From the NCBI GenBank assembly GCA_015060765.1, contig SUXW01000002.1, positions 1 through 64,000 on the forward strand: 64,000 nucleotides of DNA. The letters are read 5' to 3'. Position numbers and translations under genes: made by a program. The notes under the pieces were generated by a model. The model was not told the DNA's origin. It was given only the letters and a program-made list of their open reading frames with translations, and made no database searches. Positions 1 to 64,000 of the stretch are shown in pieces. Source of the DNA: Bacteroides sp. (lineage in GTDB: Bacteria; Bacteroidota; Bacteroidia; Bacteroidales; Bacteroidaceae). How positions within the stretch are numbered: the stretch's first letter is position 1; every line of letters starts with the position of its first letter.

Positions 1-183
1 GGTTTGACGGAGTAAAGTAAGCACTTTTATCCCATTCAGTAGAGCAAGGGAGGGAATTTTCCTCTCTGCTTACTGAAATTATCTCAAACCGATAATTCCG
101 TTGCATTTATTAGTTGAATTTGCAAAACAATTTGCAATCCTATGAGATATTTAGAACAGATTTATTATAAAATTTTATTTATC

Positions 184-1191
184 ATGAAAAATACATTTAC
201 ACTATTAGCTTTACTGGCAACTATGCTTATTGCATGTACATCAGAACCCAAGCCCTCCTATTGGATTCATGTAGAAGGGAACAAATTCATTGATGCAGAT
301 GGAAAAGAAATAATCTTCCGAGGCCTCTGCTATTCAGACCCCGTCAAATTGATAAACGACAACCAATGGAACGAACAGTATTTCGCTGAAGCAGCCCAAT
401 GGGGAGCTAACATCGTACGTTTTGCCGTACACCCTACCCATCTGAATACATACGGATGGGAAGAGACTTTCAAAGCCATGGATGAAGGGATAGAATGGGC
501 TAAAAAGAACAAGCTGTATGTAATCATGGATTGGCACTCCATAGGCAACCTAAAAGATGCCAAATACACTAATCCTATGTATAACACAACCAAGGAAGAG
601 ACATTCAAATTTTGGAAGACCGTCGCACAACGTTATAAAAACGAACCGACTGTTGCCATGTATGAACTGTTCAACGAACCAACCGTTACAGGTGAAGACA
701 CCGGTGAATGTACATGGGAAGAATGGAAAGCCATTCAAGAGGAATTGATTGACACCATCCGTACATACAACCCCAATGCATTGTGTCTCTGTGCCGGATT
801 CAATTGGGCATACGATCTTACTCCTGTAGCTACCGCTCCTATCGAACGGACAAACATAGCCTATGTATCGCATCCATATCCTATGAAGCGAAGCCAACCT
901 TGGGAAGAACAATGGGAAACCGATTTCGGATTTGTAGCCGATACTTATCCCGTGATTTGTACTGAAATGGGATTTTGCCTTGAAAATGAACTTGGAGCAC
1001 ACATTCCAGTCATATCAACCGAAGTATATGCAGAACATATCACTCAATATTTCGAAAAGAAAGGTATATCATTTACTGTATGGTGCTTTGACAAGGACTG
1101 GTCGCCAACCTTAATAAAGGACTGGGACTTCACTCCTACCACACAAGGACGTTTCTTTAAAGCCTATCTACAATCCATGAAAGATAAATAA
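184..1191 (+). CDS. GH5-family glycoside hydrolase (cellulase-like) lipoprotein
   Basis: Lipoprotein signal (LLATMLIACTS) from internal Met at 184; GH5-like acid/base ELFNEP and nucleophile region VICTEMGF. Confidence 0.85.
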   Translation: MKNTFTLLALLATMLIACTSEPKPSYWIHVEGNKFIDADGKEIIFRGLCYSDPVKLINDNQWNEQYFAEAAQWGANIVRFAVHPTHLNTYGWEETFKAMDEGIEWAKKNKLYVIMDWHSIGNLKDAKYTNPMYNTTKEETFKFWKTVAQRYKNEPTVAMYELFNEPTVTGEDTGECTWEEWKAIQEELIDTIRTYNPNALCLCAGFNWAYDLTPVATAPIERTNIAYVSHPYPMKRSQPWEEQWETDFGFVADTYPVICTEMGFCLENELGAHIPVISTEVYAEHITQYFEKKGISFTVWCFDKDWSPTLIKDWDFTPTTQGRFFKAYLQSMKDK

Positions 1192-1339
1192 TAATGCACC
1201 CTCTTTTTTAATTTTAAGAACAGCCAATTCTATCCCCTTAGCTTTATTACTATCAAATTTTTATATCAAAGATATAACAAGCAAGTGTACAAAAATAATA
1301 TCAAATTTATTTTGCAGTTCTAAAAATATCATCTACATT

Positions 1340-1540
1340 TGCCGTGCACAAGGAGCCATAAAGCCACAAGCTGGCCGAAAGGTGAAAAGGGAATCCGGTG
1401 TGAATCCGGAACAATACCTGTTGCTGTGTATCTCTACTCCATCTGGAGTTTGGTTTGTTGCATTCTTTGCCACTGGCGAAAGCTGGGAAGGCGCAACAAG
1501 CAGGATAAGTCAGAAGACCTACCTTGGTGCATTGAAAGGA
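1340..1540 (+). ncRNA. Cobalamin (adenosylcobalamin/B12-box) riboswitch
   Basis: Conserved blocks: ggtgaaaagggaatccggtgtgaatccgga, ..gttgctgtgta.., gccactggcgaaagctgggaaggc, agtcagaagacctacc; sits upstream of a BtuG/BtuB-like locus. Confidence 0.93.
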
Positions 1541-1752
1541 TTATACCTGCAGGATACGGGTAAGAATCAAAACTGTTATTTAATCAACATTTTACGATTA
1601 GAGGCATAATAATGCAAGGAAAGGTCTGCCATAGCCATCTATTAATGTATCCTCACATTATTCCTACTGCCCTTTAAAACAAGTTTTGAATCAGAACTGT
1701 ATCCTGCTCCAAGTGGGATATTTATTGTTTAACTGTTTAAAATAAACTTGTT

Positions 1753-2967
1753 ATGAAAAAGAATTATGGAATGATGGCATTGCTGGCTTTAACGTTGACA
1801 ATGTCTGCATGTTACAACGATGACGATTTATGGAACAAAGTAGATGAACTTGAGACAAAAGTGGAAGCCAATGCGGCAGATATAGCCACGCTTTCGGCTT
1901 TAGTAGATGCTTTGAATCAAGGAAAGATCATCGTAAAAACCGAACAGACAGAAAATGGTTATGTACTTACTTTCAATGACGGTTCTAAAGTGGAAGTGAT
2001 GAATGGAAAAGATGGTGCGCCGGGAAAAGATGGTGAATCTGGTAAAAACGGTGATTCGTTCTTTACTTCTGTAGAAGAAAAAGGAGACTTGGTTATCATT
2101 ACTTTAGCAGACGGGCGTGTTATAGAATTGCCTAAAGTCACTTACCGTGTTCTTACCTTTGAAGATGAAGATTCTAAATTTGGTACATTTCAGATTACTG
2201 GATATGACAGTAGTAGCAGTTCCTACTATGCGAAAGAGGTGAATTCCTGGAACGACTTGATAGATACACCCGAATATGGCGGACCATTGATTTATGGCGA
2301 TATGGGCTTCTACGGTGATATGAGAGGTTGTGATTATTATTGGTACGACGAAAATAATACGTTCCTTGCTTCGGAACTTCCTATAAATTATGGAACAACC
2401 GTTTATTGGAGTGGTGGACATGTCGTATCAAATTATGCATCAAAAGATTACACAAGCTACGGTACATATATGAACCAACAAACAGTATATGGTGCCGGAC
2501 AAGAATATGCCGTAACCAAAACCGGTGGTTATAATGGTTCAGCCAACTTTGCTATGCATTATGGCTACAAAGACAATTCGCCTTATAACATGACCGAAAA
2601 CCTTCCCTATATCTACTTCAAGGACAATGTATGCCGCGTAATCGATCACATGTATGTAAACAACTCATGCTATGCCATCGCATGCTACATGGATGGCAAT
2701 GGTCTGACAGCTAAAATTGGTGAAGAAGATTGGGTGAAAGCCGTAGCCACAGGATATGACCTCAACGGTAACATAACAGGTACATCTGAATTCTACTTGT
2801 GCAATGGACCTTCAAAAATAATCACCGAATGGACCAAATGGGATTTATCGGGTTTAGGAAAGGTATGGAAAGTTGAGTTCAACATTACCGGCTCGAGCGA
2901 TAATGGTTATGGTTTTAGCCAGCCAGCTTATTTTGCTTATGACAATGTAACAGTTCGCTTTCAATGA
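1753..2967 (+). CDS. Surface lipoprotein with DUF4988-like coiled coil and DUF4465-like domain (candidate BtuH-type B12-binding protein)
   Basis: Lipobox MSAC; first gene after the cobalamin riboswitch; coiled-coil plus collagen-like GKDGAPGKDGESGKNGD linker, then a DUF4465-like region. Confidence 0.7.
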   Translation: MKKNYGMMALLALTLTMSACYNDDDLWNKVDELETKVEANAADIATLSALVDALNQGKIIVKTEQTENGYVLTFNDGSKVEVMNGKDGAPGKDGESGKNGDSFFTSVEEKGDLVIITLADGRVIELPKVTYRVLTFEDEDSKFGTFQITGYDSSSSSYYAKEVNSWNDLIDTPEYGGPLIYGDMGFYGDMRGCDYYWYDENNTFLASELPINYGTTVYWSGGHVVSNYASKDYTSYGTYMNQQTVYGAGQEYAVTKTGGYNGSANFAMHYGYKDNSPYNMTENLPYIYFKDNVCRVIDHMYVNNSCYAIACYMDGNGLTAKIGEEDWVKAVATGYDLNGNITGTSEFYLCNGPSKIITEWTKWDLSGLGKVWKVEFNITGSSDNGYGFSQPAYFAYDNVTVRFQ

Positions 2968-3932
2968 ATGCAATTAAAATAAAAGATATAATATTGCTCT
3001 TGGTAATCATAATCACATCGTCCTGTAATACAGACGATGTGATTACCGAAGAACTGGAAGATTACTATCGCGCCAAGACTGAAACGTCCGTAGCCGAGCA
3101 AACCATTGTGTTTGAATACACTCCTGCCCCTGGACAATTCATCAATGAAACTAAAACCGGAGGTTTCACTGGCAATGAAACAACTCCTGAATCTGCTGCC
3201 CAATATGCCACTCATCGCATGAATAAGGGCACTTTCGTGTCACTCGGTGGATTCGGGGGTTATATTGTGGTAGGTTTCGACCATAGCATTGACAATACCG
3301 GTAGTTACGACTTTGGCGTTTTGGGCAACTCCTTCAAAGGCTCATCCGAACCAGGCATCGTTTGGGTAATGCAAGATAAGAATGGTGATGGAATGCCTAA
3401 TGAAACTTGGTATGAGCTACAAGGGAGCGAAAGTGGAAAAGAAACCACGGTACAGAATTATTCTGTAACCTACTATCGTCCTTCTGCTCCCCAACAACCC
3501 GTGAAATGGACAGACAGTGAAGGAAACAGCGGAGAAATAGATTACTTAAAATCTTTCCATAACCAAGATTACTACTATCCTGCATGGATAGAAGCCGACA
3601 ATTATACATTAAAAGGCACATGTGTAGAAGCCCGTAACTACGACCAGTCAAGTAACGGAACCTACTGGGTACAAGCTGAATATGATTGGGGCTATGTGGA
3701 CAATTTCAGCGAAATCGATCGCTTGACCGATGATGCTAATAGTGGAGCAACCGCTAATGCCAACTACTTCAAGATATCAAATGCCATCGATAGTGAGGGA
3801 AAGCCAGTAGATTTAAAGTATGTAGACTTCATCAAGGTACAGACTGCCTGCAACACCAAAAGCGGATGGTTAGGCGAAAACTCTACCGAAGTCTTCGGCT
3901 TTTTTGATTATTCCATGATACAAGTAAAATAA
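2964..3932 (+). CDS. Cell-surface lipoprotein of the B12-uptake locus, function unknown
   Basis: Lipobox (IITSSC); ATGA overlap with the upstream gene; co-directional in the riboswitch-led operon. Confidence 0.65.
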   Translation: MNAIKIKDIILLLVIIITSSCNTDDVITEELEDYYRAKTETSVAEQTIVFEYTPAPGQFINETKTGGFTGNETTPESAAQYATHRMNKGTFVSLGGFGGYIVVGFDHSIDNTGSYDFGVLGNSFKGSSEPGIVWVMQDKNGDGMPNETWYELQGSESGKETTVQNYSVTYYRPSAPQQPVKWTDSEGNSGEIDYLKSFHNQDYYYPAWIEADNYTLKGTCVEARNYDQSSNGTYWVQAEYDWGYVDNFSEIDRLTDDANSGATANANYFKISNAIDSEGKPVDLKYVDFIKVQTACNTKSGWLGENSTEVFGFFDYSMIQVK

Positions 3933-5017
3933 TGAAACTTCCTTTTTGTAGATATAAATATGTTTTTATGGTGCTGGTGGCGGTTCTCTTGGGAGGTCCG
4001 CTCACCGGTTGCATGAAATGGGATTATGGTTTGGAAGAAGAGTTTCATGTAGCGGATGAAGGACTTTTCATCACCAACGAGGGGAATTTCCAATATGGGA
4101 ATGCCACTCTTTCGTTTTATAATCCCGTTACCAAAGAAATAGAAAACGAAGTGTTTTATCGGGCCAACGGCATGAAGTTGGGCGATGTGGCACAATCGAT
4201 GGTTATCCGTGACGGCATCGGATGGATTGTTGTCAACAATTCGCACGTGGTCTTCGCTATCGACATCAACACCTTCAAGGAAGTAGGACGAATCACGAAC
4301 CTCACTTCGCCCCGTTACATTCATTTCCTCTCGGACGAAAAGGCATACGTTACTCAAATTTGGGATAACCGAATCTTCATCGTCAACCCCAAGAAGTACG
4401 AAATTACGGGGTATATTGAATGTCCGAATATGACGATGGAAAGCGGTTCGACCGAACAGATGGTACAATACGGCAAGTATGTGTATGTAAATTGTTGGTC
4501 GTACCAAAACCGTATCTTGAAGATTGATACGGAAACCGACCAAGTGGTGGATGAACTGGTGGTAGGCATTCAGCCCACTTCGCTGGTGATGGATTGCAAC
4601 AATAAACTATGGACAGTGACTGATGGAGGCTATGAAGGTTCCCCGTATGGACACGAAGCGCCTTCGCTTTACCGCATTGACGCTGAAACGTTCACCATCG
4701 AAAAGCAATTCAAGTTCAAGTATGGCGACCGCCCTTCGGAAGTACAACTTAATGGCGATAAGGACAAATTGTACTGGATAAACGATGACATTTGGGAAAT
4801 GGATGTGACTGCCGAACAGATACCATTCGAACCATTCTTACCTTACGACAACACCCTGTATTACGGACTTAACGTCTGCCCACGCACGGGCGATGTCTAT
4901 ATAGCTGATGCTATCGACTATGTACAACAAGGTATGATATATAGATACTCAAAGAACCGAGAATTGATTGACAAATTTTATGTAGGGATTATACCCGGAG
5001 CATTTTGTTGGAAATAA
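3932..5017 (+). CDS. btuG: BtuG-like YncE/DUF5074 beta-propeller lipoprotein, putative cobamide binding
   Basis: Lipobox (LTGC); propeller-like repeats; directly upstream of a BtuB-like receptor; TAATG coupling to previous gene. Confidence 0.75.
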   Translation: MKLPFCRYKYVFMVLVAVLLGGPLTGCMKWDYGLEEEFHVADEGLFITNEGNFQYGNATLSFYNPVTKEIENEVFYRANGMKLGDVAQSMVIRDGIGWIVVNNSHVVFAIDINTFKEVGRITNLTSPRYIHFLSDEKAYVTQIWDNRIFIVNPKKYEITGYIECPNMTMESGSTEQMVQYGKYVYVNCWSYQNRILKIDTETDQVVDELVVGIQPTSLVMDCNNKLWTVTDGGYEGSPYGHEAPSLYRIDAETFTIEKQFKFKYGDRPSEVQLNGDKDKLYWINDDIWEMDVTAEQIPFEPFLPYDNTLYYGLNVCPRTGDVYIADAIDYVQQGMIYRYSKNRELIDKFYVGIIPGAFCWK

Positions 5018-5024
5018 AGGAACG

Positions 5025-7061
5025 ATGATGAAAAAACTGATAATAGGGTTGCTGCTTTTGATTCCCCATATACTTATGGCACAACGGTTGAACAGAGGAC
5101 TACACCTCCCTGAAGTAATCGTTTATGGGAAACGCCCCATAAAGGACATCGGTGTACAAAAAACAAAGATGGATTCGACTATGCTGAAAGAAAACATCGC
5201 ACTTTCCATGGCAGATGTGTTGACTTTCAATTCTTCCATATTTGTAAAGAGTTACGGAAGAGCAACCTTATCGACTGTTGCATTTCGAGGTACATCTCCC
5301 TCACATACTCAAGTTACTTGGAATGGTATGCGTATCAATAATCCGATGTTAGGAATGACAGACTTTTCTATGATCCCTTCTTACTTTATTGATGACGCAT
5401 CGTTATTGCATGGCACATCATCTGTCAACGATACTGGTGGAGGGTTAGGCGGCTCGGTAAAACTTTCTACCCAACCGGCAGATGCTGATGGAATAGGCTT
5501 GCAATACATACAAGGTATTGGTTCCTTCAAAACCTTCGACGAGTTTCTTCGGATTACTTATGGTGATGATCATTGGCAAACTTCTTCAAGAATTGTTTTT
5601 TCATCATCGCCCAATAACTATACATATCGCAATCACGACAAGAAGGAAAATGTCTATGATGAGGATATGAATATCATCGGTCAGTACTATCCCAAGGAAA
5701 AGAACAAAAGCGGTGCTTTTAAAGATATGCATGTTTTGCAGGAGGTGTATTACAATACCAGGAAAGGGGATCGCTTTGGATTGAATGCTTGGTATATCAA
5801 TTCCAATCGTGAGCTCCCAATGCTGACTACCGACTATGGTAATGAAAATGATTTCGAAAACCGCCAACGAGAAACTACCTTCCGAGGTATTCTTTCCTGG
5901 GATCATATGCGTGAAAACTGGAAGATAGCCGCCAAAGGTGGATACGTTCATACGCAAATGAAGTATGATTACAAGCGCGATGCAGGAAATGGAATTATGA
6001 CTTCCATGACTCGCTCCAGAAGTAAAGTAAATACATTCTATGGACAAGCAGAAGGTGAATATTATATAGGTAAAAAATGGCTGTTTACAGCCAATGCTTC
6101 TGTGCACCAACATTTTGTGGAAAGCCGAGACAAAAATATTATCCGTCAGGATGGAAACCAGGCTATTGTCGGTTACAAAAAAGGACGAGTAGAAGTATCC
6201 GGTTCAACCTCTGCCAAATGGCAACCTAATGAACGTTATGGATTGTCTATCGTGCTGCGCGAAGAACTATATGGTCAAAATTGGACACCGCTTATTCCTG
6301 CATTCTTTATGGACGGAGTATTATCGGAAAAAGGAAATATCGTGGCCAAGGCATCCGTTTCACGCAACTTCCGCTTCCCCACACTCAACGACCTTTATTT
6401 CCTACCAGGAGGAAATCCGGATTTGAAACGAGAAAGTGGTTGGACTTATGATGTGGGAGTTTCATTTGCTGTAGGTAAGGAGGACATTTACTCTCTCTCT
6501 GGTTCCGTTAATTGGTTTGATTCACATATCAAAGATTGGATTCTTTGGCTTCCTACAACTAAAGGATTCTTCTCACCCCGCAATATAAAAGATGTACATG
6601 CATATGGAATAGAGGCTCAAAGTGATTTCAAACTTATTTTGAAAAAAGATTGGCAGTTGGCTTTAAATGGTACCTTTTCATGGACTCCTTCTATCAACGA
6701 AGGAGAACCGATGTCACCTGCTGACCAATCTGTCGGGAAACAACTTCCATATGTTCCTGAATGGTCTTCAAATCTTACAGGACGTATTACATGGAAAAGC
6801 TGGTCATTATTATATAAATGGTGCTATTACAGCAAACGGCATACAATGTCATCCAATGATACATCATTAACAGGAAAACTTCCTTCTTACTTCATGAGTA
6901 ACCTAACTATTGAGAAAGGTATCACTACCAAATGGGCAGATTTATCATTAAAAGGTGCAATCAATAATCTATTTAATGAGGAATATCTGTCTGTACTATC
7001 CCGACCAATGCCAGGTATTAATTTTGAGTTGTTCATCAGTATAACTCCTCATCTTTATTAA
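5025..7061 (+). CDS. btuB: TonB-dependent outer-membrane receptor, BtuB-like (vitamin B12)
   Basis: Signal peptide, plug domain (VAFRGTSPSHTQVTWNGMRINNPMLG), beta-barrel C-terminus; riboswitch context. Confidence 0.85.
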   Translation: MMKKLIIGLLLLIPHILMAQRLNRGLHLPEVIVYGKRPIKDIGVQKTKMDSTMLKENIALSMADVLTFNSSIFVKSYGRATLSTVAFRGTSPSHTQVTWNGMRINNPMLGMTDFSMIPSYFIDDASLLHGTSSVNDTGGGLGGSVKLSTQPADADGIGLQYIQGIGSFKTFDEFLRITYGDDHWQTSSRIVFSSSPNNYTYRNHDKKENVYDEDMNIIGQYYPKEKNKSGAFKDMHVLQEVYYNTRKGDRFGLNAWYINSNRELPMLTTDYGNENDFENRQRETTFRGILSWDHMRENWKIAAKGGYVHTQMKYDYKRDAGNGIMTSMTRSRSKVNTFYGQAEGEYYIGKKWLFTANASVHQHFVESRDKNIIRQDGNQAIVGYKKGRVEVSGSTSAKWQPNERYGLSIVLREELYGQNWTPLIPAFFMDGVLSEKGNIVAKASVSRNFRFPTLNDLYFLPGGNPDLKRESGWTYDVGVSFAVGKEDIYSLSGSVNWFDSHIKDWILWLPTTKGFFSPRNIKDVHAYGIEAQSDFKLILKKDWQLALNGTFSWTPSINEGEPMSPADQSVGKQLPYVPEWSSNLTGRITWKSWSLLYKWCYYSKRHTMSSNDTSLTGKLPSYFMSNLTIEKGITTKWADLSLKGAINNLFNEEYLSVLSRPMPGINFELFISITPHLY

Positions 7062-7070
7062 CAAAAGATT

Positions 7071-7115
7071 GAAGTGCCCTCCAAAGTATTTATTGTCCAA
7101 ACTTTGGGGCACTTC
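7071..7115 (+). terminator. Stem-loop terminator at end of B12 locus
   Basis: Inverted repeat gaagtgccctccaaagt...aactttggggcacttc, T-rich downstream; between convergent genes. Confidence 0.75.
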
Positions 7116-7140
7116 ATTAAAACATCCTCTTTTCTTTTTT

Positions 7141-8316
7141 TTATTTAAAAAGTTTAGGAACAATTGTCGACAAGAACAATCGGCAATTCATCCATGTATG
7201 TCCTCCAGATGTATACATAGCCTCACAAGGGACTTGTTTCTTTTTAAGGGTCTTTTCCAAAGACTTGGAACCCGGACACAAACTATCATCCTTTCCGCAA
7301 CCCAACCACAAGAGTTTCAAAGTACGAAGTTTTTCCGCTTCAGCATAATCATTCTTGAAACTTTCCTCCATGCCTTGAGGGAAGACGGCCGGTGCCATGG
7401 GACAAACATAAGCAAACAATTCCGGATGTTTCAAGCCACACCCTAAAGTCTGTCGTCCGCCCAAAGAGAATCCAGCGATAGCACGGCTTTCACGTTCACT
7501 CCTTACCCGGTAATTCTTTTCAATGAAAGGAATAATTTCTTTCAACATTTCATTGGTAAACATATCTGTACCCATGATATTCCTCATATCAATACGCATA
7601 CCTGGATTCTTTTTCATCAATGCAGGCATAGCATTGGCATACGGCATCACCACAATCATGGGTTCTGCTTTACCTTGAGCTATCAGGTTATCAAGGATGT
7701 AATTCATACGGCCTACTTTATACCAGGTTTCATGAGTATCTGTCATACCGTGAATCAGATAAAGTACCGGATATTTCTTGGTTGGATTTTCATAATATTC
7801 GGCTGGTGTATATATCAGCAAAGGACGTTCCAAATCCAATGTATTCGAATGATAAAACGAATAAATCACCTTTCCATGAGGAACCGGTTGCAAATCTTGC
7901 AACGATGGATTCTTTCCCTTTACATCCAGCAAACTGCCTTTAAAGTTTTCATTCGGGAAAATGTCCACATTGTTAGGATCGGCCACACGGACTCCATCCA
8001 CAATGAATTCATATGGATAAATGTCCGGCTTAATCTTTCCGGTAGTCACCGTCCATATACCATTCTCATCTTTCACCATCTGTAAATTCTTCTTCAAGAA
8101 CTGTCCATTCAGTTCCACCTTCTGAGCATTAGGAGCCAAATAACGGAAAGTTACGGTTTGATTGGCATGAACTTCAGGTGAAAGTACACGGGGTGCAAAA
8201 TAAGTCTTCATTATTTTGCGCATATCAACAGGTTCCTTATCCTGCGCCAAAGAAGGCAGAACAATTGCTGAAGACAATGCCGCCATCAATATAGTGGTTT
8301 TAATTATTCTAATCAT
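7141..8316 (-). CDS. CE1-like esterase with N-terminal E-set/CBM48-like domain
   Basis: Alpha/beta-hydrolase GFSLGG nucleophile elbow, YLIHG, catalytic GGHTWMNCR; N-terminal VTFRYLAPNAQKVELNGQF. Confidence 0.85.
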   Translation of the reverse strand: MIRIIKTTILMAALSSAIVLPSLAQDKEPVDMRKIMKTYFAPRVLSPEVHANQTVTFRYLAPNAQKVELNGQFLKKNLQMVKDENGIWTVTTGKIKPDIYPYEFIVDGVRVADPNNVDIFPNENFKGSLLDVKGKNPSLQDLQPVPHGKVIYSFYHSNTLDLERPLLIYTPAEYYENPTKKYPVLYLIHGMTDTHETWYKVGRMNYILDNLIAQGKAEPMIVVMPYANAMPALMKKNPGMRIDMRNIMGTDMFTNEMLKEIIPFIEKNYRVRSERESRAIAGFSLGGRQTLGCGLKHPELFAYVCPMAPAVFPQGMEESFKNDYAEAEKLRTLKLLWLGCGKDDSLCPGSKSLEKTLKKKQVPCEAMYTSGGHTWMNCRLFLSTIVPKLFK

Positions 8317-8335
8317 AGTTCACGTTTTTAATTGA

Positions 8336-9466
8336 TTAATAGTTGGTTGTTTTGAACAAACGTTGGAAAGTCTCAAGCAAATACAGTTTGGCATTCATCC
8401 AAGTATGTCCTCCCGACGATACATGAAAGATATGATTGATGCGATGCTTGGTCAGCACATCATCAAAATCCGTTGCCAAATTATACAAGAAATCGGAATT
8501 ACCAACGCCCAGCCAAAGCAATTTCATGTCTTTGTTGGTCTTGTCCGGATTTTCATAAAAAGCCTTATAATTCTTTTCAAAATCATTTGCACTTATTCCT
8601 GAACTGTACGAACAAATCCAAGCAAAACGATCCGTATTCATCAAACCATTGCGTAAAGCTTGGGCACCGCCTCTGGAAAATCCTCCAATACCACGTCCGA
8701 GACGGTCATTAATTGTACGATAATTCTTGTCGACATAAGGAATGATATCCTTCATGAGCATTTCACTAAACAAATCAATTTTAGGCAATTCTGTACCAGG
8801 TGCAAAATAAGCGGCCGGATTACCATACGGCATTACTACAATCATAGGTTCGGCCTTACCCGATGCAATCAGATTGTCAAGGATAAAATTGGCACGTCCC
8901 ACCTTAAAGTAGACTTCTTCCGTATCGGTCGTTCCACTGATACAATAGAATACCGGATACTTTTTATCGCTATTTGCATCATAACCGGGAGGAGTATATA
9001 CAAGCATCCTACCAGTTGCACCAATAGAAGAGGAATCATACATTACATAATCCACATTACCATGAGGTACATTCTGAATGGAGTATGCCATCGGTTGTAT
9101 ATCTTTTACTTCGAGCATACTTCCCTTGAAATTTTCATTAGGGAAATAATCGGCATTACCAGGGTCCATAACACGTACGCCGTCCACTACAAATTCATAA
9201 GGATACATATCCGGTGCAACGGGGCCTACCGTTACTTCCCATACACCCATGTCATTTTTGACCATATCAACAGGTTGGTCCATAAACTGTCCGCTCAACT
9301 TCACTTCTTTAGCATTAGGAGCCATGTAGCGGAATGTTACTTTGTTATCAGCATGTATCTGAGGAGATGTAGTATTGGCCCATCTACGATTGTTTCCTCG
9401 TGGTTGAGCCATTATACATGATGCTGAAAGCAACATAAAAGCAATTAAACATAGATTCTTTCTCAT
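8336..9466 (-). CDS. CE1-like esterase with N-terminal E-set/CBM48-like domain (tandem paralogue)
   Basis: Same architecture as neighbour; GFSRGG, SSGGHTWMNAKLYL; start chosen at internal Met with signal peptide MRKNLCLIAFMLLSASC. Confidence 0.85.
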   Translation of the reverse strand: MRKNLCLIAFMLLSASCIMAQPRGNNRRWANTTSPQIHADNKVTFRYMAPNAKEVKLSGQFMDQPVDMVKNDMGVWEVTVGPVAPDMYPYEFVVDGVRVMDPGNADYFPNENFKGSMLEVKDIQPMAYSIQNVPHGNVDYVMYDSSSIGATGRMLVYTPPGYDANSDKKYPVFYCISGTTDTEEVYFKVGRANFILDNLIASGKAEPMIVVMPYGNPAAYFAPGTELPKIDLFSEMLMKDIIPYVDKNYRTINDRLGRGIGGFSRGGAQALRNGLMNTDRFAWICSYSSGISANDFEKNYKAFYENPDKTNKDMKLLWLGVGNSDFLYNLATDFDDVLTKHRINHIFHVSSGGHTWMNAKLYLLETFQRLFKTTNY

Positions 9467-9508
9467 AAATTTATTTAATGAATTAATTAATTGAATATAT
9501 ATTAGACA

Positions 9509-9537
9509 CAAACATACAACATAAATTTAATTCCAAA
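9509..9537 (-). promoter_or_regulatory. Candidate Bacteroidota sigma-AB promoter for the esterase pair
   Basis: Minus strand -7 TATGTTTG (9509-9516, plus-strand CAAACATA) with TTTG at 9534-9537; spacer 17, slightly short. Confidence 0.35.
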
Positions 9538-9636
9538 ATCATTTTTTTTGAAAAAAACACAACTGTTACAGTATCAATTAAATATATATTACTAAATTTG
9601 TTGTAGAATAGAAAATTTTTACAAAAGCAATATATC

Positions 9637-10437
9637 ATGAAAAAGACATCATCCATTTCTTTATTAATCATTCTTGTATTAATATGTACACTATGTTCAT
9701 GTAACCAGCAAACTTCAACTCCTTATCATATTACTCCTATACCCGACAATTCTTCTCCTAAGTTCATGCCAACCGCCCTATTCGCTCAGGCAACAGATAG
9801 CATGTTACAATCATTAGGAGTTGAAAATGGTATTCCATCATCCGTGTGTGCCATTTTGGTCGAAACGGATGGTAAACAGATTCTATTTGATACCGGCAAT
9901 GGTGTAGAAGATTCACAATTAATGCCCACTTTAAAGGCTAAAGGGATTGAAGCAAATGATATCGATTACATATTCATAACCCATCTACATGGGGACCATA
10001 TTGAGGGACTAACCCAAAATGAAAGTGCAGTCTTCCCAAATGCCCAATTATACATTCCTCAAGCCGAATATGACGGTTGGATGAAAATGGAAGAAACCAA
10101 GACTACGAAAATACGGAATCTCATTCATATTTATTCAAATAAGATTACTCTATTCGATGATAAGACTCCATTACCTCACGGAATATCTTCCATAGCTACA
10201 TACGGACATACACCCGGGCATACGATTTATCAATTGGGGCAAAACCTGATTGTTGGAGATATCATGCATGGAGTTGCATTACAAATTGCCAACCCGGAAA
10301 TTTGTGCTCGTTACGACATGGATATAGAAAAAGCCATCGAGTCACGTAAAGCAGTAATCAAACTTGCTAAAGACAAAGGTTTAGTTTTATATGGAATGCA
10401 TTTTCCAGAACCATACCAATTGAACTTTGCCAAATAA
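9637..10437 (+). CDS. MBL-fold metallo-hydrolase lipoprotein
   Basis: HLHGDH motif, GHTPGH, lipobox LCSC. Confidence 0.85.
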   Translation: MKKTSSISLLIILVLICTLCSCNQQTSTPYHITPIPDNSSPKFMPTALFAQATDSMLQSLGVENGIPSSVCAILVETDGKQILFDTGNGVEDSQLMPTLKAKGIEANDIDYIFITHLHGDHIEGLTQNESAVFPNAQLYIPQAEYDGWMKMEETKTTKIRNLIHIYSNKITLFDDKTPLPHGISSIATYGHTPGHTIYQLGQNLIVGDIMHGVALQIANPEICARYDMDIEKAIESRKAVIKLAKDKGLVLYGMHFPEPYQLNFAK

Positions 10438-10456
10438 CCTTCTAAATTGAAATATC

Positions 10457-11356
10457 ATGGGAAGAAAGTTGTTGCACACACTTGGATACAACGATCAAGG
10501 AATTATCGTCCATGTAAATGATGCAGTAAAAAGTAAAAGTTATTCATGCCCCCTATGCGGAGAAAGAATCATAGCCCGTAATGGCGGTAAGTCGCAACGA
10601 CCACACTTCGCACATTTCAAAAAATCAGAAGTAAAATGCAACGGAGAATCGGTATTATCACATTATTTCAAGATGAAGACACTAGACATTCTCCAAGAAC
10701 ATCTGAACAACCATTCACCTTTCCATATCAAATGGAATTGTCCATATTGTAGTAAACTTTATAATAAAGATGTATTGCAAAAAATTGTATCCATCAAGGA
10801 TCAATGTATCATGAATGGACAACCTTCTGTCATTACATTATTAGGAGATAACGGCCAACCACTTATCGTCATTGAAATTACCATTCGGAGGAAGCTAACC
10901 AAAAAAATATTGGAATTTTATGAGTCCAACCATATCATTCTAATCCATTATCAGCTTCATGAAAACGATTGGATAAACATAACTCAAAAATTAAGTCAAC
11001 CCAATTATGTTACCTTTTGTGGAAATCCCGAGTGCTATAACTTTCAATTTTATCAGAATTGTATACAAAGAGAGATATTCCTTCAGAAATTCAAATGCAA
11101 GAAATGCAATAAGATTGTAGATGGATATATGGTAAGAAACACATCTGCTTTTGGTGTCATTGGATTGGACAATTTAACCACATTAGAAAAGAACCAGATT
11201 ATTTCTACATACTTCCGCGGAAAAAGAGCGACAACTGCTGACATCGTTGTTTATGGCAAATGCCGATGCACTCCTCATAGTAAAGGATTAGTTTGCCTGA
11301 CAAAATCTGAATTGATTAAAGAAACTCAAAAGAGTAAAATAGCAAAAAAGGAATAA
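10457..11356 (+). CDS. CoiA-like protein with zinc-finger-like motifs
   Basis: SYSCPLCGERIIARNGGKSQRPHFAHFKKS resembles the CoiA N-terminal region; further CPYC, CKKC pairs; nuclease-like strand PLIVIEITIRRK. Confidence 0.6.
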   Translation: MGRKLLHTLGYNDQGIIVHVNDAVKSKSYSCPLCGERIIARNGGKSQRPHFAHFKKSEVKCNGESVLSHYFKMKTLDILQEHLNNHSPFHIKWNCPYCSKLYNKDVLQKIVSIKDQCIMNGQPSVITLLGDNGQPLIVIEITIRRKLTKKILEFYESNHIILIHYQLHENDWINITQKLSQPNYVTFCGNPECYNFQFYQNCIQREIFLQKFKCKKCNKIVDGYMVRNTSAFGVIGLDNLTTLEKNQIISTYFRGKRATTADIVVYGKCRCTPHSKGLVCLTKSELIKETQKSKIAKKE

Positions 11357-11374
11357 CTTCGGTTATTCCTTTTT
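11344..11374. terminator. Bidirectional intrinsic terminator
   Basis: aaaaggaataac-ttcg-gttattccttttt hairpin with TTCG loop, overlaps the stop codon of the CoiA-like gene. Confidence 0.85.
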
Positions 11375-11382
11375 CATTTGTA

Positions 11383-13914
11383 TCATTTTACCAGGTCCTT
11401 AAAGGCAGAACCAAAAATCAAATAGCTGGTATTACCCGCTATGGTACCTTCATTCTGTCCCCACAGGAATGGCCAATCATCATAATTTTCAAAATGATCT
11501 GGCTTTCTGAAAAGAAGTCCTGGTGCTACATTACCCGGAATAAACGAGAAATCGGCACGATTATTTCCATAGAATACGGCCTTAGGACGAGCGGCACCAA
11601 CAGCTGCCACAAAAGAATAGTTATGATAAGGATGGCATCCGAACAACCAATCGGCTACTTTGAAAGCATAATTCTTGTCTATAATATCAGGATAATACTT
11701 GCTTGCAAAACAAAGAGTAGTACCATAACCGGTTACAGCACCTCCACCAGCCCAGTTACCTAAACCGATAGGCAATCCATAAGGATTCTCTTTACCTAAA
11801 CTTTCTACGTATTCTTTATATTTCACTACATAGGGACGTAATTTTTCCTTAAATTCTTCATTCATGTAGGGTATAGCATCCAAAGCAGTCTTTATATTCC
11901 GTTCCACATTACGATCAAGAGCATCCCAAATTTTATCATCGAACACCTTCAAATACTGCGATTCACCTGTTGCAACAAACAATTGTAAATTACTTCCAAT
12001 ATTTCCTATAGCTGCATCCTGATTACGGCTCTTCGTTTCAGTTTCTTTGGATAATAATTCCATAGCTTCCTTCAACAGCCGTTTGGATTGTTTTAATGCA
12101 CGATTGGACAGGTCATCATTATATCCTTTCAGCGCACGACTTGCAGCTGCAAACATAGTAGCAGCCCTCAAGTCAAGACTCGGGTTACGACTGGTAAAAG
12201 CCCACATATCATCTTTTACACCACTAAATTTGCCATCGGCCGACTTTTCATAGGGTCCTAAATTGGGATTGTAGCGAAGTCCATCGGTTATGGAAGCGGC
12301 ATCCCCCAAATGATGATAGTTATCAAGTACCGAATTAGACAGCGTTTGGGACATGTGTCCTATGTTTTCTGCTTGAGCAACCAAATTCAATGTGCCATGT
12401 TCGATAAACTGCAATATATCGGGGATTCCATCAGGACGATGAAGCTCTACATAGCGTTGGTCTTCATCTACAAAGGTCATATCACGCAATGGCTTGAACA
12501 ATTCCCATATGGATACAAAATTCTGTACTACATTAATATTGGAACCGGTTTCAATGTCAAAGTCACCTGCATCAAAATAACCTCCTACATTCAATCCTGG
12601 AATCAATTCCAATGGTTTGTATTTTGTATCGGTAGTCGGTCCTTGTCCATGTAAATCAAAATGATCCGTATTTACAGGCGCCTGCAGATAACCTTCTTTA
12701 AACGGTTCTCCATGCCATACACGATAAGCTTCACTTACATACATATGATTCATATGAATAGGTATCCATACATCACTGGTAGCATCTGTAATCTTATCGT
12801 AAACATTTTTGTTGATGATGAAATTATTGGTTTTGTAGTCTCCATATTGAATGTAGTAGATTCCAGGTTCCTGAACAGACGAGAAATCAAACTTCACGTA
12901 ATGGTATTTGAAATAATCGCCCCATGAGACAATACCGCCTTCGTATACTTTTTGAGAGCTTCCATCCTCTTTAATCTGATAAATAGAAGCTTTTGACAAA
13001 GGATGATCTTTTTTATCCAATTCAATGACAGCCACTTTGGGTTGTGCAGGCAAATATCCCATCTGTGAAAATCCAATGTTAGGCTCACGAATCCATCCGT
13101 CGATTGCATTCGGTTCTACCGTCCATGTCAATACCTTACCTGTTTTACCGGAAGGGAGCAAACTACGTACTACATACCATCCGTTTTGAGCAAGCATACG
13201 ACCATCGAACAACATCAAATCTGCATCTTGTGAAGTAATTTTAACCATCCGTTCCGGAGTATCTGGAGCCAAGAGTAAAGTACGTCCCGACTCTAATGGA
13301 AGCGGATCAATGAAACTATTGGTACCTCTATCGTCATAAGTCTTGTAACCTTTGAACTGCTTTACTTTCTCCGAATTAGGACGAGTTACAGTATTGCTTA
13401 CGGCATAACGAGGGAACCGATTATATCGGCCATCCATCAAATAAGTCTTATTCCAATATTGGGAAGGAAGAAATTCAAGATTGAACCCCGCATCACCTTC
13501 CAATTCTGTTGGTAATGGTTTATCCAAGTAGACAGCTATCTCAACAGCTTTTCCTTTTGAAGAAACAACGACACGAGAATCAAAATCATAATCCTCATAC
13601 CGCAAGGCCACTTCAATGCTACCTTCTTCTTTATTGACTTTACGGGTTGGAGAGGCAGGAACTAAATCCCATTGTTCAGGAGTGTTGGAAAGACGAACTG
13701 CACCTCCTTGTGCTGTTCTTACACCGTGATGAATCAATTCAATTCCTGAATTCTTTTCATCATTAAAACCTCCTGAAAAGTCGTTACTATAAACCAATAC
13801 ATTCACGCCTTGCGTTTCAAAATATTCCAAGTCGTTTAGTACTAATCCATCATTACCTCCAGATGTGCATGCTCCCATTAAAAAAGGAAGCAAAAATACA
13901 ATAGATCGTTTCAT
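11383..13914 (-). CDS. GH9 family glycoside hydrolase (endoglucanase-like) with N-terminal Ig-like domain
   Basis: GGYFDAGDFDIETG catalytic Asp motif, NRADFSFIPGN, WGQNEGT; lipobox MGAC. Confidence 0.88.
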   Translation of the reverse strand: MKRSIVFLLPFLMGACTSGGNDGLVLNDLEYFETQGVNVLVYSNDFSGGFNDEKNSGIELIHHGVRTAQGGAVRLSNTPEQWDLVPASPTRKVNKEEGSIEVALRYEDYDFDSRVVVSSKGKAVEIAVYLDKPLPTELEGDAGFNLEFLPSQYWNKTYLMDGRYNRFPRYAVSNTVTRPNSEKVKQFKGYKTYDDRGTNSFIDPLPLESGRTLLLAPDTPERMVKITSQDADLMLFDGRMLAQNGWYVVRSLLPSGKTGKVLTWTVEPNAIDGWIREPNIGFSQMGYLPAQPKVAVIELDKKDHPLSKASIYQIKEDGSSQKVYEGGIVSWGDYFKYHYVKFDFSSVQEPGIYYIQYGDYKTNNFIINKNVYDKITDATSDVWIPIHMNHMYVSEAYRVWHGEPFKEGYLQAPVNTDHFDLHGQGPTTDTKYKPLELIPGLNVGGYFDAGDFDIETGSNINVVQNFVSIWELFKPLRDMTFVDEDQRYVELHRPDGIPDILQFIEHGTLNLVAQAENIGHMSQTLSNSVLDNYHHLGDAASITDGLRYNPNLGPYEKSADGKFSGVKDDMWAFTSRNPSLDLRAATMFAAASRALKGYNDDLSNRALKQSKRLLKEAMELLSKETETKSRNQDAAIGNIGSNLQLFVATGESQYLKVFDDKIWDALDRNVERNIKTALDAIPYMNEEFKEKLRPYVVKYKEYVESLGKENPYGLPIGLGNWAGGGAVTGYGTTLCFASKYYPDIIDKNYAFKVADWLFGCHPYHNYSFVAAVGAARPKAVFYGNNRADFSFIPGNVAPGLLFRKPDHFENYDDWPFLWGQNEGTIAGNTSYLIFGSAFKDLVK

Positions 13915-13947
13915 AGTTTATATAAATTGAAATGAAATTTACATACA

Positions 13948-13976
13948 CAAATGTAAACAATCTTTTTCATATTCAA
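13948..13976 (-). promoter_or_regulatory. Candidate Bacteroidota promoter upstream of GH9 gene
   Basis: Minus strand TACATTTG (13948-13955) with TTG at 13974-13976, spacer 18. Confidence 0.4.
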
Positions 13977-14058
13977 CTTATATTTATGAAAAAAATATCA
14001 CATAAAGTAAAAATAATTAGATAATCACACATTCTTAAGATAAACCGACCTTTTATTA

Positions 14059-14295
14059 TTAGTCAGGAAGTTTCACCTTTTCAGGTTCTTCAGATTGAAA
14101 GGTGTAGAAATCTGGAATCACATTTCCTTCAAGATCTTCAATAAAATCAAGGTTACATCCCAATCTACGTGCTTCTTCTGCATATGCTCGCAAAGCCGCC
14201 AATGCACATTGGTCTGTTCCGGTCAATACAAATACCGGAATTTCATTCATCACACATCGGTTCAATAATTTTCGTTGGTCTTTTGTTGCAGCCAT
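14059..14295 (-). CDS. Small conserved-type hypothetical protein (78 aa)
   Basis: Short non-overlapped ORF; TACCTTTG -7-like motif upstream at 14316-14323. Confidence 0.6.
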   Translation of the reverse strand: MAATKDQRKLLNRCVMNEIPVFVLTGTDQCALAALRAYAEEARRLGCNLDFIEDLEGNVIPDFYTFQSEEPEKVKLPD

Positions 14296-14327
14296 ATCTT
14301 TGTATTAAATCATAGCAAAGGTAAACA

Positions 14328-14359
14328 AAAAGTGGAAATCTACTGGAAATTTCCACTTT
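14328..14359 (-). terminator. Stem-loop terminator downstream of AEC transporter
   Basis: aaagtggaaat...atttccacttt inverted repeat immediately after the 14372 stop. Confidence 0.65.
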
Positions 14360-14371
14360 AATTTATGAAGA

Positions 14372-15322
14372 TTATGCTACCAATCTAGTTAACCATATCC
14401 AGAACGGAGCAGCAACAACAAACAGCAAGATACTGAATGCCAAAGACGATGTACCCGTCCGTTCATATAACTGATTCTGATTACCTATAATAATACCCGA
14501 AAAAGCAGGAGGTAAAGCGCCAGCCAAAACCATCATTTGTAGTTTATCGGCTTCCATATGGAAAAGCAATCCCACAATGAGAAGTACAGCAGGCATCAAA
14601 ATCAATTTCAATAAGGTATTATACACTACTTCACCATCCAATTGGAATTTCATATTACTTAAAGTGAGTCCGGCAGCGAAAACTGCTACTCCTGAGTTTG
14701 CTTTAGCTATCAATTCAAAATTCGGATCAAGAATGGTAGGGAAACGAATACCTAACAAAACAAGTATTACAGCCAATATAGGTGCCCAACATACCGGTTC
14801 TTTCAAAGCATCAAGTACCGGATTGGTTCTCTTGGTTAGTTGACTATTATCCACTCCCCCTTTACCTTTGTTCATCAAAGCTAAACCAATAGGAATATTG
14901 ACGGCATTCACCACGATAGATACAATAGCTACTACCAACCCTGTCGTAGCAGTTGCACCATAAATGGGTTCCAAGACAGCAAATCCCAAAAAACCGATAG
15001 TGGGAGAACCAGATATCAAAGCACAAACAGCCGCTTCACTCTTGGTATGTTTGAAAAATTTGTAACAAGAGAAATACGACCAAAGAAACAATGCCGTAAT
15101 GATAACAAGACTCACAATGGTAAGTTTCAAGTCATCGAACAACATAGCTCTGTCTGCTTTCACTATAGAGACAAATAAAGCAGCCGGCAGTGCATAAGTC
15201 AGCACCAATTTGTTCAATATTTTAGAATCTGAAGCATTAAATACCTTCCGTTTTCCAGCCATATATCCTAAGAACATAATAACAAAAATGGGAAGGATAT
15301 CTTTAATCAATATATCAATCAT
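14372..15322 (-). CDS. AEC (auxin efflux carrier) family transporter, YfdV-like; putative oxalate/formate carrier
   Basis: Ten-TM-like hydrophobic pattern of AEC permeases ([20 protein letters not shown]...); operonic with oxc and frc. Confidence 0.8.
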
Positions 15323-15329
15323 AAGTCTA

Positions 15330-17039
15330 TCATTTTATAGATGAATGAGGATTAAGATTACCTATATGACCACTTTCCACGCCTGCAGATGGGTCAATTA
15401 CACAATTGATGAGTGAGGGCTTTCCTGAAGCCAATGCTGCACAAAGAGCTTCTTCCAATTCAATCGGTTTGGTTACATGATAAGCCATTCCACCAAATGC
15501 TTCAATAATACGATCATAACGGGCACTTGGGGTAAGCGAAGTAGGTGATGGATCGGCCCCACCAGCCAAATTCACACCATCGCCCCGATAGATGCCATCG
15601 TTATTAAGCACAATCACCGTCACCGGAAGTTTATATCTGCAAATGGTCTCTATATCCGTTCCACTGAAACCGAAAGCACTGTCACCTTCAATGGCCACCA
15701 CCGGTTTACCACTTGTAACGGCTGCTCCAATACTGTAACCCATACCAATGCCCATTACTCCCCAAGTACCTGTATCGAGACGTAGTCGAGGATGATACAT
15801 ATTAATGATGTTACGCGTATTGTCCAATGCATTGGCCCCTTCATTCACGATGTAAATATCCTTATGATCCTTCAATACATCACTGACAATTTTTAATGAA
15901 TTGAAATAATTCATCGGTTGGGTAGGCTTATTAAGTTTAGCCCGCATTTTTCCCGCATTGGCATTTTTCACTTCATCAATTTGTTTTCTCCATTCTATGC
16001 AACAAGAAATTTCAAAAGGCTCCATCTTACAAATGAGTTTGTCAATAGAAACGCCGATATCGCCTACCAACGGGGCATCAATCGGACGATTACTATCCAT
16101 TTCTTCAGCACAGATATCAAGTTGGATAAATTTAGCGTCAGGATTCCATTTCTTCCCTTTACCATGATTCAACAACCAATTTAAACGAGCACCAATAAGC
16201 ATCACGACATCAGCCTGTCCTAAGACCAAACTCCGTGCAGAAGCTGCACATTGCGGATGATCATCTGGTAATAGTCCTTTAGCCATAGACATAGGTAAAA
16301 ATGGAATACCTGATTTCTCAATAAATTCCCTAATAGCTTCATCTGCTTGTGCATAAGCCGCTCCTTTTCCCAAAATAACTAATGGTTTCTTAGCAACTGA
16401 AAGCAGTTTCAACGCTCTGTTCACAGATGTGGACGAAGGCGAAAGTACAGGTGACGGATCGACCGGAGTGAAAAGAGATGCTTGTGCATCAGCCGCATCC
16501 ATAGTGGTACTCAACATTTCTGTGGTAATATCGAGATACACACCTCCGGGACGACCCGAAAGAGCGGTTCGAATAGCACGAGCCACTCCTATCGATATAT
16601 CTTGTGGACGATTAATACGATAAGCTGCCTTGCAAAATGGTTTGGCAATATTCATTTGATCAAGCCCTTCATAGTCACCTTGCTGTAAGTCAATAATATT
16701 GCGGTCGCTCGATCCACTAATCTGTATCATCGGGAAACCATTCACTGTCGCTTCCGCCAAGGCTACCAAGCCGTTCAGGAAACCTGGAGCAGATACGGTG
16801 AGGCAAATACCCGGTTTTTTGGTAAGATATCCTGTAATAGCTGCGGCATGACCAGCCGATTGTTCATGTCGAAAACCGATGTAACGTATACCGACCGCTT
16901 GCGCATGACGCGCAAGGTCGGTTACAGGAATACCTACCACTCCATAGATAGTCTGTACTCCATTGACTTTCAAAGCATCTACCATGAGATGCATACCATC
17001 GGTTAATCCGGCATTATGATTATCTGTTATTGATTCCAT
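15330..17039 (-). CDS. oxc: Oxalyl-CoA decarboxylase
   Basis: TPP-enzyme: [32 protein letters not shown] motif [30 protein letters not shown]-terminal [16 protein letters not shown]. Confidence 0.92.
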
Positions 17040-17060
17040 AATTATTCCTTTACATTTTAC

Positions 17061-18347
17061 TTATTTACAAACTACATGTTTACTTCGAAGAGTAGCGATT
17101 TCTTCATCAGAATATCCAACTTCTTTCAACACTTCCTCGGTATGTTCACCTAAAAGCGGAGCCGACTTGATTTGTGGAGTATAGCTCGAGAATTTCGGAG
17201 GGCATCCCACCGTAAGGAATTTACCACGCTTTGGTTGATCTACTTCCACGATGGTTCCACACTTACGTAAGGACTCGTCATTTTCTATTTCCTTCATACT
17301 CAATACAGGCCCACAAGGAACACCTATTTTACCCAAAGTTTCCACGATTTCCATTTTATCGTACTTCATGGTATAGGCTTCTACGGCACTGTAGATTTCT
17401 TCCTTAATTTCATATCGTGCTTCGGGTGTATTATACTTGGAATCATCCACCCACTCGGGATGACCAATAGCACGGGCTGCTGCAGCAAAAGGTTTAGTCT
17501 CATTCTGTAGAACAATGTATACAAATGCATTAGGATCCTTTTCCCATCCTTTACAACGATAACACCATCCCATCACCTGTCCACCTTCCACATTACCGGC
17601 ACGAGGTATTGTATCTCCAAATTTTTCTTTCGGATATTGCGGTAGATGTTTCAATACACCAGTATGCTCCAAGATGAGTTGGTCGCGTAACTTAATTCTA
17701 CATAAATTAAGTACAGCATCCTGCATAGATTGTTGAACAAAGCATCCTTCACCTGTTTTTTCACGTTGCATTAAAGCAGCCAATAAACCGATAAGTAAGT
17801 GCATACCCGTATTACTGTCTCCCAAAGCTGCTCCACTTTGAGTAGGTATGTTATACTCGCCTTTCCACCAACCAGTAGTAGCTGCAGCACCACCGGCACA
17901 TTGAGCCACTGGTTCAAACGCTTTCACATTAGCAAAGGGAGAATCATCATTGAATCCTTTAATCGTTCCATAAATTACTCTCGGATTGATTTTGTGTACT
18001 TCTTCCCACGAAAACCCTAATTTATCAACGGCTCCGGGATGAAGGTTTTCCACAAAGATATCAGCAGTCTTCAGCAAACGGGTTAGCACCTCCTTGCCTT
18101 CAGGCGATTTCATGTCAAGTTCTATGGAACGTTTGTTACAGTTCAACTGAAGATAATACAATCCGTCCAAATCGGGATAATCCAAAAGTTCCGTACGAGT
18201 AGGGTCACCGGTACCTGTCTTTTCTATCTTGATAACATCGGCTCCCAACCAAGCCAACATTTGTGTACACGACGGACCTGATTGTACTTGTGTCCAGTCT
18301 ATAACTTTAATTCCTTGTAATGGTGCAATCATATTCATTTCCTCCAA
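17061..18347 (-). CDS. frc: Class III CoA-transferase, formyl-CoA:oxalate CoA-transferase-like
   Basis: CAIB family; [13 protein letters not shown]-like [25 protein letters not shown] (catalytic Asp), [29 protein letters not shown]. Confidence 0.88.
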
Positions 18348-18449
18348 ATAATTTTAAATTAATAATGGGTTTACTGCACTCAACAAGGAAAAGAATAAGA
18401 TGTTTCTCTTTTCGAATAGGATTATAGAAAAACATCAATTATTAACATA

Positions 18450-18486
18450 ATTAGGGCGGAATTTGCTTAAGCAAATCCGCCCTAAT
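18450..18486 (-). terminator. Stem-loop between Spy-like gene and oxalate operon
   Basis: ttagggcggaatttgcttaagcaaatccgccctaa near-perfect inverted repeat; no long T tract. Confidence 0.6.
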
Positions 18487-18505
18487 ACCCTACGACACTC
18501 TATTA

Positions 18506-18850
18506 TCAACGAGGACCACCGGGACCTCTTCTGCGCATTTCTTCATTCATCTTGTCAAATTTGACTTTTTGTTCGTCAGTCAAAACAGCTTTAATTTTCT
18601 TGTTCATTTCTTCAAATTTCTTCTGCATTTCTTCCGGCCCACCCATGTTTTCGAAACCATTTTTGAACATGTCGAGATAGATTTCCTTAATCTTACCTTC
18701 CTGTTCCTTGTTCAAATCCAATTGTTCGTCCATGTATTGAACACTGAATTCTGCAATTTTTTCCGGATCAAATTGTCCAGGACCAACTTGTGCGTCTACT
18801 GATAAAACGCCTACCAATGCAACAAGTGCACACATTAATAATTTTTTCAT
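18506..18850 (-). CDS. Spy/CpxP-like small secreted protein (DUF4890-like)
   Basis: Signal peptide and charged helical repeats LNKEQEGKIKEIYLDMF / LTDEQKVKFDKM typical of LTXXQ proteins. Confidence 0.7.
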   Translation of the reverse strand: MKKLLMCALVALVGVLSVDAQVGPGQFDPEKIAEFSVQYMDEQLDLNKEQEGKIKEIYLDMFKNGFENMGGPEEMQKKFEEMNKKIKAVLTDEQKVKFDKMNEEMRRRGPGGPR

Positions 18851-19054
18851 AACATTTAATTTTTAGTATTATTAGTAGTTAAATAGGGTTCTTACAAACA
18901 ATTCTGTTCTATATTATAAATTTATGACCCTAAAAATAATACAAAGTTTAAATAAACGGTATAAAAACATTAAAAAAAATGAATAATTAAATGAATTCTA
19001 CGAAGATTAATCACGCTTCTAGAAGAAATCCACAACAAAATTATAAATAGAAAA

Positions 19055-19089
19055 AGGTCTACATACACTTAAAGAAAGTATGCAGACCT
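19055..19089 (-). terminator. Stem-loop terminator after acyl-CoA ligase
   Basis: aggtctacatac...gtatgcagacct inverted repeat. Confidence 0.6.
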
Positions 19090-19111
19090 ATTATTCTAAA
19101 TTACATGATTG

Positions 19112-21016
19112 TTACTTCAGCGCATCCAAATTCTGTTGGTTCATCAACTGCTTCCCTTCAGCTGTAAATAAATATTCTAAACGGGAAGCATATGCCTTTT
19201 CAATCTTACCACGTACCATTTTCATCGTACTGTTAATCATTTGATTCTGTTCAGTAAATGGTTCAGCCAACACCGCAAACGTACTCGGTAACCAACGTTC
19301 GGGGAACATACCCTCAAACAATCCACCTTTTTTGTACTTATTTACTTCGGCTTCCAATTTCTGAAGAGCCGCCTTACGTCCTTCTTCTGTAGATAAATCA
19401 AATCCTTTACGCTTCAGATTATCTTTATTAGGTACGATCAATGCAACTGTATAGGGAGACTGATTATTATAAAGCATCACTTGGTCGATATATTTGGATT
19501 GTCCTACAAATGCTTCTTCAATACCTTCAGGAGAATATTTTTCGCCGTCGCTGGAGATAAGGAGACTCTTGAAACGTCCTTTGACATAAAGCAATCCTTC
19601 TTTCGACATATAGCCCAAGTCACCGGTATACAACCAACCATCTTTCACGGTTTCGGCCGTTGCTTCTGGATTCTTCCAATAACCTGCCATTACGTTTTCA
19701 CCCTTCACTACAATTTCGCCTTGTTCACCTAACGGCAACTCTTTTCCTTCAGAATCGCAAATCTTCAGTTCAATGGGTTTGACAAGTTTACCGCTAGAAC
19801 CGAAACGATATTTTTCAGGTCCATTCGAAGACAAAACCGGAGTAGCTTCAGAAAGTCCATATCCTTGATACATGGGGATACCTATACCCACATAAAACTT
19901 TTGCAAATTCTTGTCAAGCAAAGCGCCACCACCGATAAAGAATTTCAGTTCGCCGCCAAAATTTTCACGCACCTTCGAGAAGATGACTTTGTCGAACAAC
20001 ACAACTAACGGCTTCAACAGATAACGCCATCCCTTGAAGTCAAGATTACTATCACCATAGTATATCTGACGTACCTTCATACCGAAATTGAACAATTTGA
20101 CGGTGGTATCTCCCTTTGCACGGATTCCGTTCTCTACATTCTTCTTGAAAGTTTTAGCCAATGCCGGCACACTGAGGATGAAATGGGGCTTCACTTCCTT
20201 GATGTTGAGCGGGATGTTCTTCAGAGATTCCATCGGAGTGCGTCCCACCTGTACGGTAGCTACTGTAGCACCTCGCGACATCATAATGTAAAATCCTACC
20301 ACATGAGCAAAACAGTGATCCAGCGGAAGAATAATGAGCGTACGCCATGTCTGATCGATATTCACCAAAGTAAGCGCCTGCTCTACATTCGAAGTATAGT
20401 TACGGTGAGTCAGTACTACCCCTTTAGGATCAGCTGTAGTACCACTGGTATAAGTAATAGTGGCAACATCATCGTTTTGGATGGATTGGGATATTTTCAA
20501 GAACTCCTCCATTGTATGTTCCGTTAGGAACTCTTCTCCCATCTTCACGACATCACCTATAAAGACCTCACCATCTTCATAATGGTCCTGTTCGTCAAAA
20601 ACAATCACCTTCTGCACTTCAGGCAATTGTTCCTTTATCAGACGAATTTTCTTCAATTGAGTTCCTGAAACCATAATAAATTTCACATCACCATGAACAA
20701 GACGGAACAACAAATCATTACTTTCTTCAAGCTTAATGGACAAGGGAACGTTCATAGCACCAGCATAGAACATGGCAAGTTCTCCAATAATCCACCAATT
20801 ACGACCTTCACTCAAAAGTGCCATACTATCTCCTTTCTTCACGCCCAAGGCTTGAAGGCCTGCTCCCAATTGATATACTTTCTCCTTTACTTGTGTATAA
20901 GTAGTAGGTTCAAACACTTTGCCGGTTTTTTCCAACAAAAAAGTATTGTTGGGATATAATCTTACCGACTCTTCAAATAAATCTACTAATGTTTTCTTCA
21001 TCTTATTATAATTCAT
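19112..21016 (-). CDS. AMP-dependent long-chain acyl-CoA synthetase
   Basis: ITYTSGTTADPKGVVLTHRN, YQGYGLSEATPVLS, GWLYTGDLG motifs. Confidence 0.9.
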   Translation of the reverse strand: MNYNKMKKTLVDLFEESVRLYPNNTFLLEKTGKVFEPTTYTQVKEKVYQLGAGLQALGVKKGDSMALLSEGRNWWIIGELAMFYAGAMNVPLSIKLEESNDLLFRLVHGDVKFIMVSGTQLKKIRLIKEQLPEVQKVIVFDEQDHYEDGEVFIGDVVKMGEEFLTEHTMEEFLKISQSIQNDDVATITYTSGTTADPKGVVLTHRNYTSNVEQALTLVNIDQTWRTLIILPLDHCFAHVVGFYIMMSRGATVATVQVGRTPMESLKNIPLNIKEVKPHFILSVPALAKTFKKNVENGIRAKGDTTVKLFNFGMKVRQIYYGDSNLDFKGWRYLLKPLVVLFDKVIFSKVRENFGGELKFFIGGGALLDKNLQKFYVGIGIPMYQGYGLSEATPVLSSNGPEKYRFGSSGKLVKPIELKICDSEGKELPLGEQGEIVVKGENVMAGYWKNPEATAETVKDGWLYTGDLGYMSKEGLLYVKGRFKSLLISSDGEKYSPEGIEEAFVGQSKYIDQVMLYNNQSPYTVALIVPNKDNLKRKGFDLSTEEGRKAALQKLEAEVNKYKKGGLFEGMFPERWLPSTFAVLAEPFTEQNQMINSTMKMVRGKIEKAYASRLEYLFTAEGKQLMNQQNLDALK

Positions 21017-21189
21017 TAATCGGGTTTAGCGAAACCCTTGTTTATAAAGATATTGCAAAGTTATACATAATTCATGAGATTTTAAAACTTTTGACATAAG
21101 GAAAGAGATAATACCTTATAAGTGATTACAAAACTATGTTTTATGAGTCTTAAAACATAGAGTTAAAAACCTTAAGAAATACATCTATC

Positions 21190-22089
21190 ATGAAAAAGAG
21201 TAAATATTGTGGAGTAGTTGTACCTATGGTCACTCCAGTAACCTGCAATGGAGTATTGGATATAACAGCCGTAAAGCGCATCATAAATAGTTTTGTTAAC
21301 GCTGGTGTATCCCCATTGCTAATGGGTACTACAGGAGAAGGCAACTCCGTTTCTGCCTCTGACGGTCTCTTGATGGTAAAAACTGCTGTAGAATGCGCCA
21401 AAGGAGAAATAATCATTTATGCCGGATTGACTGGTACTTGTGTTTCCGAACAAATAACAGCAGCCGAAGCATATACCCAAGTGGGTGCCGATGTAATTGT
21501 TGCTACATTACCAAGCTATTATGCACTAACCGACCAACAAATGTACAATTATTACAAAACATTGGCCGACAACATTACCGGTCCGCTAATGCTTTATAAT
21601 ATCAAGGCAACCACTCATATGTCTATCCCCGTAAAAGTAATCAAGGAACTAAGTAACCACCCTAACATTGTTGGTCTGAAAGACTCTGAACGTGATTTGG
21701 AAAGAATGGACGCCTGTATCGCTATTTCTCGTGAGCGTGAAAACTTTGCGTATTTCTGCGGATGGGCTGCCCAATCGGCCCATAGTTTGGAATTAGGTGC
21801 TGATGGTATTGTTCCTAGTACCGGCAACTTCGTACCTAAAATGTTCCAAGCATTGTACGAAGCAGCCATACAAGGAGATATGGACACCGCTAACCGTCTA
21901 CAAGCCGAGACCAACGAAATTGCCAAAATTTATCAAGAAGGACGTACTTTGGGAGAATCACTCACCGCTTTAAAAGTCATGATGCAAACAGATGACTTGT
22001 GCGCCCCATTCATGCTTCCTCCTCTCACAAGATTGTCTAACGAAGAAGAACAACAAATCGCCAATCGTGCCCGTCAAATTATTCATTAA
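21190..22089 (+). CDS. DapA/N-acetylneuraminate-lyase superfamily aldolase
   Basis: MGTTGEGNSVS, LYNIKATTHMSIP, Schiff-base Lys region NIVGLKDSERD. Confidence 0.85.
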   Translation: MKKSKYCGVVVPMVTPVTCNGVLDITAVKRIINSFVNAGVSPLLMGTTGEGNSVSASDGLLMVKTAVECAKGEIIIYAGLTGTCVSEQITAAEAYTQVGADVIVATLPSYYALTDQQMYNYYKTLADNITGPLMLYNIKATTHMSIPVKVIKELSNHPNIVGLKDSERDLERMDACIAISRERENFAYFCGWAAQSAHSLELGADGIVPSTGNFVPKMFQALYEAAIQGDMDTANRLQAETNEIAKIYQEGRTLGESLTALKVMMQTDDLCAPFMLPPLTRLSNEEEQQIANRARQIIH

Positions 22090-22101
22090 AAAACATCAGA
22101 T

Positions 22102-23664
22102 ATGCAACAATCCATCATGCATTGGATAGACTACGTTATCGTAGCCATATCCGTCATATTAGCTGTAGGTGTAGGCATCTATTTCTCTCACCGACAGAAA
22201 GATACCAAAACTTACTTTGCTGGAGGAGGGAAAATACCTGCATGGGCTATTGGTATGTCTATATTTGCCACACTTATCAGTAGTGTTACATTTTTAGCAT
22301 ATCCTGGAGCCGCCTATGCAGGCAACTGGATATTATTGGTACAAGGATTGATGGTACCCATCGTATTATTATTCATGGTGAGTTTCATTGTTCCCCTTTT
22401 CCGTAAAATGATCAGAATCAGTGCATACGAATACTTCGAACGCCGTTTTGGCTTCTTTGCACGAATATACAGTTCCTTTGCTTTTTCTTTAGGTCATTTC
22501 TCAAAAATGGGTACTGTATTCTTCCTTGTAGGACTGGCATTATCCGAACTGATGGGCATTGACATATACTTTATTATTATAGTATTAGGAATAGCCATCA
22601 TCATACTCACTCTTTTAGGAGGTATGGAAGGAGTTATTTGGATGGATGTTATCCAAGGATTCATGTTGATAGCAGGAGGATTGACTTGTCTGTTTATTCT
22701 ATTGTTTACTCCAGAAGGTGGACCTTGTGAAGTTTTGTCAATGGCTTGGGAACAAAAGAAGATTGATGTAGGACCATACGACTGGGATTTCACCCAACTG
22801 ACATTTATAGTCATGGTTTTCAATGGAATATTTTATGCTATACAAAAATATGGTACCGACCAAACTATCGTACAACGTTATTTAGCTGCTAAAGATGACA
22901 AGAGCGCCAAGAAAGCTGCATACATGGGGGTACTGATGAGTGTACCTGTATGGACATTGTTCATGTTGATAGGCACCGGCTTATACATTTTTTATCAGAC
23001 AACAGGCAATCCACTTCCAGATGGAATAAAAGCTGATGCAGTATTTCCATACTTCATCGGTATGGAATTACCAATAGGTATTACAGGGTTAGTCGTTGCC
23101 GCATTAGCAGCTGCAGCCATTTCAAGTCTTGATAGTGATATGAACTGCTTGGCTGCTATTGTGGTAGAAGACTATTACGTCCGTTTCCGACCACAAAGTA
23201 CAGACAAACAACGATTGAATTTAGGCCGTTGGATTGTATTCCTCACCGGTGTTGCTTCCATCGGAATTGCCATATTGTATGTAGAATGGGGTGGCGAAGG
23301 AGTTTTAGGAGCCGTTTTCTCTCTATACGCCATATTTTCAGCTGGTATCGTTGGAATCTTCCTGCTAGGTTTGTTCAGCAGAAGAGCCAACAAACAAGGA
23401 TTATACGTAGGTATAGCAGCCGCTATATTATTTACAGCATACGCTATGTTGACCTCCACCAAGTTCGACTTAGGTGATGGAAAGAAGATACTACTTGATT
23501 TAGGAGAATGGAATTTTACACACCATAAATACATGTTGGGTGTATATAGCCATTTGATTGTACTAGTCGTTGGCTACTTTGCCAGTTTCCTATTCAAGAC
23601 ACCGTTGGCCGATAAGAATTTGACTTTTTATGGCTATTGGGAAAAAAGAAAAGAAAACAAATAA
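22102..23664 (+). CDS. Sodium:solute symporter (SSS family)
   Basis: Multi-TM; AGGGKIPAWAIGMSIFATLISSVTFLAYPGAAY; AAAISSLDSDMN sodium-site motif. Confidence 0.9.
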   Translation: MQQSIMHWIDYVIVAISVILAVGVGIYFSHRQKDTKTYFAGGGKIPAWAIGMSIFATLISSVTFLAYPGAAYAGNWILLVQGLMVPIVLLFMVSFIVPLFRKMIRISAYEYFERRFGFFARIYSSFAFSLGHFSKMGTVFFLVGLALSELMGIDIYFIIIVLGIAIIILTLLGGMEGVIWMDVIQGFMLIAGGLTCLFILLFTPEGGPCEVLSMAWEQKKIDVGPYDWDFTQLTFIVMVFNGIFYAIQKYGTDQTIVQRYLAAKDDKSAKKAAYMGVLMSVPVWTLFMLIGTGLYIFYQTTGNPLPDGIKADAVFPYFIGMELPIGITGLVVAALAAAAISSLDSDMNCLAAIVVEDYYVRFRPQSTDKQRLNLGRWIVFLTGVASIGIAILYVEWGGEGVLGAVFSLYAIFSAGIVGIFLLGLFSRRANKQGLYVGIAAAILFTAYAMLTSTKFDLGDGKKILLDLGEWNFTHHKYMLGVYSHLIVLVVGYFASFLFKTPLADKNLTFYGYWEKRKENK

Positions 23665-23682
23665 ACAAGATTAATACTTCAA

Positions 23683-24828
23683 ATGAGACCTATCATTCTT
23701 CAACAACCGCAACGAATTGTTTTCGGAACAGGATGTATATCCCAGTTCTGCGATGAATATACTAAGATGAATTTCAAGCGTCTTTTCATTCTTACAGCTC
23801 CTCCCATTGTACCACTTATAGAAAGTACAATCAAGAAATTAAACGAAGCCGGAATTACGACACTTGTATTCGATAGAATTACTCAAGAACCATCAGTAGC
23901 TGATTTCAAATCCATCTTAAACATCGCACAAGATTTCCATACCGACAGTGTGATTGGTATAGGAGGTGGAAGCGTACTTGACATCAGCAAGTTGATAGCT
24001 ACATTGATTCATAGTGAGCAACAAGTAGAAGATTTATTTGGTATTGGATTGATTTCCCAACGAGGATGTTGGTTCGCTTGTATGCCTACAACAGCGGGAA
24101 CAGGTAGTGAAGTATCTCCCAATGCCATATTGTTGGACGAAAGGGACAAACTGAAAAAAGGGATTGTCAGCCCCTATCTCATTGCTGACGTAGCATACGT
24201 AGATCCTCAATTAACAGTAACTGTTCCAGCCAAAGTAACCGCTGAAACAGGAATGGATGCCTTGACACATTGCATAGAAGCCTATACCAACAAGTTTGCA
24301 CATCCTGCAATTGATATGTATGCACTAATGGGTATCGAATTAATTGCCGCCAATTTACTTAAAGCAGTAAAGAACGGAAACGACATAGAAGCCCGTGAAG
24401 CATTATTGTTAGGAAGCCTATATGGCGGATTATGTTTAGGGCCAGTTAACACGGCTGCTGTACATGCATTGTCATATCCATTAGGAGGAGAATTCCATAT
24501 ATCACACGGACTTTCGAACGCCATACTCCTACCTTCAGTCATGAAGTTCAACCGAAGTGCCAACCTCAAGAAATACGCAGAAATAGCCATTGCATGCGGT
24601 GCTCCACAAGGTACCAACGATGATGAGACAGCACAAAATGGAATAGACTTCATTACCCAATTGTCAAAAGATTGTGGTATTCCTACCCGATTGACCGAAA
24701 TAGGGGTTCCGCATGAAGCAGTAGAACGAATGGCAAAAGCAGCAATGGATGTTCAAAGATTATTGAAAAACAATCCAAGAGAAGTAACCGAGGCAGACGC
24801 CAAAGCCATTTACGAAAGTTTATATTAA
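23683..24828 (+). CDS. Iron-containing alcohol dehydrogenase
   Basis: GIGGGSVLDISKLIA, TAGTGSEVSPNAIL, MDALTHCIEAYTN, HALSYPLGGEFHISHGLSNAILLP. Confidence 0.9.
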   Translation: MRPIILQQPQRIVFGTGCISQFCDEYTKMNFKRLFILTAPPIVPLIESTIKKLNEAGITTLVFDRITQEPSVADFKSILNIAQDFHTDSVIGIGGGSVLDISKLIATLIHSEQQVEDLFGIGLISQRGCWFACMPTTAGTGSEVSPNAILLDERDKLKKGIVSPYLIADVAYVDPQLTVTVPAKVTAETGMDALTHCIEAYTNKFAHPAIDMYALMGIELIAANLLKAVKNGNDIEAREALLLGSLYGGLCLGPVNTAAVHALSYPLGGEFHISHGLSNAILLPSVMKFNRSANLKKYAEIAIACGAPQGTNDDETAQNGIDFITQLSKDCGIPTRLTEIGVPHEAVERMAKAAMDVQRLLKNNPREVTEADAKAIYESLY

Positions 24829-24847
24829 GGATCAAATTATTTTAATT

Positions 24848-25891
24848 ATGAAATTACCCATATTGGCTATAACCATGGGCGATCCGGCTGGTATTGGACC
24901 GGAAATTGTTGTACGTGCCCTGAACCATAAAGAAACTTACAACCAATGTCGTCCCATTGTAACAGGAGATGCCGAAGTCATCCGATTAGCAATCAAAGCT
25001 TTAGGATTGTCAATAAAAGTAAATACCATCAAAAAAGTACAAGATGCCCTTTTTAAATATGGCTGCATTGATGTTTATGATTTGGCTTGTATTGATATGT
25101 CTACATTCGAATTTGGCAAAGTATCCCCACAATGCGGAAATGCTGCTTTCGTTTCAATACGTAAAGCTATAGATTTAGCTATGAACAACGAAGTGGATGG
25201 TACCGTTACAGCACCACTTAATAAAGAAGCATTAAATTTAGCTGGACATCATTTCGACGGACATACAGAAATATATGCTACATTTACTCAAACAAAAAAG
25301 TATGCCATGTTATTGGCAGATGAGTTCTTACGCGTTATTCACGTCTCTACTCATGTATCACTTCGTGAGGCATGCGATAGAGTAAAAAAAGAACGTATCA
25401 TCGAAGTTACAGAACTTATCCATGATGCATGTATTCAATTCGGAATAGACAATCCTCGTATTGGAATCGCCGGGTTAAACCCCCACTCCAGCGACAATGG
25501 GTTATTTGGATGGGAAGAAGAAAAAGAAATCATTCCTGCCGTCAACGAACTAGGTAAAAAAGGATTCAATGTAGATGGTCCAATACCCCCAGATACATTG
25601 TTTGCCAAAGCAAAATGTGGACAATTCGACGGTTGTGTAGCGATGTACCACGACCAAGGACATATACCATTCAAAGTAGTTGGCTTCAACTGGAATAAAG
25701 AAACCGGAAAAATGGATAGCGTTAAAGGGGTAAACATTACGTTAGGACTACCCATTATACGGGTATCAGTCGACCATGGTACAGCCTTTGATGTAGCAGG
25801 CAAAGGAATAGCAAGTGAAGACGCTATGATGTTGTCTATCGATTATGCCACCCGAATGGCTATCAGTCGTCTTGAAAAAATGGGAAAATGA
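24848..25891 (+). CDS. PdxA2-like 4-phospho-acid dehydrogenase (4-hydroxythreonine-4-P dehydrogenase family)
   Basis: MGDPAGIGPEIVVRAL, TAPLNKEAL, GHTEIYA, MYHDQGHIPFK, VSVDHGTAFDVAG; ATGA overlap with DUF1537 kinase gene. Confidence 0.9.
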   Translation: MKLPILAITMGDPAGIGPEIVVRALNHKETYNQCRPIVTGDAEVIRLAIKALGLSIKVNTIKKVQDALFKYGCIDVYDLACIDMSTFEFGKVSPQCGNAAFVSIRKAIDLAMNNEVDGTVTAPLNKEALNLAGHHFDGHTEIYATFTQTKKYAMLLADEFLRVIHVSTHVSLREACDRVKKERIIEVTELIHDACIQFGIDNPRIGIAGLNPHSSDNGLFGWEEEKEIIPAVNELGKKGFNVDGPIPPDTLFAKAKCGQFDGCVAMYHDQGHIPFKVVGFNWNKETGKMDSVKGVNITLGLPIIRVSVDHGTAFDVAGKGIASEDAMMLSIDYATRMAISRLEKMGK

Positions 25892-26985
25892 ACCGGAGTC
25901 GAATCGTCGTTATAGCTGATGATATAACCGGTGCTGCAGAATTGGCAGGCATCGGTTATCGTTATGGATTGAATACAATTCTAACAACCAACATAAAGTG
26001 CCCTATTCCCGATTGCGAGTTATTGATAATCGCAACAGACACTCGTTCCATGGATAAAAAAGAAGCTATTCAAGAGACGCAAAGTATTACCCAATATTTG
26101 AAACAAACTACAATTACCCACCTTTTCAAGAAAACTGATTCTGCGTTACGAGGACATATAACAGCAGAATTACATACGTTATTGGAGAATACCGACTATA
26201 AGGAAGTTTTGTTATTACCACAAAACCCAACAAAAGGACGATATATACAAAAAGGTATTTATTATATCAACGATATTCCATTGCATAAAACAGCATTCGC
26301 ATACGATCCGGAATTCCCTATGCAAACTTCACATGTAAATGAAATTATCCAATCTTTTTCAGTGAAGGATGCTAATAACTACGAACAAGTAAAAAAGTAC
26401 GTATCACAAACCTCCAGACATACCTTACTGGCTGGTGCTGCCGATTTATTTACCGCTTATTTAGAACATCTTGGTTATACACCAAAAGATATTCCCTCAT
26501 TTAAAGGATTATCTGCTTCCAAAATATTGATAATATGTGGAAGTACCCAAAGTGTATCTTTGAAAGAGAGTGCCTATGTTTCCAACCATCAAGTGTATTC
26601 ATCAACACTTCCACCCGAAACATTCTACAATGGTAATATAGATATTCGTTGGATTCAAAAAATAAAAAAAGAATACTCACAAAACGATGGATTTATACTT
26701 ACTACCAATGGATATTTACCACAAAAAGGGAAAGAGTTTGCTATACAATTACGACAAACCATGGCAAAGATTATCAAGGAATTGGTAACCGACCAATTGC
26801 CATACGAATTTATTATTGAAGGTGGAGCTACAGCATTCGCCATCCTTAAAGAATTGGGATGGAGTAATTTTGAGTTAAGCGATGAAATAGTCCCAGGAGT
26901 AATCAGAATGAAATGTAATTCTTTCACACACACACACATCATATTAAAACCAGGAAGTTATTCATGGGGAAATTTGTTCGAATAA
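25888..26985 (+). CDS. Four-carbon acid sugar kinase family (DUF1537)
   Basis: VIADDITGAAELAG, FKKTDSALRGHITAEL, LLLPQNPTKGR. Confidence 0.88.
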   Translation: MNRSRIVVIADDITGAAELAGIGYRYGLNTILTTNIKCPIPDCELLIIATDTRSMDKKEAIQETQSITQYLKQTTITHLFKKTDSALRGHITAELHTLLENTDYKEVLLLPQNPTKGRYIQKGIYYINDIPLHKTAFAYDPEFPMQTSHVNEIIQSFSVKDANNYEQVKKYVSQTSRHTLLAGAADLFTAYLEHLGYTPKDIPSFKGLSASKILIICGSTQSVSLKESAYVSNHQVYSSTLPPETFYNGNIDIRWIQKIKKEYSQNDGFILTTNGYLPQKGKEFAIQLRQTMAKIIKELVTDQLPYEFIIEGGATAFAILKELGWSNFELSDEIVPGVIRMKCNSFTHTHIILKPGSYSWGNLFE

Positions 26986-27072
26986 ATCTATAGAACAAAA
27001 AATTAGCCTATACAATTGTTTATATCGCATTTTTTTACGAATATTGCAGTAATATTTAAATTATTTACTACA

Positions 27073-28500
27073 ATGAAAATAAAAGGAATATGGGTGATAA
27101 CTATGCTTATGAGCGCTACCCTACTCAATGCGAAAATTAAATTGCCAAACTTAATTGGCGACAACATGATTCTCCAACAACAAACAGATGTCAAACTATG
27201 GGGAGAAGCTACACCAAACTCTTCAATTAAAATTATTCCCTCTTGGAGTGGGAAAGAATATACCTGCAAATCCGATAAACAAGGGAAATGGCTATTAAAA
27301 GTGCAGACTCCTGCAGCAGGATATACTCCGTATGAAATTTCATTTGATGATGGAGAAAAAATTTCAATAAAAAATGTATTGATTGGTGAAGTATGGTTAG
27401 CCTCTGGACAAAGCAATATGGAAATGCCATTAAAAGGTTTTGGTGGTTGTTGTATCATGGATGGAATAAATGACATAGCTTATGCTTCCGAGAACAAAGG
27501 TGTTCGAATGTTTACCGTCCCCAAACGACAATGTTATGATCTTCAGATTACTTGTGAAGGTCAATGGAACATTCCTTCTCCCGCTACAGCAGGTGATTTC
27601 AGTGCTACAGCCTATCACTATGCTACTTCTTTAAGCCGAGTACTTCAAATACCGATTGGAATTGTCAGCTGTGCATATGGAGGAGCAACTGTAGAGAGTT
27701 GGCTACCCAAAGAAATCCTACAAAATTACAACGATGTTCCTACAGATAAAGAAGGAATCGAAAAATGGCAAGAGTGGACACGTCCAATGTTGATGTACAA
27801 CGGTATGCTGAATCCTGTAAAAAATTATACCATTAAAGGATTTATCTGGTATCAAGGAGAATCAAATGTATCCCGATATGATACGTATGGTGAACGGTTC
27901 GCTACAATGGTTGAACATTGGCGTAAAGAATGGGGGCAAGGAGAACTACCTTTTTATTATGTAGAAATTGCGCCATATGATTACGACCAATCACATGAAG
28001 ATGAAAAATCGCCCTATTTACGGGAAGCTCAATTCAAAGCTCAAAGTATGATACCCAATAGTTTTATGATTAGTACAAATGATTTGGTTGAGCCATACGA
28101 ACGAATGAACATTCATCCTAGAAATAAAACAACATTAGGACGTCGATTAAGTTATGCCGCATTAAATCTGACATACGGTTATAAACAATTCCACATCTAT
28201 CATCCACAATATAAGAGTCTACGCATTGAAGGCAACAAAGCTTATGTGGGATTCGACCATATAGAAATGGGATTATGTAGGAACTATGATATCAAAGGAT
28301 TTGAAATTGCCGGAGAAAACAAAATATTCTACCCAGCTGATGATGTATACTTACAATGGCAGACCAACGAATTTATCATCACTTCATCCAAAGTATTGAA
28401 TCCTGTAGCAGTACGCTATTGTTTTCATGATTTCCAAATAGGAACAATTATTGGGGGAAATGAGCTACCAGCTATCCCTTTCCGAACAGACAATTGGTAA
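27073..28500 (+). CDS. SGNH-type sialate O-acetylesterase-like protein
   Basis: KLPNLIGDNMILQQQTDVKLWGEA, GQSNMEMPL, GFIWYQGESNV motifs; signal peptide from Met at 27073. Confidence 0.87.
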   Translation: MKIKGIWVITMLMSATLLNAKIKLPNLIGDNMILQQQTDVKLWGEATPNSSIKIIPSWSGKEYTCKSDKQGKWLLKVQTPAAGYTPYEISFDDGEKISIKNVLIGEVWLASGQSNMEMPLKGFGGCCIMDGINDIAYASENKGVRMFTVPKRQCYDLQITCEGQWNIPSPATAGDFSATAYHYATSLSRVLQIPIGIVSCAYGGATVESWLPKEILQNYNDVPTDKEGIEKWQEWTRPMLMYNGMLNPVKNYTIKGFIWYQGESNVSRYDTYGERFATMVEHWRKEWGQGELPFYYVEIAPYDYDQSHEDEKSPYLREAQFKAQSMIPNSFMISTNDLVEPYERMNIHPRNKTTLGRRLSYAALNLTYGYKQFHIYHPQYKSLRIEGNKAYVGFDHIEMGLCRNYDIKGFEIAGENKIFYPADDVYLQWQTNEFIITSSKVLNPVAVRYCFHDFQIGTIIGGNELPAIPFRTDNW

Positions 28501-28508
28501 ATCTATAA

Positions 28509-28549
28509 TTAAAGAAGTGGACACATGATTATGCATCCACTTCTTTAAT
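28509..28549. terminator. Bidirectional terminator
   Basis: ttaaagaagtgga...tccacttctttaa inverted repeat between convergent genes. Confidence 0.75.
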
Positions 28550-28564
28550 TATCCAGATATATAT

Positions 28565-29029
28565 TTATTGAAAATAATACAAGAATATAGCTAAACCTTC
28601 CAACGCAGGCTTTCGCTGATCTTTTATTTCAATAGTAAATTTAATTTCAGCTTTAGCTACTCCACGTAAATTTTGAAGATTTTGAAGCGTTGTCTTCAGT
28701 CGAATACTTTGACCCGCTAAAACTGCTTGACCAAACTTCATCTTGTCCATCCCGTAGTTTATCATCATTTTCAGATTATTCACCTCTATAATTTGGTTCC
28801 ACATATACGGGAGCATAGAAAGGGTTAAATAACCATGAGCAATGGTCGTTTTAAAAGGACTTTCAACAGCAGCTTTCTCTGTATCGACATGAATCCATTG
28901 ATGGTCCAATGTAGCATCTGCAAAAAGATTAATACGTTCTTGATTCAACTCAACATAATCAGAAACTCCTAATTCTTGTCCTACATATTTTTCGAAATCT
29001 TCGTAAGAATTGATTATTAATTTAGACAT
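28565..29029 (-). CDS. MaoC-like (R)-specific enoyl-CoA hydratase
   Basis: FADATLDHQWIHVD, TTIAHGYLTLSMLP hot-dog motifs. Confidence 0.9.
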   Translation of the reverse strand: MSKLIINSYEDFEKYVGQELGVSDYVELNQERINLFADATLDHQWIHVDTEKAAVESPFKTTIAHGYLTLSMLPYMWNQIIEVNNLKMMINYGMDKMKFGQAVLAGQSIRLKTTLQNLQNLRGVAKAEIKFTIEIKDQRKPALEGLAIFLYYFQ

Positions 29030-29079
29030 TCTATAACTCTTTTAAAAATGATTGCACAAAAGTAGTAAATTTGTGCGAA

Positions 29080-30735
29080 TTATAGCAACTTATATTCAAT
29101 AAATAATCTTTTTCCAGTAATAGGATGTCTAAATTCCAATGACTCTGCATGAAGATACAAACGGTCGGATGGTTGTCCATACAATGAATCACCAACTATC
29201 GGCAAATTCAAGCCCATCAAATGTGCTGAATGTACCCTCAATTGATGAGTCCTTCCCGTCAACGGATAAAAAGCTACTCGAGTAACCCACTGCATATGCC
29301 CGTTTATTATTTTTTTTTCTGTACCTAATATTTCATAACGAGTAACAGACGGTTTACCATCTACTTCATCAACCAATTGATAAGGACGATTCAAATAATC
29401 TGGCCGAAGCGGTAATCGAATGAATCCCTTCCGAAGTAGATTATCAGATATGCATCCATCCAAAAATGCTATATATTTTTTCTTTATTACCCTTGTCTCA
29501 AACAAAATTTGTAACATGGAATGTACTTCTTTATTTTTAGCTACAAGCAATAGTCCAGACGTATCCATATCCAATCGGTGTACCATTAATGGTCCTGTCG
29601 CATCAGGTATTATTTTTTCCAAATAAGTAAAAACAGAAGGTAAGTCATCTTTCCCAGGAACTGAAAGCATACCATGTGGTTTATTTAATACCAATAAATA
29701 CTCGTCCTCATAGACTATTTTTATATCCGAAACTGAAGAACGAACAACAAGCAATGGATTAGGTTCAACATTCAATCCCTCCAACATATGTTTCAATATA
29801 GGTTCACATTTATGTTTGCAAGACGGATAGAAACATCCATGCCTTCTTATTTCTGATTTAGGAGATTCACCCCACCAAAATTCGGCCATAGCCAATGGTT
29901 GAAGTTGATGAAGATATGCATATTGCAACAATTTAGGAGCAGCACATTCACCTGCACCAGCTGGTGGTAGGCAATGACAATATTCTTCAAATATTTCATT
30001 CAGAGTTTTGCTTTCACCTTTTGCATTCTGTAAAACAAAAGCATCAAACAGACGCTTTTGAAGGTTAGCAGAACGAAATTTTCTTATTTTCTTCCATTCA
30101 TTGATTTGATTCATATAATTAGTCAACGCCTGTCGATGCTCTTCAATTTTACAATTCCAATATTTCTCTTGTCGTTTGTATTCCGCATGCTGATATTGGC
30201 TTTCTTTTATCAGAATAGACAAAGTTACATTATCTAACGTTACATTCTTTCTTCGTTGTTCGCGTTCAGTTTTTGCAGACTTCATTATTTCACGATAATC
30301 CGATAAAGCCTTTTCTGCTTTTTGAACCACTACATTCAATTTATTACACAAAGAATGATATACGTCTGAATTTTCCATCTCAATAATTTTCTTATTCAAC
30401 GCTGATATATGTCCTTCCTCTTCCTTAAAAAAGCCGTCTGGATTCAATAAATCATATATCGGAGGAACAAAATGAGAATGAATATTACTTCCCGCCAAAA
30501 TACCAGAAAAAGCAGCCAAATAACCAACCTCACCTTGGGAATCACGTACAATAAGTACACCAAACATTTTTCCCTTTTTCAATTCATCCGACCAATCTGA
30601 ACGTTTTTTCAGATAATTCTGCAATTCATTAGCTGCCGCAAGGCATAAAGGATGAGGTGTATAACAGAAAGGGAATGTAAATTGCGATGGCAACTCCATT
30701 CCCTCAAGCTGATTATATAAAAAATAATGTATCAC
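29080..30735 (-). CDS. RluA-family pseudouridine synthase with long N-terminal extension
   Basis: VHRLDMDTSGLLLVAKN catalytic motif, LTGRTHQLRVHSAH, VLNKPHGMLSVPG; about 340 aa N-terminal region. Confidence 0.9.
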   Translation of the reverse strand: MIHYFLYNQLEGMELPSQFTFPFCYTPHPLCLAAANELQNYLKKRSDWSDELKKGKMFGVLIVRDSQGEVGYLAAFSGILAGSNIHSHFVPPIYDLLNPDGFFKEEEGHISALNKKIIEMENSDVYHSLCNKLNVVVQKAEKALSDYREIMKSAKTEREQRRKNVTLDNVTLSILIKESQYQHAEYKRQEKYWNCKIEEHRQALTNYMNQINEWKKIRKFRSANLQKRLFDAFVLQNAKGESKTLNEIFEEYCHCLPPAGAGECAAPKLLQYAYLHQLQPLAMAEFWWGESPKSEIRRHGCFYPSCKHKCEPILKHMLEGLNVEPNPLLVVRSSVSDIKIVYEDEYLLVLNKPHGMLSVPGKDDLPSVFTYLEKIIPDATGPLMVHRLDMDTSGLLLVAKNKEVHSMLQILFETRVIKKKYIAFLDGCISDNLLRKGFIRLPLRPDYLNRPYQLVDEVDGKPSVTRYEILGTEKKIINGHMQWVTRVAFYPLTGRTHQLRVHSAHLMGLNLPIVGDSLYGQPSDRLYLHAESLEFRHPITGKRLFIEYKLL

Positions 30736-31775
30736 TTAGGCAATAAAACAATAAACTCTGACCCCACTCCTAAAGTGGAACGGGCTATCACTTTTCCATT
30801 CAACAAATCAGCCAAATTCTTACAGATACTAAGGCCTAAGCCTGTCCCTTGTTTAGAAGAATTAAACTTTTCAAAACGATCAAAGACTTTCGCCAAAGAT
30901 GCTTCAGCAATACCTGGTCCTGTATCTTTTACAGATATCCGAATATTATTAGTATCAACTTCGATTAATGTTAATTCAATCTTTCCCTTCTCTGTATATT
31001 TCACCGCATTCGACATGAAATTCATTACAATTTGTGAAACACGCTTAACATCCGTATTCACTCTTAATTTTTCAGGACAATGCACTTCGAGAGTCACACC
31101 AGGATATAATTTAGGTTCAAAACTTTTACCAATATGTTGTATCAAGCCAGACAACTCCACCTCCTCTCTATTAATTTCTGTCATCCCGGCTTCAATACGT
31201 GACAAGTCGAGTATATCATTAATCAGATTCAGCAGATGCTCACTATTCATTTTTATTATTTTCGCAAACTCTTCACGTTCAGCATCACTGAAACCTGGAG
31301 TAACCATATAGTCAGTAAAACCAACAATCGCATTTAGAGGTGTACGTATTTCATGACTCACATTAGCCAAGAAATCAGACATCATCCGTTCCGATTTTTC
31401 GGCTTTAATACGAGCTTCCAACAGCTCTTTCTGATAGGCAACACGTTGACAGACATCCCTTATCAGCACTAATACATTATCATCATCATAAGGTGTAAAA
31501 CGAGCTTCATAATAACGTATTCCTTTAGGGCCGAAATCAACTTCATATTCCATAATTCTAAGCTGACCGTCAGCCAGACATTCATGAATATTCTCGATGA
31601 ACATTTCAGACACTTCAGGTGAATAAATATTTCGTCCACTTGTTCCAATCAATTCTTCGCGGGTATGAAACAATTCTACATAATCAGATTTCATCACATC
31701 CGTAAAGATAAAATCCTTATTGAAAACGAATATAAATTCCGGTAAGGCACGAATAATTTTTGAGCTTATTTCCAT
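30732..31775 (-). CDS. Soluble PAS-domain sensor histidine kinase
   Basis: FLANVSHEIRTPLNAIVGF H-box, GTGLGLSICKNLADLL; no evident TM; 4-nt overlap with the RluA gene. Confidence 0.92.
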   Translation of the reverse strand: MEISSKIIRALPEFIFVFNKDFIFTDVMKSDYVELFHTREELIGTSGRNIYSPEVSEMFIENIHECLADGQLRIMEYEVDFGPKGIRYYEARFTPYDDDNVLVLIRDVCQRVAYQKELLEARIKAEKSERMMSDFLANVSHEIRTPLNAIVGFTDYMVTPGFSDAEREEFAKIIKMNSEHLLNLINDILDLSRIEAGMTEINREEVELSGLIQHIGKSFEPKLYPGVTLEVHCPEKLRVNTDVKRVSQIVMNFMSNAVKYTEKGKIELTLIEVDTNNIRISVKDTGPGIAEASLAKVFDRFEKFNSSKQGTGLGLSICKNLADLLNGKVIARSTLGVGSEFIVLLPK

Positions 31776-31837
31776 AATTAGCCCCTCCTTTTCAAATCCT
31801 AATATTTTTCAAGTTTATCTTCAAGTTTAACGATGAA

Positions 31838-31868
31838 CAAATGTATACAAAAATATAGAAACAACAAA
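31838..31868 (-). promoter_or_regulatory. Bacteroidota sigma-AB promoter for the PAS-HK/RluA transcription unit
   Basis: Minus strand TTTG (31865-31868) - N19 - TACATTTG (31838-31845), matching TTTG-N19-21-TAnnTTTG. Confidence 0.6.
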
Positions 31869-32174
31869 AAAATCCCATTTATTTTTTGAATACAAAGTCT
31901 TATAGCGAGAAAGAAAGTAACATTTTAACATTATCTATCCCAAACAAGTCGCCATAATTTCATTCCAAACAAACTAATTTACAAAATGTTGCAACAACAA
32001 TTTATTATATACATAGTTCAAACAATTCTATTCTATGACAAATTAGACACAATCAATTAACAAATTCATTGACTAAAATGATGTAAATTATCACCTTATT
32101 AGAAGATATTATTCGCAATTAATTCCTATCTTTGCAAATTATTGGATAATATAATCAAATACTATACAAATATT

Positions 32175-34583
32175 ATGGTAAAGAAACTTGTTTTACTATT
32201 TTTATCTTCTATGATGCTTTGTAGTGTTTTACAAGCACAATCCATGAGTGATGCACAAGTCATAGAATATGTAAAGACAGCAACAGCTGCCGGAAAATCG
32301 CAAAAACAAATTATCAACGAATTGGCTTTAAGAGGAGTTACCCGTGCTCAAGCAGAAAGGATCAAAGCACGTTATGATGAGCAACAAACTTCCAAGCAAA
32401 GTATGGGAGCCTTGGCCAAAAATCGAATGAGAAGTAGCAATGATATTACAGAAACAATGGTAGAAGGTGAAATGGATGCCATTACAGCAGAGTTGACCGA
32501 TCCTACCGAACAAAGTACTGCCGTTGCTTCACGTATCGTATTTGGACGTAACATCTTCAACAGTCGCAATTTGACATTTGCTCCTAGTCAGAATATGGCT
32601 ACTCCAACCAACTACAAATTAGGTCCTGGTGATGAAATCATCATCGATATTTGGGGAAGTAACCAAAACACCATTCGAGAAACGATTTCACCTGATGGTA
32701 ACATCAATATCGAAACATTAGGACTTATTTATCTTAATGGGATGACAGTAAAAGAAGCCGACAATTATTTAAGACGTGAATTGAGTAAAATCTATTCGGG
32801 TATTGACGGTAAAGATACAGATATCAAATTAAGTTTAGGTCAAATACGTACCATACAAATCAATGTAATGGGAGAAGTTGCCGTACCAGGGACCTATGCT
32901 TTATCGTCCTTCTCAACTGTTTTTCATGCACTTTATAGAGCCGGTGGGGTAAATAATCTGGGTAGTCTCCGTAACATCTATTTAATGAGAAACGGCAAAA
33001 AAATTGCCACACTCGATGTTTATGATTTCATATTGAAAGGAAAGACAATGGAAGACATCCGTTTGCAAGAAGGTGATGTAGTAATTGTTCCTCCATATGA
33101 ATTATTAGTCGACATCCAAGGCAATGTCAAGCGTCCGATGTACTATGAAATGAAAAACGGTGAAACGGTAAAGAACTTGATTGATTATGCAGGCAGTTTT
33201 ACTGGTGATGCCTACACTAAGAACATTCGTATGACCAGACAAAACGGACGTGAATACCAGATATATACAATCGACGATATGGACTATTCCGTATTCAAGT
33301 TAATGGATGGTGATGTACTCAGCGTCAGTGCCATGTTGGACCGTTATGAAAATCGTATTGAAATCAGTGGAGCCGTTTATCGTCCTGGTATCTATCAGTT
33401 TAGTGGTCAATTAAATACAGTCAAGCAATTGGTTGAAAAAGCCGAAGGATTAATGGGGGATGCATTCTTGAATCGTGCTGTATTACATCGTCAACGGGAA
33501 GATTTGACATTAGAAGTTATACCCATAAACATCAAAGCTGTTATGGAAGGGAATTCTCCAGATATTGCCCTTCAACGAAATGACAAACTTTATATTCCTA
33601 GCATTCATGATTTACAGGATGTTGGTAATATTTCTGTTTTTGGCGAAGTAGCCAATCCGGGTACTTTTCCTTACGCAGACAATACCACATTGGAAGACAT
33701 TATTATTCAAGCTGGAGGATTGAGAGAATCTGCATCTACTATACGCGTAGATGTTTCTCGACGTATCAAAGACAGCAAAGGTACTGAAAAGCCTAATCAA
33801 ATAGGTGAATTGTTCTCTTTCTCTTTGAAAGACGGATTTGTTGTTGATGGTGAACAAGCATTCCAATTGCAACCATACGATCAAGTATTCGTACGTAGAA
33901 GTCCAGCATATCAAGCTCAAATCAATGTAGCAGTTAATGGTGAAATCCTTTATGGTGGTAGTTATGCTTTAACTCAAAAAACTGAAAGAGTAAGCGACCT
34001 TGTTAAAAAAGCAGGTGGTGTAACCCCATATGCTTATGTCAAAGGAGCACGTCTTTCAAGAAGGATCAATGCAGAAGAACGCAGACGTATGCAAGATGTT
34101 CTGAAGATGGCTGACAATGGTCAAGATTCTATAGATGTTACAAAGATAGATTTTGGCAATATATATTACGTAGGGATTGATTTGGAAAAAGCAATTGCCA
34201 ATCCCGGATCGGATTTTGATATTGTTTTGCGTGAAGGAGACGTACTTACCATACCAGAATACAACAATACCGTACGAATCAGCGGTGCAGTGATGTATCC
34301 TAACACTGTAACGTATCAGGACAATAAAAAATTGAAACATTACGTAGAACAAGCAGGAGGATATGGTTTCAGAGCTAAAAAGAACAAAGCATATATTATA
34401 TATATGAATGGGCAAGTGGCTAAAGCTAAGAAATTGAGTAGCAGTGTTATTCAACCAGGATGTGAAATCATTGTACCGACCAAAGAAAAGAGCAGTTTCA
34501 AACTGGAAAATATGTTATCAATAGCAACTACAAGTGCTTCATTAGCAACTATGATTGCAAGTATTGCAAACATTCTCAAATAA
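32175..34583 (+). CDS. SLBB-domain polysaccharide export protein (Wza-like outer-membrane secretin)
   Basis: YKLGPGDEIIIDIWGSNQNT Poly_export motif; multiple SLBB repeats (GEVAVPGTYAL, GEVANPGTFPYA, GAVMYPNTVTY). Confidence 0.9.
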   Translation: MVKKLVLLFLSSMMLCSVLQAQSMSDAQVIEYVKTATAAGKSQKQIINELALRGVTRAQAERIKARYDEQQTSKQSMGALAKNRMRSSNDITETMVEGEMDAITAELTDPTEQSTAVASRIVFGRNIFNSRNLTFAPSQNMATPTNYKLGPGDEIIIDIWGSNQNTIRETISPDGNINIETLGLIYLNGMTVKEADNYLRRELSKIYSGIDGKDTDIKLSLGQIRTIQINVMGEVAVPGTYALSSFSTVFHALYRAGGVNNLGSLRNIYLMRNGKKIATLDVYDFILKGKTMEDIRLQEGDVVIVPPYELLVDIQGNVKRPMYYEMKNGETVKNLIDYAGSFTGDAYTKNIRMTRQNGREYQIYTIDDMDYSVFKLMDGDVLSVSAMLDRYENRIEISGAVYRPGIYQFSGQLNTVKQLVEKAEGLMGDAFLNRAVLHRQREDLTLEVIPINIKAVMEGNSPDIALQRNDKLYIPSIHDLQDVGNISVFGEVANPGTFPYADNTTLEDIIIQAGGLRESASTIRVDVSRRIKDSKGTEKPNQIGELFSFSLKDGFVVDGEQAFQLQPYDQVFVRRSPAYQAQINVAVNGEILYGGSYALTQKTERVSDLVKKAGGVTPYAYVKGARLSRRINAEERRRMQDVLKMADNGQDSIDVTKIDFGNIYYVGIDLEKAIANPGSDFDIVLREGDVLTIPEYNNTVRISGAVMYPNTVTYQDNKKLKHYVEQAGGYGFRAKKNKAYIIYMNGQVAKAKKLSSSVIQPGCEIIVPTKEKSSFKLENMLSIATTSASLATMIASIANILK

Positions 34584-34591
34584 TATCAAAG

Positions 34592-35740
34592 ATGGCTGAA
34601 GATAAGAATTACACACAGATACCTCAAGATGAGGAAGAAATGGAAATCGATTTGATGGAATATGCCCGTAAATTATGGGATGCCAGAAAATTATTGCTGA
34701 AAGTTATTGGTATAGCAACCATTGTAGGATTGGTCATAGCATTCACTACGCCCAAGAAATATACTGTCAATGTCACTTTAGCTCCTGAATCAATGAAAGG
34801 TTCAAGTAGTCTTTCTGGGATTGCTTCCATGTTAGGTGTAGGTGGATTGAACATGGGAAATGAAGCCGATGCTTTGAATGTTACCCTGTATCCTGACATC
34901 GTATCTTCTACACCATTCATTTTAGATTTATTAGACACTCCAATAAGGGATCTCGATGAAGATACCCCTGATACCACATTAATAGGCTATTTGGAAACAC
35001 AAAAAAGTTCGCTTATTGGAACAGTTATGTCGTTACCATTTAAAGCAATTGGCGCTATTACATCGTTATTTTCTTCAGAAGAAGACGAAGAGAACAATGG
35101 CAACAAAGAAATGAATCCTTTCCACCTCACAAAAAAAGAAGCCAAAATAGTAACAGGCATGAAACAATTAATAGTAGCCAATGTTGATAAGAAAACAGGG
35201 GTAACAACTATGTCAGTAACCCTTCAAGATCCATTGGTCTGTGCTATCATTGCAGACACAGTCATAGCTAAGTTACAAGAAAAAGTAACCAAGTATCGTA
35301 TCAGTAAAGCAGAAAACGACAGCAAATATTGGGAACAAATTCATAAAGAAAGGCAACAAGAATACTACAAGGCGCAACAAGCCTATGCCAATTACGTAGA
35401 TGCAAACAAAAGTGTTGTACTTCACAGTGTGATGACAGAGCGTGAACGTCTACAAAACGAAATGAATTTAGCTTATCAAGTTTACAGTAATGTAGCAACC
35501 CAATTGCAATTGGCCAAAGCCAAAGTACAGGAAGCCAAACCTGCATTTGCTGTAGTTGAACCAGCAACAGTTCCACTTCAGCCCTCTGGTACAAGTCGAA
35601 AAATGATTTTGATTGGTATCGTATTTTTGGCTTTTGCAGGTACTGCTGCATGGATATTGTTTGGCAAAGATTTTTGGTTTAAGATTAAAGATGAATTTAT
35701 AAAGGATCCGTCTAAAACGACAGAACCTTTAAATGAATAA
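34592..35740 (+). CDS. Wzz/chain-length determinant family protein
   Basis: N- and C-terminal TM, YTVNVTLAPES, P-x-x-P-S-x-x-x-R motif (PLQPSGTSRKMILIG). Confidence 0.88.
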   Translation: MAEDKNYTQIPQDEEEMEIDLMEYARKLWDARKLLLKVIGIATIVGLVIAFTTPKKYTVNVTLAPESMKGSSSLSGIASMLGVGGLNMGNEADALNVTLYPDIVSSTPFILDLLDTPIRDLDEDTPDTTLIGYLETQKSSLIGTVMSLPFKAIGAITSLFSSEEDEENNGNKEMNPFHLTKKEAKIVTGMKQLIVANVDKKTGVTTMSVTLQDPLVCAIIADTVIAKLQEKVTKYRISKAENDSKYWEQIHKERQQEYYKAQQAYANYVDANKSVVLHSVMTERERLQNEMNLAYQVYSNVATQLQLAKAKVQEAKPAFAVVEPATVPLQPSGTSRKMILIGIVFLAFAGTAAWILFGKDFWFKIKDEFIKDPSKTTEPLNE

Positions 35741-35752
35741 ATAAGATTTTAT

Positions 35753-35825
35753 TGTCATTCAAACCAATGGTATATAAATAGTTACATAGACTATTTCTAT
35801 ATATCGTTTGTTTGAATGACTTTTT
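35753..35825 (+). terminator. Long stem-loop between wzz and gmd
   Basis: gtcattcaaac...gtttgaatgacttttttaaa outer stem with a nested aaatag...ctattt repeat and T tract. Confidence 0.6.
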
Positions 35826-35853
35826 TAAAGACTAATCAACCAATAATAAATAT

Positions 35854-36939
35854 ATGAGAAAAGTAGCGTTAATTACCGGTATTACCGGACAGGATGGTTC
35901 GTTTTTGGCGGAATTCCTAATTGAAAAAGGATATGAAGTACATGGCATATTACGCCGTTCATCTTCATTCAATACAGCACGTATTGAACATCTCTATTTA
36001 GATGAATGGGTACGTGATATGAAAAAGAGTCGTCTCATCAACCTTCATTGGGGAGATATGACAGACAGTAGTTCACTCATACGTATCATCAGCGACATTC
36101 ATCCGACTGAAATATACAATTTAGCTGCACAGAGTCATGTCAAAGTAAGTTTTGACGTACCCGAATATACAGCAGAAGCCGATGCAGTGGGTACTCTTCG
36201 GTTACTTGAAGCTGTGCGTATCTGTGGATTGGAAAAAACATGCCGCATTTATCAAGCATCCACATCCGAATTATATGGTAAAGTCCAAGAAGTTCCTCAA
36301 AAGGAAACAACTCCATTCTATCCACGTTCACCTTACGGTGTAGCCAAGCAATATGGTTTTTGGATAACCAAAAATTATCGCGAAAGTTATGGTATGTATG
36401 CCGTTAATGGAATACTCTTCAATCATGAAAGCGAGCGACGTGGCGAAACATTCGTAACACGAAAAATCACATTGGCCGCAGCTCGTATAGCTCAAGGATT
36501 TCAAGATAAATTGTATTTGGGTAATTTGGATTCCCTCCGTGATTGGGGATATGCTAAAGACTATGTAGAATGTATGTGGCTGATTCTTCAACATGATACT
36601 CCTGAAGATTTTGTCATAGCTACAGGAGAATATCATACCGTTCGCGAATTTGCAACATTAGCTTTTAAAGAAGTAGGTATAAACCTGAGATGGGAAGGAG
36701 AGGGAGTCAATGAAAAAGGTATAGACATTTCTACTGATAAAGTTTTGGTTGAAGTCGATCCTAAATACTTCCGTCCTTGTGAAGTGGACCAGCTTTTAGG
36801 CGACCCCACCAAAGCAAAGACTCTTTTAGGATGGAACCCACAAAAAACATCATTCCCGGAACTTGTTCGCATTATGGTAGAGCATGATATGCGATTTGTG
36901 AAAAAACTTCACATGAAAGCTTTGTTGGATAAAGAATAA
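35854..36939 (+). CDS. gmd: GDP-mannose 4,6-dehydratase
   Basis: [58 protein letters not shown]. Confidence 0.96.
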
Positions 36940-36944
36940 AGGAC

Positions 36945-37889
36945 ATGCTTGACAAAAATGCTAAAATATATGTAGCAGGACACCGAGGCATGGTCGGTTC
37001 CGCTATTGTAAGAGAATTGGAAAAGCAAGGGTACAACCAGATTGTTACCCGTACACATGCAGAACTTGATCTTTGCAATCAAGAAGATGTCAATCAATTC
37101 TTCCTTCAGGAAAAACCGGAATATGTATTTCTCGCTGCAGCTAAAGTTGGTGGAATTATGGCCAATCAGAATGCTTTAGCCGATTTCATGTACGAAAACA
37201 TGATGTTGGAAATGAATGTGATACATGCAGCATGGAAAAATGGATGTAAAAAGCTCTTATTCCTAGGTTCCAGTTGCATATATCCTCGTATGGCACCACA
37301 GCCAATGACAGAAAGTTGTTTGTTGACCGGTGAATTGGAAAAGACGAATGAAGCATATGCATTAGCCAAAATATCCGGTCTAAAGTATTGTGAGTTTTTG
37401 AACAAGCAATATGGTACAGATTACATCAGTGTAATGCCTACCAACTTATATGGCCCCAATGACAATTATCATCCGACTCACAGTCATGTACTACCTGCAT
37501 TGATTCGAAGATTCCACGAAGCTAAAGAAAACCAACTTGAATATGTAACTTGTTGGGGAGACGGAAGTCCATTAAGAGAGTTTCTTTATGTAGATGATTT
37601 AGCGAATTTATGTATCTTTTTAATGAACCATTACAGTGGAGATGAAACGGTAAATGCAGGTACAGGTAAAGAATTAAGTATCAAGAAACTGACAGAAATT
37701 GTTGCCGAGACTGTAGGTTATAAAGGAGAAATCAGATGGGATACTACCAAGCCTAACGGCACTCCCCGAAAGTTGCTTGATGTAAGCAAAGCTCAAAAAT
37801 TAGGATGGACCTACCAAACGGAATTGAAGGATGGTATTCGTCTGGCATACCAAGACTTTCTAAACAATCCAATGAGAGCGGAAAGATAA
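36945..37889 (+). CDS. fcl: GDP-L-fucose synthase
   Basis: [54 protein letters not shown]. Confidence 0.96.
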
Positions 37890-37893
37890 GCAG

Positions 37894-37941
37894 AAAAAAG
37901 TGAGATTACTATCAGTAAGCAACGATAGTAGTCTCACTTTT
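37894..37941. terminator. Bidirectional terminator
   Basis: aaaagtgagattactatc...gatagtagtctcactttt inverted repeat between convergent genes. Confidence 0.85.
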
Positions 37942-37961
37942 ATATTCGATGACAGATTTAA

Positions 37962-40298
37962 TCAATTGAATATTTTGATTCCTACAAAAAATGTACGAGG
38001 CTGAGTGGGGCCATAAAAATAGCCGGAATCACGAAATACTCCTTTATCCAAATCCTTTTGGAATTCATTGAAAATGTTTTGAACTCCTCCATTAATCTGT
38101 AGCTTTACATGTTCATTCAATACAAACGTATAATTAAGTTTTGCATTGAAATCAAAAAAAACGGTAGTATGTACCATTTCATCTTTCATAATATAAGTAT
38201 AGGGACAGTCAGTAGGAATCTCATCTGACGGAGCAAAATGAGGAACATACATTCGACCCGTATAAACACCAGAGAAAGAGGCATCAAAGTTTTTAAAGGG
38301 GGCTACTGTCAATGTAAAATAGCCATAACAGTCAGGTGTACGAGGCATATTTCGTGTTCCAGCAACCGATTTATCTTCACTCCAATAAGTCAGTTCCTTA
38401 TAACGACTCCGTTGCACAGTAAAACCAGCCTGCAGAGATATATCTCGTCCATGAGCAATTTTAGCATCCAAGTTCACACCATACACTTTAGCACCACTCC
38501 CATTACGTCGTTCCTGTAAAGCATTTCCGCCATTATCGGTACCGATATTTTGTAAATAGAAAACATCGTCCAATGTTGTATAAAAACCTTCTATCAACAA
38601 ATTAGTTTGAAAATGCCCTATATTTGCACTCCAATCAATAGAGCCACTAAAGCTGTTGGATTTTTCCGGTTTCAAACCATCTGCCAAACGAATCAATACT
38701 CCTTCTCCTCCAACAGCAGTAATATGTAAATCCTCGTCGTATGCTTGTGGAGCACGAAATCCCGTAGACCATGTTAACCGAACCTGCAAATTATCACTTG
38801 GTTTATAGAGCATATTCACACGTGGACTGAAAATAAGGTTATCTATCAAATTATGTTCATCCAAACGAAATCCTGCCAAAAGACTGAATTTGTTCATTTT
38901 CCACTCGTTCTGGACAAAAGCACTGGCAATACGGACTTCTTGTTGAAGATCACGATTGTATCCGCTCATCACATCATGCAAATCATCGTTCTGATATTCA
39001 ACACCCGCAGTAAACTGAGACGGAGCAAAAATCACCTTATCAAAATTACCTGTATACATTCCACCAACAACCCAAGTCAAATCTTTCGTCTTCCCATAAG
39101 CATTAGGATCACATTGGGCACCATAATAACTGTTACGATCTACATGTTGTGCCGATGCAAATACCGAGAATTTATGCTTGTATTCTTTCCAGAACAAGTC
39201 GTAATTCAGCCCACCACTATTGATGATATGTTTAGTTTGTTCGGTAATATCCGTTTCAAAAGGTTCCATATCAAACTTGTTTCCTCCTCTACGGAATTCA
39301 TTGGTCGTATGATACTCCAGTCCCAATCTACTGAATTGAGTCGGACGATAATAGGCTCGCAATCCAAAAGAATTCATATTCAGTTTGCCTATTTCCGAAA
39401 AGCCATCATCGTCTGCATCATACGGATTACGATTTCTATAAGCTTGATAGAGAGCAATACCATATACATTATCCTTGGATACCAAAGAAGCATTGGCTCC
39501 CATGTATTGTTCCCAAACCTTTCCATCCATGTTCGATAAAGTTGACGAGAATTGGAAAGAATTATTAATGGGATCTTTGGTTATGATATTAATGGTACCT
39601 CCAACCGCATTGGCACCAAACAAAGCAGATCCTCCTCCTCTCACAACCTCTACCCTTTCAATCATATTGACCGGTATCTGTTCAAGACCATACACACCGG
39701 ATAGTGCACTGATAATGGGACGACTGTTAATCAATATTTGTGAATAAGGTCCTTCCAATCCATTGATACGTACCTGAGGAAAACCACAATTCTGACAATT
39801 GTTTTCTACACGTAATCCAGACTGATAATTCAAGGCCTTAGCCAAATCTGTAGAATTGACAGTTTCAAAGAGTTTGTTGCTCATCACATTCACAACTACA
39901 GGAGCCAATTTACGGCTCACTTCATTGCGATTGGCCGAAACAACCACTTCATCCATCTGCATTTCTTCCACTTCCATTGCAAAGTGAATGTCTACAGCAA
40001 AATTATCACTGACAATTACTTTCTTTGTCTGGGTTCTATACCCCATTAGTTGTGCCCTCAATGTATACTCACCTTCAGGGATATCCTTAAATATAAAATC
40101 TCCATTTTCATTTGAAACAGTTCCTTCACCTGTTTCAACAATCATAATAGTTGCATACGACAAACTATTCTCACTTCCTTTTTCGATAACATGTCCTGCA
40201 ATTGTTTTACCGTCCCGAATAGGATCAACAATCGATGCATATATACTTTGACTTACACTCATCACCATGAGTGCAAGCCCTAACAAACTTTTTTTCAT
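37962..40298 (-). CDS. TonB-dependent receptor with N-terminal carboxypeptidase-regulatory-like domain
   Basis: CarbopepD_reg-like N-terminus, plug INGLEGPYSQILINSRPIISALSGVYGLEQIPVNMIERVEVVRGGGSALFGANAVGGTINIITK. Confidence 0.92.
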   Translation of the reverse strand: MKKSLLGLALMVMSVSQSIYASIVDPIRDGKTIAGHVIEKGSENSLSYATIMIVETGEGTVSNENGDFIFKDIPEGEYTLRAQLMGYRTQTKKVIVSDNFAVDIHFAMEVEEMQMDEVVVSANRNEVSRKLAPVVVNVMSNKLFETVNSTDLAKALNYQSGLRVENNCQNCGFPQVRINGLEGPYSQILINSRPIISALSGVYGLEQIPVNMIERVEVVRGGGSALFGANAVGGTINIITKDPINNSFQFSSTLSNMDGKVWEQYMGANASLVSKDNVYGIALYQAYRNRNPYDADDDGFSEIGKLNMNSFGLRAYYRPTQFSRLGLEYHTTNEFRRGGNKFDMEPFETDITEQTKHIINSGGLNYDLFWKEYKHKFSVFASAQHVDRNSYYGAQCDPNAYGKTKDLTWVVGGMYTGNFDKVIFAPSQFTAGVEYQNDDLHDVMSGYNRDLQQEVRIASAFVQNEWKMNKFSLLAGFRLDEHNLIDNLIFSPRVNMLYKPSDNLQVRLTWSTGFRAPQAYDEDLHITAVGGEGVLIRLADGLKPEKSNSFSGSIDWSANIGHFQTNLLIEGFYTTLDDVFYLQNIGTDNGGNALQERRNGSGAKVYGVNLDAKIAHGRDISLQAGFTVQRSRYKELTYWSEDKSVAGTRNMPRTPDCYGYFTLTVAPFKNFDASFSGVYTGRMYVPHFAPSDEIPTDCPYTYIMKDEMVHTTVFFDFNAKLNYTFVLNEHVKLQINGGVQNIFNEFQKDLDKGVFRDSGYFYGPTQPRTFFVGIKIFN

Positions 40299-40342
40299 AA
40301 ATGTACTTTTTATTAGTTATTCTTCAATTACGCTATTAAATA

Positions 40343-40681
40343 TCAAGAACAACTAACAGGAGGAGCACGTAGATGAATATGCAGTAAGAATCCTGCAATA
40401 GAGAAAGCAATAGAATGAGATATATCCAGTTTGCGAAGCAAAGGGAAATCAACCTTTTCCAATACCTGCAAAGGATTTTCTAAACCAGCAAATGTCGAAA
40501 GTTGAGCTAATGTCAGAATCTGACCTTCTGTATGAGTATGCTGATTATTAGAGGGGTGGGAATGGACCAAAGCAACACCGTTTACCACATGCACATGCGT
40601 AAACATGGTAATTCCTATCTGGTAGGCACAAAATATAGCCAACAGACAAATGGATATTATTCTATATCTTTGCTTGTCCAA
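40343..40681 (-). CDS. Small His-rich membrane/secreted protein (112 aa)
   Basis: N-terminal TM then HVHVV, LVHSHPSNNQHTHTEG, LLHIHLR; operon-like position upstream of TonB receptor. Confidence 0.6.
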   Translation of the reverse strand: MDKQRYRIISICLLAIFCAYQIGITMFTHVHVVNGVALVHSHPSNNQHTHTEGQILTLAQLSTFAGLENPLQVLEKVDFPLLRKLDISHSIAFSIAGFLLHIHLRAPPVSCS

Positions 40682-40753
40682 AAAATCCCGTTAATTATTG
40701 TATTAATTATAAAAATCGCGGTAAATATACTCAGTTTTTTTATAGCAACCAAG

Positions 40754-42484
40754 TCATTCTTTATTTTTCCCAAACAGAAGATTATAATCACGTTCTGCCG
40801 CATTTATTGTCCATTTCTCGGGAATAAACTTCCAATTATTATCTAATTTCGGTTCCAAGACTTTTTGTCTTTCAACATATTTCATCAAATAGTATCGAAG
40901 ATCTTTATCGGTAGAAAATAAAATTCGGTTTTTCAATTCCTCTTTCTTAATACCGGCTCCTTCTGTCAGAAGTTCTCCTCCCCCATTACCTCTATAAGAA
41001 TTCAAGGCCACTTTATATTTCTTCCCGTATTCAAATGGTTGACCATCCGAAAGACTTAAAATAGTGATTTTTTCACCTTGGGGTTTAGTAACATCAACCG
41101 TATACTGTATGCCGAAAGCGGAGTCAAAATTAAAATTCGGTTTTTTAAATTTTGTTCTTTCGTTAGATGATAAAGGTTCTTGTAACAACAACAAATGGTC
41201 GTCGGCACTTTTCATTTGGTTAGTCCAATTATGATATGACATCTCCAGATAATCTTTCACTTCTTTTCCTGTCAGCTCCATGACATAAAGCATATTCTCG
41301 TATTTGTATAAATTGAACATGTCGGAAACCTTTATTTCACCTTCTTCGATTTCAGAGGCAAAGGAAAGAGGCGCACAAAAAGAGAGTTGGGCACCCGAAA
41401 TTTCCAATTGAAGCTGATGAATCAATCCCATAAATGTAGAAGGTCCAAAATAAGCATCTTTCGTACTGATGGTTTTTGTAATACGACCTATTTTGCGTTG
41501 AACAAAATCATAAACCTTCTTATATTGAGAATCAAAATAACTTATCAATGCAGTGTCCGGTTCATATTCATCCATATCGACCAATGCTCCTGTCATTACC
41601 TTATCAACTATTTTCCCCTCTTGAAGTCTTACCTTCAACGTGACTTCCGAAACCAGATTTGCATTATTCGATGGGTTAATCAGCAAGACCTGTTTTCCTT
41701 CTACATTGTCAACATTCATACAACATGCTTCATGATCGTGTCCCATCATCACAATATCAAAACCTGGAACTTGTTTGGCTATTATCAAGGAAGGATTCTC
41801 CACAACTTTACCTAACCTATTACCCGATTTTCCTGCATGAAACAAACCGACTATAATATCCGGATGATCCTTTTCCTTTATTTTCTTCACCCAATATTTT
41901 GCCGATTCAACCATATCGTCAAAACGAATACCACTCCATAAATTTTCCGGTAGCCATGAAGGAACAGATGGAGTAATCATTCCCAAAACAGCTATCTTCA
42001 CTCCATTCTTATTAATGATTGTATACGGAGTCAGATAAGGTTCTCCGGTTGATGCATCTATAACATTTGCGCCCAATATCGGATGATGACATTGACGGAC
42101 CCACCTATCATAAACAGCATGACCTGTCTCTATATCGTGATTGCCCATATTACCGACATCATATCCCATGTAATTCATGACATCAGCAACGATATGGGTA
42201 GAAACCGTATCCATAAAATTATAATAATAGGCAGTAGGTTGTCCTTGTAGGATATCCCCATTATCCATCAGTACCAATTGATTTCCATAACATTCACGTT
42301 GTTTTTTTACATAGGAGGAGACTCTGGAAAGGCTCCCGCCCCATTCCCTTTGATTGATAAAATCGTATGGGAACAAATTTCCATGCACATCACTTGTTTG
42401 AATCAATTTGATGGTAATATTCTGTGACAGGGCTGGTAAAACCAGCATCAACATGAAAAGAAAATATAAGCTGATACGTTTCAT
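40754..42484 (-). CDS. Secreted 5'-nucleotidase / 2',3'-cyclic phosphodiesterase family
   Basis: QTSDVHGNLFPYD, LMDNGDILQG, GNHDIE, GHDHEACC metallophosphoesterase motifs; C-terminal 5-nucleotidase domain YRGNGGGELLTEGAG. Confidence 0.92.
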   Translation of the reverse strand: MKRISLYFLFMLMLVLPALSQNITIKLIQTSDVHGNLFPYDFINQREWGGSLSRVSSYVKKQRECYGNQLVLMDNGDILQGQPTAYYYNFMDTVSTHIVADVMNYMGYDVGNMGNHDIETGHAVYDRWVRQCHHPILGANVIDASTGEPYLTPYTIINKNGVKIAVLGMITPSVPSWLPENLWSGIRFDDMVESAKYWVKKIKEKDHPDIIVGLFHAGKSGNRLGKVVENPSLIIAKQVPGFDIVMMGHDHEACCMNVDNVEGKQVLLINPSNNANLVSEVTLKVRLQEGKIVDKVMTGALVDMDEYEPDTALISYFDSQYKKVYDFVQRKIGRITKTISTKDAYFGPSTFMGLIHQLQLEISGAQLSFCAPLSFASEIEEGEIKVSDMFNLYKYENMLYVMELTGKEVKDYLEMSYHNWTNQMKSADDHLLLLQEPLSSNERTKFKKPNFNFDSAFGIQYTVDVTKPQGEKITILSLSDGQPFEYGKKYKVALNSYRGNGGGELLTEGAGIKKEELKNRILFSTDKDLRYYLMKYVERQKVLEPKLDNNWKFIPEKWTINAAERDYNLLFGKNKE

Positions 42485-42486
42485 TT

Positions 42487-44397
42487 TTAGTTTTCAATAG
42501 GATGGGTAAAAACAAATTTAGCACCTTGTGTATAGGAGGTGTCTACCCATATTTCGCCTCCCAATTTCTCTACTATCAATTTTGAAATGGACAATCCCAA
42601 GCCTGTACCTTGTGAGAACTCATCCAATTTTTCAAAACGTTCAAATATTTTTTGAGCCTTTTCTTTTGGGATACCGCATCCAGTATCTGTAACCGAAAAG
42701 ACACAAATCCCTTCATCTTTATGCATAGCAAGTACAATACTTCCTTCTTTGGTAAATTTAGAAGCGTTTGACAATAGATTCACAATTACTTGCTTCAAAC
42801 GATACCCATCCGTATTCAGATACATTTCAGCATCCGATACCTCCAATTTAAATTCAGCCTTTGTACGGCGAGCCTGCTGGACAGTCAACAAGGCATCCCG
42901 AAGAATTCCTGCAACATTTTCCTTTTGAAGAGTCATCTTTATTTGTCCCGATTCAATACGGGACAAATCCAATATGTCATTGATTAAGACCAATAAAGAA
43001 TCCGAATTTTTCTTTATTATCTCACAATAACTTAAACGGTCCTCCGGAGAATGTTCTGCACTAACCAGCACTTCAGAAAAGCCAACAATAGCATTCAACG
43101 GTGTCCTGATTTCATGACTCATATTAGCCAAGAAAGCCGACTTTAATCGATTGGATTCTTCTGCCTTATCACGAGCTATTATCAACTGTTCTTGTGAAAC
43201 AATCAAGTTATCGCGCAACTTACGTACCCGAATAGCATAGTAACCTACTCCCAACAATCCAATCAGCAAAGATAAGAAAGCTGTAGAGCATACTATAACA
43301 AACAATCGATGTTCTTCCCAAAAGTCCAAAGGTGCATTCACAAATTCGGATTGAGACGGCAAATTATTGGTATTCAGTCCGAATTCATTTAGTTTTTGTA
43401 CATCAAACAAATATTTGCTTTCAATGGGGTTGACTTCCGTATATTCTCTACCTTCTTCATCTAAAAAGGATTTGACCATTTGGGCCATTTCTACACCTAC
43501 ATTATGATAATCGGGGATATAACCACCAATAGCCCAATGACCTAATCCTGTAGCTGAAACAGAAAAGGCTGGAATGGTGGGATTAGCTTTCTGAAGCATG
43601 TAGGTAGAATTGCCAATAAAGAAATTTTCAGTACGATCAATTCGCCAAGTACCTATTAGAATACACGTATTCGAAGGAAGATTACGTATTTTTTCATTCA
43701 CAGAAATAAAAGAATCCATTCGTCCATCCAAAAGGATTAATTCCAATTCAGGAAATTTTTTCATGGTTTCCTTTACCAAAGCTTGCATAGCCACTCCACC
43801 ATACGTATTATCAGAAATGAAAGCAATCCGCTGAGTTTGAGGGAAATGATCTTTAACTAACTTGATATTTCTTTCAACATCATATTCATAAGCAATACCA
43901 CCGACAAAATTAGTAGTATTTCCCTTAAAAGGATTGATACAAACAGGCTTCCATTCTTCAACATTGATTGTATCGCGAGGAATGGGAATGGCATTCATAC
44001 TAATCAATGAAGGTAAAACAGGAAATTGTTTCACCCATTCTTCATTCAAGGATAGATATGTAGCCCATGCCTCTTGTCCCATCAATACAATCATTCCCAA
44101 ATGACCCGATTCCGCATGTTTCGCTATCAGTTCCAACAAGCGTCCCGGCCACTCATGCATACCGGAAAGATTCTCACAATTAACAGTTTCAACCACAATT
44201 TCACCCTTACCTCCTAATCGAGAATACTCTTCAATAAAAGTATTCAAATGAGAAGATATGGAACGAGTATCCGGATTATACGAAGTTACGACAAGTATTT
44301 TATTTGTTTCGGTAACAACAGATTTACCCAAACAAACACTACTTATCAGTAACAACAAAATAAGTAAACAACTATATTTGGCAATTCTTTTTAGCAT
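42487..44397 (-). CDS. Transmembrane sensor histidine kinase with ABC substrate-binding-like periplasmic domain
   Basis: FLANMSHEIRTPLNAIVGFSE, TGCGIP, GTGLGLSISKLIVEKLGG; N-terminal ILVVTSYNPDTRSISSHLNTF; start set at internal Met (MLKRIAKYSC). Confidence 0.92.
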   Translation of the reverse strand: MLKRIAKYSCLLILLLLISSVCLGKSVVTETNKILVVTSYNPDTRSISSHLNTFIEEYSRLGGKGEIVVETVNCENLSGMHEWPGRLLELIAKHAESGHLGMIVLMGQEAWATYLSLNEEWVKQFPVLPSLISMNAIPIPRDTINVEEWKPVCINPFKGNTTNFVGGIAYEYDVERNIKLVKDHFPQTQRIAFISDNTYGGVAMQALVKETMKKFPELELILLDGRMDSFISVNEKIRNLPSNTCILIGTWRIDRTENFFIGNSTYMLQKANPTIPAFSVSATGLGHWAIGGYIPDYHNVGVEMAQMVKSFLDEEGREYTEVNPIESKYLFDVQKLNEFGLNTNNLPSQSEFVNAPLDFWEEHRLFVIVCSTAFLSLLIGLLGVGYYAIRVRKLRDNLIVSQEQLIIARDKAEESNRLKSAFLANMSHEIRTPLNAIVGFSEVLVSAEHSPEDRLSYCEIIKKNSDSLLVLINDILDLSRIESGQIKMTLQKENVAGILRDALLTVQQARRTKAEFKLEVSDAEMYLNTDGYRLKQVIVNLLSNASKFTKEGSIVLAMHKDEGICVFSVTDTGCGIPKEKAQKIFERFEKLDEFSQGTGLGLSISKLIVEKLGGEIWVDTSYTQGAKFVFTHPIEN

Positions 44398-44542
44398 AGA
44401 CAATACAAATATAAACAATTTACCCAATATAACAGTCAAACTTGAACAAAAAATAAAAGAGATATGATAAAATAACAGAAAAAGATATTAATTTTGCATC
44501 ATTCTTATAACAACTTTATTAATCTACTAACCTCTAAAAATA

Positions 44543-47014
44543 ATGCAAAACAAGAAATTTGGTCATTTCGATGACATCAATCGTGAATATGTCATTACCG
44601 ACCCTAAGACTCCTTGGCCTTGGATTAATTATTTAGGCAATGAAGACTTTTTCTCACTCATTTCCAATACTGCAGGAGGCTACTCTTTCTACAAAGATGC
44701 CAAATTCCGCAGAATAACCAGATATCGCTACAATAATGTTCCAATGGACAACGGTGGACGATACTTCTACATCAATGATGAAGGAACCGTATGGTCGCCC
44801 GGTTGGAAACCATGCAAGACTCCATTGGATTTTTATGAATGTAGACATGGTATGAGTTATACCCGTATTACGGGAGCTAAAAACGGAATTGAAGCAAGTA
44901 TCTTATTCTTCGTTCCGTTAAAGACTTGGGGGGAAATTCAGAAAGTAACTTTGCGTAATACAACCGGACAAAGCAAAAAGTTCAAACTATTTTCATTTAC
45001 CGAATGGTGTTTGTGGAATGCCGCCACAGACATGGAGAACTTCCAACGGAACTTCTCTACTGGTGAAGTCGAAATCGACGGGTCAACCATTTACCATAAA
45101 ACAGAATACAAAGAACGTAGAAACCATTATGCTTTTTATAGTGTCAACTGTCCTATCAATGGATTTGATACAGACAGAGAAACATTTATCGGTCTATACA
45201 ATGAGTTCAGAGATCCTGAAAATGTAATGGAAGGAACACCCGACAACAGCATTGCACACGGATGGAGCCCCATAGCATCACATTATATCGAAGTGGAACT
45301 TCAAGCAGGCGAGAGCAAGGATTTTATTTTCTTGTTGGGCTACGTAGAAAATCCACAAGATGAAAAGTTCGAAAAACCTACTGAAGGATTGTTACATAGC
45401 GGTTCGTCGCCAATAGTCAACAAGACTAAAGCAAAAGAAATGATAGCCGCATTCGATACAACAGAAAAAGTCGACAAGGCATTTGCCGAGCTGAAAGCCT
45501 ATTGGGATAAATTACTCGACATTTACGTATTAACCAGTCAGGAAGAAAAACTCGACCGAATGGTCAATATATGGAACCAATACCAATGCATGATTACCTT
45601 CAACATGAGCCGTTCGGCTTCTTTCTTCGAAAGTGGTATCGGTCGTGGTATGGGTTTCCGCGATTCCAATCAAGATTTAGTAGGTTTCGTTCATCAAATT
45701 CCCGAACGAGCCCGTCAACGAATTATCGATATTGCTTCTACCCAATTCCCAGACGGTGGATGCTATCACCAATACCAACCGTTAACCAAACGAGGCAATA
45801 ACGACATTGGCGGTGGATTCAATGACGATCCCATGTGGCTTATCTTCGGTACTGTGGCATACATCAAGGAATCTGGAGATTTCAGTATTTTGGATGAACC
45901 CGTACCGTTTGACAATCAAGAAGGTTCCGAAGTTTCTTTATTTGAACACCTACGTATCTCCTTCAATCACGTGATAGAAAACTTGGGTCCACACATGTTA
46001 CCGTTAATCGGACGTGCCGACTGGAACGATTGCTTGAATCTGAACTGTTTCTCTTGGGACCCCAATGAATCATTCCAGACTACGGAAAACAAGACCGAAG
46101 GTTCAAAAGCAGAATCACTGATGATAGCCGGCCTCTTTGTAGTATGCGGTCGCGACTATGTAGAACTTTGCCGACAAATCGGCAAGAAAGACGAAGCCGA
46201 ACGTGCACAACGCTTCATCAACCAAATGGTTAACTCCGTGAAAGAACATGGTTGGGACGGTGAATGGTACCTTCGTGCTTACGACTATTTTGGCAACAAA
46301 GTAGGATCGAAAGAAAATGAAGAAGGACAAATCTTCATAGAATCACAAGGATGGTGTACAATGGCTGGTATTGGTATGGAAGAAGGTATGGTTGAAAAAG
46401 CTCTAAACTCCGTCAAAGAACGTTTGGATTGCGAGCACGGTATCGTATTGAACAATCCGGCCTTCACCAAATATGTAGTAGAATACGGAGAAATATCCTC
46501 CTATCCTGCCGGATACAAGGAAAATGCCGGTATATTCTGTCACAACAATCCGTGGGTCATCATCGGTGAAACTGTATTAGGACGCGGTGACTATGCTTGG
46601 GATTATTTCCGCAAGATATGCCCTTCGTATACAGAAGAACACAGCGCTCTGCATAAAGTGGAACCCTATGTTTACTCACAAATGATAGCAGGCAAAGATG
46701 CGGCACGTCCGGGAGAAGCGAAAAACAGTTGGCTTACCGGTACAGCAGCATGGAACTATTACGCTATTACCCAATTTATATTGGGTATCAAGCCTGCATA
46801 CGAAGGTTTGGAAATCAATCCATGTATTTCTTCCGAATGGAAAGAGTATAATGTAAAACGTAAATTCCGTGGAGCCAATTACGATATAACCATCCAGAAC
46901 CCCAATGGTATTTGTAAAGGTGTAAAATCAATCACCGTTGATGGAAAGATGATTGAAGGCAATGTAGTGAAACATCAGCCGGGCAATCATGAAATAATAG
47001 TCGTAATGGGATAA
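44543..47014 (+). CDS. GH94 cellobiose/cellodextrin phosphorylase-like
   Basis: [69 protein letters not shown]-like and [11 protein letters not shown] motifs. Confidence 0.93.
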
Positions 47015-47030
47015 AGATATACCCTAAAAA

Positions 47031-47065
47031 AATAAAGACGATGTGTTACATCGTCTTTATTTTTT
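47031..47065. terminator. Strong bidirectional intrinsic terminator between GH94 and tRNA-Ser
   Basis: aataaagacgatg-tgtta-catcgtctttattttt. Confidence 0.9.
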
Positions 47066-47066
47066 G

Positions 47067-47154
47067 CGGAGAGAACGAGATTCGAACTCGTGAAACGCTT
47101 TTGGCGTTTACACGCTTTCCAGGCGTGCCTCTTCAACCACTCGAGCACCTCTCC
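47067..47154 (-). tRNA. tRNA-Ser(GGA)
   Basis: Minus strand GGAGAGGTGCTCGAGTGG...CGCCTGGAAAGCGTG (anticodon GGA)...GTTCGAATCTCGTTCTCTCCG; long variable arm; CCA not encoded. Confidence 0.95.
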
Positions 47155-47170
47155 AACAAATTATCAACAT

Positions 47171-47198
47171 AAAAAAAAGCAGCAACCACTGCTTTTTT
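47171..47198. terminator. Hairpin between the two tRNA genes
   Basis: aaaaaagcag-caacca-ctgctttttt. Confidence 0.65.
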
Positions 47199-47199
47199 G

Positions 47200-47284
47200 C
47201 GGAGAGAGAGGGATTCGAACCCCCGGTACCTCTCAGTACAACGGTTTTCAAGACCGCCGCGATCGACCACTCTGCCATCTCTCC
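47200..47284 (-). tRNA. tRNA-Ser(TGA)
   Basis: Minus strand GGAGAGATGGCAGAGTGGTCGATCGCGGCGGTCTTGAAAACCG (anticodon TGA)...GGTTCGAATCCCTCTCTCTCCG. Confidence 0.95.
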
Positions 47285-47321
47285 AAAATGCTTTGAGGAT
47301 TGTATTTCCTCAAAAGCGTTG

Positions 47322-47352
47322 CAAAGGTAGAGTTTTTTTTTGAATCTACAAA
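47322..47352 (-). promoter_or_regulatory. Bacteroidota sigma-AB promoter for the tRNA-Ser pair
   Basis: Minus strand TTTG (47349-47352) - N19 - TACCTTTG (47322-47329). Confidence 0.7.
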
Positions 47353-47450
47353 CGTTAAGCCGATTTTTATTCAAAACTTTTTTTAAAAAAAGATTTGTTT
47401 TGCGCTTCGCAAACGATAGGTTTTTTCGCCAAGGAAGAATGTTGAATAAC

Positions 47451-47506
47451 ATACGTATCTTTTAATCAAAAGATACGTATTGTTTGCCCGAAAGATACGT
47501 ATCTTT
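47451..47506. repeat. Cluster of inverted/palindromic copies of AAAGATACGTATCTTT
   Basis: ATACGTATCTTTT (47451-47463), AAAAGATACGTAT (47468-47480) and perfect 16-nt palindrome AAAGATACGTATCTTT (47491-47506). Confidence 0.8.
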
Positions 47507-47707
47507 TTTACAAATCATTAGGAACGTTTTTAGACTCTAAATCACTATATACAGGGAATTACGTTTTCCAATGCCACACTTGCAACAGCATCTTAATCAA
47601 CTGATTCTCAATGGAAATACTGTGGCAAGAGTTCAAAATCTCTTGCAACACATGCAACAAGGAACCAATTTAATTATGTAGTTAATAAGAATTGGTTGCT
47701 ACAATAA

Positions 47708-47953
47708 TCACAACCCAATCGTTTTAAAAATCCTATTTTTTAACAGGAGACATTCATCTTCAGGCAAAACCTGTAATTCTGTATTTTCCGCCAAAAGTAC
47801 ATTACAAGCTTCATCCATTATTGGAGATTGATGTGCATTCTCCGCTTCATCAATATAGAGTGAAGAAAGAGGAGAATGACACAAGACAGCCTTTACAAAA
47901 CCATCATCCCATAAATAATCTTCTACCTTATTATAAATCCTTTTCACAACCAA
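47708..47953 (-). CDS. Short ORF (81 aa) downstream of ECF sigma factor; possible FecR N-terminal-like anti-sigma fragment
   Basis: Same strand, directly follows the sigma gene; helical soluble sequence, no TM or periplasmic domain. Confidence 0.5.
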   Translation of the reverse strand: MVVKRIYNKVEDYLWDDGFVKAVLCHSPLSSLYIDEAENAHQSPIMDEACNVLLAENTELQVLPEDECLLLKNRIFKTIGL

Positions 47954-48023
47954 AACAAATATGCGATAAACCTTTTATTTTAAAGACGCATATCTGTTAT
48001 GGAATGTACTCATTATGTGAGAA

Positions 48024-48584
48024 TTATTTTACCATTTCTCTCAATTTTGTCAGTCCTCTGTGCATCAAGTTGCGGACCGACTGATAATTCATGTCCATAA
48101 TGGAACATATATCTTCGTATTTTTTCTCTTCAATATAATACAATGTTAAAGCTTCTCGCTGGCGAGGAGACAAACGACACATCAAACTTTCCAACATCAA
48201 ATGTTCGGTTTGAGCCTTTTCTAAAACAATATAACGTGATTCAACATCATCACCCGCAGCAGAAACAGGTTCCATTTCATCAACCGAAGTATCCGTCATA
48301 AAACTTCTCTTCCGTAGTTCATCACACAATTTATTCTTTAATGAAATAAATAAATAGGATTTGAAATTTTCAATTACACCGAGTTCTGTACGTCTTGCAT
48401 AAAGCTTGACAAATACATCATGGATACAATCCTTCAACAGTTCTTTATCGGTTGTAAGTTTACATCCATAATTAAACAATATTTGAATATGTGAATCATA
48501 CAAATTAGAAAAAGCCATAACATTCCCTTTTTGAAATTCAGATACCCAATATGCGGTTTTATCTACAGAGTTTTGGTTCATCAC
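48024..48584 (-). CDS. ECF-type RNA polymerase sigma factor
   Basis: Region 2 FSNLYDSHIQILFNYGCKLTTDKELLKDCIHDVFVKLYARR; region 4 LSPRQREALTLYYIEEKKYEDICSIMDMNYQSVRNLMHRGLTKLRE. Confidence 0.93.
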   Translation of the reverse strand: MMNQNSVDKTAYWVSEFQKGNVMAFSNLYDSHIQILFNYGCKLTTDKELLKDCIHDVFVKLYARRTELGVIENFKSYLFISLKNKLCDELRKRSFMTDTSVDEMEPVSAAGDDVESRYIVLEKAQTEHLMLESLMCRLSPRQREALTLYYIEEKKYEDICSIMDMNYQSVRNLMHRGLTKLREMVK

Positions 48585-48614
48585 AGTATTTCTTAGATTA
48601 TTGGTTTAACACTG

Positions 48615-48645
48615 CAAATCTAAACATGAAAGGATATAAAACAAA
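48615..48645 (-). promoter_or_regulatory. Bacteroidota sigma-AB promoter for ECF sigma gene
   Basis: Minus strand TTTG (48642-48645) - N19 - TAGATTTG (48615-48622). Confidence 0.6.
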
Positions 48646-48727
48646 GAAAAATTTGATTATTTGAAAGTAAAATTAGATAAAATGTTATATAACATAAAGA
48701 ACAAATATAACCAGGCACATAAAGAAA

Positions 48728-48755
48728 AATGGGAAATGCCAAGCATTTCCCATTT
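48728..48755 (-). terminator. Perfect stem-loop at the 3' end of the 1029-aa gene
   Basis: aaatgggaaatgc-caa-gcatttcccattt. Confidence 0.75.
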
Positions 48756-48759
48756 CCAT

Positions 48760-51700
48760 TTAAATTTTATCGAACCAATACATCTGGCCATTTTGCTCCC
48801 CCGTCCTTAATTTATACAAATCCTTTATTTTCAGGTTTTTAATTAGGACTTCAATCTTACCAGTACGCATATTTACCTTCTTCAGCATATACTTTCCCGG
48901 CGAAAGTTTCAATAGGGTTTCCATCGGTTTTTGAGAATAAATAAGATAGCCAATATCAGATTTTCCCAATTGCCAATAACTACCATCCGATGGAAGAGTT
49001 AACATTTTAGCCACATCATTTAGAAAATCCTTATCGCTAATAGGCAAAGCCGGACAAGATCCTCCTCCCATCAAGACCCCCCATGCCACTTGAGGATAAG
49101 ATTGCCCGTAATAGACTACCGCTTTATCAGGATATCTCATCCGATATTCCGAAACAGCCTGATAAGCTTCATCGATGGTCGTTTTACCGACTTTCATTTT
49201 ACGGGCATGTTGGCGAGGGGCCATATTCTTTCCACCTTCGGGTGCATATACCCCATCCGTTTTATAATGCCAATAACGTATATCAATAATATCCACTACT
49301 TCCGAACGTATCGGATCATTCAATATAGCATCTTGAACATCCTTGGTAGCACTTAAAGCTATCAAGACTTGCTTTCCTGTTTCTTTCTTCCATTCGGCAA
49401 TGACATCTAACCAAAATTGTACGAAATGAAGCGGTCCTGTATATTCAGCACTGACAAGATGAACTACATTGGGATGGTCGGCCAATTGTTCCAAACACAT
49501 ACGGATATAGTTACGATGCAATTTTCTACGGACCGGATGATTCACATCATAGAACATATCAGCTACAAACACCCGCTTGTCGCCTGCAAAATTTACCGGT
49601 TCAGGCATATCAGTACCATTGATATTATTGACAGACCTCCATGGAGAATCGACCCAATGAGCACCGGCTTCCAAAATGTTGTGCTGGAAATAATTCTGAT
49701 GGAATAACAACAAGCCATGTTCCGCACCTTTGGCTGCAAACTCTTTCATACGCTGCCAATACCATGCATTCGGACGATTCAAGTCGTATTTGCTTAATCC
49801 CTCCCATGCTGTTCCTTCACCGCTTCGCGCAAACGGTTGTTCATAGAAAGGTCCCCATACATCACCATCACGACGACGTACCCGTTCGTGATCATCTCTA
49901 CGGCGATCATACCATAAACCATAGTTATGATCCAAAACCAACACATTATTCTTGACCATATAATGAATGGTAGAATCAATTCGGTCGGTCAATCCCCATC
50001 CTTCTCTTCCCGGTACAAAACGGGTAATATGCGGTTTTGCTTTAGGCAACCAATTACTCTTCAGTTTGCCGCTCCACCAAGGTACCACCGCACTATGTCC
50101 AACCAAAAGAGCACCATCCTTTACAATCTTTCCATCTACAACGCCAATTTTAGGAGTATTCTTTATGATTTCTTTCGCTTTTTTCTGCTTGATATCATCC
50201 ACATTTTTCAAACCTTCTATCGATATAGATGCGGTATAAGGAGCATCACAAATCCATTTTTCCATTGTAAGACGAGGTTCATAAGCCTCTTTTGCCAACA
50301 TCATGGCCTGTTCTACCGTAGGACTACTGGTGGCATTGGTTGATCTTGGCAGTATACGAGCCTGACTATCCACATCCTTACCCAATCGTTCTTTCAATTG
50401 TGCATAAAACAAGCTACGAGGCTGGACATGATTATCCATTTCCGCCCAATCACCATCTCCCCAACATTGTGCCCATGAACCATAAGTACGATTCTTAGCA
50501 TCTTCCGAGGGAGAAAAACAATGAATCATGGATGCAGTACATTGCCAAAACATACTGTTGGCAGTATTCCATCCCGCTCCATTTTTATTTTGACCTAAAT
50601 TTTTAAATATCAAATCGTTGCCATCTACATTGACAACATCAAACAACAAGCCACAAGCCCAAGTATCTATAGAACCGCTAAAGCCCAAAGATTCATACGT
50701 ATCACATTGTACAAAAGCATTCGGACCGGGGGCACAATATCCTGCAGCATAATCATGAATACCATGTACCGACAAACACCGTTGGAACAAAACTTGTTGT
50801 CCATAAGTCAAAAATGTACAGCGACGCATCCCTCCTATTTCGGAAACCGGTTCGTTTGAAACGCAATCTTCCACTGTCACTTTGGAAGCGGTATGTTGTA
50901 CAACTACTGCACTGCCTGCAAAATGTTTGAAATTTACCCGACGTACCCAACAATTCTCTGCATTTTCGATGGATACTCCTGTCCAACAATGATCTTCATC
51001 CTTCGGATATCGTTTGTCATAATCAGATATCAAAGTCATGTTTTCTATACCAACATCACCAATCCTTCCATTCCATACATAAGGCATTACTAATGAAGTC
51101 CCCCATTGAGCATCCAATGCCACAGTCAGCGGAGCATCCAAGGTAATGGTATTGCCATCCACTTGGCATACCAGTCTATCCCATAAGATATCCACTTCAC
51201 CCGGTTTCCAACCGGAATAACTATTGGCACCACCATGTTCATAGCAACCGATTGATTCGATCCATTCCTTCGTTGAAGGACGTAATACCTGTACTCTATC
51301 ACCTACTTTCAAGCGATTCGCGCCAAGCACTTGAAAACAACAAGCATTAACAGGTACATATTCCGTCTTTACTTTTAGCGTATCGATTGTTTTCTTGTCA
51401 TTTTCTCCTTCTATATAAATCAATGAGCCACGATCAACACCTTTCTTAATCAACACTGTTTGCTCGCAATCCATGCCACGGAGTACAACTCCGGATACCG
51501 TAATACGCAAAGCCTCATTCAATTCAAATATTCCCTTGTCAAGCAATACTGCTCCTCTAAAACCATTTGCGTCGACGGGTAAAGAAGACACGTAATCAAT
51601 TGCCTTTTGAATGCGTGAAGAATTATCGCCCGATTTCCAAGATACAAAAACAACATTCCCAACATCGGGAATAGTTATTTCCGAACTACGATAACCACAA

Positions 51701-51849
51701 GTCGAAAAATCCAAGATACGGTTACCGCGTTCATCACTAAGGTAATTCAATTCACCCTTTTGCACCTTCAAAGGAAAGGTTTGCGCATGCATACCATACG
51801 CAAATCCCATTCCTAACAACATGATATATAACCCTTTTAAACTAATCAT
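48760..51849 (-). CDS. Large secreted protein: pectate-lyase-like beta-helix N-terminus plus DUF6298-like C-terminal domain
   Basis: Signal peptide; beta-helix style repeats (GVSIENAENCWVRRVNFKHFAGSAVVVQHTASKVTVEDCVS); C-terminal DHNYGLWYDRRRDDHERVRRRDGDVWGPFYEQPFARSGEG. Confidence 0.75.
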   Translation of the reverse strand: MISLKGLYIMLLGMGFAYGMHAQTFPLKVQKGELNYLSDERGNRILDFSTCGYRSSEITIPDVGNVVFVSWKSGDNSSRIQKAIDYVSSLPVDANGFRGAVLLDKGIFELNEALRITVSGVVLRGMDCEQTVLIKKGVDRGSLIYIEGENDKKTIDTLKVKTEYVPVNACCFQVLGANRLKVGDRVQVLRPSTKEWIESIGCYEHGGANSYSGWKPGEVDILWDRLVCQVDGNTITLDAPLTVALDAQWGTSLVMPYVWNGRIGDVGIENMTLISDYDKRYPKDEDHCWTGVSIENAENCWVRRVNFKHFAGSAVVVQHTASKVTVEDCVSNEPVSEIGGMRRCTFLTYGQQVLFQRCLSVHGIHDYAAGYCAPGPNAFVQCDTYESLGFSGSIDTWACGLLFDVVNVDGNDLIFKNLGQNKNGAGWNTANSMFWQCTASMIHCFSPSEDAKNRTYGSWAQCWGDGDWAEMDNHVQPRSLFYAQLKERLGKDVDSQARILPRSTNATSSPTVEQAMMLAKEAYEPRLTMEKWICDAPYTASISIEGLKNVDDIKQKKAKEIIKNTPKIGVVDGKIVKDGALLVGHSAVVPWWSGKLKSNWLPKAKPHITRFVPGREGWGLTDRIDSTIHYMVKNNVLVLDHNYGLWYDRRRDDHERVRRRDGDVWGPFYEQPFARSGEGTAWEGLSKYDLNRPNAWYWQRMKEFAAKGAEHGLLLFHQNYFQHNILEAGAHWVDSPWRSVNNINGTDMPEPVNFAGDKRVFVADMFYDVNHPVRRKLHRNYIRMCLEQLADHPNVVHLVSAEYTGPLHFVQFWLDVIAEWKKETGKQVLIALSATKDVQDAILNDPIRSEVVDIIDIRYWHYKTDGVYAPEGGKNMAPRQHARKMKVGKTTIDEAYQAVSEYRMRYPDKAVVYYGQSYPQVAWGVLMGGGSCPALPISDKDFLNDVAKMLTLPSDGSYWQLGKSDIGYLIYSQKPMETLLKLSPGKYMLKKVNMRTGKIEVLIKNLKIKDLYKLRTGEQNGQMYWFDKI

Positions 51850-53540
51850 CAGAACAAACTTTTACGTTTAGCCAAAGTATCATAATTATTCTTTACATCA
51901 GCCCAATCAATTTTTTGAGTAGGATCGATACCGTTGATATACTTTTCAATATTGGTATATCCATCACCATTGCAATCCTTTACAGCATCCGATGCGTCGT
52001 TAGGATTCAATCCATATCTTATTTCCCATGCATCGGGCATACCATCCTTATCCGTATCCAAATAAGAAGTACCTTTATATTCAGGAAGTCCCCCTACCTG
52101 CTGAGGATGAGTGATAATACCTTGTTTATAAGAATCGGCAGGCAAACGACGTTTTACGTACGGACTTACGAATTCCCTGGCATCTTTAGCATAAATAGCT
52201 TTACCTGTCTTTACAGACTTAACAATACGTTCATCTACAGCATCACGTTTCGGGAAAGTTGCACCGGCATTACTTAAAACAAACTGATAAGCTTTATTGG
52301 CATCCATAATGGTTACATTCGGCATAGGGAAAGGTTTGTCCATCTTGATTTGCTTCAACGTTGCTTCCATTTGCGCTTCATCCACCCCCGGTTGTACGCC
52401 ACCGTCCCAATTATTCTTGGTCACCCGACTATTACCATGCACTCGGTTACCATCCACGTATGCACGGCCATACACGCCCCTATTCGCCTTATCCCGACCG
52501 GATTCTGGCTTTACGATACGATATGCTATCGGCTTATCTTTCGGAGTAATGGGTCCCGGCTTGAAATTATTATTGATGATATTAAGACGACTGGTATTGT
52601 CTCCACCATCCACGGTACGGTTCCACCAATTGAAAGTGATGTTATTTACAAAATTGAAATCACCGTTCATGCCAATAGAACAATTACGACTGATGTTCGA
52701 TGCAAACAAATTACGACAGAACATACTATTATGTCCCCCTATCGTTGCACCAAAGGAATGATTATACATATCCAAACATTCAGAGAATATAGAATTCTGA
52801 ATCGTTATGTTTACTGTAGGGAGTTTCAAACCACGTCCTAAAGAATCGCGATTATATACATGACGATATACCGACATATTTTCATCCAGTCCCCAACTAG
52901 CTGAACAATGGTCAATGATGACATTACCTACACAATTGCCGCCCAATGCATCATCACGGAATGCTACATCAGTCTGTCCACGACGGAAACGCATGTGACG
53001 GATAACAATGTCATGTGTATCCATTAGTACAGATGCTCCCGTTACACATATACCGTCTCCCGGAGCCGTTTGCCCAGCTATAGTTATATAAGGAGCACGA
53101 ATGTTTATAGGAGATTCTAAATGTATTACCCCAGAAACATTAAACACCACAATTCGCGCACCACCAGCTTCACAAGCTTCACGAAGTGTACCCGGTCCTC
53201 TATCAGCCAATGATGTAACCACCATAACCTTACCGCCACGTCCACCAGGGGTATAGGCACCTCCTCCTTCCGCACCTGGGAAAGCCGGTATATCGGCCTT
53301 TACCAAATCTTCTGGTTGGGAAGCCCATGGTTTGTATGGACGTCCTTTAGAAACTTCAGCCATCACTACAGGCAAAGCCTTTTCCCACGCCTCATCCGAC
53401 AAACGGTCTATTTCAATTTGTTGACGTTCGATACGTGCCTTGATGGAATCCGGTATCGTAGGATATTGAGCCATCAACTGAAATGCACATGCAATAAAAC
53501 AACCTACTGCTATTGTCCTCATTCTATTCATAATATTCAC
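51849..53540 (-). CDS. PL1-family pectate lyase
   Basis: AFPGAEGGGAYTPGGRGGKVMVVTSLADRGPGTLREACEAGGARIVVFNVSG; VIIDHCSASWGLDENMS; C-terminal DTDKDGMPDAWE Ca-binding-type repeats. Confidence 0.9.
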   Translation of the reverse strand: MNIMNRMRTIAVGCFIACAFQLMAQYPTIPDSIKARIERQQIEIDRLSDEAWEKALPVVMAEVSKGRPYKPWASQPEDLVKADIPAFPGAEGGGAYTPGGRGGKVMVVTSLADRGPGTLREACEAGGARIVVFNVSGVIHLESPINIRAPYITIAGQTAPGDGICVTGASVLMDTHDIVIRHMRFRRGQTDVAFRDDALGGNCVGNVIIDHCSASWGLDENMSVYRHVYNRDSLGRGLKLPTVNITIQNSIFSECLDMYNHSFGATIGGHNSMFCRNLFASNISRNCSIGMNGDFNFVNNITFNWWNRTVDGGDNTSRLNIINNNFKPGPITPKDKPIAYRIVKPESGRDKANRGVYGRAYVDGNRVHGNSRVTKNNWDGGVQPGVDEAQMEATLKQIKMDKPFPMPNVTIMDANKAYQFVLSNAGATFPKRDAVDERIVKSVKTGKAIYAKDAREFVSPYVKRRLPADSYKQGIITHPQQVGGLPEYKGTSYLDTDKDGMPDAWEIRYGLNPNDASDAVKDCNGDGYTNIEKYINGIDPTQKIDWADVKNNYDTLAKRKSLF

Positions 53541-53609
53541 TTTAAATTCAATACGTTTATAATAAAAGACGAAACGAATCCTTTTCCGTACTCTTTACAA
53601 ATAAAAAAA

Positions 53610-53643
53610 GTCATTCAGAGTTTGAGACCTTACTCTGAATGAC
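53610..53643 (-). terminator. Intrinsic terminator downstream of DUF3826 gene
   Basis: Minus strand gtcattcagagt...actctgaatgacttttttt. Confidence 0.8.
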
Positions 53644-53665
53644 CCTATCTATCATGCCGCTTCTA

Positions 53666-54331
53666 TCAGATTGTACCTCCGCGTTCTTTGATACGCTTGT
53701 ACCATTCTTCACGTTCTTTCACCAAGTCATATCCCCGTTTAGAAAGATAATTATTGATGCGACCTTTGTATTTTCCGAAAACTTCATGTTTCTTTTTGGA
53801 ATTTTCTGCATCGATGGCAAGTTCACGAGCCTCAATCAACCATGCCATAATCTGTGCTTTTTCTTCTTCCTTTAAAGATGGAATCATGTCAAGAGTTGCA
53901 TCGTATGTTACTTTCACAACATTATAGGTCATCCCATCCTTTACTGCAGCAATCTGTTCTTCATCCAAGAACAATGAAAGTGCTGCGGGAAAAGCGAAAT
54001 GAGAACGATAAAGTTTGGAATCTTTTTCATTTTCAGCTACTTTAATTGAAATTTGTTTCTCATCGCCCTTCAATGTCTCTTTTGCTATTTTTACTAACGA
54101 ATCACGGACTTCATAAATGTCATTCAACTCAAAATAGCGATTGGCAATGATGTATGTTACCTCTCGTACGGAATTTGTATCCTGCAGGCCCAACTTATCA
54201 ACAATTTTCTTCGAGCGTCCTAAAATGGAGTTCACATATTCCGGATTACGTCCTTTGTCATTCAATTCTATTGCGTTGGCAGATAATACCACTGCCAACA
54301 ACAATAGAATCATAAGATTTAACTTTTGCAT
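53666..54331 (-). CDS. DUF3826-like secreted protein
   Basis: Signal peptide; charged helical protein between two PL1 genes, DUF3826-type FAFPAALSLFLDEEQIAAVKDGMTYNVV. Confidence 0.7.
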   Translation of the reverse strand: MQKLNLMILLLLAVVLSANAIELNDKGRNPEYVNSILGRSKKIVDKLGLQDTNSVREVTYIIANRYFELNDIYEVRDSLVKIAKETLKGDEKQISIKVAENEKDSKLYRSHFAFPAALSLFLDEEQIAAVKDGMTYNVVKVTYDATLDMIPSLKEEEKAQIMAWLIEARELAIDAENSKKKHEVFGKYKGRINNYLSKRGYDLVKEREEWYKRIKERGGTI

Positions 54332-54369
54332 TAACTTAATAATTTAATTCAGTAATTAGCTAAAACAGT

Positions 54370-56121
54370 TTACATCAAGCTATTCTTTCCAGCCAATGTG
54401 TCGTAATTGTTTTTCAAGTCAGTCCAATCAATGCAATGCTTGGTACTGATACCATTGATGTATTTTTCAATGTTAGTATAACCGTCGCCTGTACAATCCT
54501 TTATTGCATCACTTGCATCATTCGGATTCAAGCCATTAGCTGTTTCCCATGCATCCGGCATACCATCCTTATCTGTATCTATATAAGGAGTACCTTTGTA
54601 TTCCGGATAACCACCCATCTGACGTGGATCAGTGATAATACCCAATTTATAGGAGTCCTTATCCATACGACGATACTTGAATTCACCGTCTTCACCCATG
54701 GACTTTTCTGCCAAACCTGTCAAATCGCCATGGAATTTCTTTGCCATCTTTTCATCGTAATATGGAACTCCCGTACGTACTTCCTCTACGATACGTTGGT
54801 CTACAATATCCCGACAAGGAAGTGTGGCACCGGCATTATCCAATACATAATTATAGGCTTCTTGAGCATTCATCATTTTAACGTATGGCATTTCGAATGG
54901 AGAATACGAACGCATATATTCAGTATGTCCATCTGTATTTCGTTGGCTTTCAATTTGGATACCACCATTCCAATTATCAGCCGTGATTTCCGGATAACCT
55001 TCCACAATATTACCATCGGCAAACACACGTCCGTATTGTTTATAGTTCAATTTACTACGTCCCGATTCGGGTTTCAAGATACGATGACCTACTGGAGAAT
55101 TCTTTGGAGTAGCAGGACCTGGCTTGTAGTAATTATTAATCATATTATACAAAGCCGTATAGTCACCTCCATCTGTAGAACGATGCACCCAATTGAACAC
55201 TACATTATTCACGAAGTTGAAAATACCGTTCCAACCGATAGAAGGATTACGTCCCGTGTTACTAGCCCAAAGGTTACGCATAAAGGCACAATTCTCACCA
55301 CCCAATGTGCTACCGAAAGAATGATTATAAGTATCCAAAGCTTTAGCCGAAATGGTATTTTGTATAGTTACATTGACGGTAGGATACTTTTCAGCCACAG
55401 TTTTGTATTGACCTTCGCTTGGATCATACATATGACGGTAGAAAGAGATGTTTTCATCCAATCCCCAAGTACAGGAACAGTGGTCAATCATGATATTTCC
55501 AACCGGATTACCACCGAACGAGTCGTCACGACGTACCACATCGGTTTCACCACGACGGAAACGCATATGACGGATAACCACATCATGCGTATTTACCCAA
55601 AATGATTCACCAGCTACACAAACACCGTCACCAGGAGCTGTCTGACCTGCAATGGTTATATAAGGAGCACGAATACTGATGGGAGTTTCCAATTTAATGA
55701 TACCTGATACATTGAATACAACGATTCTGGCGCCACCGGATTCACAAGCTTCACGTAAAGAACCAGGACCACGGTCGTTCAGGTTAGTAACCGTAATCAC
55801 TCTACCACCACGTCCGCCAAAACTATACATACCTCCTCCTTCTGCTCCTGGGAAAGCAGGAATCTTTGCTTGGGGTAAATCCGATGGACGATGTGCAAAT
55901 GGAATGTAAGGACGACCTTGTTTGGCTTCTTCCTTCACTACTTTCAAAGCTTCTATCCATGCTGCTTCCGACTGTTCGTTCAGTTCTGCAACTCTTTTCT
56001 TATACGCTTCGTTAGCTTCACTCTTGATTTGTGGATATTGGGCCATGGCATAAGTACTGCCCAACAACAATCCTAATCCTAAAATAATAACTTTTCCTTT
56101 CATCATTAATAATCTTTTCAC
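54370..56121 (-). CDS. PL1-family pectate lyase (paralogue)
   Basis: AFPGAEGGGMYSFGGRGGRVITVTNLNDRGPGSLREACESGG; IMIDHCSCTWGLDENISFY; DTDKDGMPDAWETANGLNPND. Confidence 0.9.
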   Translation of the reverse strand: MKRLLMMKGKVIILGLGLLLGSTYAMAQYPQIKSEANEAYKKRVAELNEQSEAAWIEALKVVKEEAKQGRPYIPFAHRPSDLPQAKIPAFPGAEGGGMYSFGGRGGRVITVTNLNDRGPGSLREACESGGARIVVFNVSGIIKLETPISIRAPYITIAGQTAPGDGVCVAGESFWVNTHDVVIRHMRFRRGETDVVRRDDSFGGNPVGNIMIDHCSCTWGLDENISFYRHMYDPSEGQYKTVAEKYPTVNVTIQNTISAKALDTYNHSFGSTLGGENCAFMRNLWASNTGRNPSIGWNGIFNFVNNVVFNWVHRSTDGGDYTALYNMINNYYKPGPATPKNSPVGHRILKPESGRSKLNYKQYGRVFADGNIVEGYPEITADNWNGGIQIESQRNTDGHTEYMRSYSPFEMPYVKMMNAQEAYNYVLDNAGATLPCRDIVDQRIVEEVRTGVPYYDEKMAKKFHGDLTGLAEKSMGEDGEFKYRRMDKDSYKLGIITDPRQMGGYPEYKGTPYIDTDKDGMPDAWETANGLNPNDASDAIKDCTGDGYTNIEKYINGISTKHCIDWTDLKNNYDTLAGKNSLM

Positions 56122-56380
56122 TTAAGACGAAGCAAGAAGAAAAAGGTAATACCCTATCCTTCCAAAATTAAAGCTATTTAACAAATTAAATTTTATTTAT
56201 TTTTTGAATATAGTAATTAAAAACAACCTACAATGTCCGCTTTTTTGAATAGTAAATTGTATAAATATTTTCACAGAAAATATAATAATTCAAAGTACTT
56301 CCGGTACTTATTCTTTTTTGATAATTAGATAATTACAGAGAAAATTAATTAAATATTGTTTAACTAAAATTCATGAATCT

Positions 56381-57823
56381 ATGAACAAGAAACATTTATT
56401 CTTGAGAGGAAGGACTTATGGATGGTTGCTTGCAGCAAGTGTGACATTGTTGGGCGCTTGTACCGATGCAATTGAACCAGAGACCTGGCATCCGGGTGTT
56501 TCCAATACTACATTGGCTGCACCGGAAATAACTGCAATGTCCAATGCAGACGGTACTAGGACTATCTTGTCTTGGCCGGTAGTTTTTGGGGCAGGTGGTT
56601 TTCAAATGTCATTGTATGATGTTACTAATGCTTCACAACCAAGAACTATTGTAACAGATACAATTATTGATGGTAGTACTTGTGAATTTCCAAGAGAAGA
56701 TGATAGCAATTATAAATTAATTGTCAAGACGTTGGGAAATGAAAAGTATAACAATAAAGAATCTGAAGAAATAGAAGTGTTATTCAGTTCTTTAGTTCCG
56801 AAAATACATGAAGCTGCAATTCCTGCTGGTACAGATTTAGCAGCTTGGTTACAAGAAAATCAAAGTGTTATTGATGCACAAACTGAAGAATGGGCCGTAG
56901 AACTTACTTGTGGAGAGACATATCAAATGAACGGCTCTTTTTATTTAGGTAAAGTTCCTTTTACTCTTCGTAGCAGTGACAAGAATGGTGTACCTCCTAC
57001 TATTGTTATGGGGACAAAAGGAGGTTTTATTACTGAAAGTGGTGTAAAGATCAAAAATTTGAATTTTGATTGTACTAACATGACAGATAAGAAAGCCGCT
57101 ATTGTTTCATACCCTTCAAGTCCTACTATCGACAAGACCAAAGATTTTTATTTGATTGATTCAAATACTCCTATTGTCTTGCAAAACTGTAAGGTAAAAG
57201 GTTTGAAGACCAATTTATTTTATGATGGCGGAAAAGAATGGGCCGTTCATACCCAAATGATCAAAGATTGTATTATTGAGGTTGATCACCAGGCTATGGG
57301 TAATAACGGTGCAGAAATTTGTAATTTGGCCAAAGGATTCTGCTTTGATTTTAAAATCTTGAATTCTACTATATATAGCCAAGAAACAAGTAGTAAAGAT
57401 GCGGCTTTGATTGTTTATACAGGGAAAAGACCCAATCAAATTTTGGGAGGCATATATCCTACTAACTTGGTACAAATCTTGAATTCTACATTTGTAAATT
57501 TCCAGTATAAGAAGTCAATTTGTGCCTATACCCGTTTGGGGGGACAAAAAATGTTCACTATCAATGTTGACAAATGTATTTTCTTGGATTGTGGGAATAA
57601 CCGTGTAGCCCGTGATTTATGCGGTAACGGTAATGGAAATGAAACCCGCCAATTCGGTCAAAACAATTATTGGTACGATGGGAAGAAGGGTGATACGGGC
57701 CGTGCAATCGGTGAAAATCTTGGTGTAGATCCACATTTTACTCAAAATGCAGATGGCATTTATGTCGTAGGTAATGCGGCTCTTAAAGAAGCCGGTCTCG
57801 GCGATCCACGTGGTTTGCAATAA
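56381..57823 (+). CDS. DUF5123/DUF4957-like surface lipoprotein of pectin PUL
   Basis: Lipobox LLGAC; Fn3-like then beta-helix-like region ending in GVDPHFTQNADGIYVVGNAALKEAGLGDPRG. Confidence 0.7.
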   Translation: MNKKHLFLRGRTYGWLLAASVTLLGACTDAIEPETWHPGVSNTTLAAPEITAMSNADGTRTILSWPVVFGAGGFQMSLYDVTNASQPRTIVTDTIIDGSTCEFPREDDSNYKLIVKTLGNEKYNNKESEEIEVLFSSLVPKIHEAAIPAGTDLAAWLQENQSVIDAQTEEWAVELTCGETYQMNGSFYLGKVPFTLRSSDKNGVPPTIVMGTKGGFITESGVKIKNLNFDCTNMTDKKAAIVSYPSSPTIDKTKDFYLIDSNTPIVLQNCKVKGLKTNLFYDGGKEWAVHTQMIKDCIIEVDHQAMGNNGAEICNLAKGFCFDFKILNSTIYSQETSSKDAALIVYTGKRPNQILGGIYPTNLVQILNSTFVNFQYKKSICAYTRLGGQKMFTINVDKCIFLDCGNNRVARDLCGNGNGNETRQFGQNNYWYDGKKGDTGRAIGENLGVDPHFTQNADGIYVVGNAALKEAGLGDPRGLQ

Positions 57824-57847
57824 TAACTATTAAAAACACATATTATT

Positions 57848-60800
57848 ATGGGAAAAAGAAATATAATTCTCAGTATATGTTTGAGCTTTTTCATGACATT
57901 GGCACTACCTGCTTTTGCACAACAAGTTCAAACAATCAGAGGTACTGTAGTCGATGCAAACGGTGATCCCGTTATCGGTGCTACAGTAAAGATTCAAGGA
58001 ACAAACGACGGTACCATTACCGATATGGACGGTAAGTATCTTATTAAGGTTCCAGCAAAAGGTATATTGGAATTTTCTTTTGTAGGTTACAAGACCCAAC
58101 AGATTTCCGATATGAAGAAAGCGGTAATGGTTACAATGTTGGAAGACAGTGAAATGATGGAAGAAGTAGTAGTTGTTGGGTACGGTTCACAGAAAGCCAA
58201 GCATGTAACAGCTGCTATTGAAGTAATGGACATGAACGAAATTCAAGACTTGGCGGTTACCAACCTTGGTGATGCATTAGCGGGTATGATTAATGGTGTG
58301 CATGTGGATGCTTCCGGCAACCGTCCAGGTGAAGCTTCACACTTGACCATTCGTCAAAGTGAAGGTCTCGCAAAGAACAACGGTCAGGTCAATTCTAAAT
58401 TTTCCACTCAAGATGATACGCCTCTTTACATTATTGATGATTTCTTTTCAACAGAAGATGCATTTAACCAACTCGACCCGAGTGAAGTAGAAAGTATTTC
58501 TGTATTGAAAGATGCTGCAGCTGCTATTTATGGTGCACAGGGTGCATACGGTGTCATTTTGGTAAAGACCAAGAGTGGACGAGAAGGTACACCAAAGGTT
58601 TCTTATGCTGGTCAGTTTGGTATTACTGACGCATTGATGACTCCTAAAATGATGAATTCTTACCAATATGCCCGTACATGGAATGGTTATCAAGGTACCC
58701 CTAACTATAATGAAGATGAAATCTTGAGCTATAAATTATTCCAAGCAGATGAACTGGCTGCCATGAGAAACATAAACTATAACTATTTGGATGATGAATG
58801 GAAAGCGGCTTTGACTCAACGCCATAGTGTAAATATCCAAGGTGGTACTAATAAAGCAACCTATTTCGCAGGTATTAGTTACAACACTCAAGACGGTAAC
58901 ATTGGTAAGTTGGATTATCAACGTTGGAACTACCGTGCTGGTGTTAATATCAACTTGAACAAATGGATGAAAACTTCTCTCCAAGTATCTGGTGATTATG
59001 GTGAAAAACAAACACCTATCAACAAATATGGTCCTGGCGGTGACAATGGTGATTATCAGTTGTTGTTACATCATTTACCTTTTGTACCCGAAACATTAAA
59101 CGGTTATCCGGTAGTGTATCAAGGTATGGATTCTGAAAAAGATGTTACAGGTGATAACCTTTATAATTTCCGCGCTATTCAAAACTCTTCCGATTACAAC
59201 AGAAACGATAATAACAGCTTCAATCTGAATGCTTCGTTCGAATTGGATATGGGATTCTGGAAACCTTTGGAAGGATTAAAACTGAAAGCTTCTTATAGTA
59301 AGAATGTATCAAATAGCAAGAATAACAGTATTGCAACTTCTATGCCTGTTTATAGATTGAATACTCGTGGTGGTTCAGGTGGTCACCTTTATACAGGTAT
59401 GGATATAGATGGTAATCCATTGGATTATTCGTTGGCCGGTTTCACTGAATATTCATTAGATAACGGAAACCGTATCAGTCGTAGCATGAGCCGCAGTGAC
59501 AGCTATCAGTTGAATCTGACAGCCATATACTCACGAGAATTCGGAGATCATCGTATTAGTGCCATGTTCTCATTTGAACGTGGTGAAAGTGAATCCGAAA
59601 ATTTGGAAGGCCAAATATTGAGTCCATTGTCATTTACAGATGGCCAATCCAATTCTGGTGCAGGTGAACAGACTACTGAATGGGGACGTAGCGAATCAGG
59701 TCGTATGTCGTACTTGGGTCGTGTGAACTATTCATATGCAGATAAATATATGTTTGAGTTCTCTCTCCGTTCGGATGCTTCCAACAAATTTGCTCCTAAG
59801 AATTATTGGGGTATGTTCCCCTCTGTATCTGCAGGTTGGAACATTTCTGAAGAAAAATGGTTTGAAAAAGCAAAGAATGTATTTGATTTCTTGAAAGTAA
59901 GAGCATCTTTCGGTATTCTGGGTCGTGACAATATCAATTCGTATGTTTGGATGACTCGCTATAATCGTGACATAACTGCTGGTAAAGGTATGTTGTTTGG
60001 CTCTAATTCTATGGAAAATAATTTAGGTGCTGCCATGACCGTAGAACAAGGTGGTGCTAATCCTGACGCACATTGGGACAAGACATATAAAACCAACTTT
60101 GGTATAGAAGCCCGTATGTTGCAAAACCGTTTGTCTGCAAACATCGATGCATATTATGATTTCGGTCGTGAAATTTTTGGTTCACATCAAGGTACCAAAT
60201 ATTTCCCAATGACTGTAGGTATCAAGCCTACTCCTGAAAACTTTGTAGAAAAGGATATGTATGGTATTGAATTAAGCTTGGGTTGGAAAGACAAAATAGG
60301 AAAAGATTTCTCTTACTGGGTGAAGATGTCAACAGGCTTGAGTGATGACCGTGTACGTAAAATGGCTGTTAAAGAAGTTCCAGGATTGGAAGATCCGGTT
60401 CCAGGAGAACGTCAAGATCGTGGTTTATGGGGATTGGAATGTATAGGTATGTTCCGCAACCAACAGGATATTGATGAATATTTTGAAAAATATCAAATTA
60501 CATCCTATTTGGGTAAAGCAAAGGATGCTGTAAAACCTGGTATGTTGATCTATAAAGATGCCGGTGGCAAATGGGATCCCGAAACTCAATCATACGGTGC
60601 TCCCGATGGGCAGGTCGTAAATAATGCCGAATATGGTGATTTTGTTCGTATCAGCAAATATTCAAGCAATCCATACGGTGCAACATTCAATTTTGGTGCA
60701 AGCTACAAAGGATTCAGCATTCAAGCACAATTGGGCGCAAGTTGGGGAGCTAAGGTAATGGCAAACAGCAACATTCGTAAGGCTGCCAGCAACATGGAAT

Positions 60801-61180
60801 TCACCAATATCCCAGAATTTTGGAGTGATATGTATGTATACGAAGATGTAATAGATGAAGCCGGCAGAGTGGTAGCTGAACGTAATCATGATGCAAAGTA
60901 TCCTAATTTGCAGTATGATAGTGAAAATAATGCAGCTTCTACTTTCTGGGCATTGGATGGTACAACCATATCTATGAGAAATATATCGTTGGCTTATACT
61001 GCTCCCAAAACATTTGTGAGCAAATTGGGCTTGGACAACCTGCGTGTGAATGTGACTTGCCAAAATGCCATTAACTTTGTTTCTCCACACATTGAAGATG
61101 CATGGAGTAGCTGGGGAGGCAATTACGGTTACTATCCGAATTTGCGTAAGATCACAATCGGTCTTAATTTATCATTCTAA
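57848..61180 (+). CDS. SusC/RagA-family TonB-linked outer-membrane protein
   Basis: TIRGTVVDANGDPVIGATVKIQGTNDGTITDMDGKY; EEVVVVGYGSQKAKHVT TonB-box region; YIIDDFFSTEDAFNQLDPSEVESISVLKDAAAAIYGAQGAYGVILVKTK. Confidence 0.96.
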   Translation: MGKRNIILSICLSFFMTLALPAFAQQVQTIRGTVVDANGDPVIGATVKIQGTNDGTITDMDGKYLIKVPAKGILEFSFVGYKTQQISDMKKAVMVTMLEDSEMMEEVVVVGYGSQKAKHVTAAIEVMDMNEIQDLAVTNLGDALAGMINGVHVDASGNRPGEASHLTIRQSEGLAKNNGQVNSKFSTQDDTPLYIIDDFFSTEDAFNQLDPSEVESISVLKDAAAAIYGAQGAYGVILVKTKSGREGTPKVSYAGQFGITDALMTPKMMNSYQYARTWNGYQGTPNYNEDEILSYKLFQADELAAMRNINYNYLDDEWKAALTQRHSVNIQGGTNKATYFAGISYNTQDGNIGKLDYQRWNYRAGVNINLNKWMKTSLQVSGDYGEKQTPINKYGPGGDNGDYQLLLHHLPFVPETLNGYPVVYQGMDSEKDVTGDNLYNFRAIQNSSDYNRNDNNSFNLNASFELDMGFWKPLEGLKLKASYSKNVSNSKNNSIATSMPVYRLNTRGGSGGHLYTGMDIDGNPLDYSLAGFTEYSLDNGNRISRSMSRSDSYQLNLTAIYSREFGDHRISAMFSFERGESESENLEGQILSPLSFTDGQSNSGAGEQTTEWGRSESGRMSYLGRVNYSYADKYMFEFSLRSDASNKFAPKNYWGMFPSVSAGWNISEEKWFEKAKNVFDFLKVRASFGILGRDNINSYVWMTRYNRDITAGKGMLFGSNSMENNLGAAMTVEQGGANPDAHWDKTYKTNFGIEARMLQNRLSANIDAYYDFGREIFGSHQGTKYFPMTVGIKPTPENFVEKDMYGIELSLGWKDKIGKDFSYWVKMSTGLSDDRVRKMAVKEVPGLEDPVPGERQDRGLWGLECIGMFRNQQDIDEYFEKYQITSYLGKAKDAVKPGMLIYKDAGGKWDPETQSYGAPDGQVVNNAEYGDFVRISKYSSNPYGATFNFGASYKGFSIQAQLGASWGAKVMANSNIRKAASNMEFTNIPEFWSDMYVYEDVIDEAGRVVAERNHDAKYPNLQYDSENNAASTFWALDGTTISMRNISLAYTAPKTFVSKLGLDNLRVNVTCQNAINFVSPHIEDAWSSWGGNYGYYPNLRKITIGLNLSF

Positions 61181-61182
61181 TT

Positions 61183-63492
61183 ATGAATACGAATATGAAA
61201 AATATATTGAACAAATGGGGTATTCTTGCCCTTACAGGTGCTACAATGCTTGGTACAGTGAGTTGTAGCGATGACTTCTTGGAAGAAAAGAAGTTATATG
61301 GCAAGTATAGTGACCAAACTGTATATGCCAATTACGAAACTGCAAAGAACCGTGTTGACAATTTGTACTATATGCTTTATCCCGGTCAGAAGGAAGGTTA
61401 CGGTTCTCAAAGTGCATTGGTCAGTACAGGTACAGACGATACTTGGGCTAAATGTACAGAAGAATATGGTGGTTTGACCGATTGGGAAAACAGTTTGAAG
61501 ATACAGACTTTCAGCAATGTAGAAGACCATTTCTATATTGAAAATAAAGAAACTTCTCCCTATGGTCATGTACGTGATATCAATACAACCATCGAAGGAT
61601 TGGAAGCATACGGTAAAGGAACTTTAAGTGAGACAGAATACAATCATCTGATGGGACAATGCTATTTCCTCCGTGCTTGGCGTTATTGGTTAATGGTGCG
61701 TTGGACAGGAGGTGTGCCTATTATTGATAAAGTACAAGATGCGTTAGTTGGAAATGGTGAAGGTCTTGAATTGGTCGTTCCACGTTCTTCAACCAAAGAA
61801 TGTATCGACTTTATTTGTGCCGATTTGGACAAAGCCGCTGAATTGCTCCCTACTGTTTGGGAAAACGAAGCACAGGATTGGGGACGTATCACTTCGGGTA
61901 CAGCACTTGCTGTCAAAGGACGTATTTTATTGCATTGGGCAAGTCCGTTGTGGAATCGTTCTGATGACAAGACCCGTTGGGAAGCAGCATATGAAGCAAA
62001 TAAAAAGGCAATTGAAGTGCTTACCCAAGGTGGATTTGGCTTGGCTTACGAAAACAATGCAGGAAGCCGCAAGCAAAGTGCTGCCAATTGGGCCAAGATT
62101 TTCTTGAACACCAAAGGAAGTGACGGTAATGTAAATGAAGCTGTATGGGTAACTTTATATAATAAAGTTCAAAAAGCAAACAATTACAACCGTTGGAACG
62201 ATTGGGAACACAGTATTCGTCCGAACAATGCTTATGGTAACGGTGGCAAGTTCCCAACCGCTGAAATGGTTGACTTGTTCCCTATGGCAGATGGTAAAAA
62301 ACCTGCAGAATCGGATTCTATATATGATCCACTCTGTTTCTTCATGAACCGTGATCCACGTTTCTACCGCACATTTGCATTCCCTGGTGTAAGATGGTAT
62401 TATGAAGGTAACACTAAAGATTTGTTGGGAACCAAAACACTGACTTACGATGGTGGTGCTACAATGACCGAAAACTATCCATATAACGGTAGTAACTATG
62501 TATTGTGGAGTTATTCTTACTTCAAAAACACCAATTACACAGACCAAAAATCGAGTGGTTATTATGCAGATAATATTGGTAATGGTAAAAGTAGTTCTGT
62601 ATTTATTCGTAAACGTTCGGATGACAAGGAGTTGAATGGTGCACCATTCTACGCCTATAATACCGAATCAAGTAGCCAATCTACAGACGGTAAAGGTTTC
62701 CAACGTTGTGCCACTCCATACATGGAAATGCGTTTTGCCGAAGTATTGTTGAACTATGCTGAAGCAGCAGCTGCAACAGGCAAAGACAATGAAGCTTTTG
62801 AAGTATTGAAACGTATCCGTTCACGTGTATACGACAATAGTCTATATGCAGCAACCAATTTTGGTTTAAAGAGCGGCATGACAGGTGGTGAATTAATATC
62901 TGCCATTTTGTATGAACGTCAAATAGAATTAGCATACGAAGGTAAACGTTATGAAGATATGCGTCGTTGGATGTTGTTTGATGGTGGCGTAGGCCAAGGT
63001 GCTTTGGGTGTCAACTTTGAATTAACAGGTTGGGGTGGAAACACTTGTACTTATTTAGGTGTTACTCCACAAGCAGGGCGTGCCAAACATCATTACATTG
63101 AGCTTTCTGTGCCTATTAAAGCCAATGGAACCAATATGCAATCAGACCCCATCCAAAAGTCAATCAACCGCGATGCTGTCTATAAAGGCTTGAACTTGAA
63201 TGAAAGAGAAAAGAACAACAATCAAGGTGAACTGCAATTAGCTGCTTTCTATAAGGAATGGTTTGTACGTCGTGATAAACCAGCTGAAGGTCAAAACGAT
63301 GACGAGCAAATACGTTGGGAACCCAATTTCTATATTTGGGGCTTGTGTAACAGTGCTATGGTAAACAATCCAACTCTCTATCAGAATATCGGTTGGGAAG
63401 ATATTAGCCATGGTGGTAACGGTATATTCGACCCATTGGAAACTGATCCAACTAAAATTCCAGTAGATACAGATACTGGTTATGTGAAATAA
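61183..63492 (+). CDS. SusD/RagB-family nutrient-binding lipoprotein
   Basis: Follows SusC; lipobox GTVSC; MGQCYFLRAWRYWLMVRWTGGVPIID; EMRFAEVLLNYAEAAAATG; YERQIELAYEGKRYEDMRRW. Confidence 0.95.
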   Translation: MNTNMKNILNKWGILALTGATMLGTVSCSDDFLEEKKLYGKYSDQTVYANYETAKNRVDNLYYMLYPGQKEGYGSQSALVSTGTDDTWAKCTEEYGGLTDWENSLKIQTFSNVEDHFYIENKETSPYGHVRDINTTIEGLEAYGKGTLSETEYNHLMGQCYFLRAWRYWLMVRWTGGVPIIDKVQDALVGNGEGLELVVPRSSTKECIDFICADLDKAAELLPTVWENEAQDWGRITSGTALAVKGRILLHWASPLWNRSDDKTRWEAAYEANKKAIEVLTQGGFGLAYENNAGSRKQSAANWAKIFLNTKGSDGNVNEAVWVTLYNKVQKANNYNRWNDWEHSIRPNNAYGNGGKFPTAEMVDLFPMADGKKPAESDSIYDPLCFFMNRDPRFYRTFAFPGVRWYYEGNTKDLLGTKTLTYDGGATMTENYPYNGSNYVLWSYSYFKNTNYTDQKSSGYYADNIGNGKSSSVFIRKRSDDKELNGAPFYAYNTESSSQSTDGKGFQRCATPYMEMRFAEVLLNYAEAAAATGKDNEAFEVLKRIRSRVYDNSLYAATNFGLKSGMTGGELISAILYERQIELAYEGKRYEDMRRWMLFDGGVGQGALGVNFELTGWGGNTCTYLGVTPQAGRAKHHYIELSVPIKANGTNMQSDPIQKSINRDAVYKGLNLNEREKNNNQGELQLAAFYKEWFVRRDKPAEGQNDDEQIRWEPNFYIWGLCNSAMVNNPTLYQNIGWEDISHGGNGIFDPLETDPTKIPVDTDTGYVK

Positions 63493-63509
63493 TCTCTCTA
63501 TTGTAATAT

Positions 63510-63548
63510 AAAAATGGGCGTGTGCTTTTAGTTCACGCCCATTTTTTT
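63510..63548. terminator. Intrinsic terminator after SusD
   Basis: aaaaatgggcgtg...cacgcccattttttt. Confidence 0.9.
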
Positions 63549-63684
63549 AGATATCATTTGATACTTAATTCTCTCTTATATATATTTAACAATCTTTACA
63601 TAGAATGTACATATTATTGTACATTCCATCCTACCAAATATACCTCAAGTAGAAAATAGGTATCATGACTTTAAATTATATACT

Positions 63685-64000
63685 TCATTCAGCAGCTACC
63701 ATTTCTGCTAACGGGTCAAAAGTACCTTTGCTACCTGGCTTATTATAATCATCCCAACCAATGTTCTGCGGGAGATTCTTATTGTTAGTCTGGGCTGCAT
63801 TGTTCAAACCAATGATGTAATATTCCGGGCGGAAATTGATAGTCAACAAATTACCATCGCTATCGTCTTCATCGCCACGATTTCTCTTACGAACCAAGTT
63901 GTTTTGATAGAATACTTTCAAACTTTCAATCTGTGGCTCTAATTCCTTACGATAGTCTATTGCTTTTGGACGAGGTTCTGCTCCTGATTCTTCTTTCAGT
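63685..64000 (-). CDS. SusD/RagB-family protein, C-terminal part (runs off the window)
   Basis: Open to the window edge on minus strand; C-terminus LPQNIGWDDYNKPGSKGTFDPLA parallels LYQNIGWEDISHGGNGIFDPLE of the upstream SusD. Confidence 0.8.
   Translation of the reverse strand, partial: LKEESGAEPRPKAIDYRKELEPQIESLKVFYQNNLVRKRNRGDEDDSDGNLLTINFRPEYYIIGLNNAAQTNNKNLPQNIGWDDYNKPGSKGTFDPLAEMVAAE

Follow-up and report, generated by a model that had tools for sequence, protein, structure and literature searches.

Does a member of the Bacteroidaceae carry, in three adjacent genes, the means to take up oxalate and break it down? Gut bacteria that break down oxalate matter for kidney stones and for the tolerance of herbivores to oxalate-rich plants, and the question is raised by a stretch of 64,000 nucleotides, analysed here as a whole and called the window, in which a sequence-only reading had proposed a tight, co-directional trio of CoA-transferase, thiamine diphosphate (TPP)-dependent decarboxylase and AEC permease genes. 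The open reading frames and family scores confirm this trio (Table 1), and the assignment of the DNA to a Bacteroidota host was borne out. All three proteins exceed the curated equivalog cut-offs of their families (Frc, 673 bits versus 504 for TIGR03253; Oxc, 945 versus 739 for TIGR03254; the AEC protein, 428.5 versus 404 for NF007384, YfdV), which is far beyond chance. We propose that the genes form a type II oxalate-degradation operon, by which oxalate would be imported and converted to CO2 and formate, and give this reading a probability of roughly 0.88. Gene identity, linkage, catalytic residues, selection and lineage are shown by the analysis.

Table 1. Features of the frc-oxc-AEC locus and its immediate surroundings (window coordinates).
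Feature	Coordinates	Strand	Remarks
Terminator-like hairpin directly after the AEC gene	14329..14359	-	13 bp stem, T-rich tail; folding z = -4.2
yfdV-type AEC-family transporter, proposed oxalate carrier	14372..15322	-	316 aa; predicted PIN-like fold
oxc (yfdU), oxalyl-CoA decarboxylase, TPP-dependent	15330..17039	-	569 aa
frc (yfdW), formyl-CoA:oxalate CoA-transferase, class III	17061..18332	-	423 aa
Shine-Dalgarno-like GGAGG	18341..18345	-	8 nt before proposed frc ATG
Strong palindromic hairpin between LTXXQ gene and frc	18448..18487	-	ends approximate
LTXXQ/Spy-like small exported protein	18506..18850	-	upstream neighbour, outside operon
FadD-like AMP-binding acyl-CoA ligase	19112..21016	-	upstream neighbour, outside operon

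The genes follow each other on the minus strand in the order frc, oxc, AEC, with gaps of 21 and 7 bp, and are followed by the terminator-like hairpin. Upstream of frc, the stretch 18440-18520 also folds (z = -3.9); it has a weak T-tail and is absent from the list produced by the terminator scan, and its hairpin probably terminates the preceding transcript. With hairpins on both sides, frc-oxc-AEC thus look like a single transcription unit of their own. Bacteroidota promoters are not of the sigma-70 type, and a sigma-70 promoter scan was uninformative. The FadD-like acyl-CoA ligase gene is a conserved upstream neighbour in the close relatives of the window, and it is this gene, rather than the pectin polysaccharide utilization locus (PUL) named in the sequence-only reading, that accompanies the operon. 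The proposed link to pectin breakdown rested on co-occurrence in the window, and a functional tie is not supported, as the evidence goes no further than this and the susC/susD locus lies tens of kilobases away. That locus (48760-63492) comprises a SusC/SusD pair after a DUF4992/DUF4957/DUF5123 protein and a divergent DUF6298 protein, as in pectin-type PULs; two open reading frames of this region (51849-53540 and 54370-56121) have no Pfam match. Divergent from the FadD gene, genes for a DHDPS-family aldolase, an SSF sodium symporter, an iron-containing alcohol dehydrogenase, a PdxA-like dehydrogenase and a DUF1537-type (SBD_N/NBD_C) kinase stand in a row (21190-26985, plus strand), in what looks like a catabolic cluster for four-carbon sugar acids (threonate-type). 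On the other side, a short open reading frame of ~78 aa (14059-14295, minus strand, starting MAATKDQRKLLNRC) lies between the AEC terminator and a GH9-like gene.

The host genome (2.9 Mb) is that of a congener of Phocaeicola barnesiae and is 84% complete, so that absences from it are provisional. P. barnesiae DSM 18169 carries the operon as well (contig NZ_KB894652.1) and is a named culture-collection strain, so its function and the transport of oxalate by the AEC protein are directly testable. The closest operon, which is 89-92% identical and has the same FadD and LTXXQ neighbours, comes from a sheep-colon Bacteroidaceae metagenome-assembled genome (MAG); other close relatives are, by their record titles, mostly MAGs from the hindgut of ruminants or other herbivores. 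Of 151 genomes sampled within Bacteroidaceae, 5 have an Oxc above cut-off, and of 393 sampled throughout Bacteroidales, 6 do, whereas 56 of 99 genomes of another Bacteroidales family, designated f26, encode it (E <= 1e-180). The latter fraction resembles that published for S24-7/Muribaculaceae, where 19 of 30 genomes carry frc, oxc and an adjacent permease gene (Ormerod 2016, PMC4936053), and f26 is therefore probably Muribaculaceae. The operon is thus rare in Bacteroidaceae and represents a sub-lineage distinct from the one common in f26.

Linkage is nearly invariant: in each of the 47 Bacteroidota loci the gene immediately upstream of oxc is frc, and in 42 the one immediately downstream is the AEC gene, four others ending too soon to show it. 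Only one Bacteroidota locus with ample sequence (L051, 2547-6062) lacks an AEC gene after oxc, and the gene in its place is read as pyruvate:ferredoxin oxidoreductase-like. At another locus, in Bacteroides sp. (UBA7333) (L050), a YfdE-like second class III CoA-transferase gene (8763-9905) comes right after frc-oxc-AEC. Purifying selection is indicated by a dN of 0.05-0.15 in the two closest comparisons, where dS is saturated.

For the AEC protein, the only member of its family found in the host genome, there is no close solved relative. Its predicted model (pLDDT 76; the alignment used for prediction left out two plasmid rows) matches PIN8 and LYCHOS with TM scores of ~0.68-0.82 by query length, and this predicted fold indicates a transporter, not which substrate it carries. 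YfdV itself has no proven substrate (PMC3720670). No OxlT above cut-off was found in the 84% complete host genome, where the best match reached 45 bits versus 335, and this absence fits an uptake of oxalate by the AEC protein.

Substrate, transport, regulation and physiology are inferred. In the cycle that we propose, the AEC carrier would import oxalate; Frc would form oxalyl-CoA by passing the CoA of formyl-CoA on to oxalate, with release of formate; and Oxc would decarboxylate oxalyl-CoA to formyl-CoA and CO2, consuming one proton and returning formyl-CoA to the cycle. Formate would leave the cell, perhaps through the same carrier in exchange for oxalate, and part of it may be captured by formate-tetrahydrofolate ligase, which the host genome encodes together with a pyruvate formate-lyase-like enzyme. 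Searches of this 84% complete genome returned neither a formate channel nor a formate dehydrogenase, and the same searches of the near-complete P. barnesiae genome returned neither of these nor OxlT, which would leave AEC exchange or diffusion as the exit for formate. A formate channel was also considered as a partner of the operon and rejected: none turned up in the searches of the 84% complete host genome and of P. barnesiae, and strong FocA/FdhC-type matches occur only in some other carriers, so its co-occurrence with the operon is not general. The operon would probably help to detoxify oxalate and to relieve pH, and would add some ion-gradient energy to that from sugar fermentation, rather than support growth on oxalate alone.

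The operon might instead serve mainly acid or oxalate tolerance, as yfdWU do in E. coli, with no net consumption of oxalate and the AEC protein as an accessory. The shared order with yfdWUV favours this, as does the failure to find a formate dehydrogenase in the host genome; in E. coli, yfdW and yfdU are required for oxalate-induced acid tolerance, yet oxalate is not consumed (PMC3720670), so that the presence of the genes does not by itself prove catabolism. Yet neither an EvgA-type regulator nor a yfdX-like gene is adjacent to the operon in the window. Moreover, plant oxalate is expected in the herbivore hindgut, from which most of the carrier MAGs derive, and in mouse faeces the strongly increased proteins included Frc and Oxc of Bacteroidetes (Tanca 2017, PMC5348496). 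We regard a role confined to tolerance as possible but not the probable one.

A second alternative concerns Frc. Its nearest solved structure is E. coli YfdW, with an alignment spanning nearly the full length, and in the alignment the equivalents of Asp169 (the nucleophile), Gln17, Lys137 and Glu140 are all conserved, while Tyr139 is replaced by Phe. The gene had been called as 17061-18347, from a TTG at 18347. This start is probably wrong, since the TTGGAGG found there contains the ribosome-binding site (TTGGAGGAAATGAATATG, with GGAGG 8 nt ahead of an ATG at 18332); we propose the ATG instead, as E. coli YfdW and Oxalobacter formigenes Frc begin at the same point in the alignment. What sets the protein apart is its glycine-rich loop, an element reported to bind oxalate and to mark out formyl-CoA:oxalate transferases, the loops being said to encode specificity (Mullins et al., PMC3720670). 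In our alignment the loop reads GGGGQP in the Frc of O. formigenes (258-263), E. coli and Acetobacter, and SGGGQP in four environmental Pseudomonadota, but EGGQV(M/L) in all 31 readable loci of Bacteroidaceae and family f78; Cetobacterium has EGGQV, Parvibacter EGGLVL, and f26 EGSGVL or EGGGVL. The window's own loop is EGGQVM, which in an ungapped register keeps two glycines and loses the tetraglycine; moving the register by one residue could set its GGQ on the canonical GGQ. Conservation of this loop across an operon that remains linked to oxc makes a tolerated or adaptive variant likelier than a loss of function.

The altered loop poses a concrete question of enzymology, namely whether Frc is strictly a formyl-CoA:oxalate transferase or accepts other or broader donors (e.g., succinyl-CoA or acetyl-CoA) and primes the cycle without YfdE. 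Such breadth would agree with the consistency of the replacement, with its related variants in three other groups, and with the finding of Frc as the sole class III CoA-transferase detected in the 84% complete host genome, where neither a YfdE primer enzyme nor a second enzyme of the class was found and a promiscuous Frc would be left as the possible primer. Against it stand the score above the formyl-CoA transferase cut-off, the conservation of the other main active-site residues, the constant position of frc beside oxc, the possible register shift, and the locus L050, which has the variant loop and yet also the YfdE-like second transferase. We thus consider a broadened Frc unlikely. Still more speculative is the extended conjecture that the EGGQV-loop Frc of gut Bacteroidota and Fusobacteriota is functionally distinct, with broader or different CoA donors, and self-priming without YfdE, while the AEC protein acts as an oxalate:formate exchanger. 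If this were true, a compact three-gene kit would replace OxlT, a formate channel and YfdE, and would have moved between phyla in animal guts.

Oxc appears, from its sequence, to be a true oxalyl-CoA decarboxylase. The TPP-enzyme motifs quoted earlier, including DYEGLDQ, are present, and the nearest solved structure is E. coli Oxc (2q27), aligned over nearly the full length. The equivalents of O. formigenes Glu56, Tyr120, Glu121, Arg160, Lys222, Asp306, Tyr483 and Ser553, which we take to be catalytic or ADP-site residues, are all kept in the alignment. That Oxc might be some other TPP enzyme, such as a 2-hydroxyacyl-CoA lyase, in which case the operon would handle a different substrate, is rejected: although such lyases are homologues, some of them carrying the label oxalyl-CoA decarboxylase in the list of PDB structures, the window's protein reaches 227 bits against the lyase model (cut-off 600), keeps Tyr120, Glu121, Tyr483 and the C-terminal ESGHIG that have no aligned counterpart in the lyase 8vzk, and falls among Oxc sequences in a tree where the lyase forms a very long outgroup branch. 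A place in the lyase clade was what the sequence-only reading had named as the main finding that would speak against it, and the protein lies well outside.

Where does this operon come from? Its proteins are 77% (Frc), 69% (Oxc) and 67% (AEC) identical to those of Cetobacterium, 60%, 65% and 62% identical to those of E. coli, and ~56-61%, ~50-58% and ~50-60% identical to those of f26. The Bacteroidaceae operon is thus nearer to Cetobacterium than to f26, and for Oxc and AEC E. coli is also nearer. The trees of Oxc and Frc place f26 together with the actinobacterium Parvibacter, and Cetobacterium near the Bacteroidaceae sequences. A single Bacteroidota clade received AU p values of 0.05 (Oxc), 0.0006 (Frc) and 0.03 (AEC) in the first trees, which speak against it, but it was not rejected once the long Parvibacter and Oxalobacter branches had been removed (p = 0.19 for Oxc, 0.33 for Frc). 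Independent acquisition by Bacteroidaceae and f26 was therefore not upheld, and since the rejection vanishes in this way for Oxc and Frc, we limit the claim to two distinct Bacteroidota sub-lineages in these trees, each with members of other phyla beside it. The operon has likely moved between phyla, judging from these relationships. Complete frc-oxc-AEC operons also occur on plasmids of Cetobacterium somerae (NZ_CP092522.1) and Klebsiella variicola (NZ_CP103421.1), the latter typed as conjugative, which shows a route for such movement.

Contrary to what had been implied, the trio is not new to Bacteroidota: it was published for the Bacteroidales S24-7 in 2016, and expression of its two enzymes in mouse-gut Bacteroidetes in 2017. 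In S24-7, the permease gene lies beside oxc in all 19 oxalate-positive genomes and is absent from the others (PMC4936053), and the permease was proposed to take up oxalate (Ormerod 2016, PMC4936053); that oxc is widespread in S24-7/Muribaculaceae was later confirmed (Lagkouvardos 2019, PMC6381624). Bacteroides and Muribaculaceae figure among the carriers of oxalate genes in a survey of 2025. Little has been written on operons of this kind in Bacteroidaceae, and we found no account in the literature of a frc-oxc-AEC operon in Phocaeicola.

Compared with known systems, the window's operon has the same gene order and orientation as yfdW-yfdU-yfdV of E. coli, a match that the sequence-only reading had correctly drawn. 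The full yfdXWUVE set differs by its yfdX and yfdE genes, both lacking in the window, by EvgA regulation and by the GGGGQP loop; it is the L050 locus that reproduces yfdWUVE, with GNRD in its second transferase where YfdE has GNxH. O. formigenes uses the same two enzymes in the same reaction cycle, but relies on the OxlT antiporter, whereas no OxlT above cut-off was found in the window's genome. The S24-7/Muribaculaceae cluster shares the three functions, the order Bacteroidales, the gut setting and a permease gene beside oxc; f26, probably the same family, differs in its EGSGVL loop (versus EGGQVM) and in its grouping with Parvibacter. The Klebsiella plasmid operon has the window's gene order. 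The closest operon found outside Bacteroidota is that on the C. somerae plasmid, which differs in its Fusobacteriota host, its plasmid location and the two-component system and cupin gene nearby, but has the same gene order and the same EGGQV loop.
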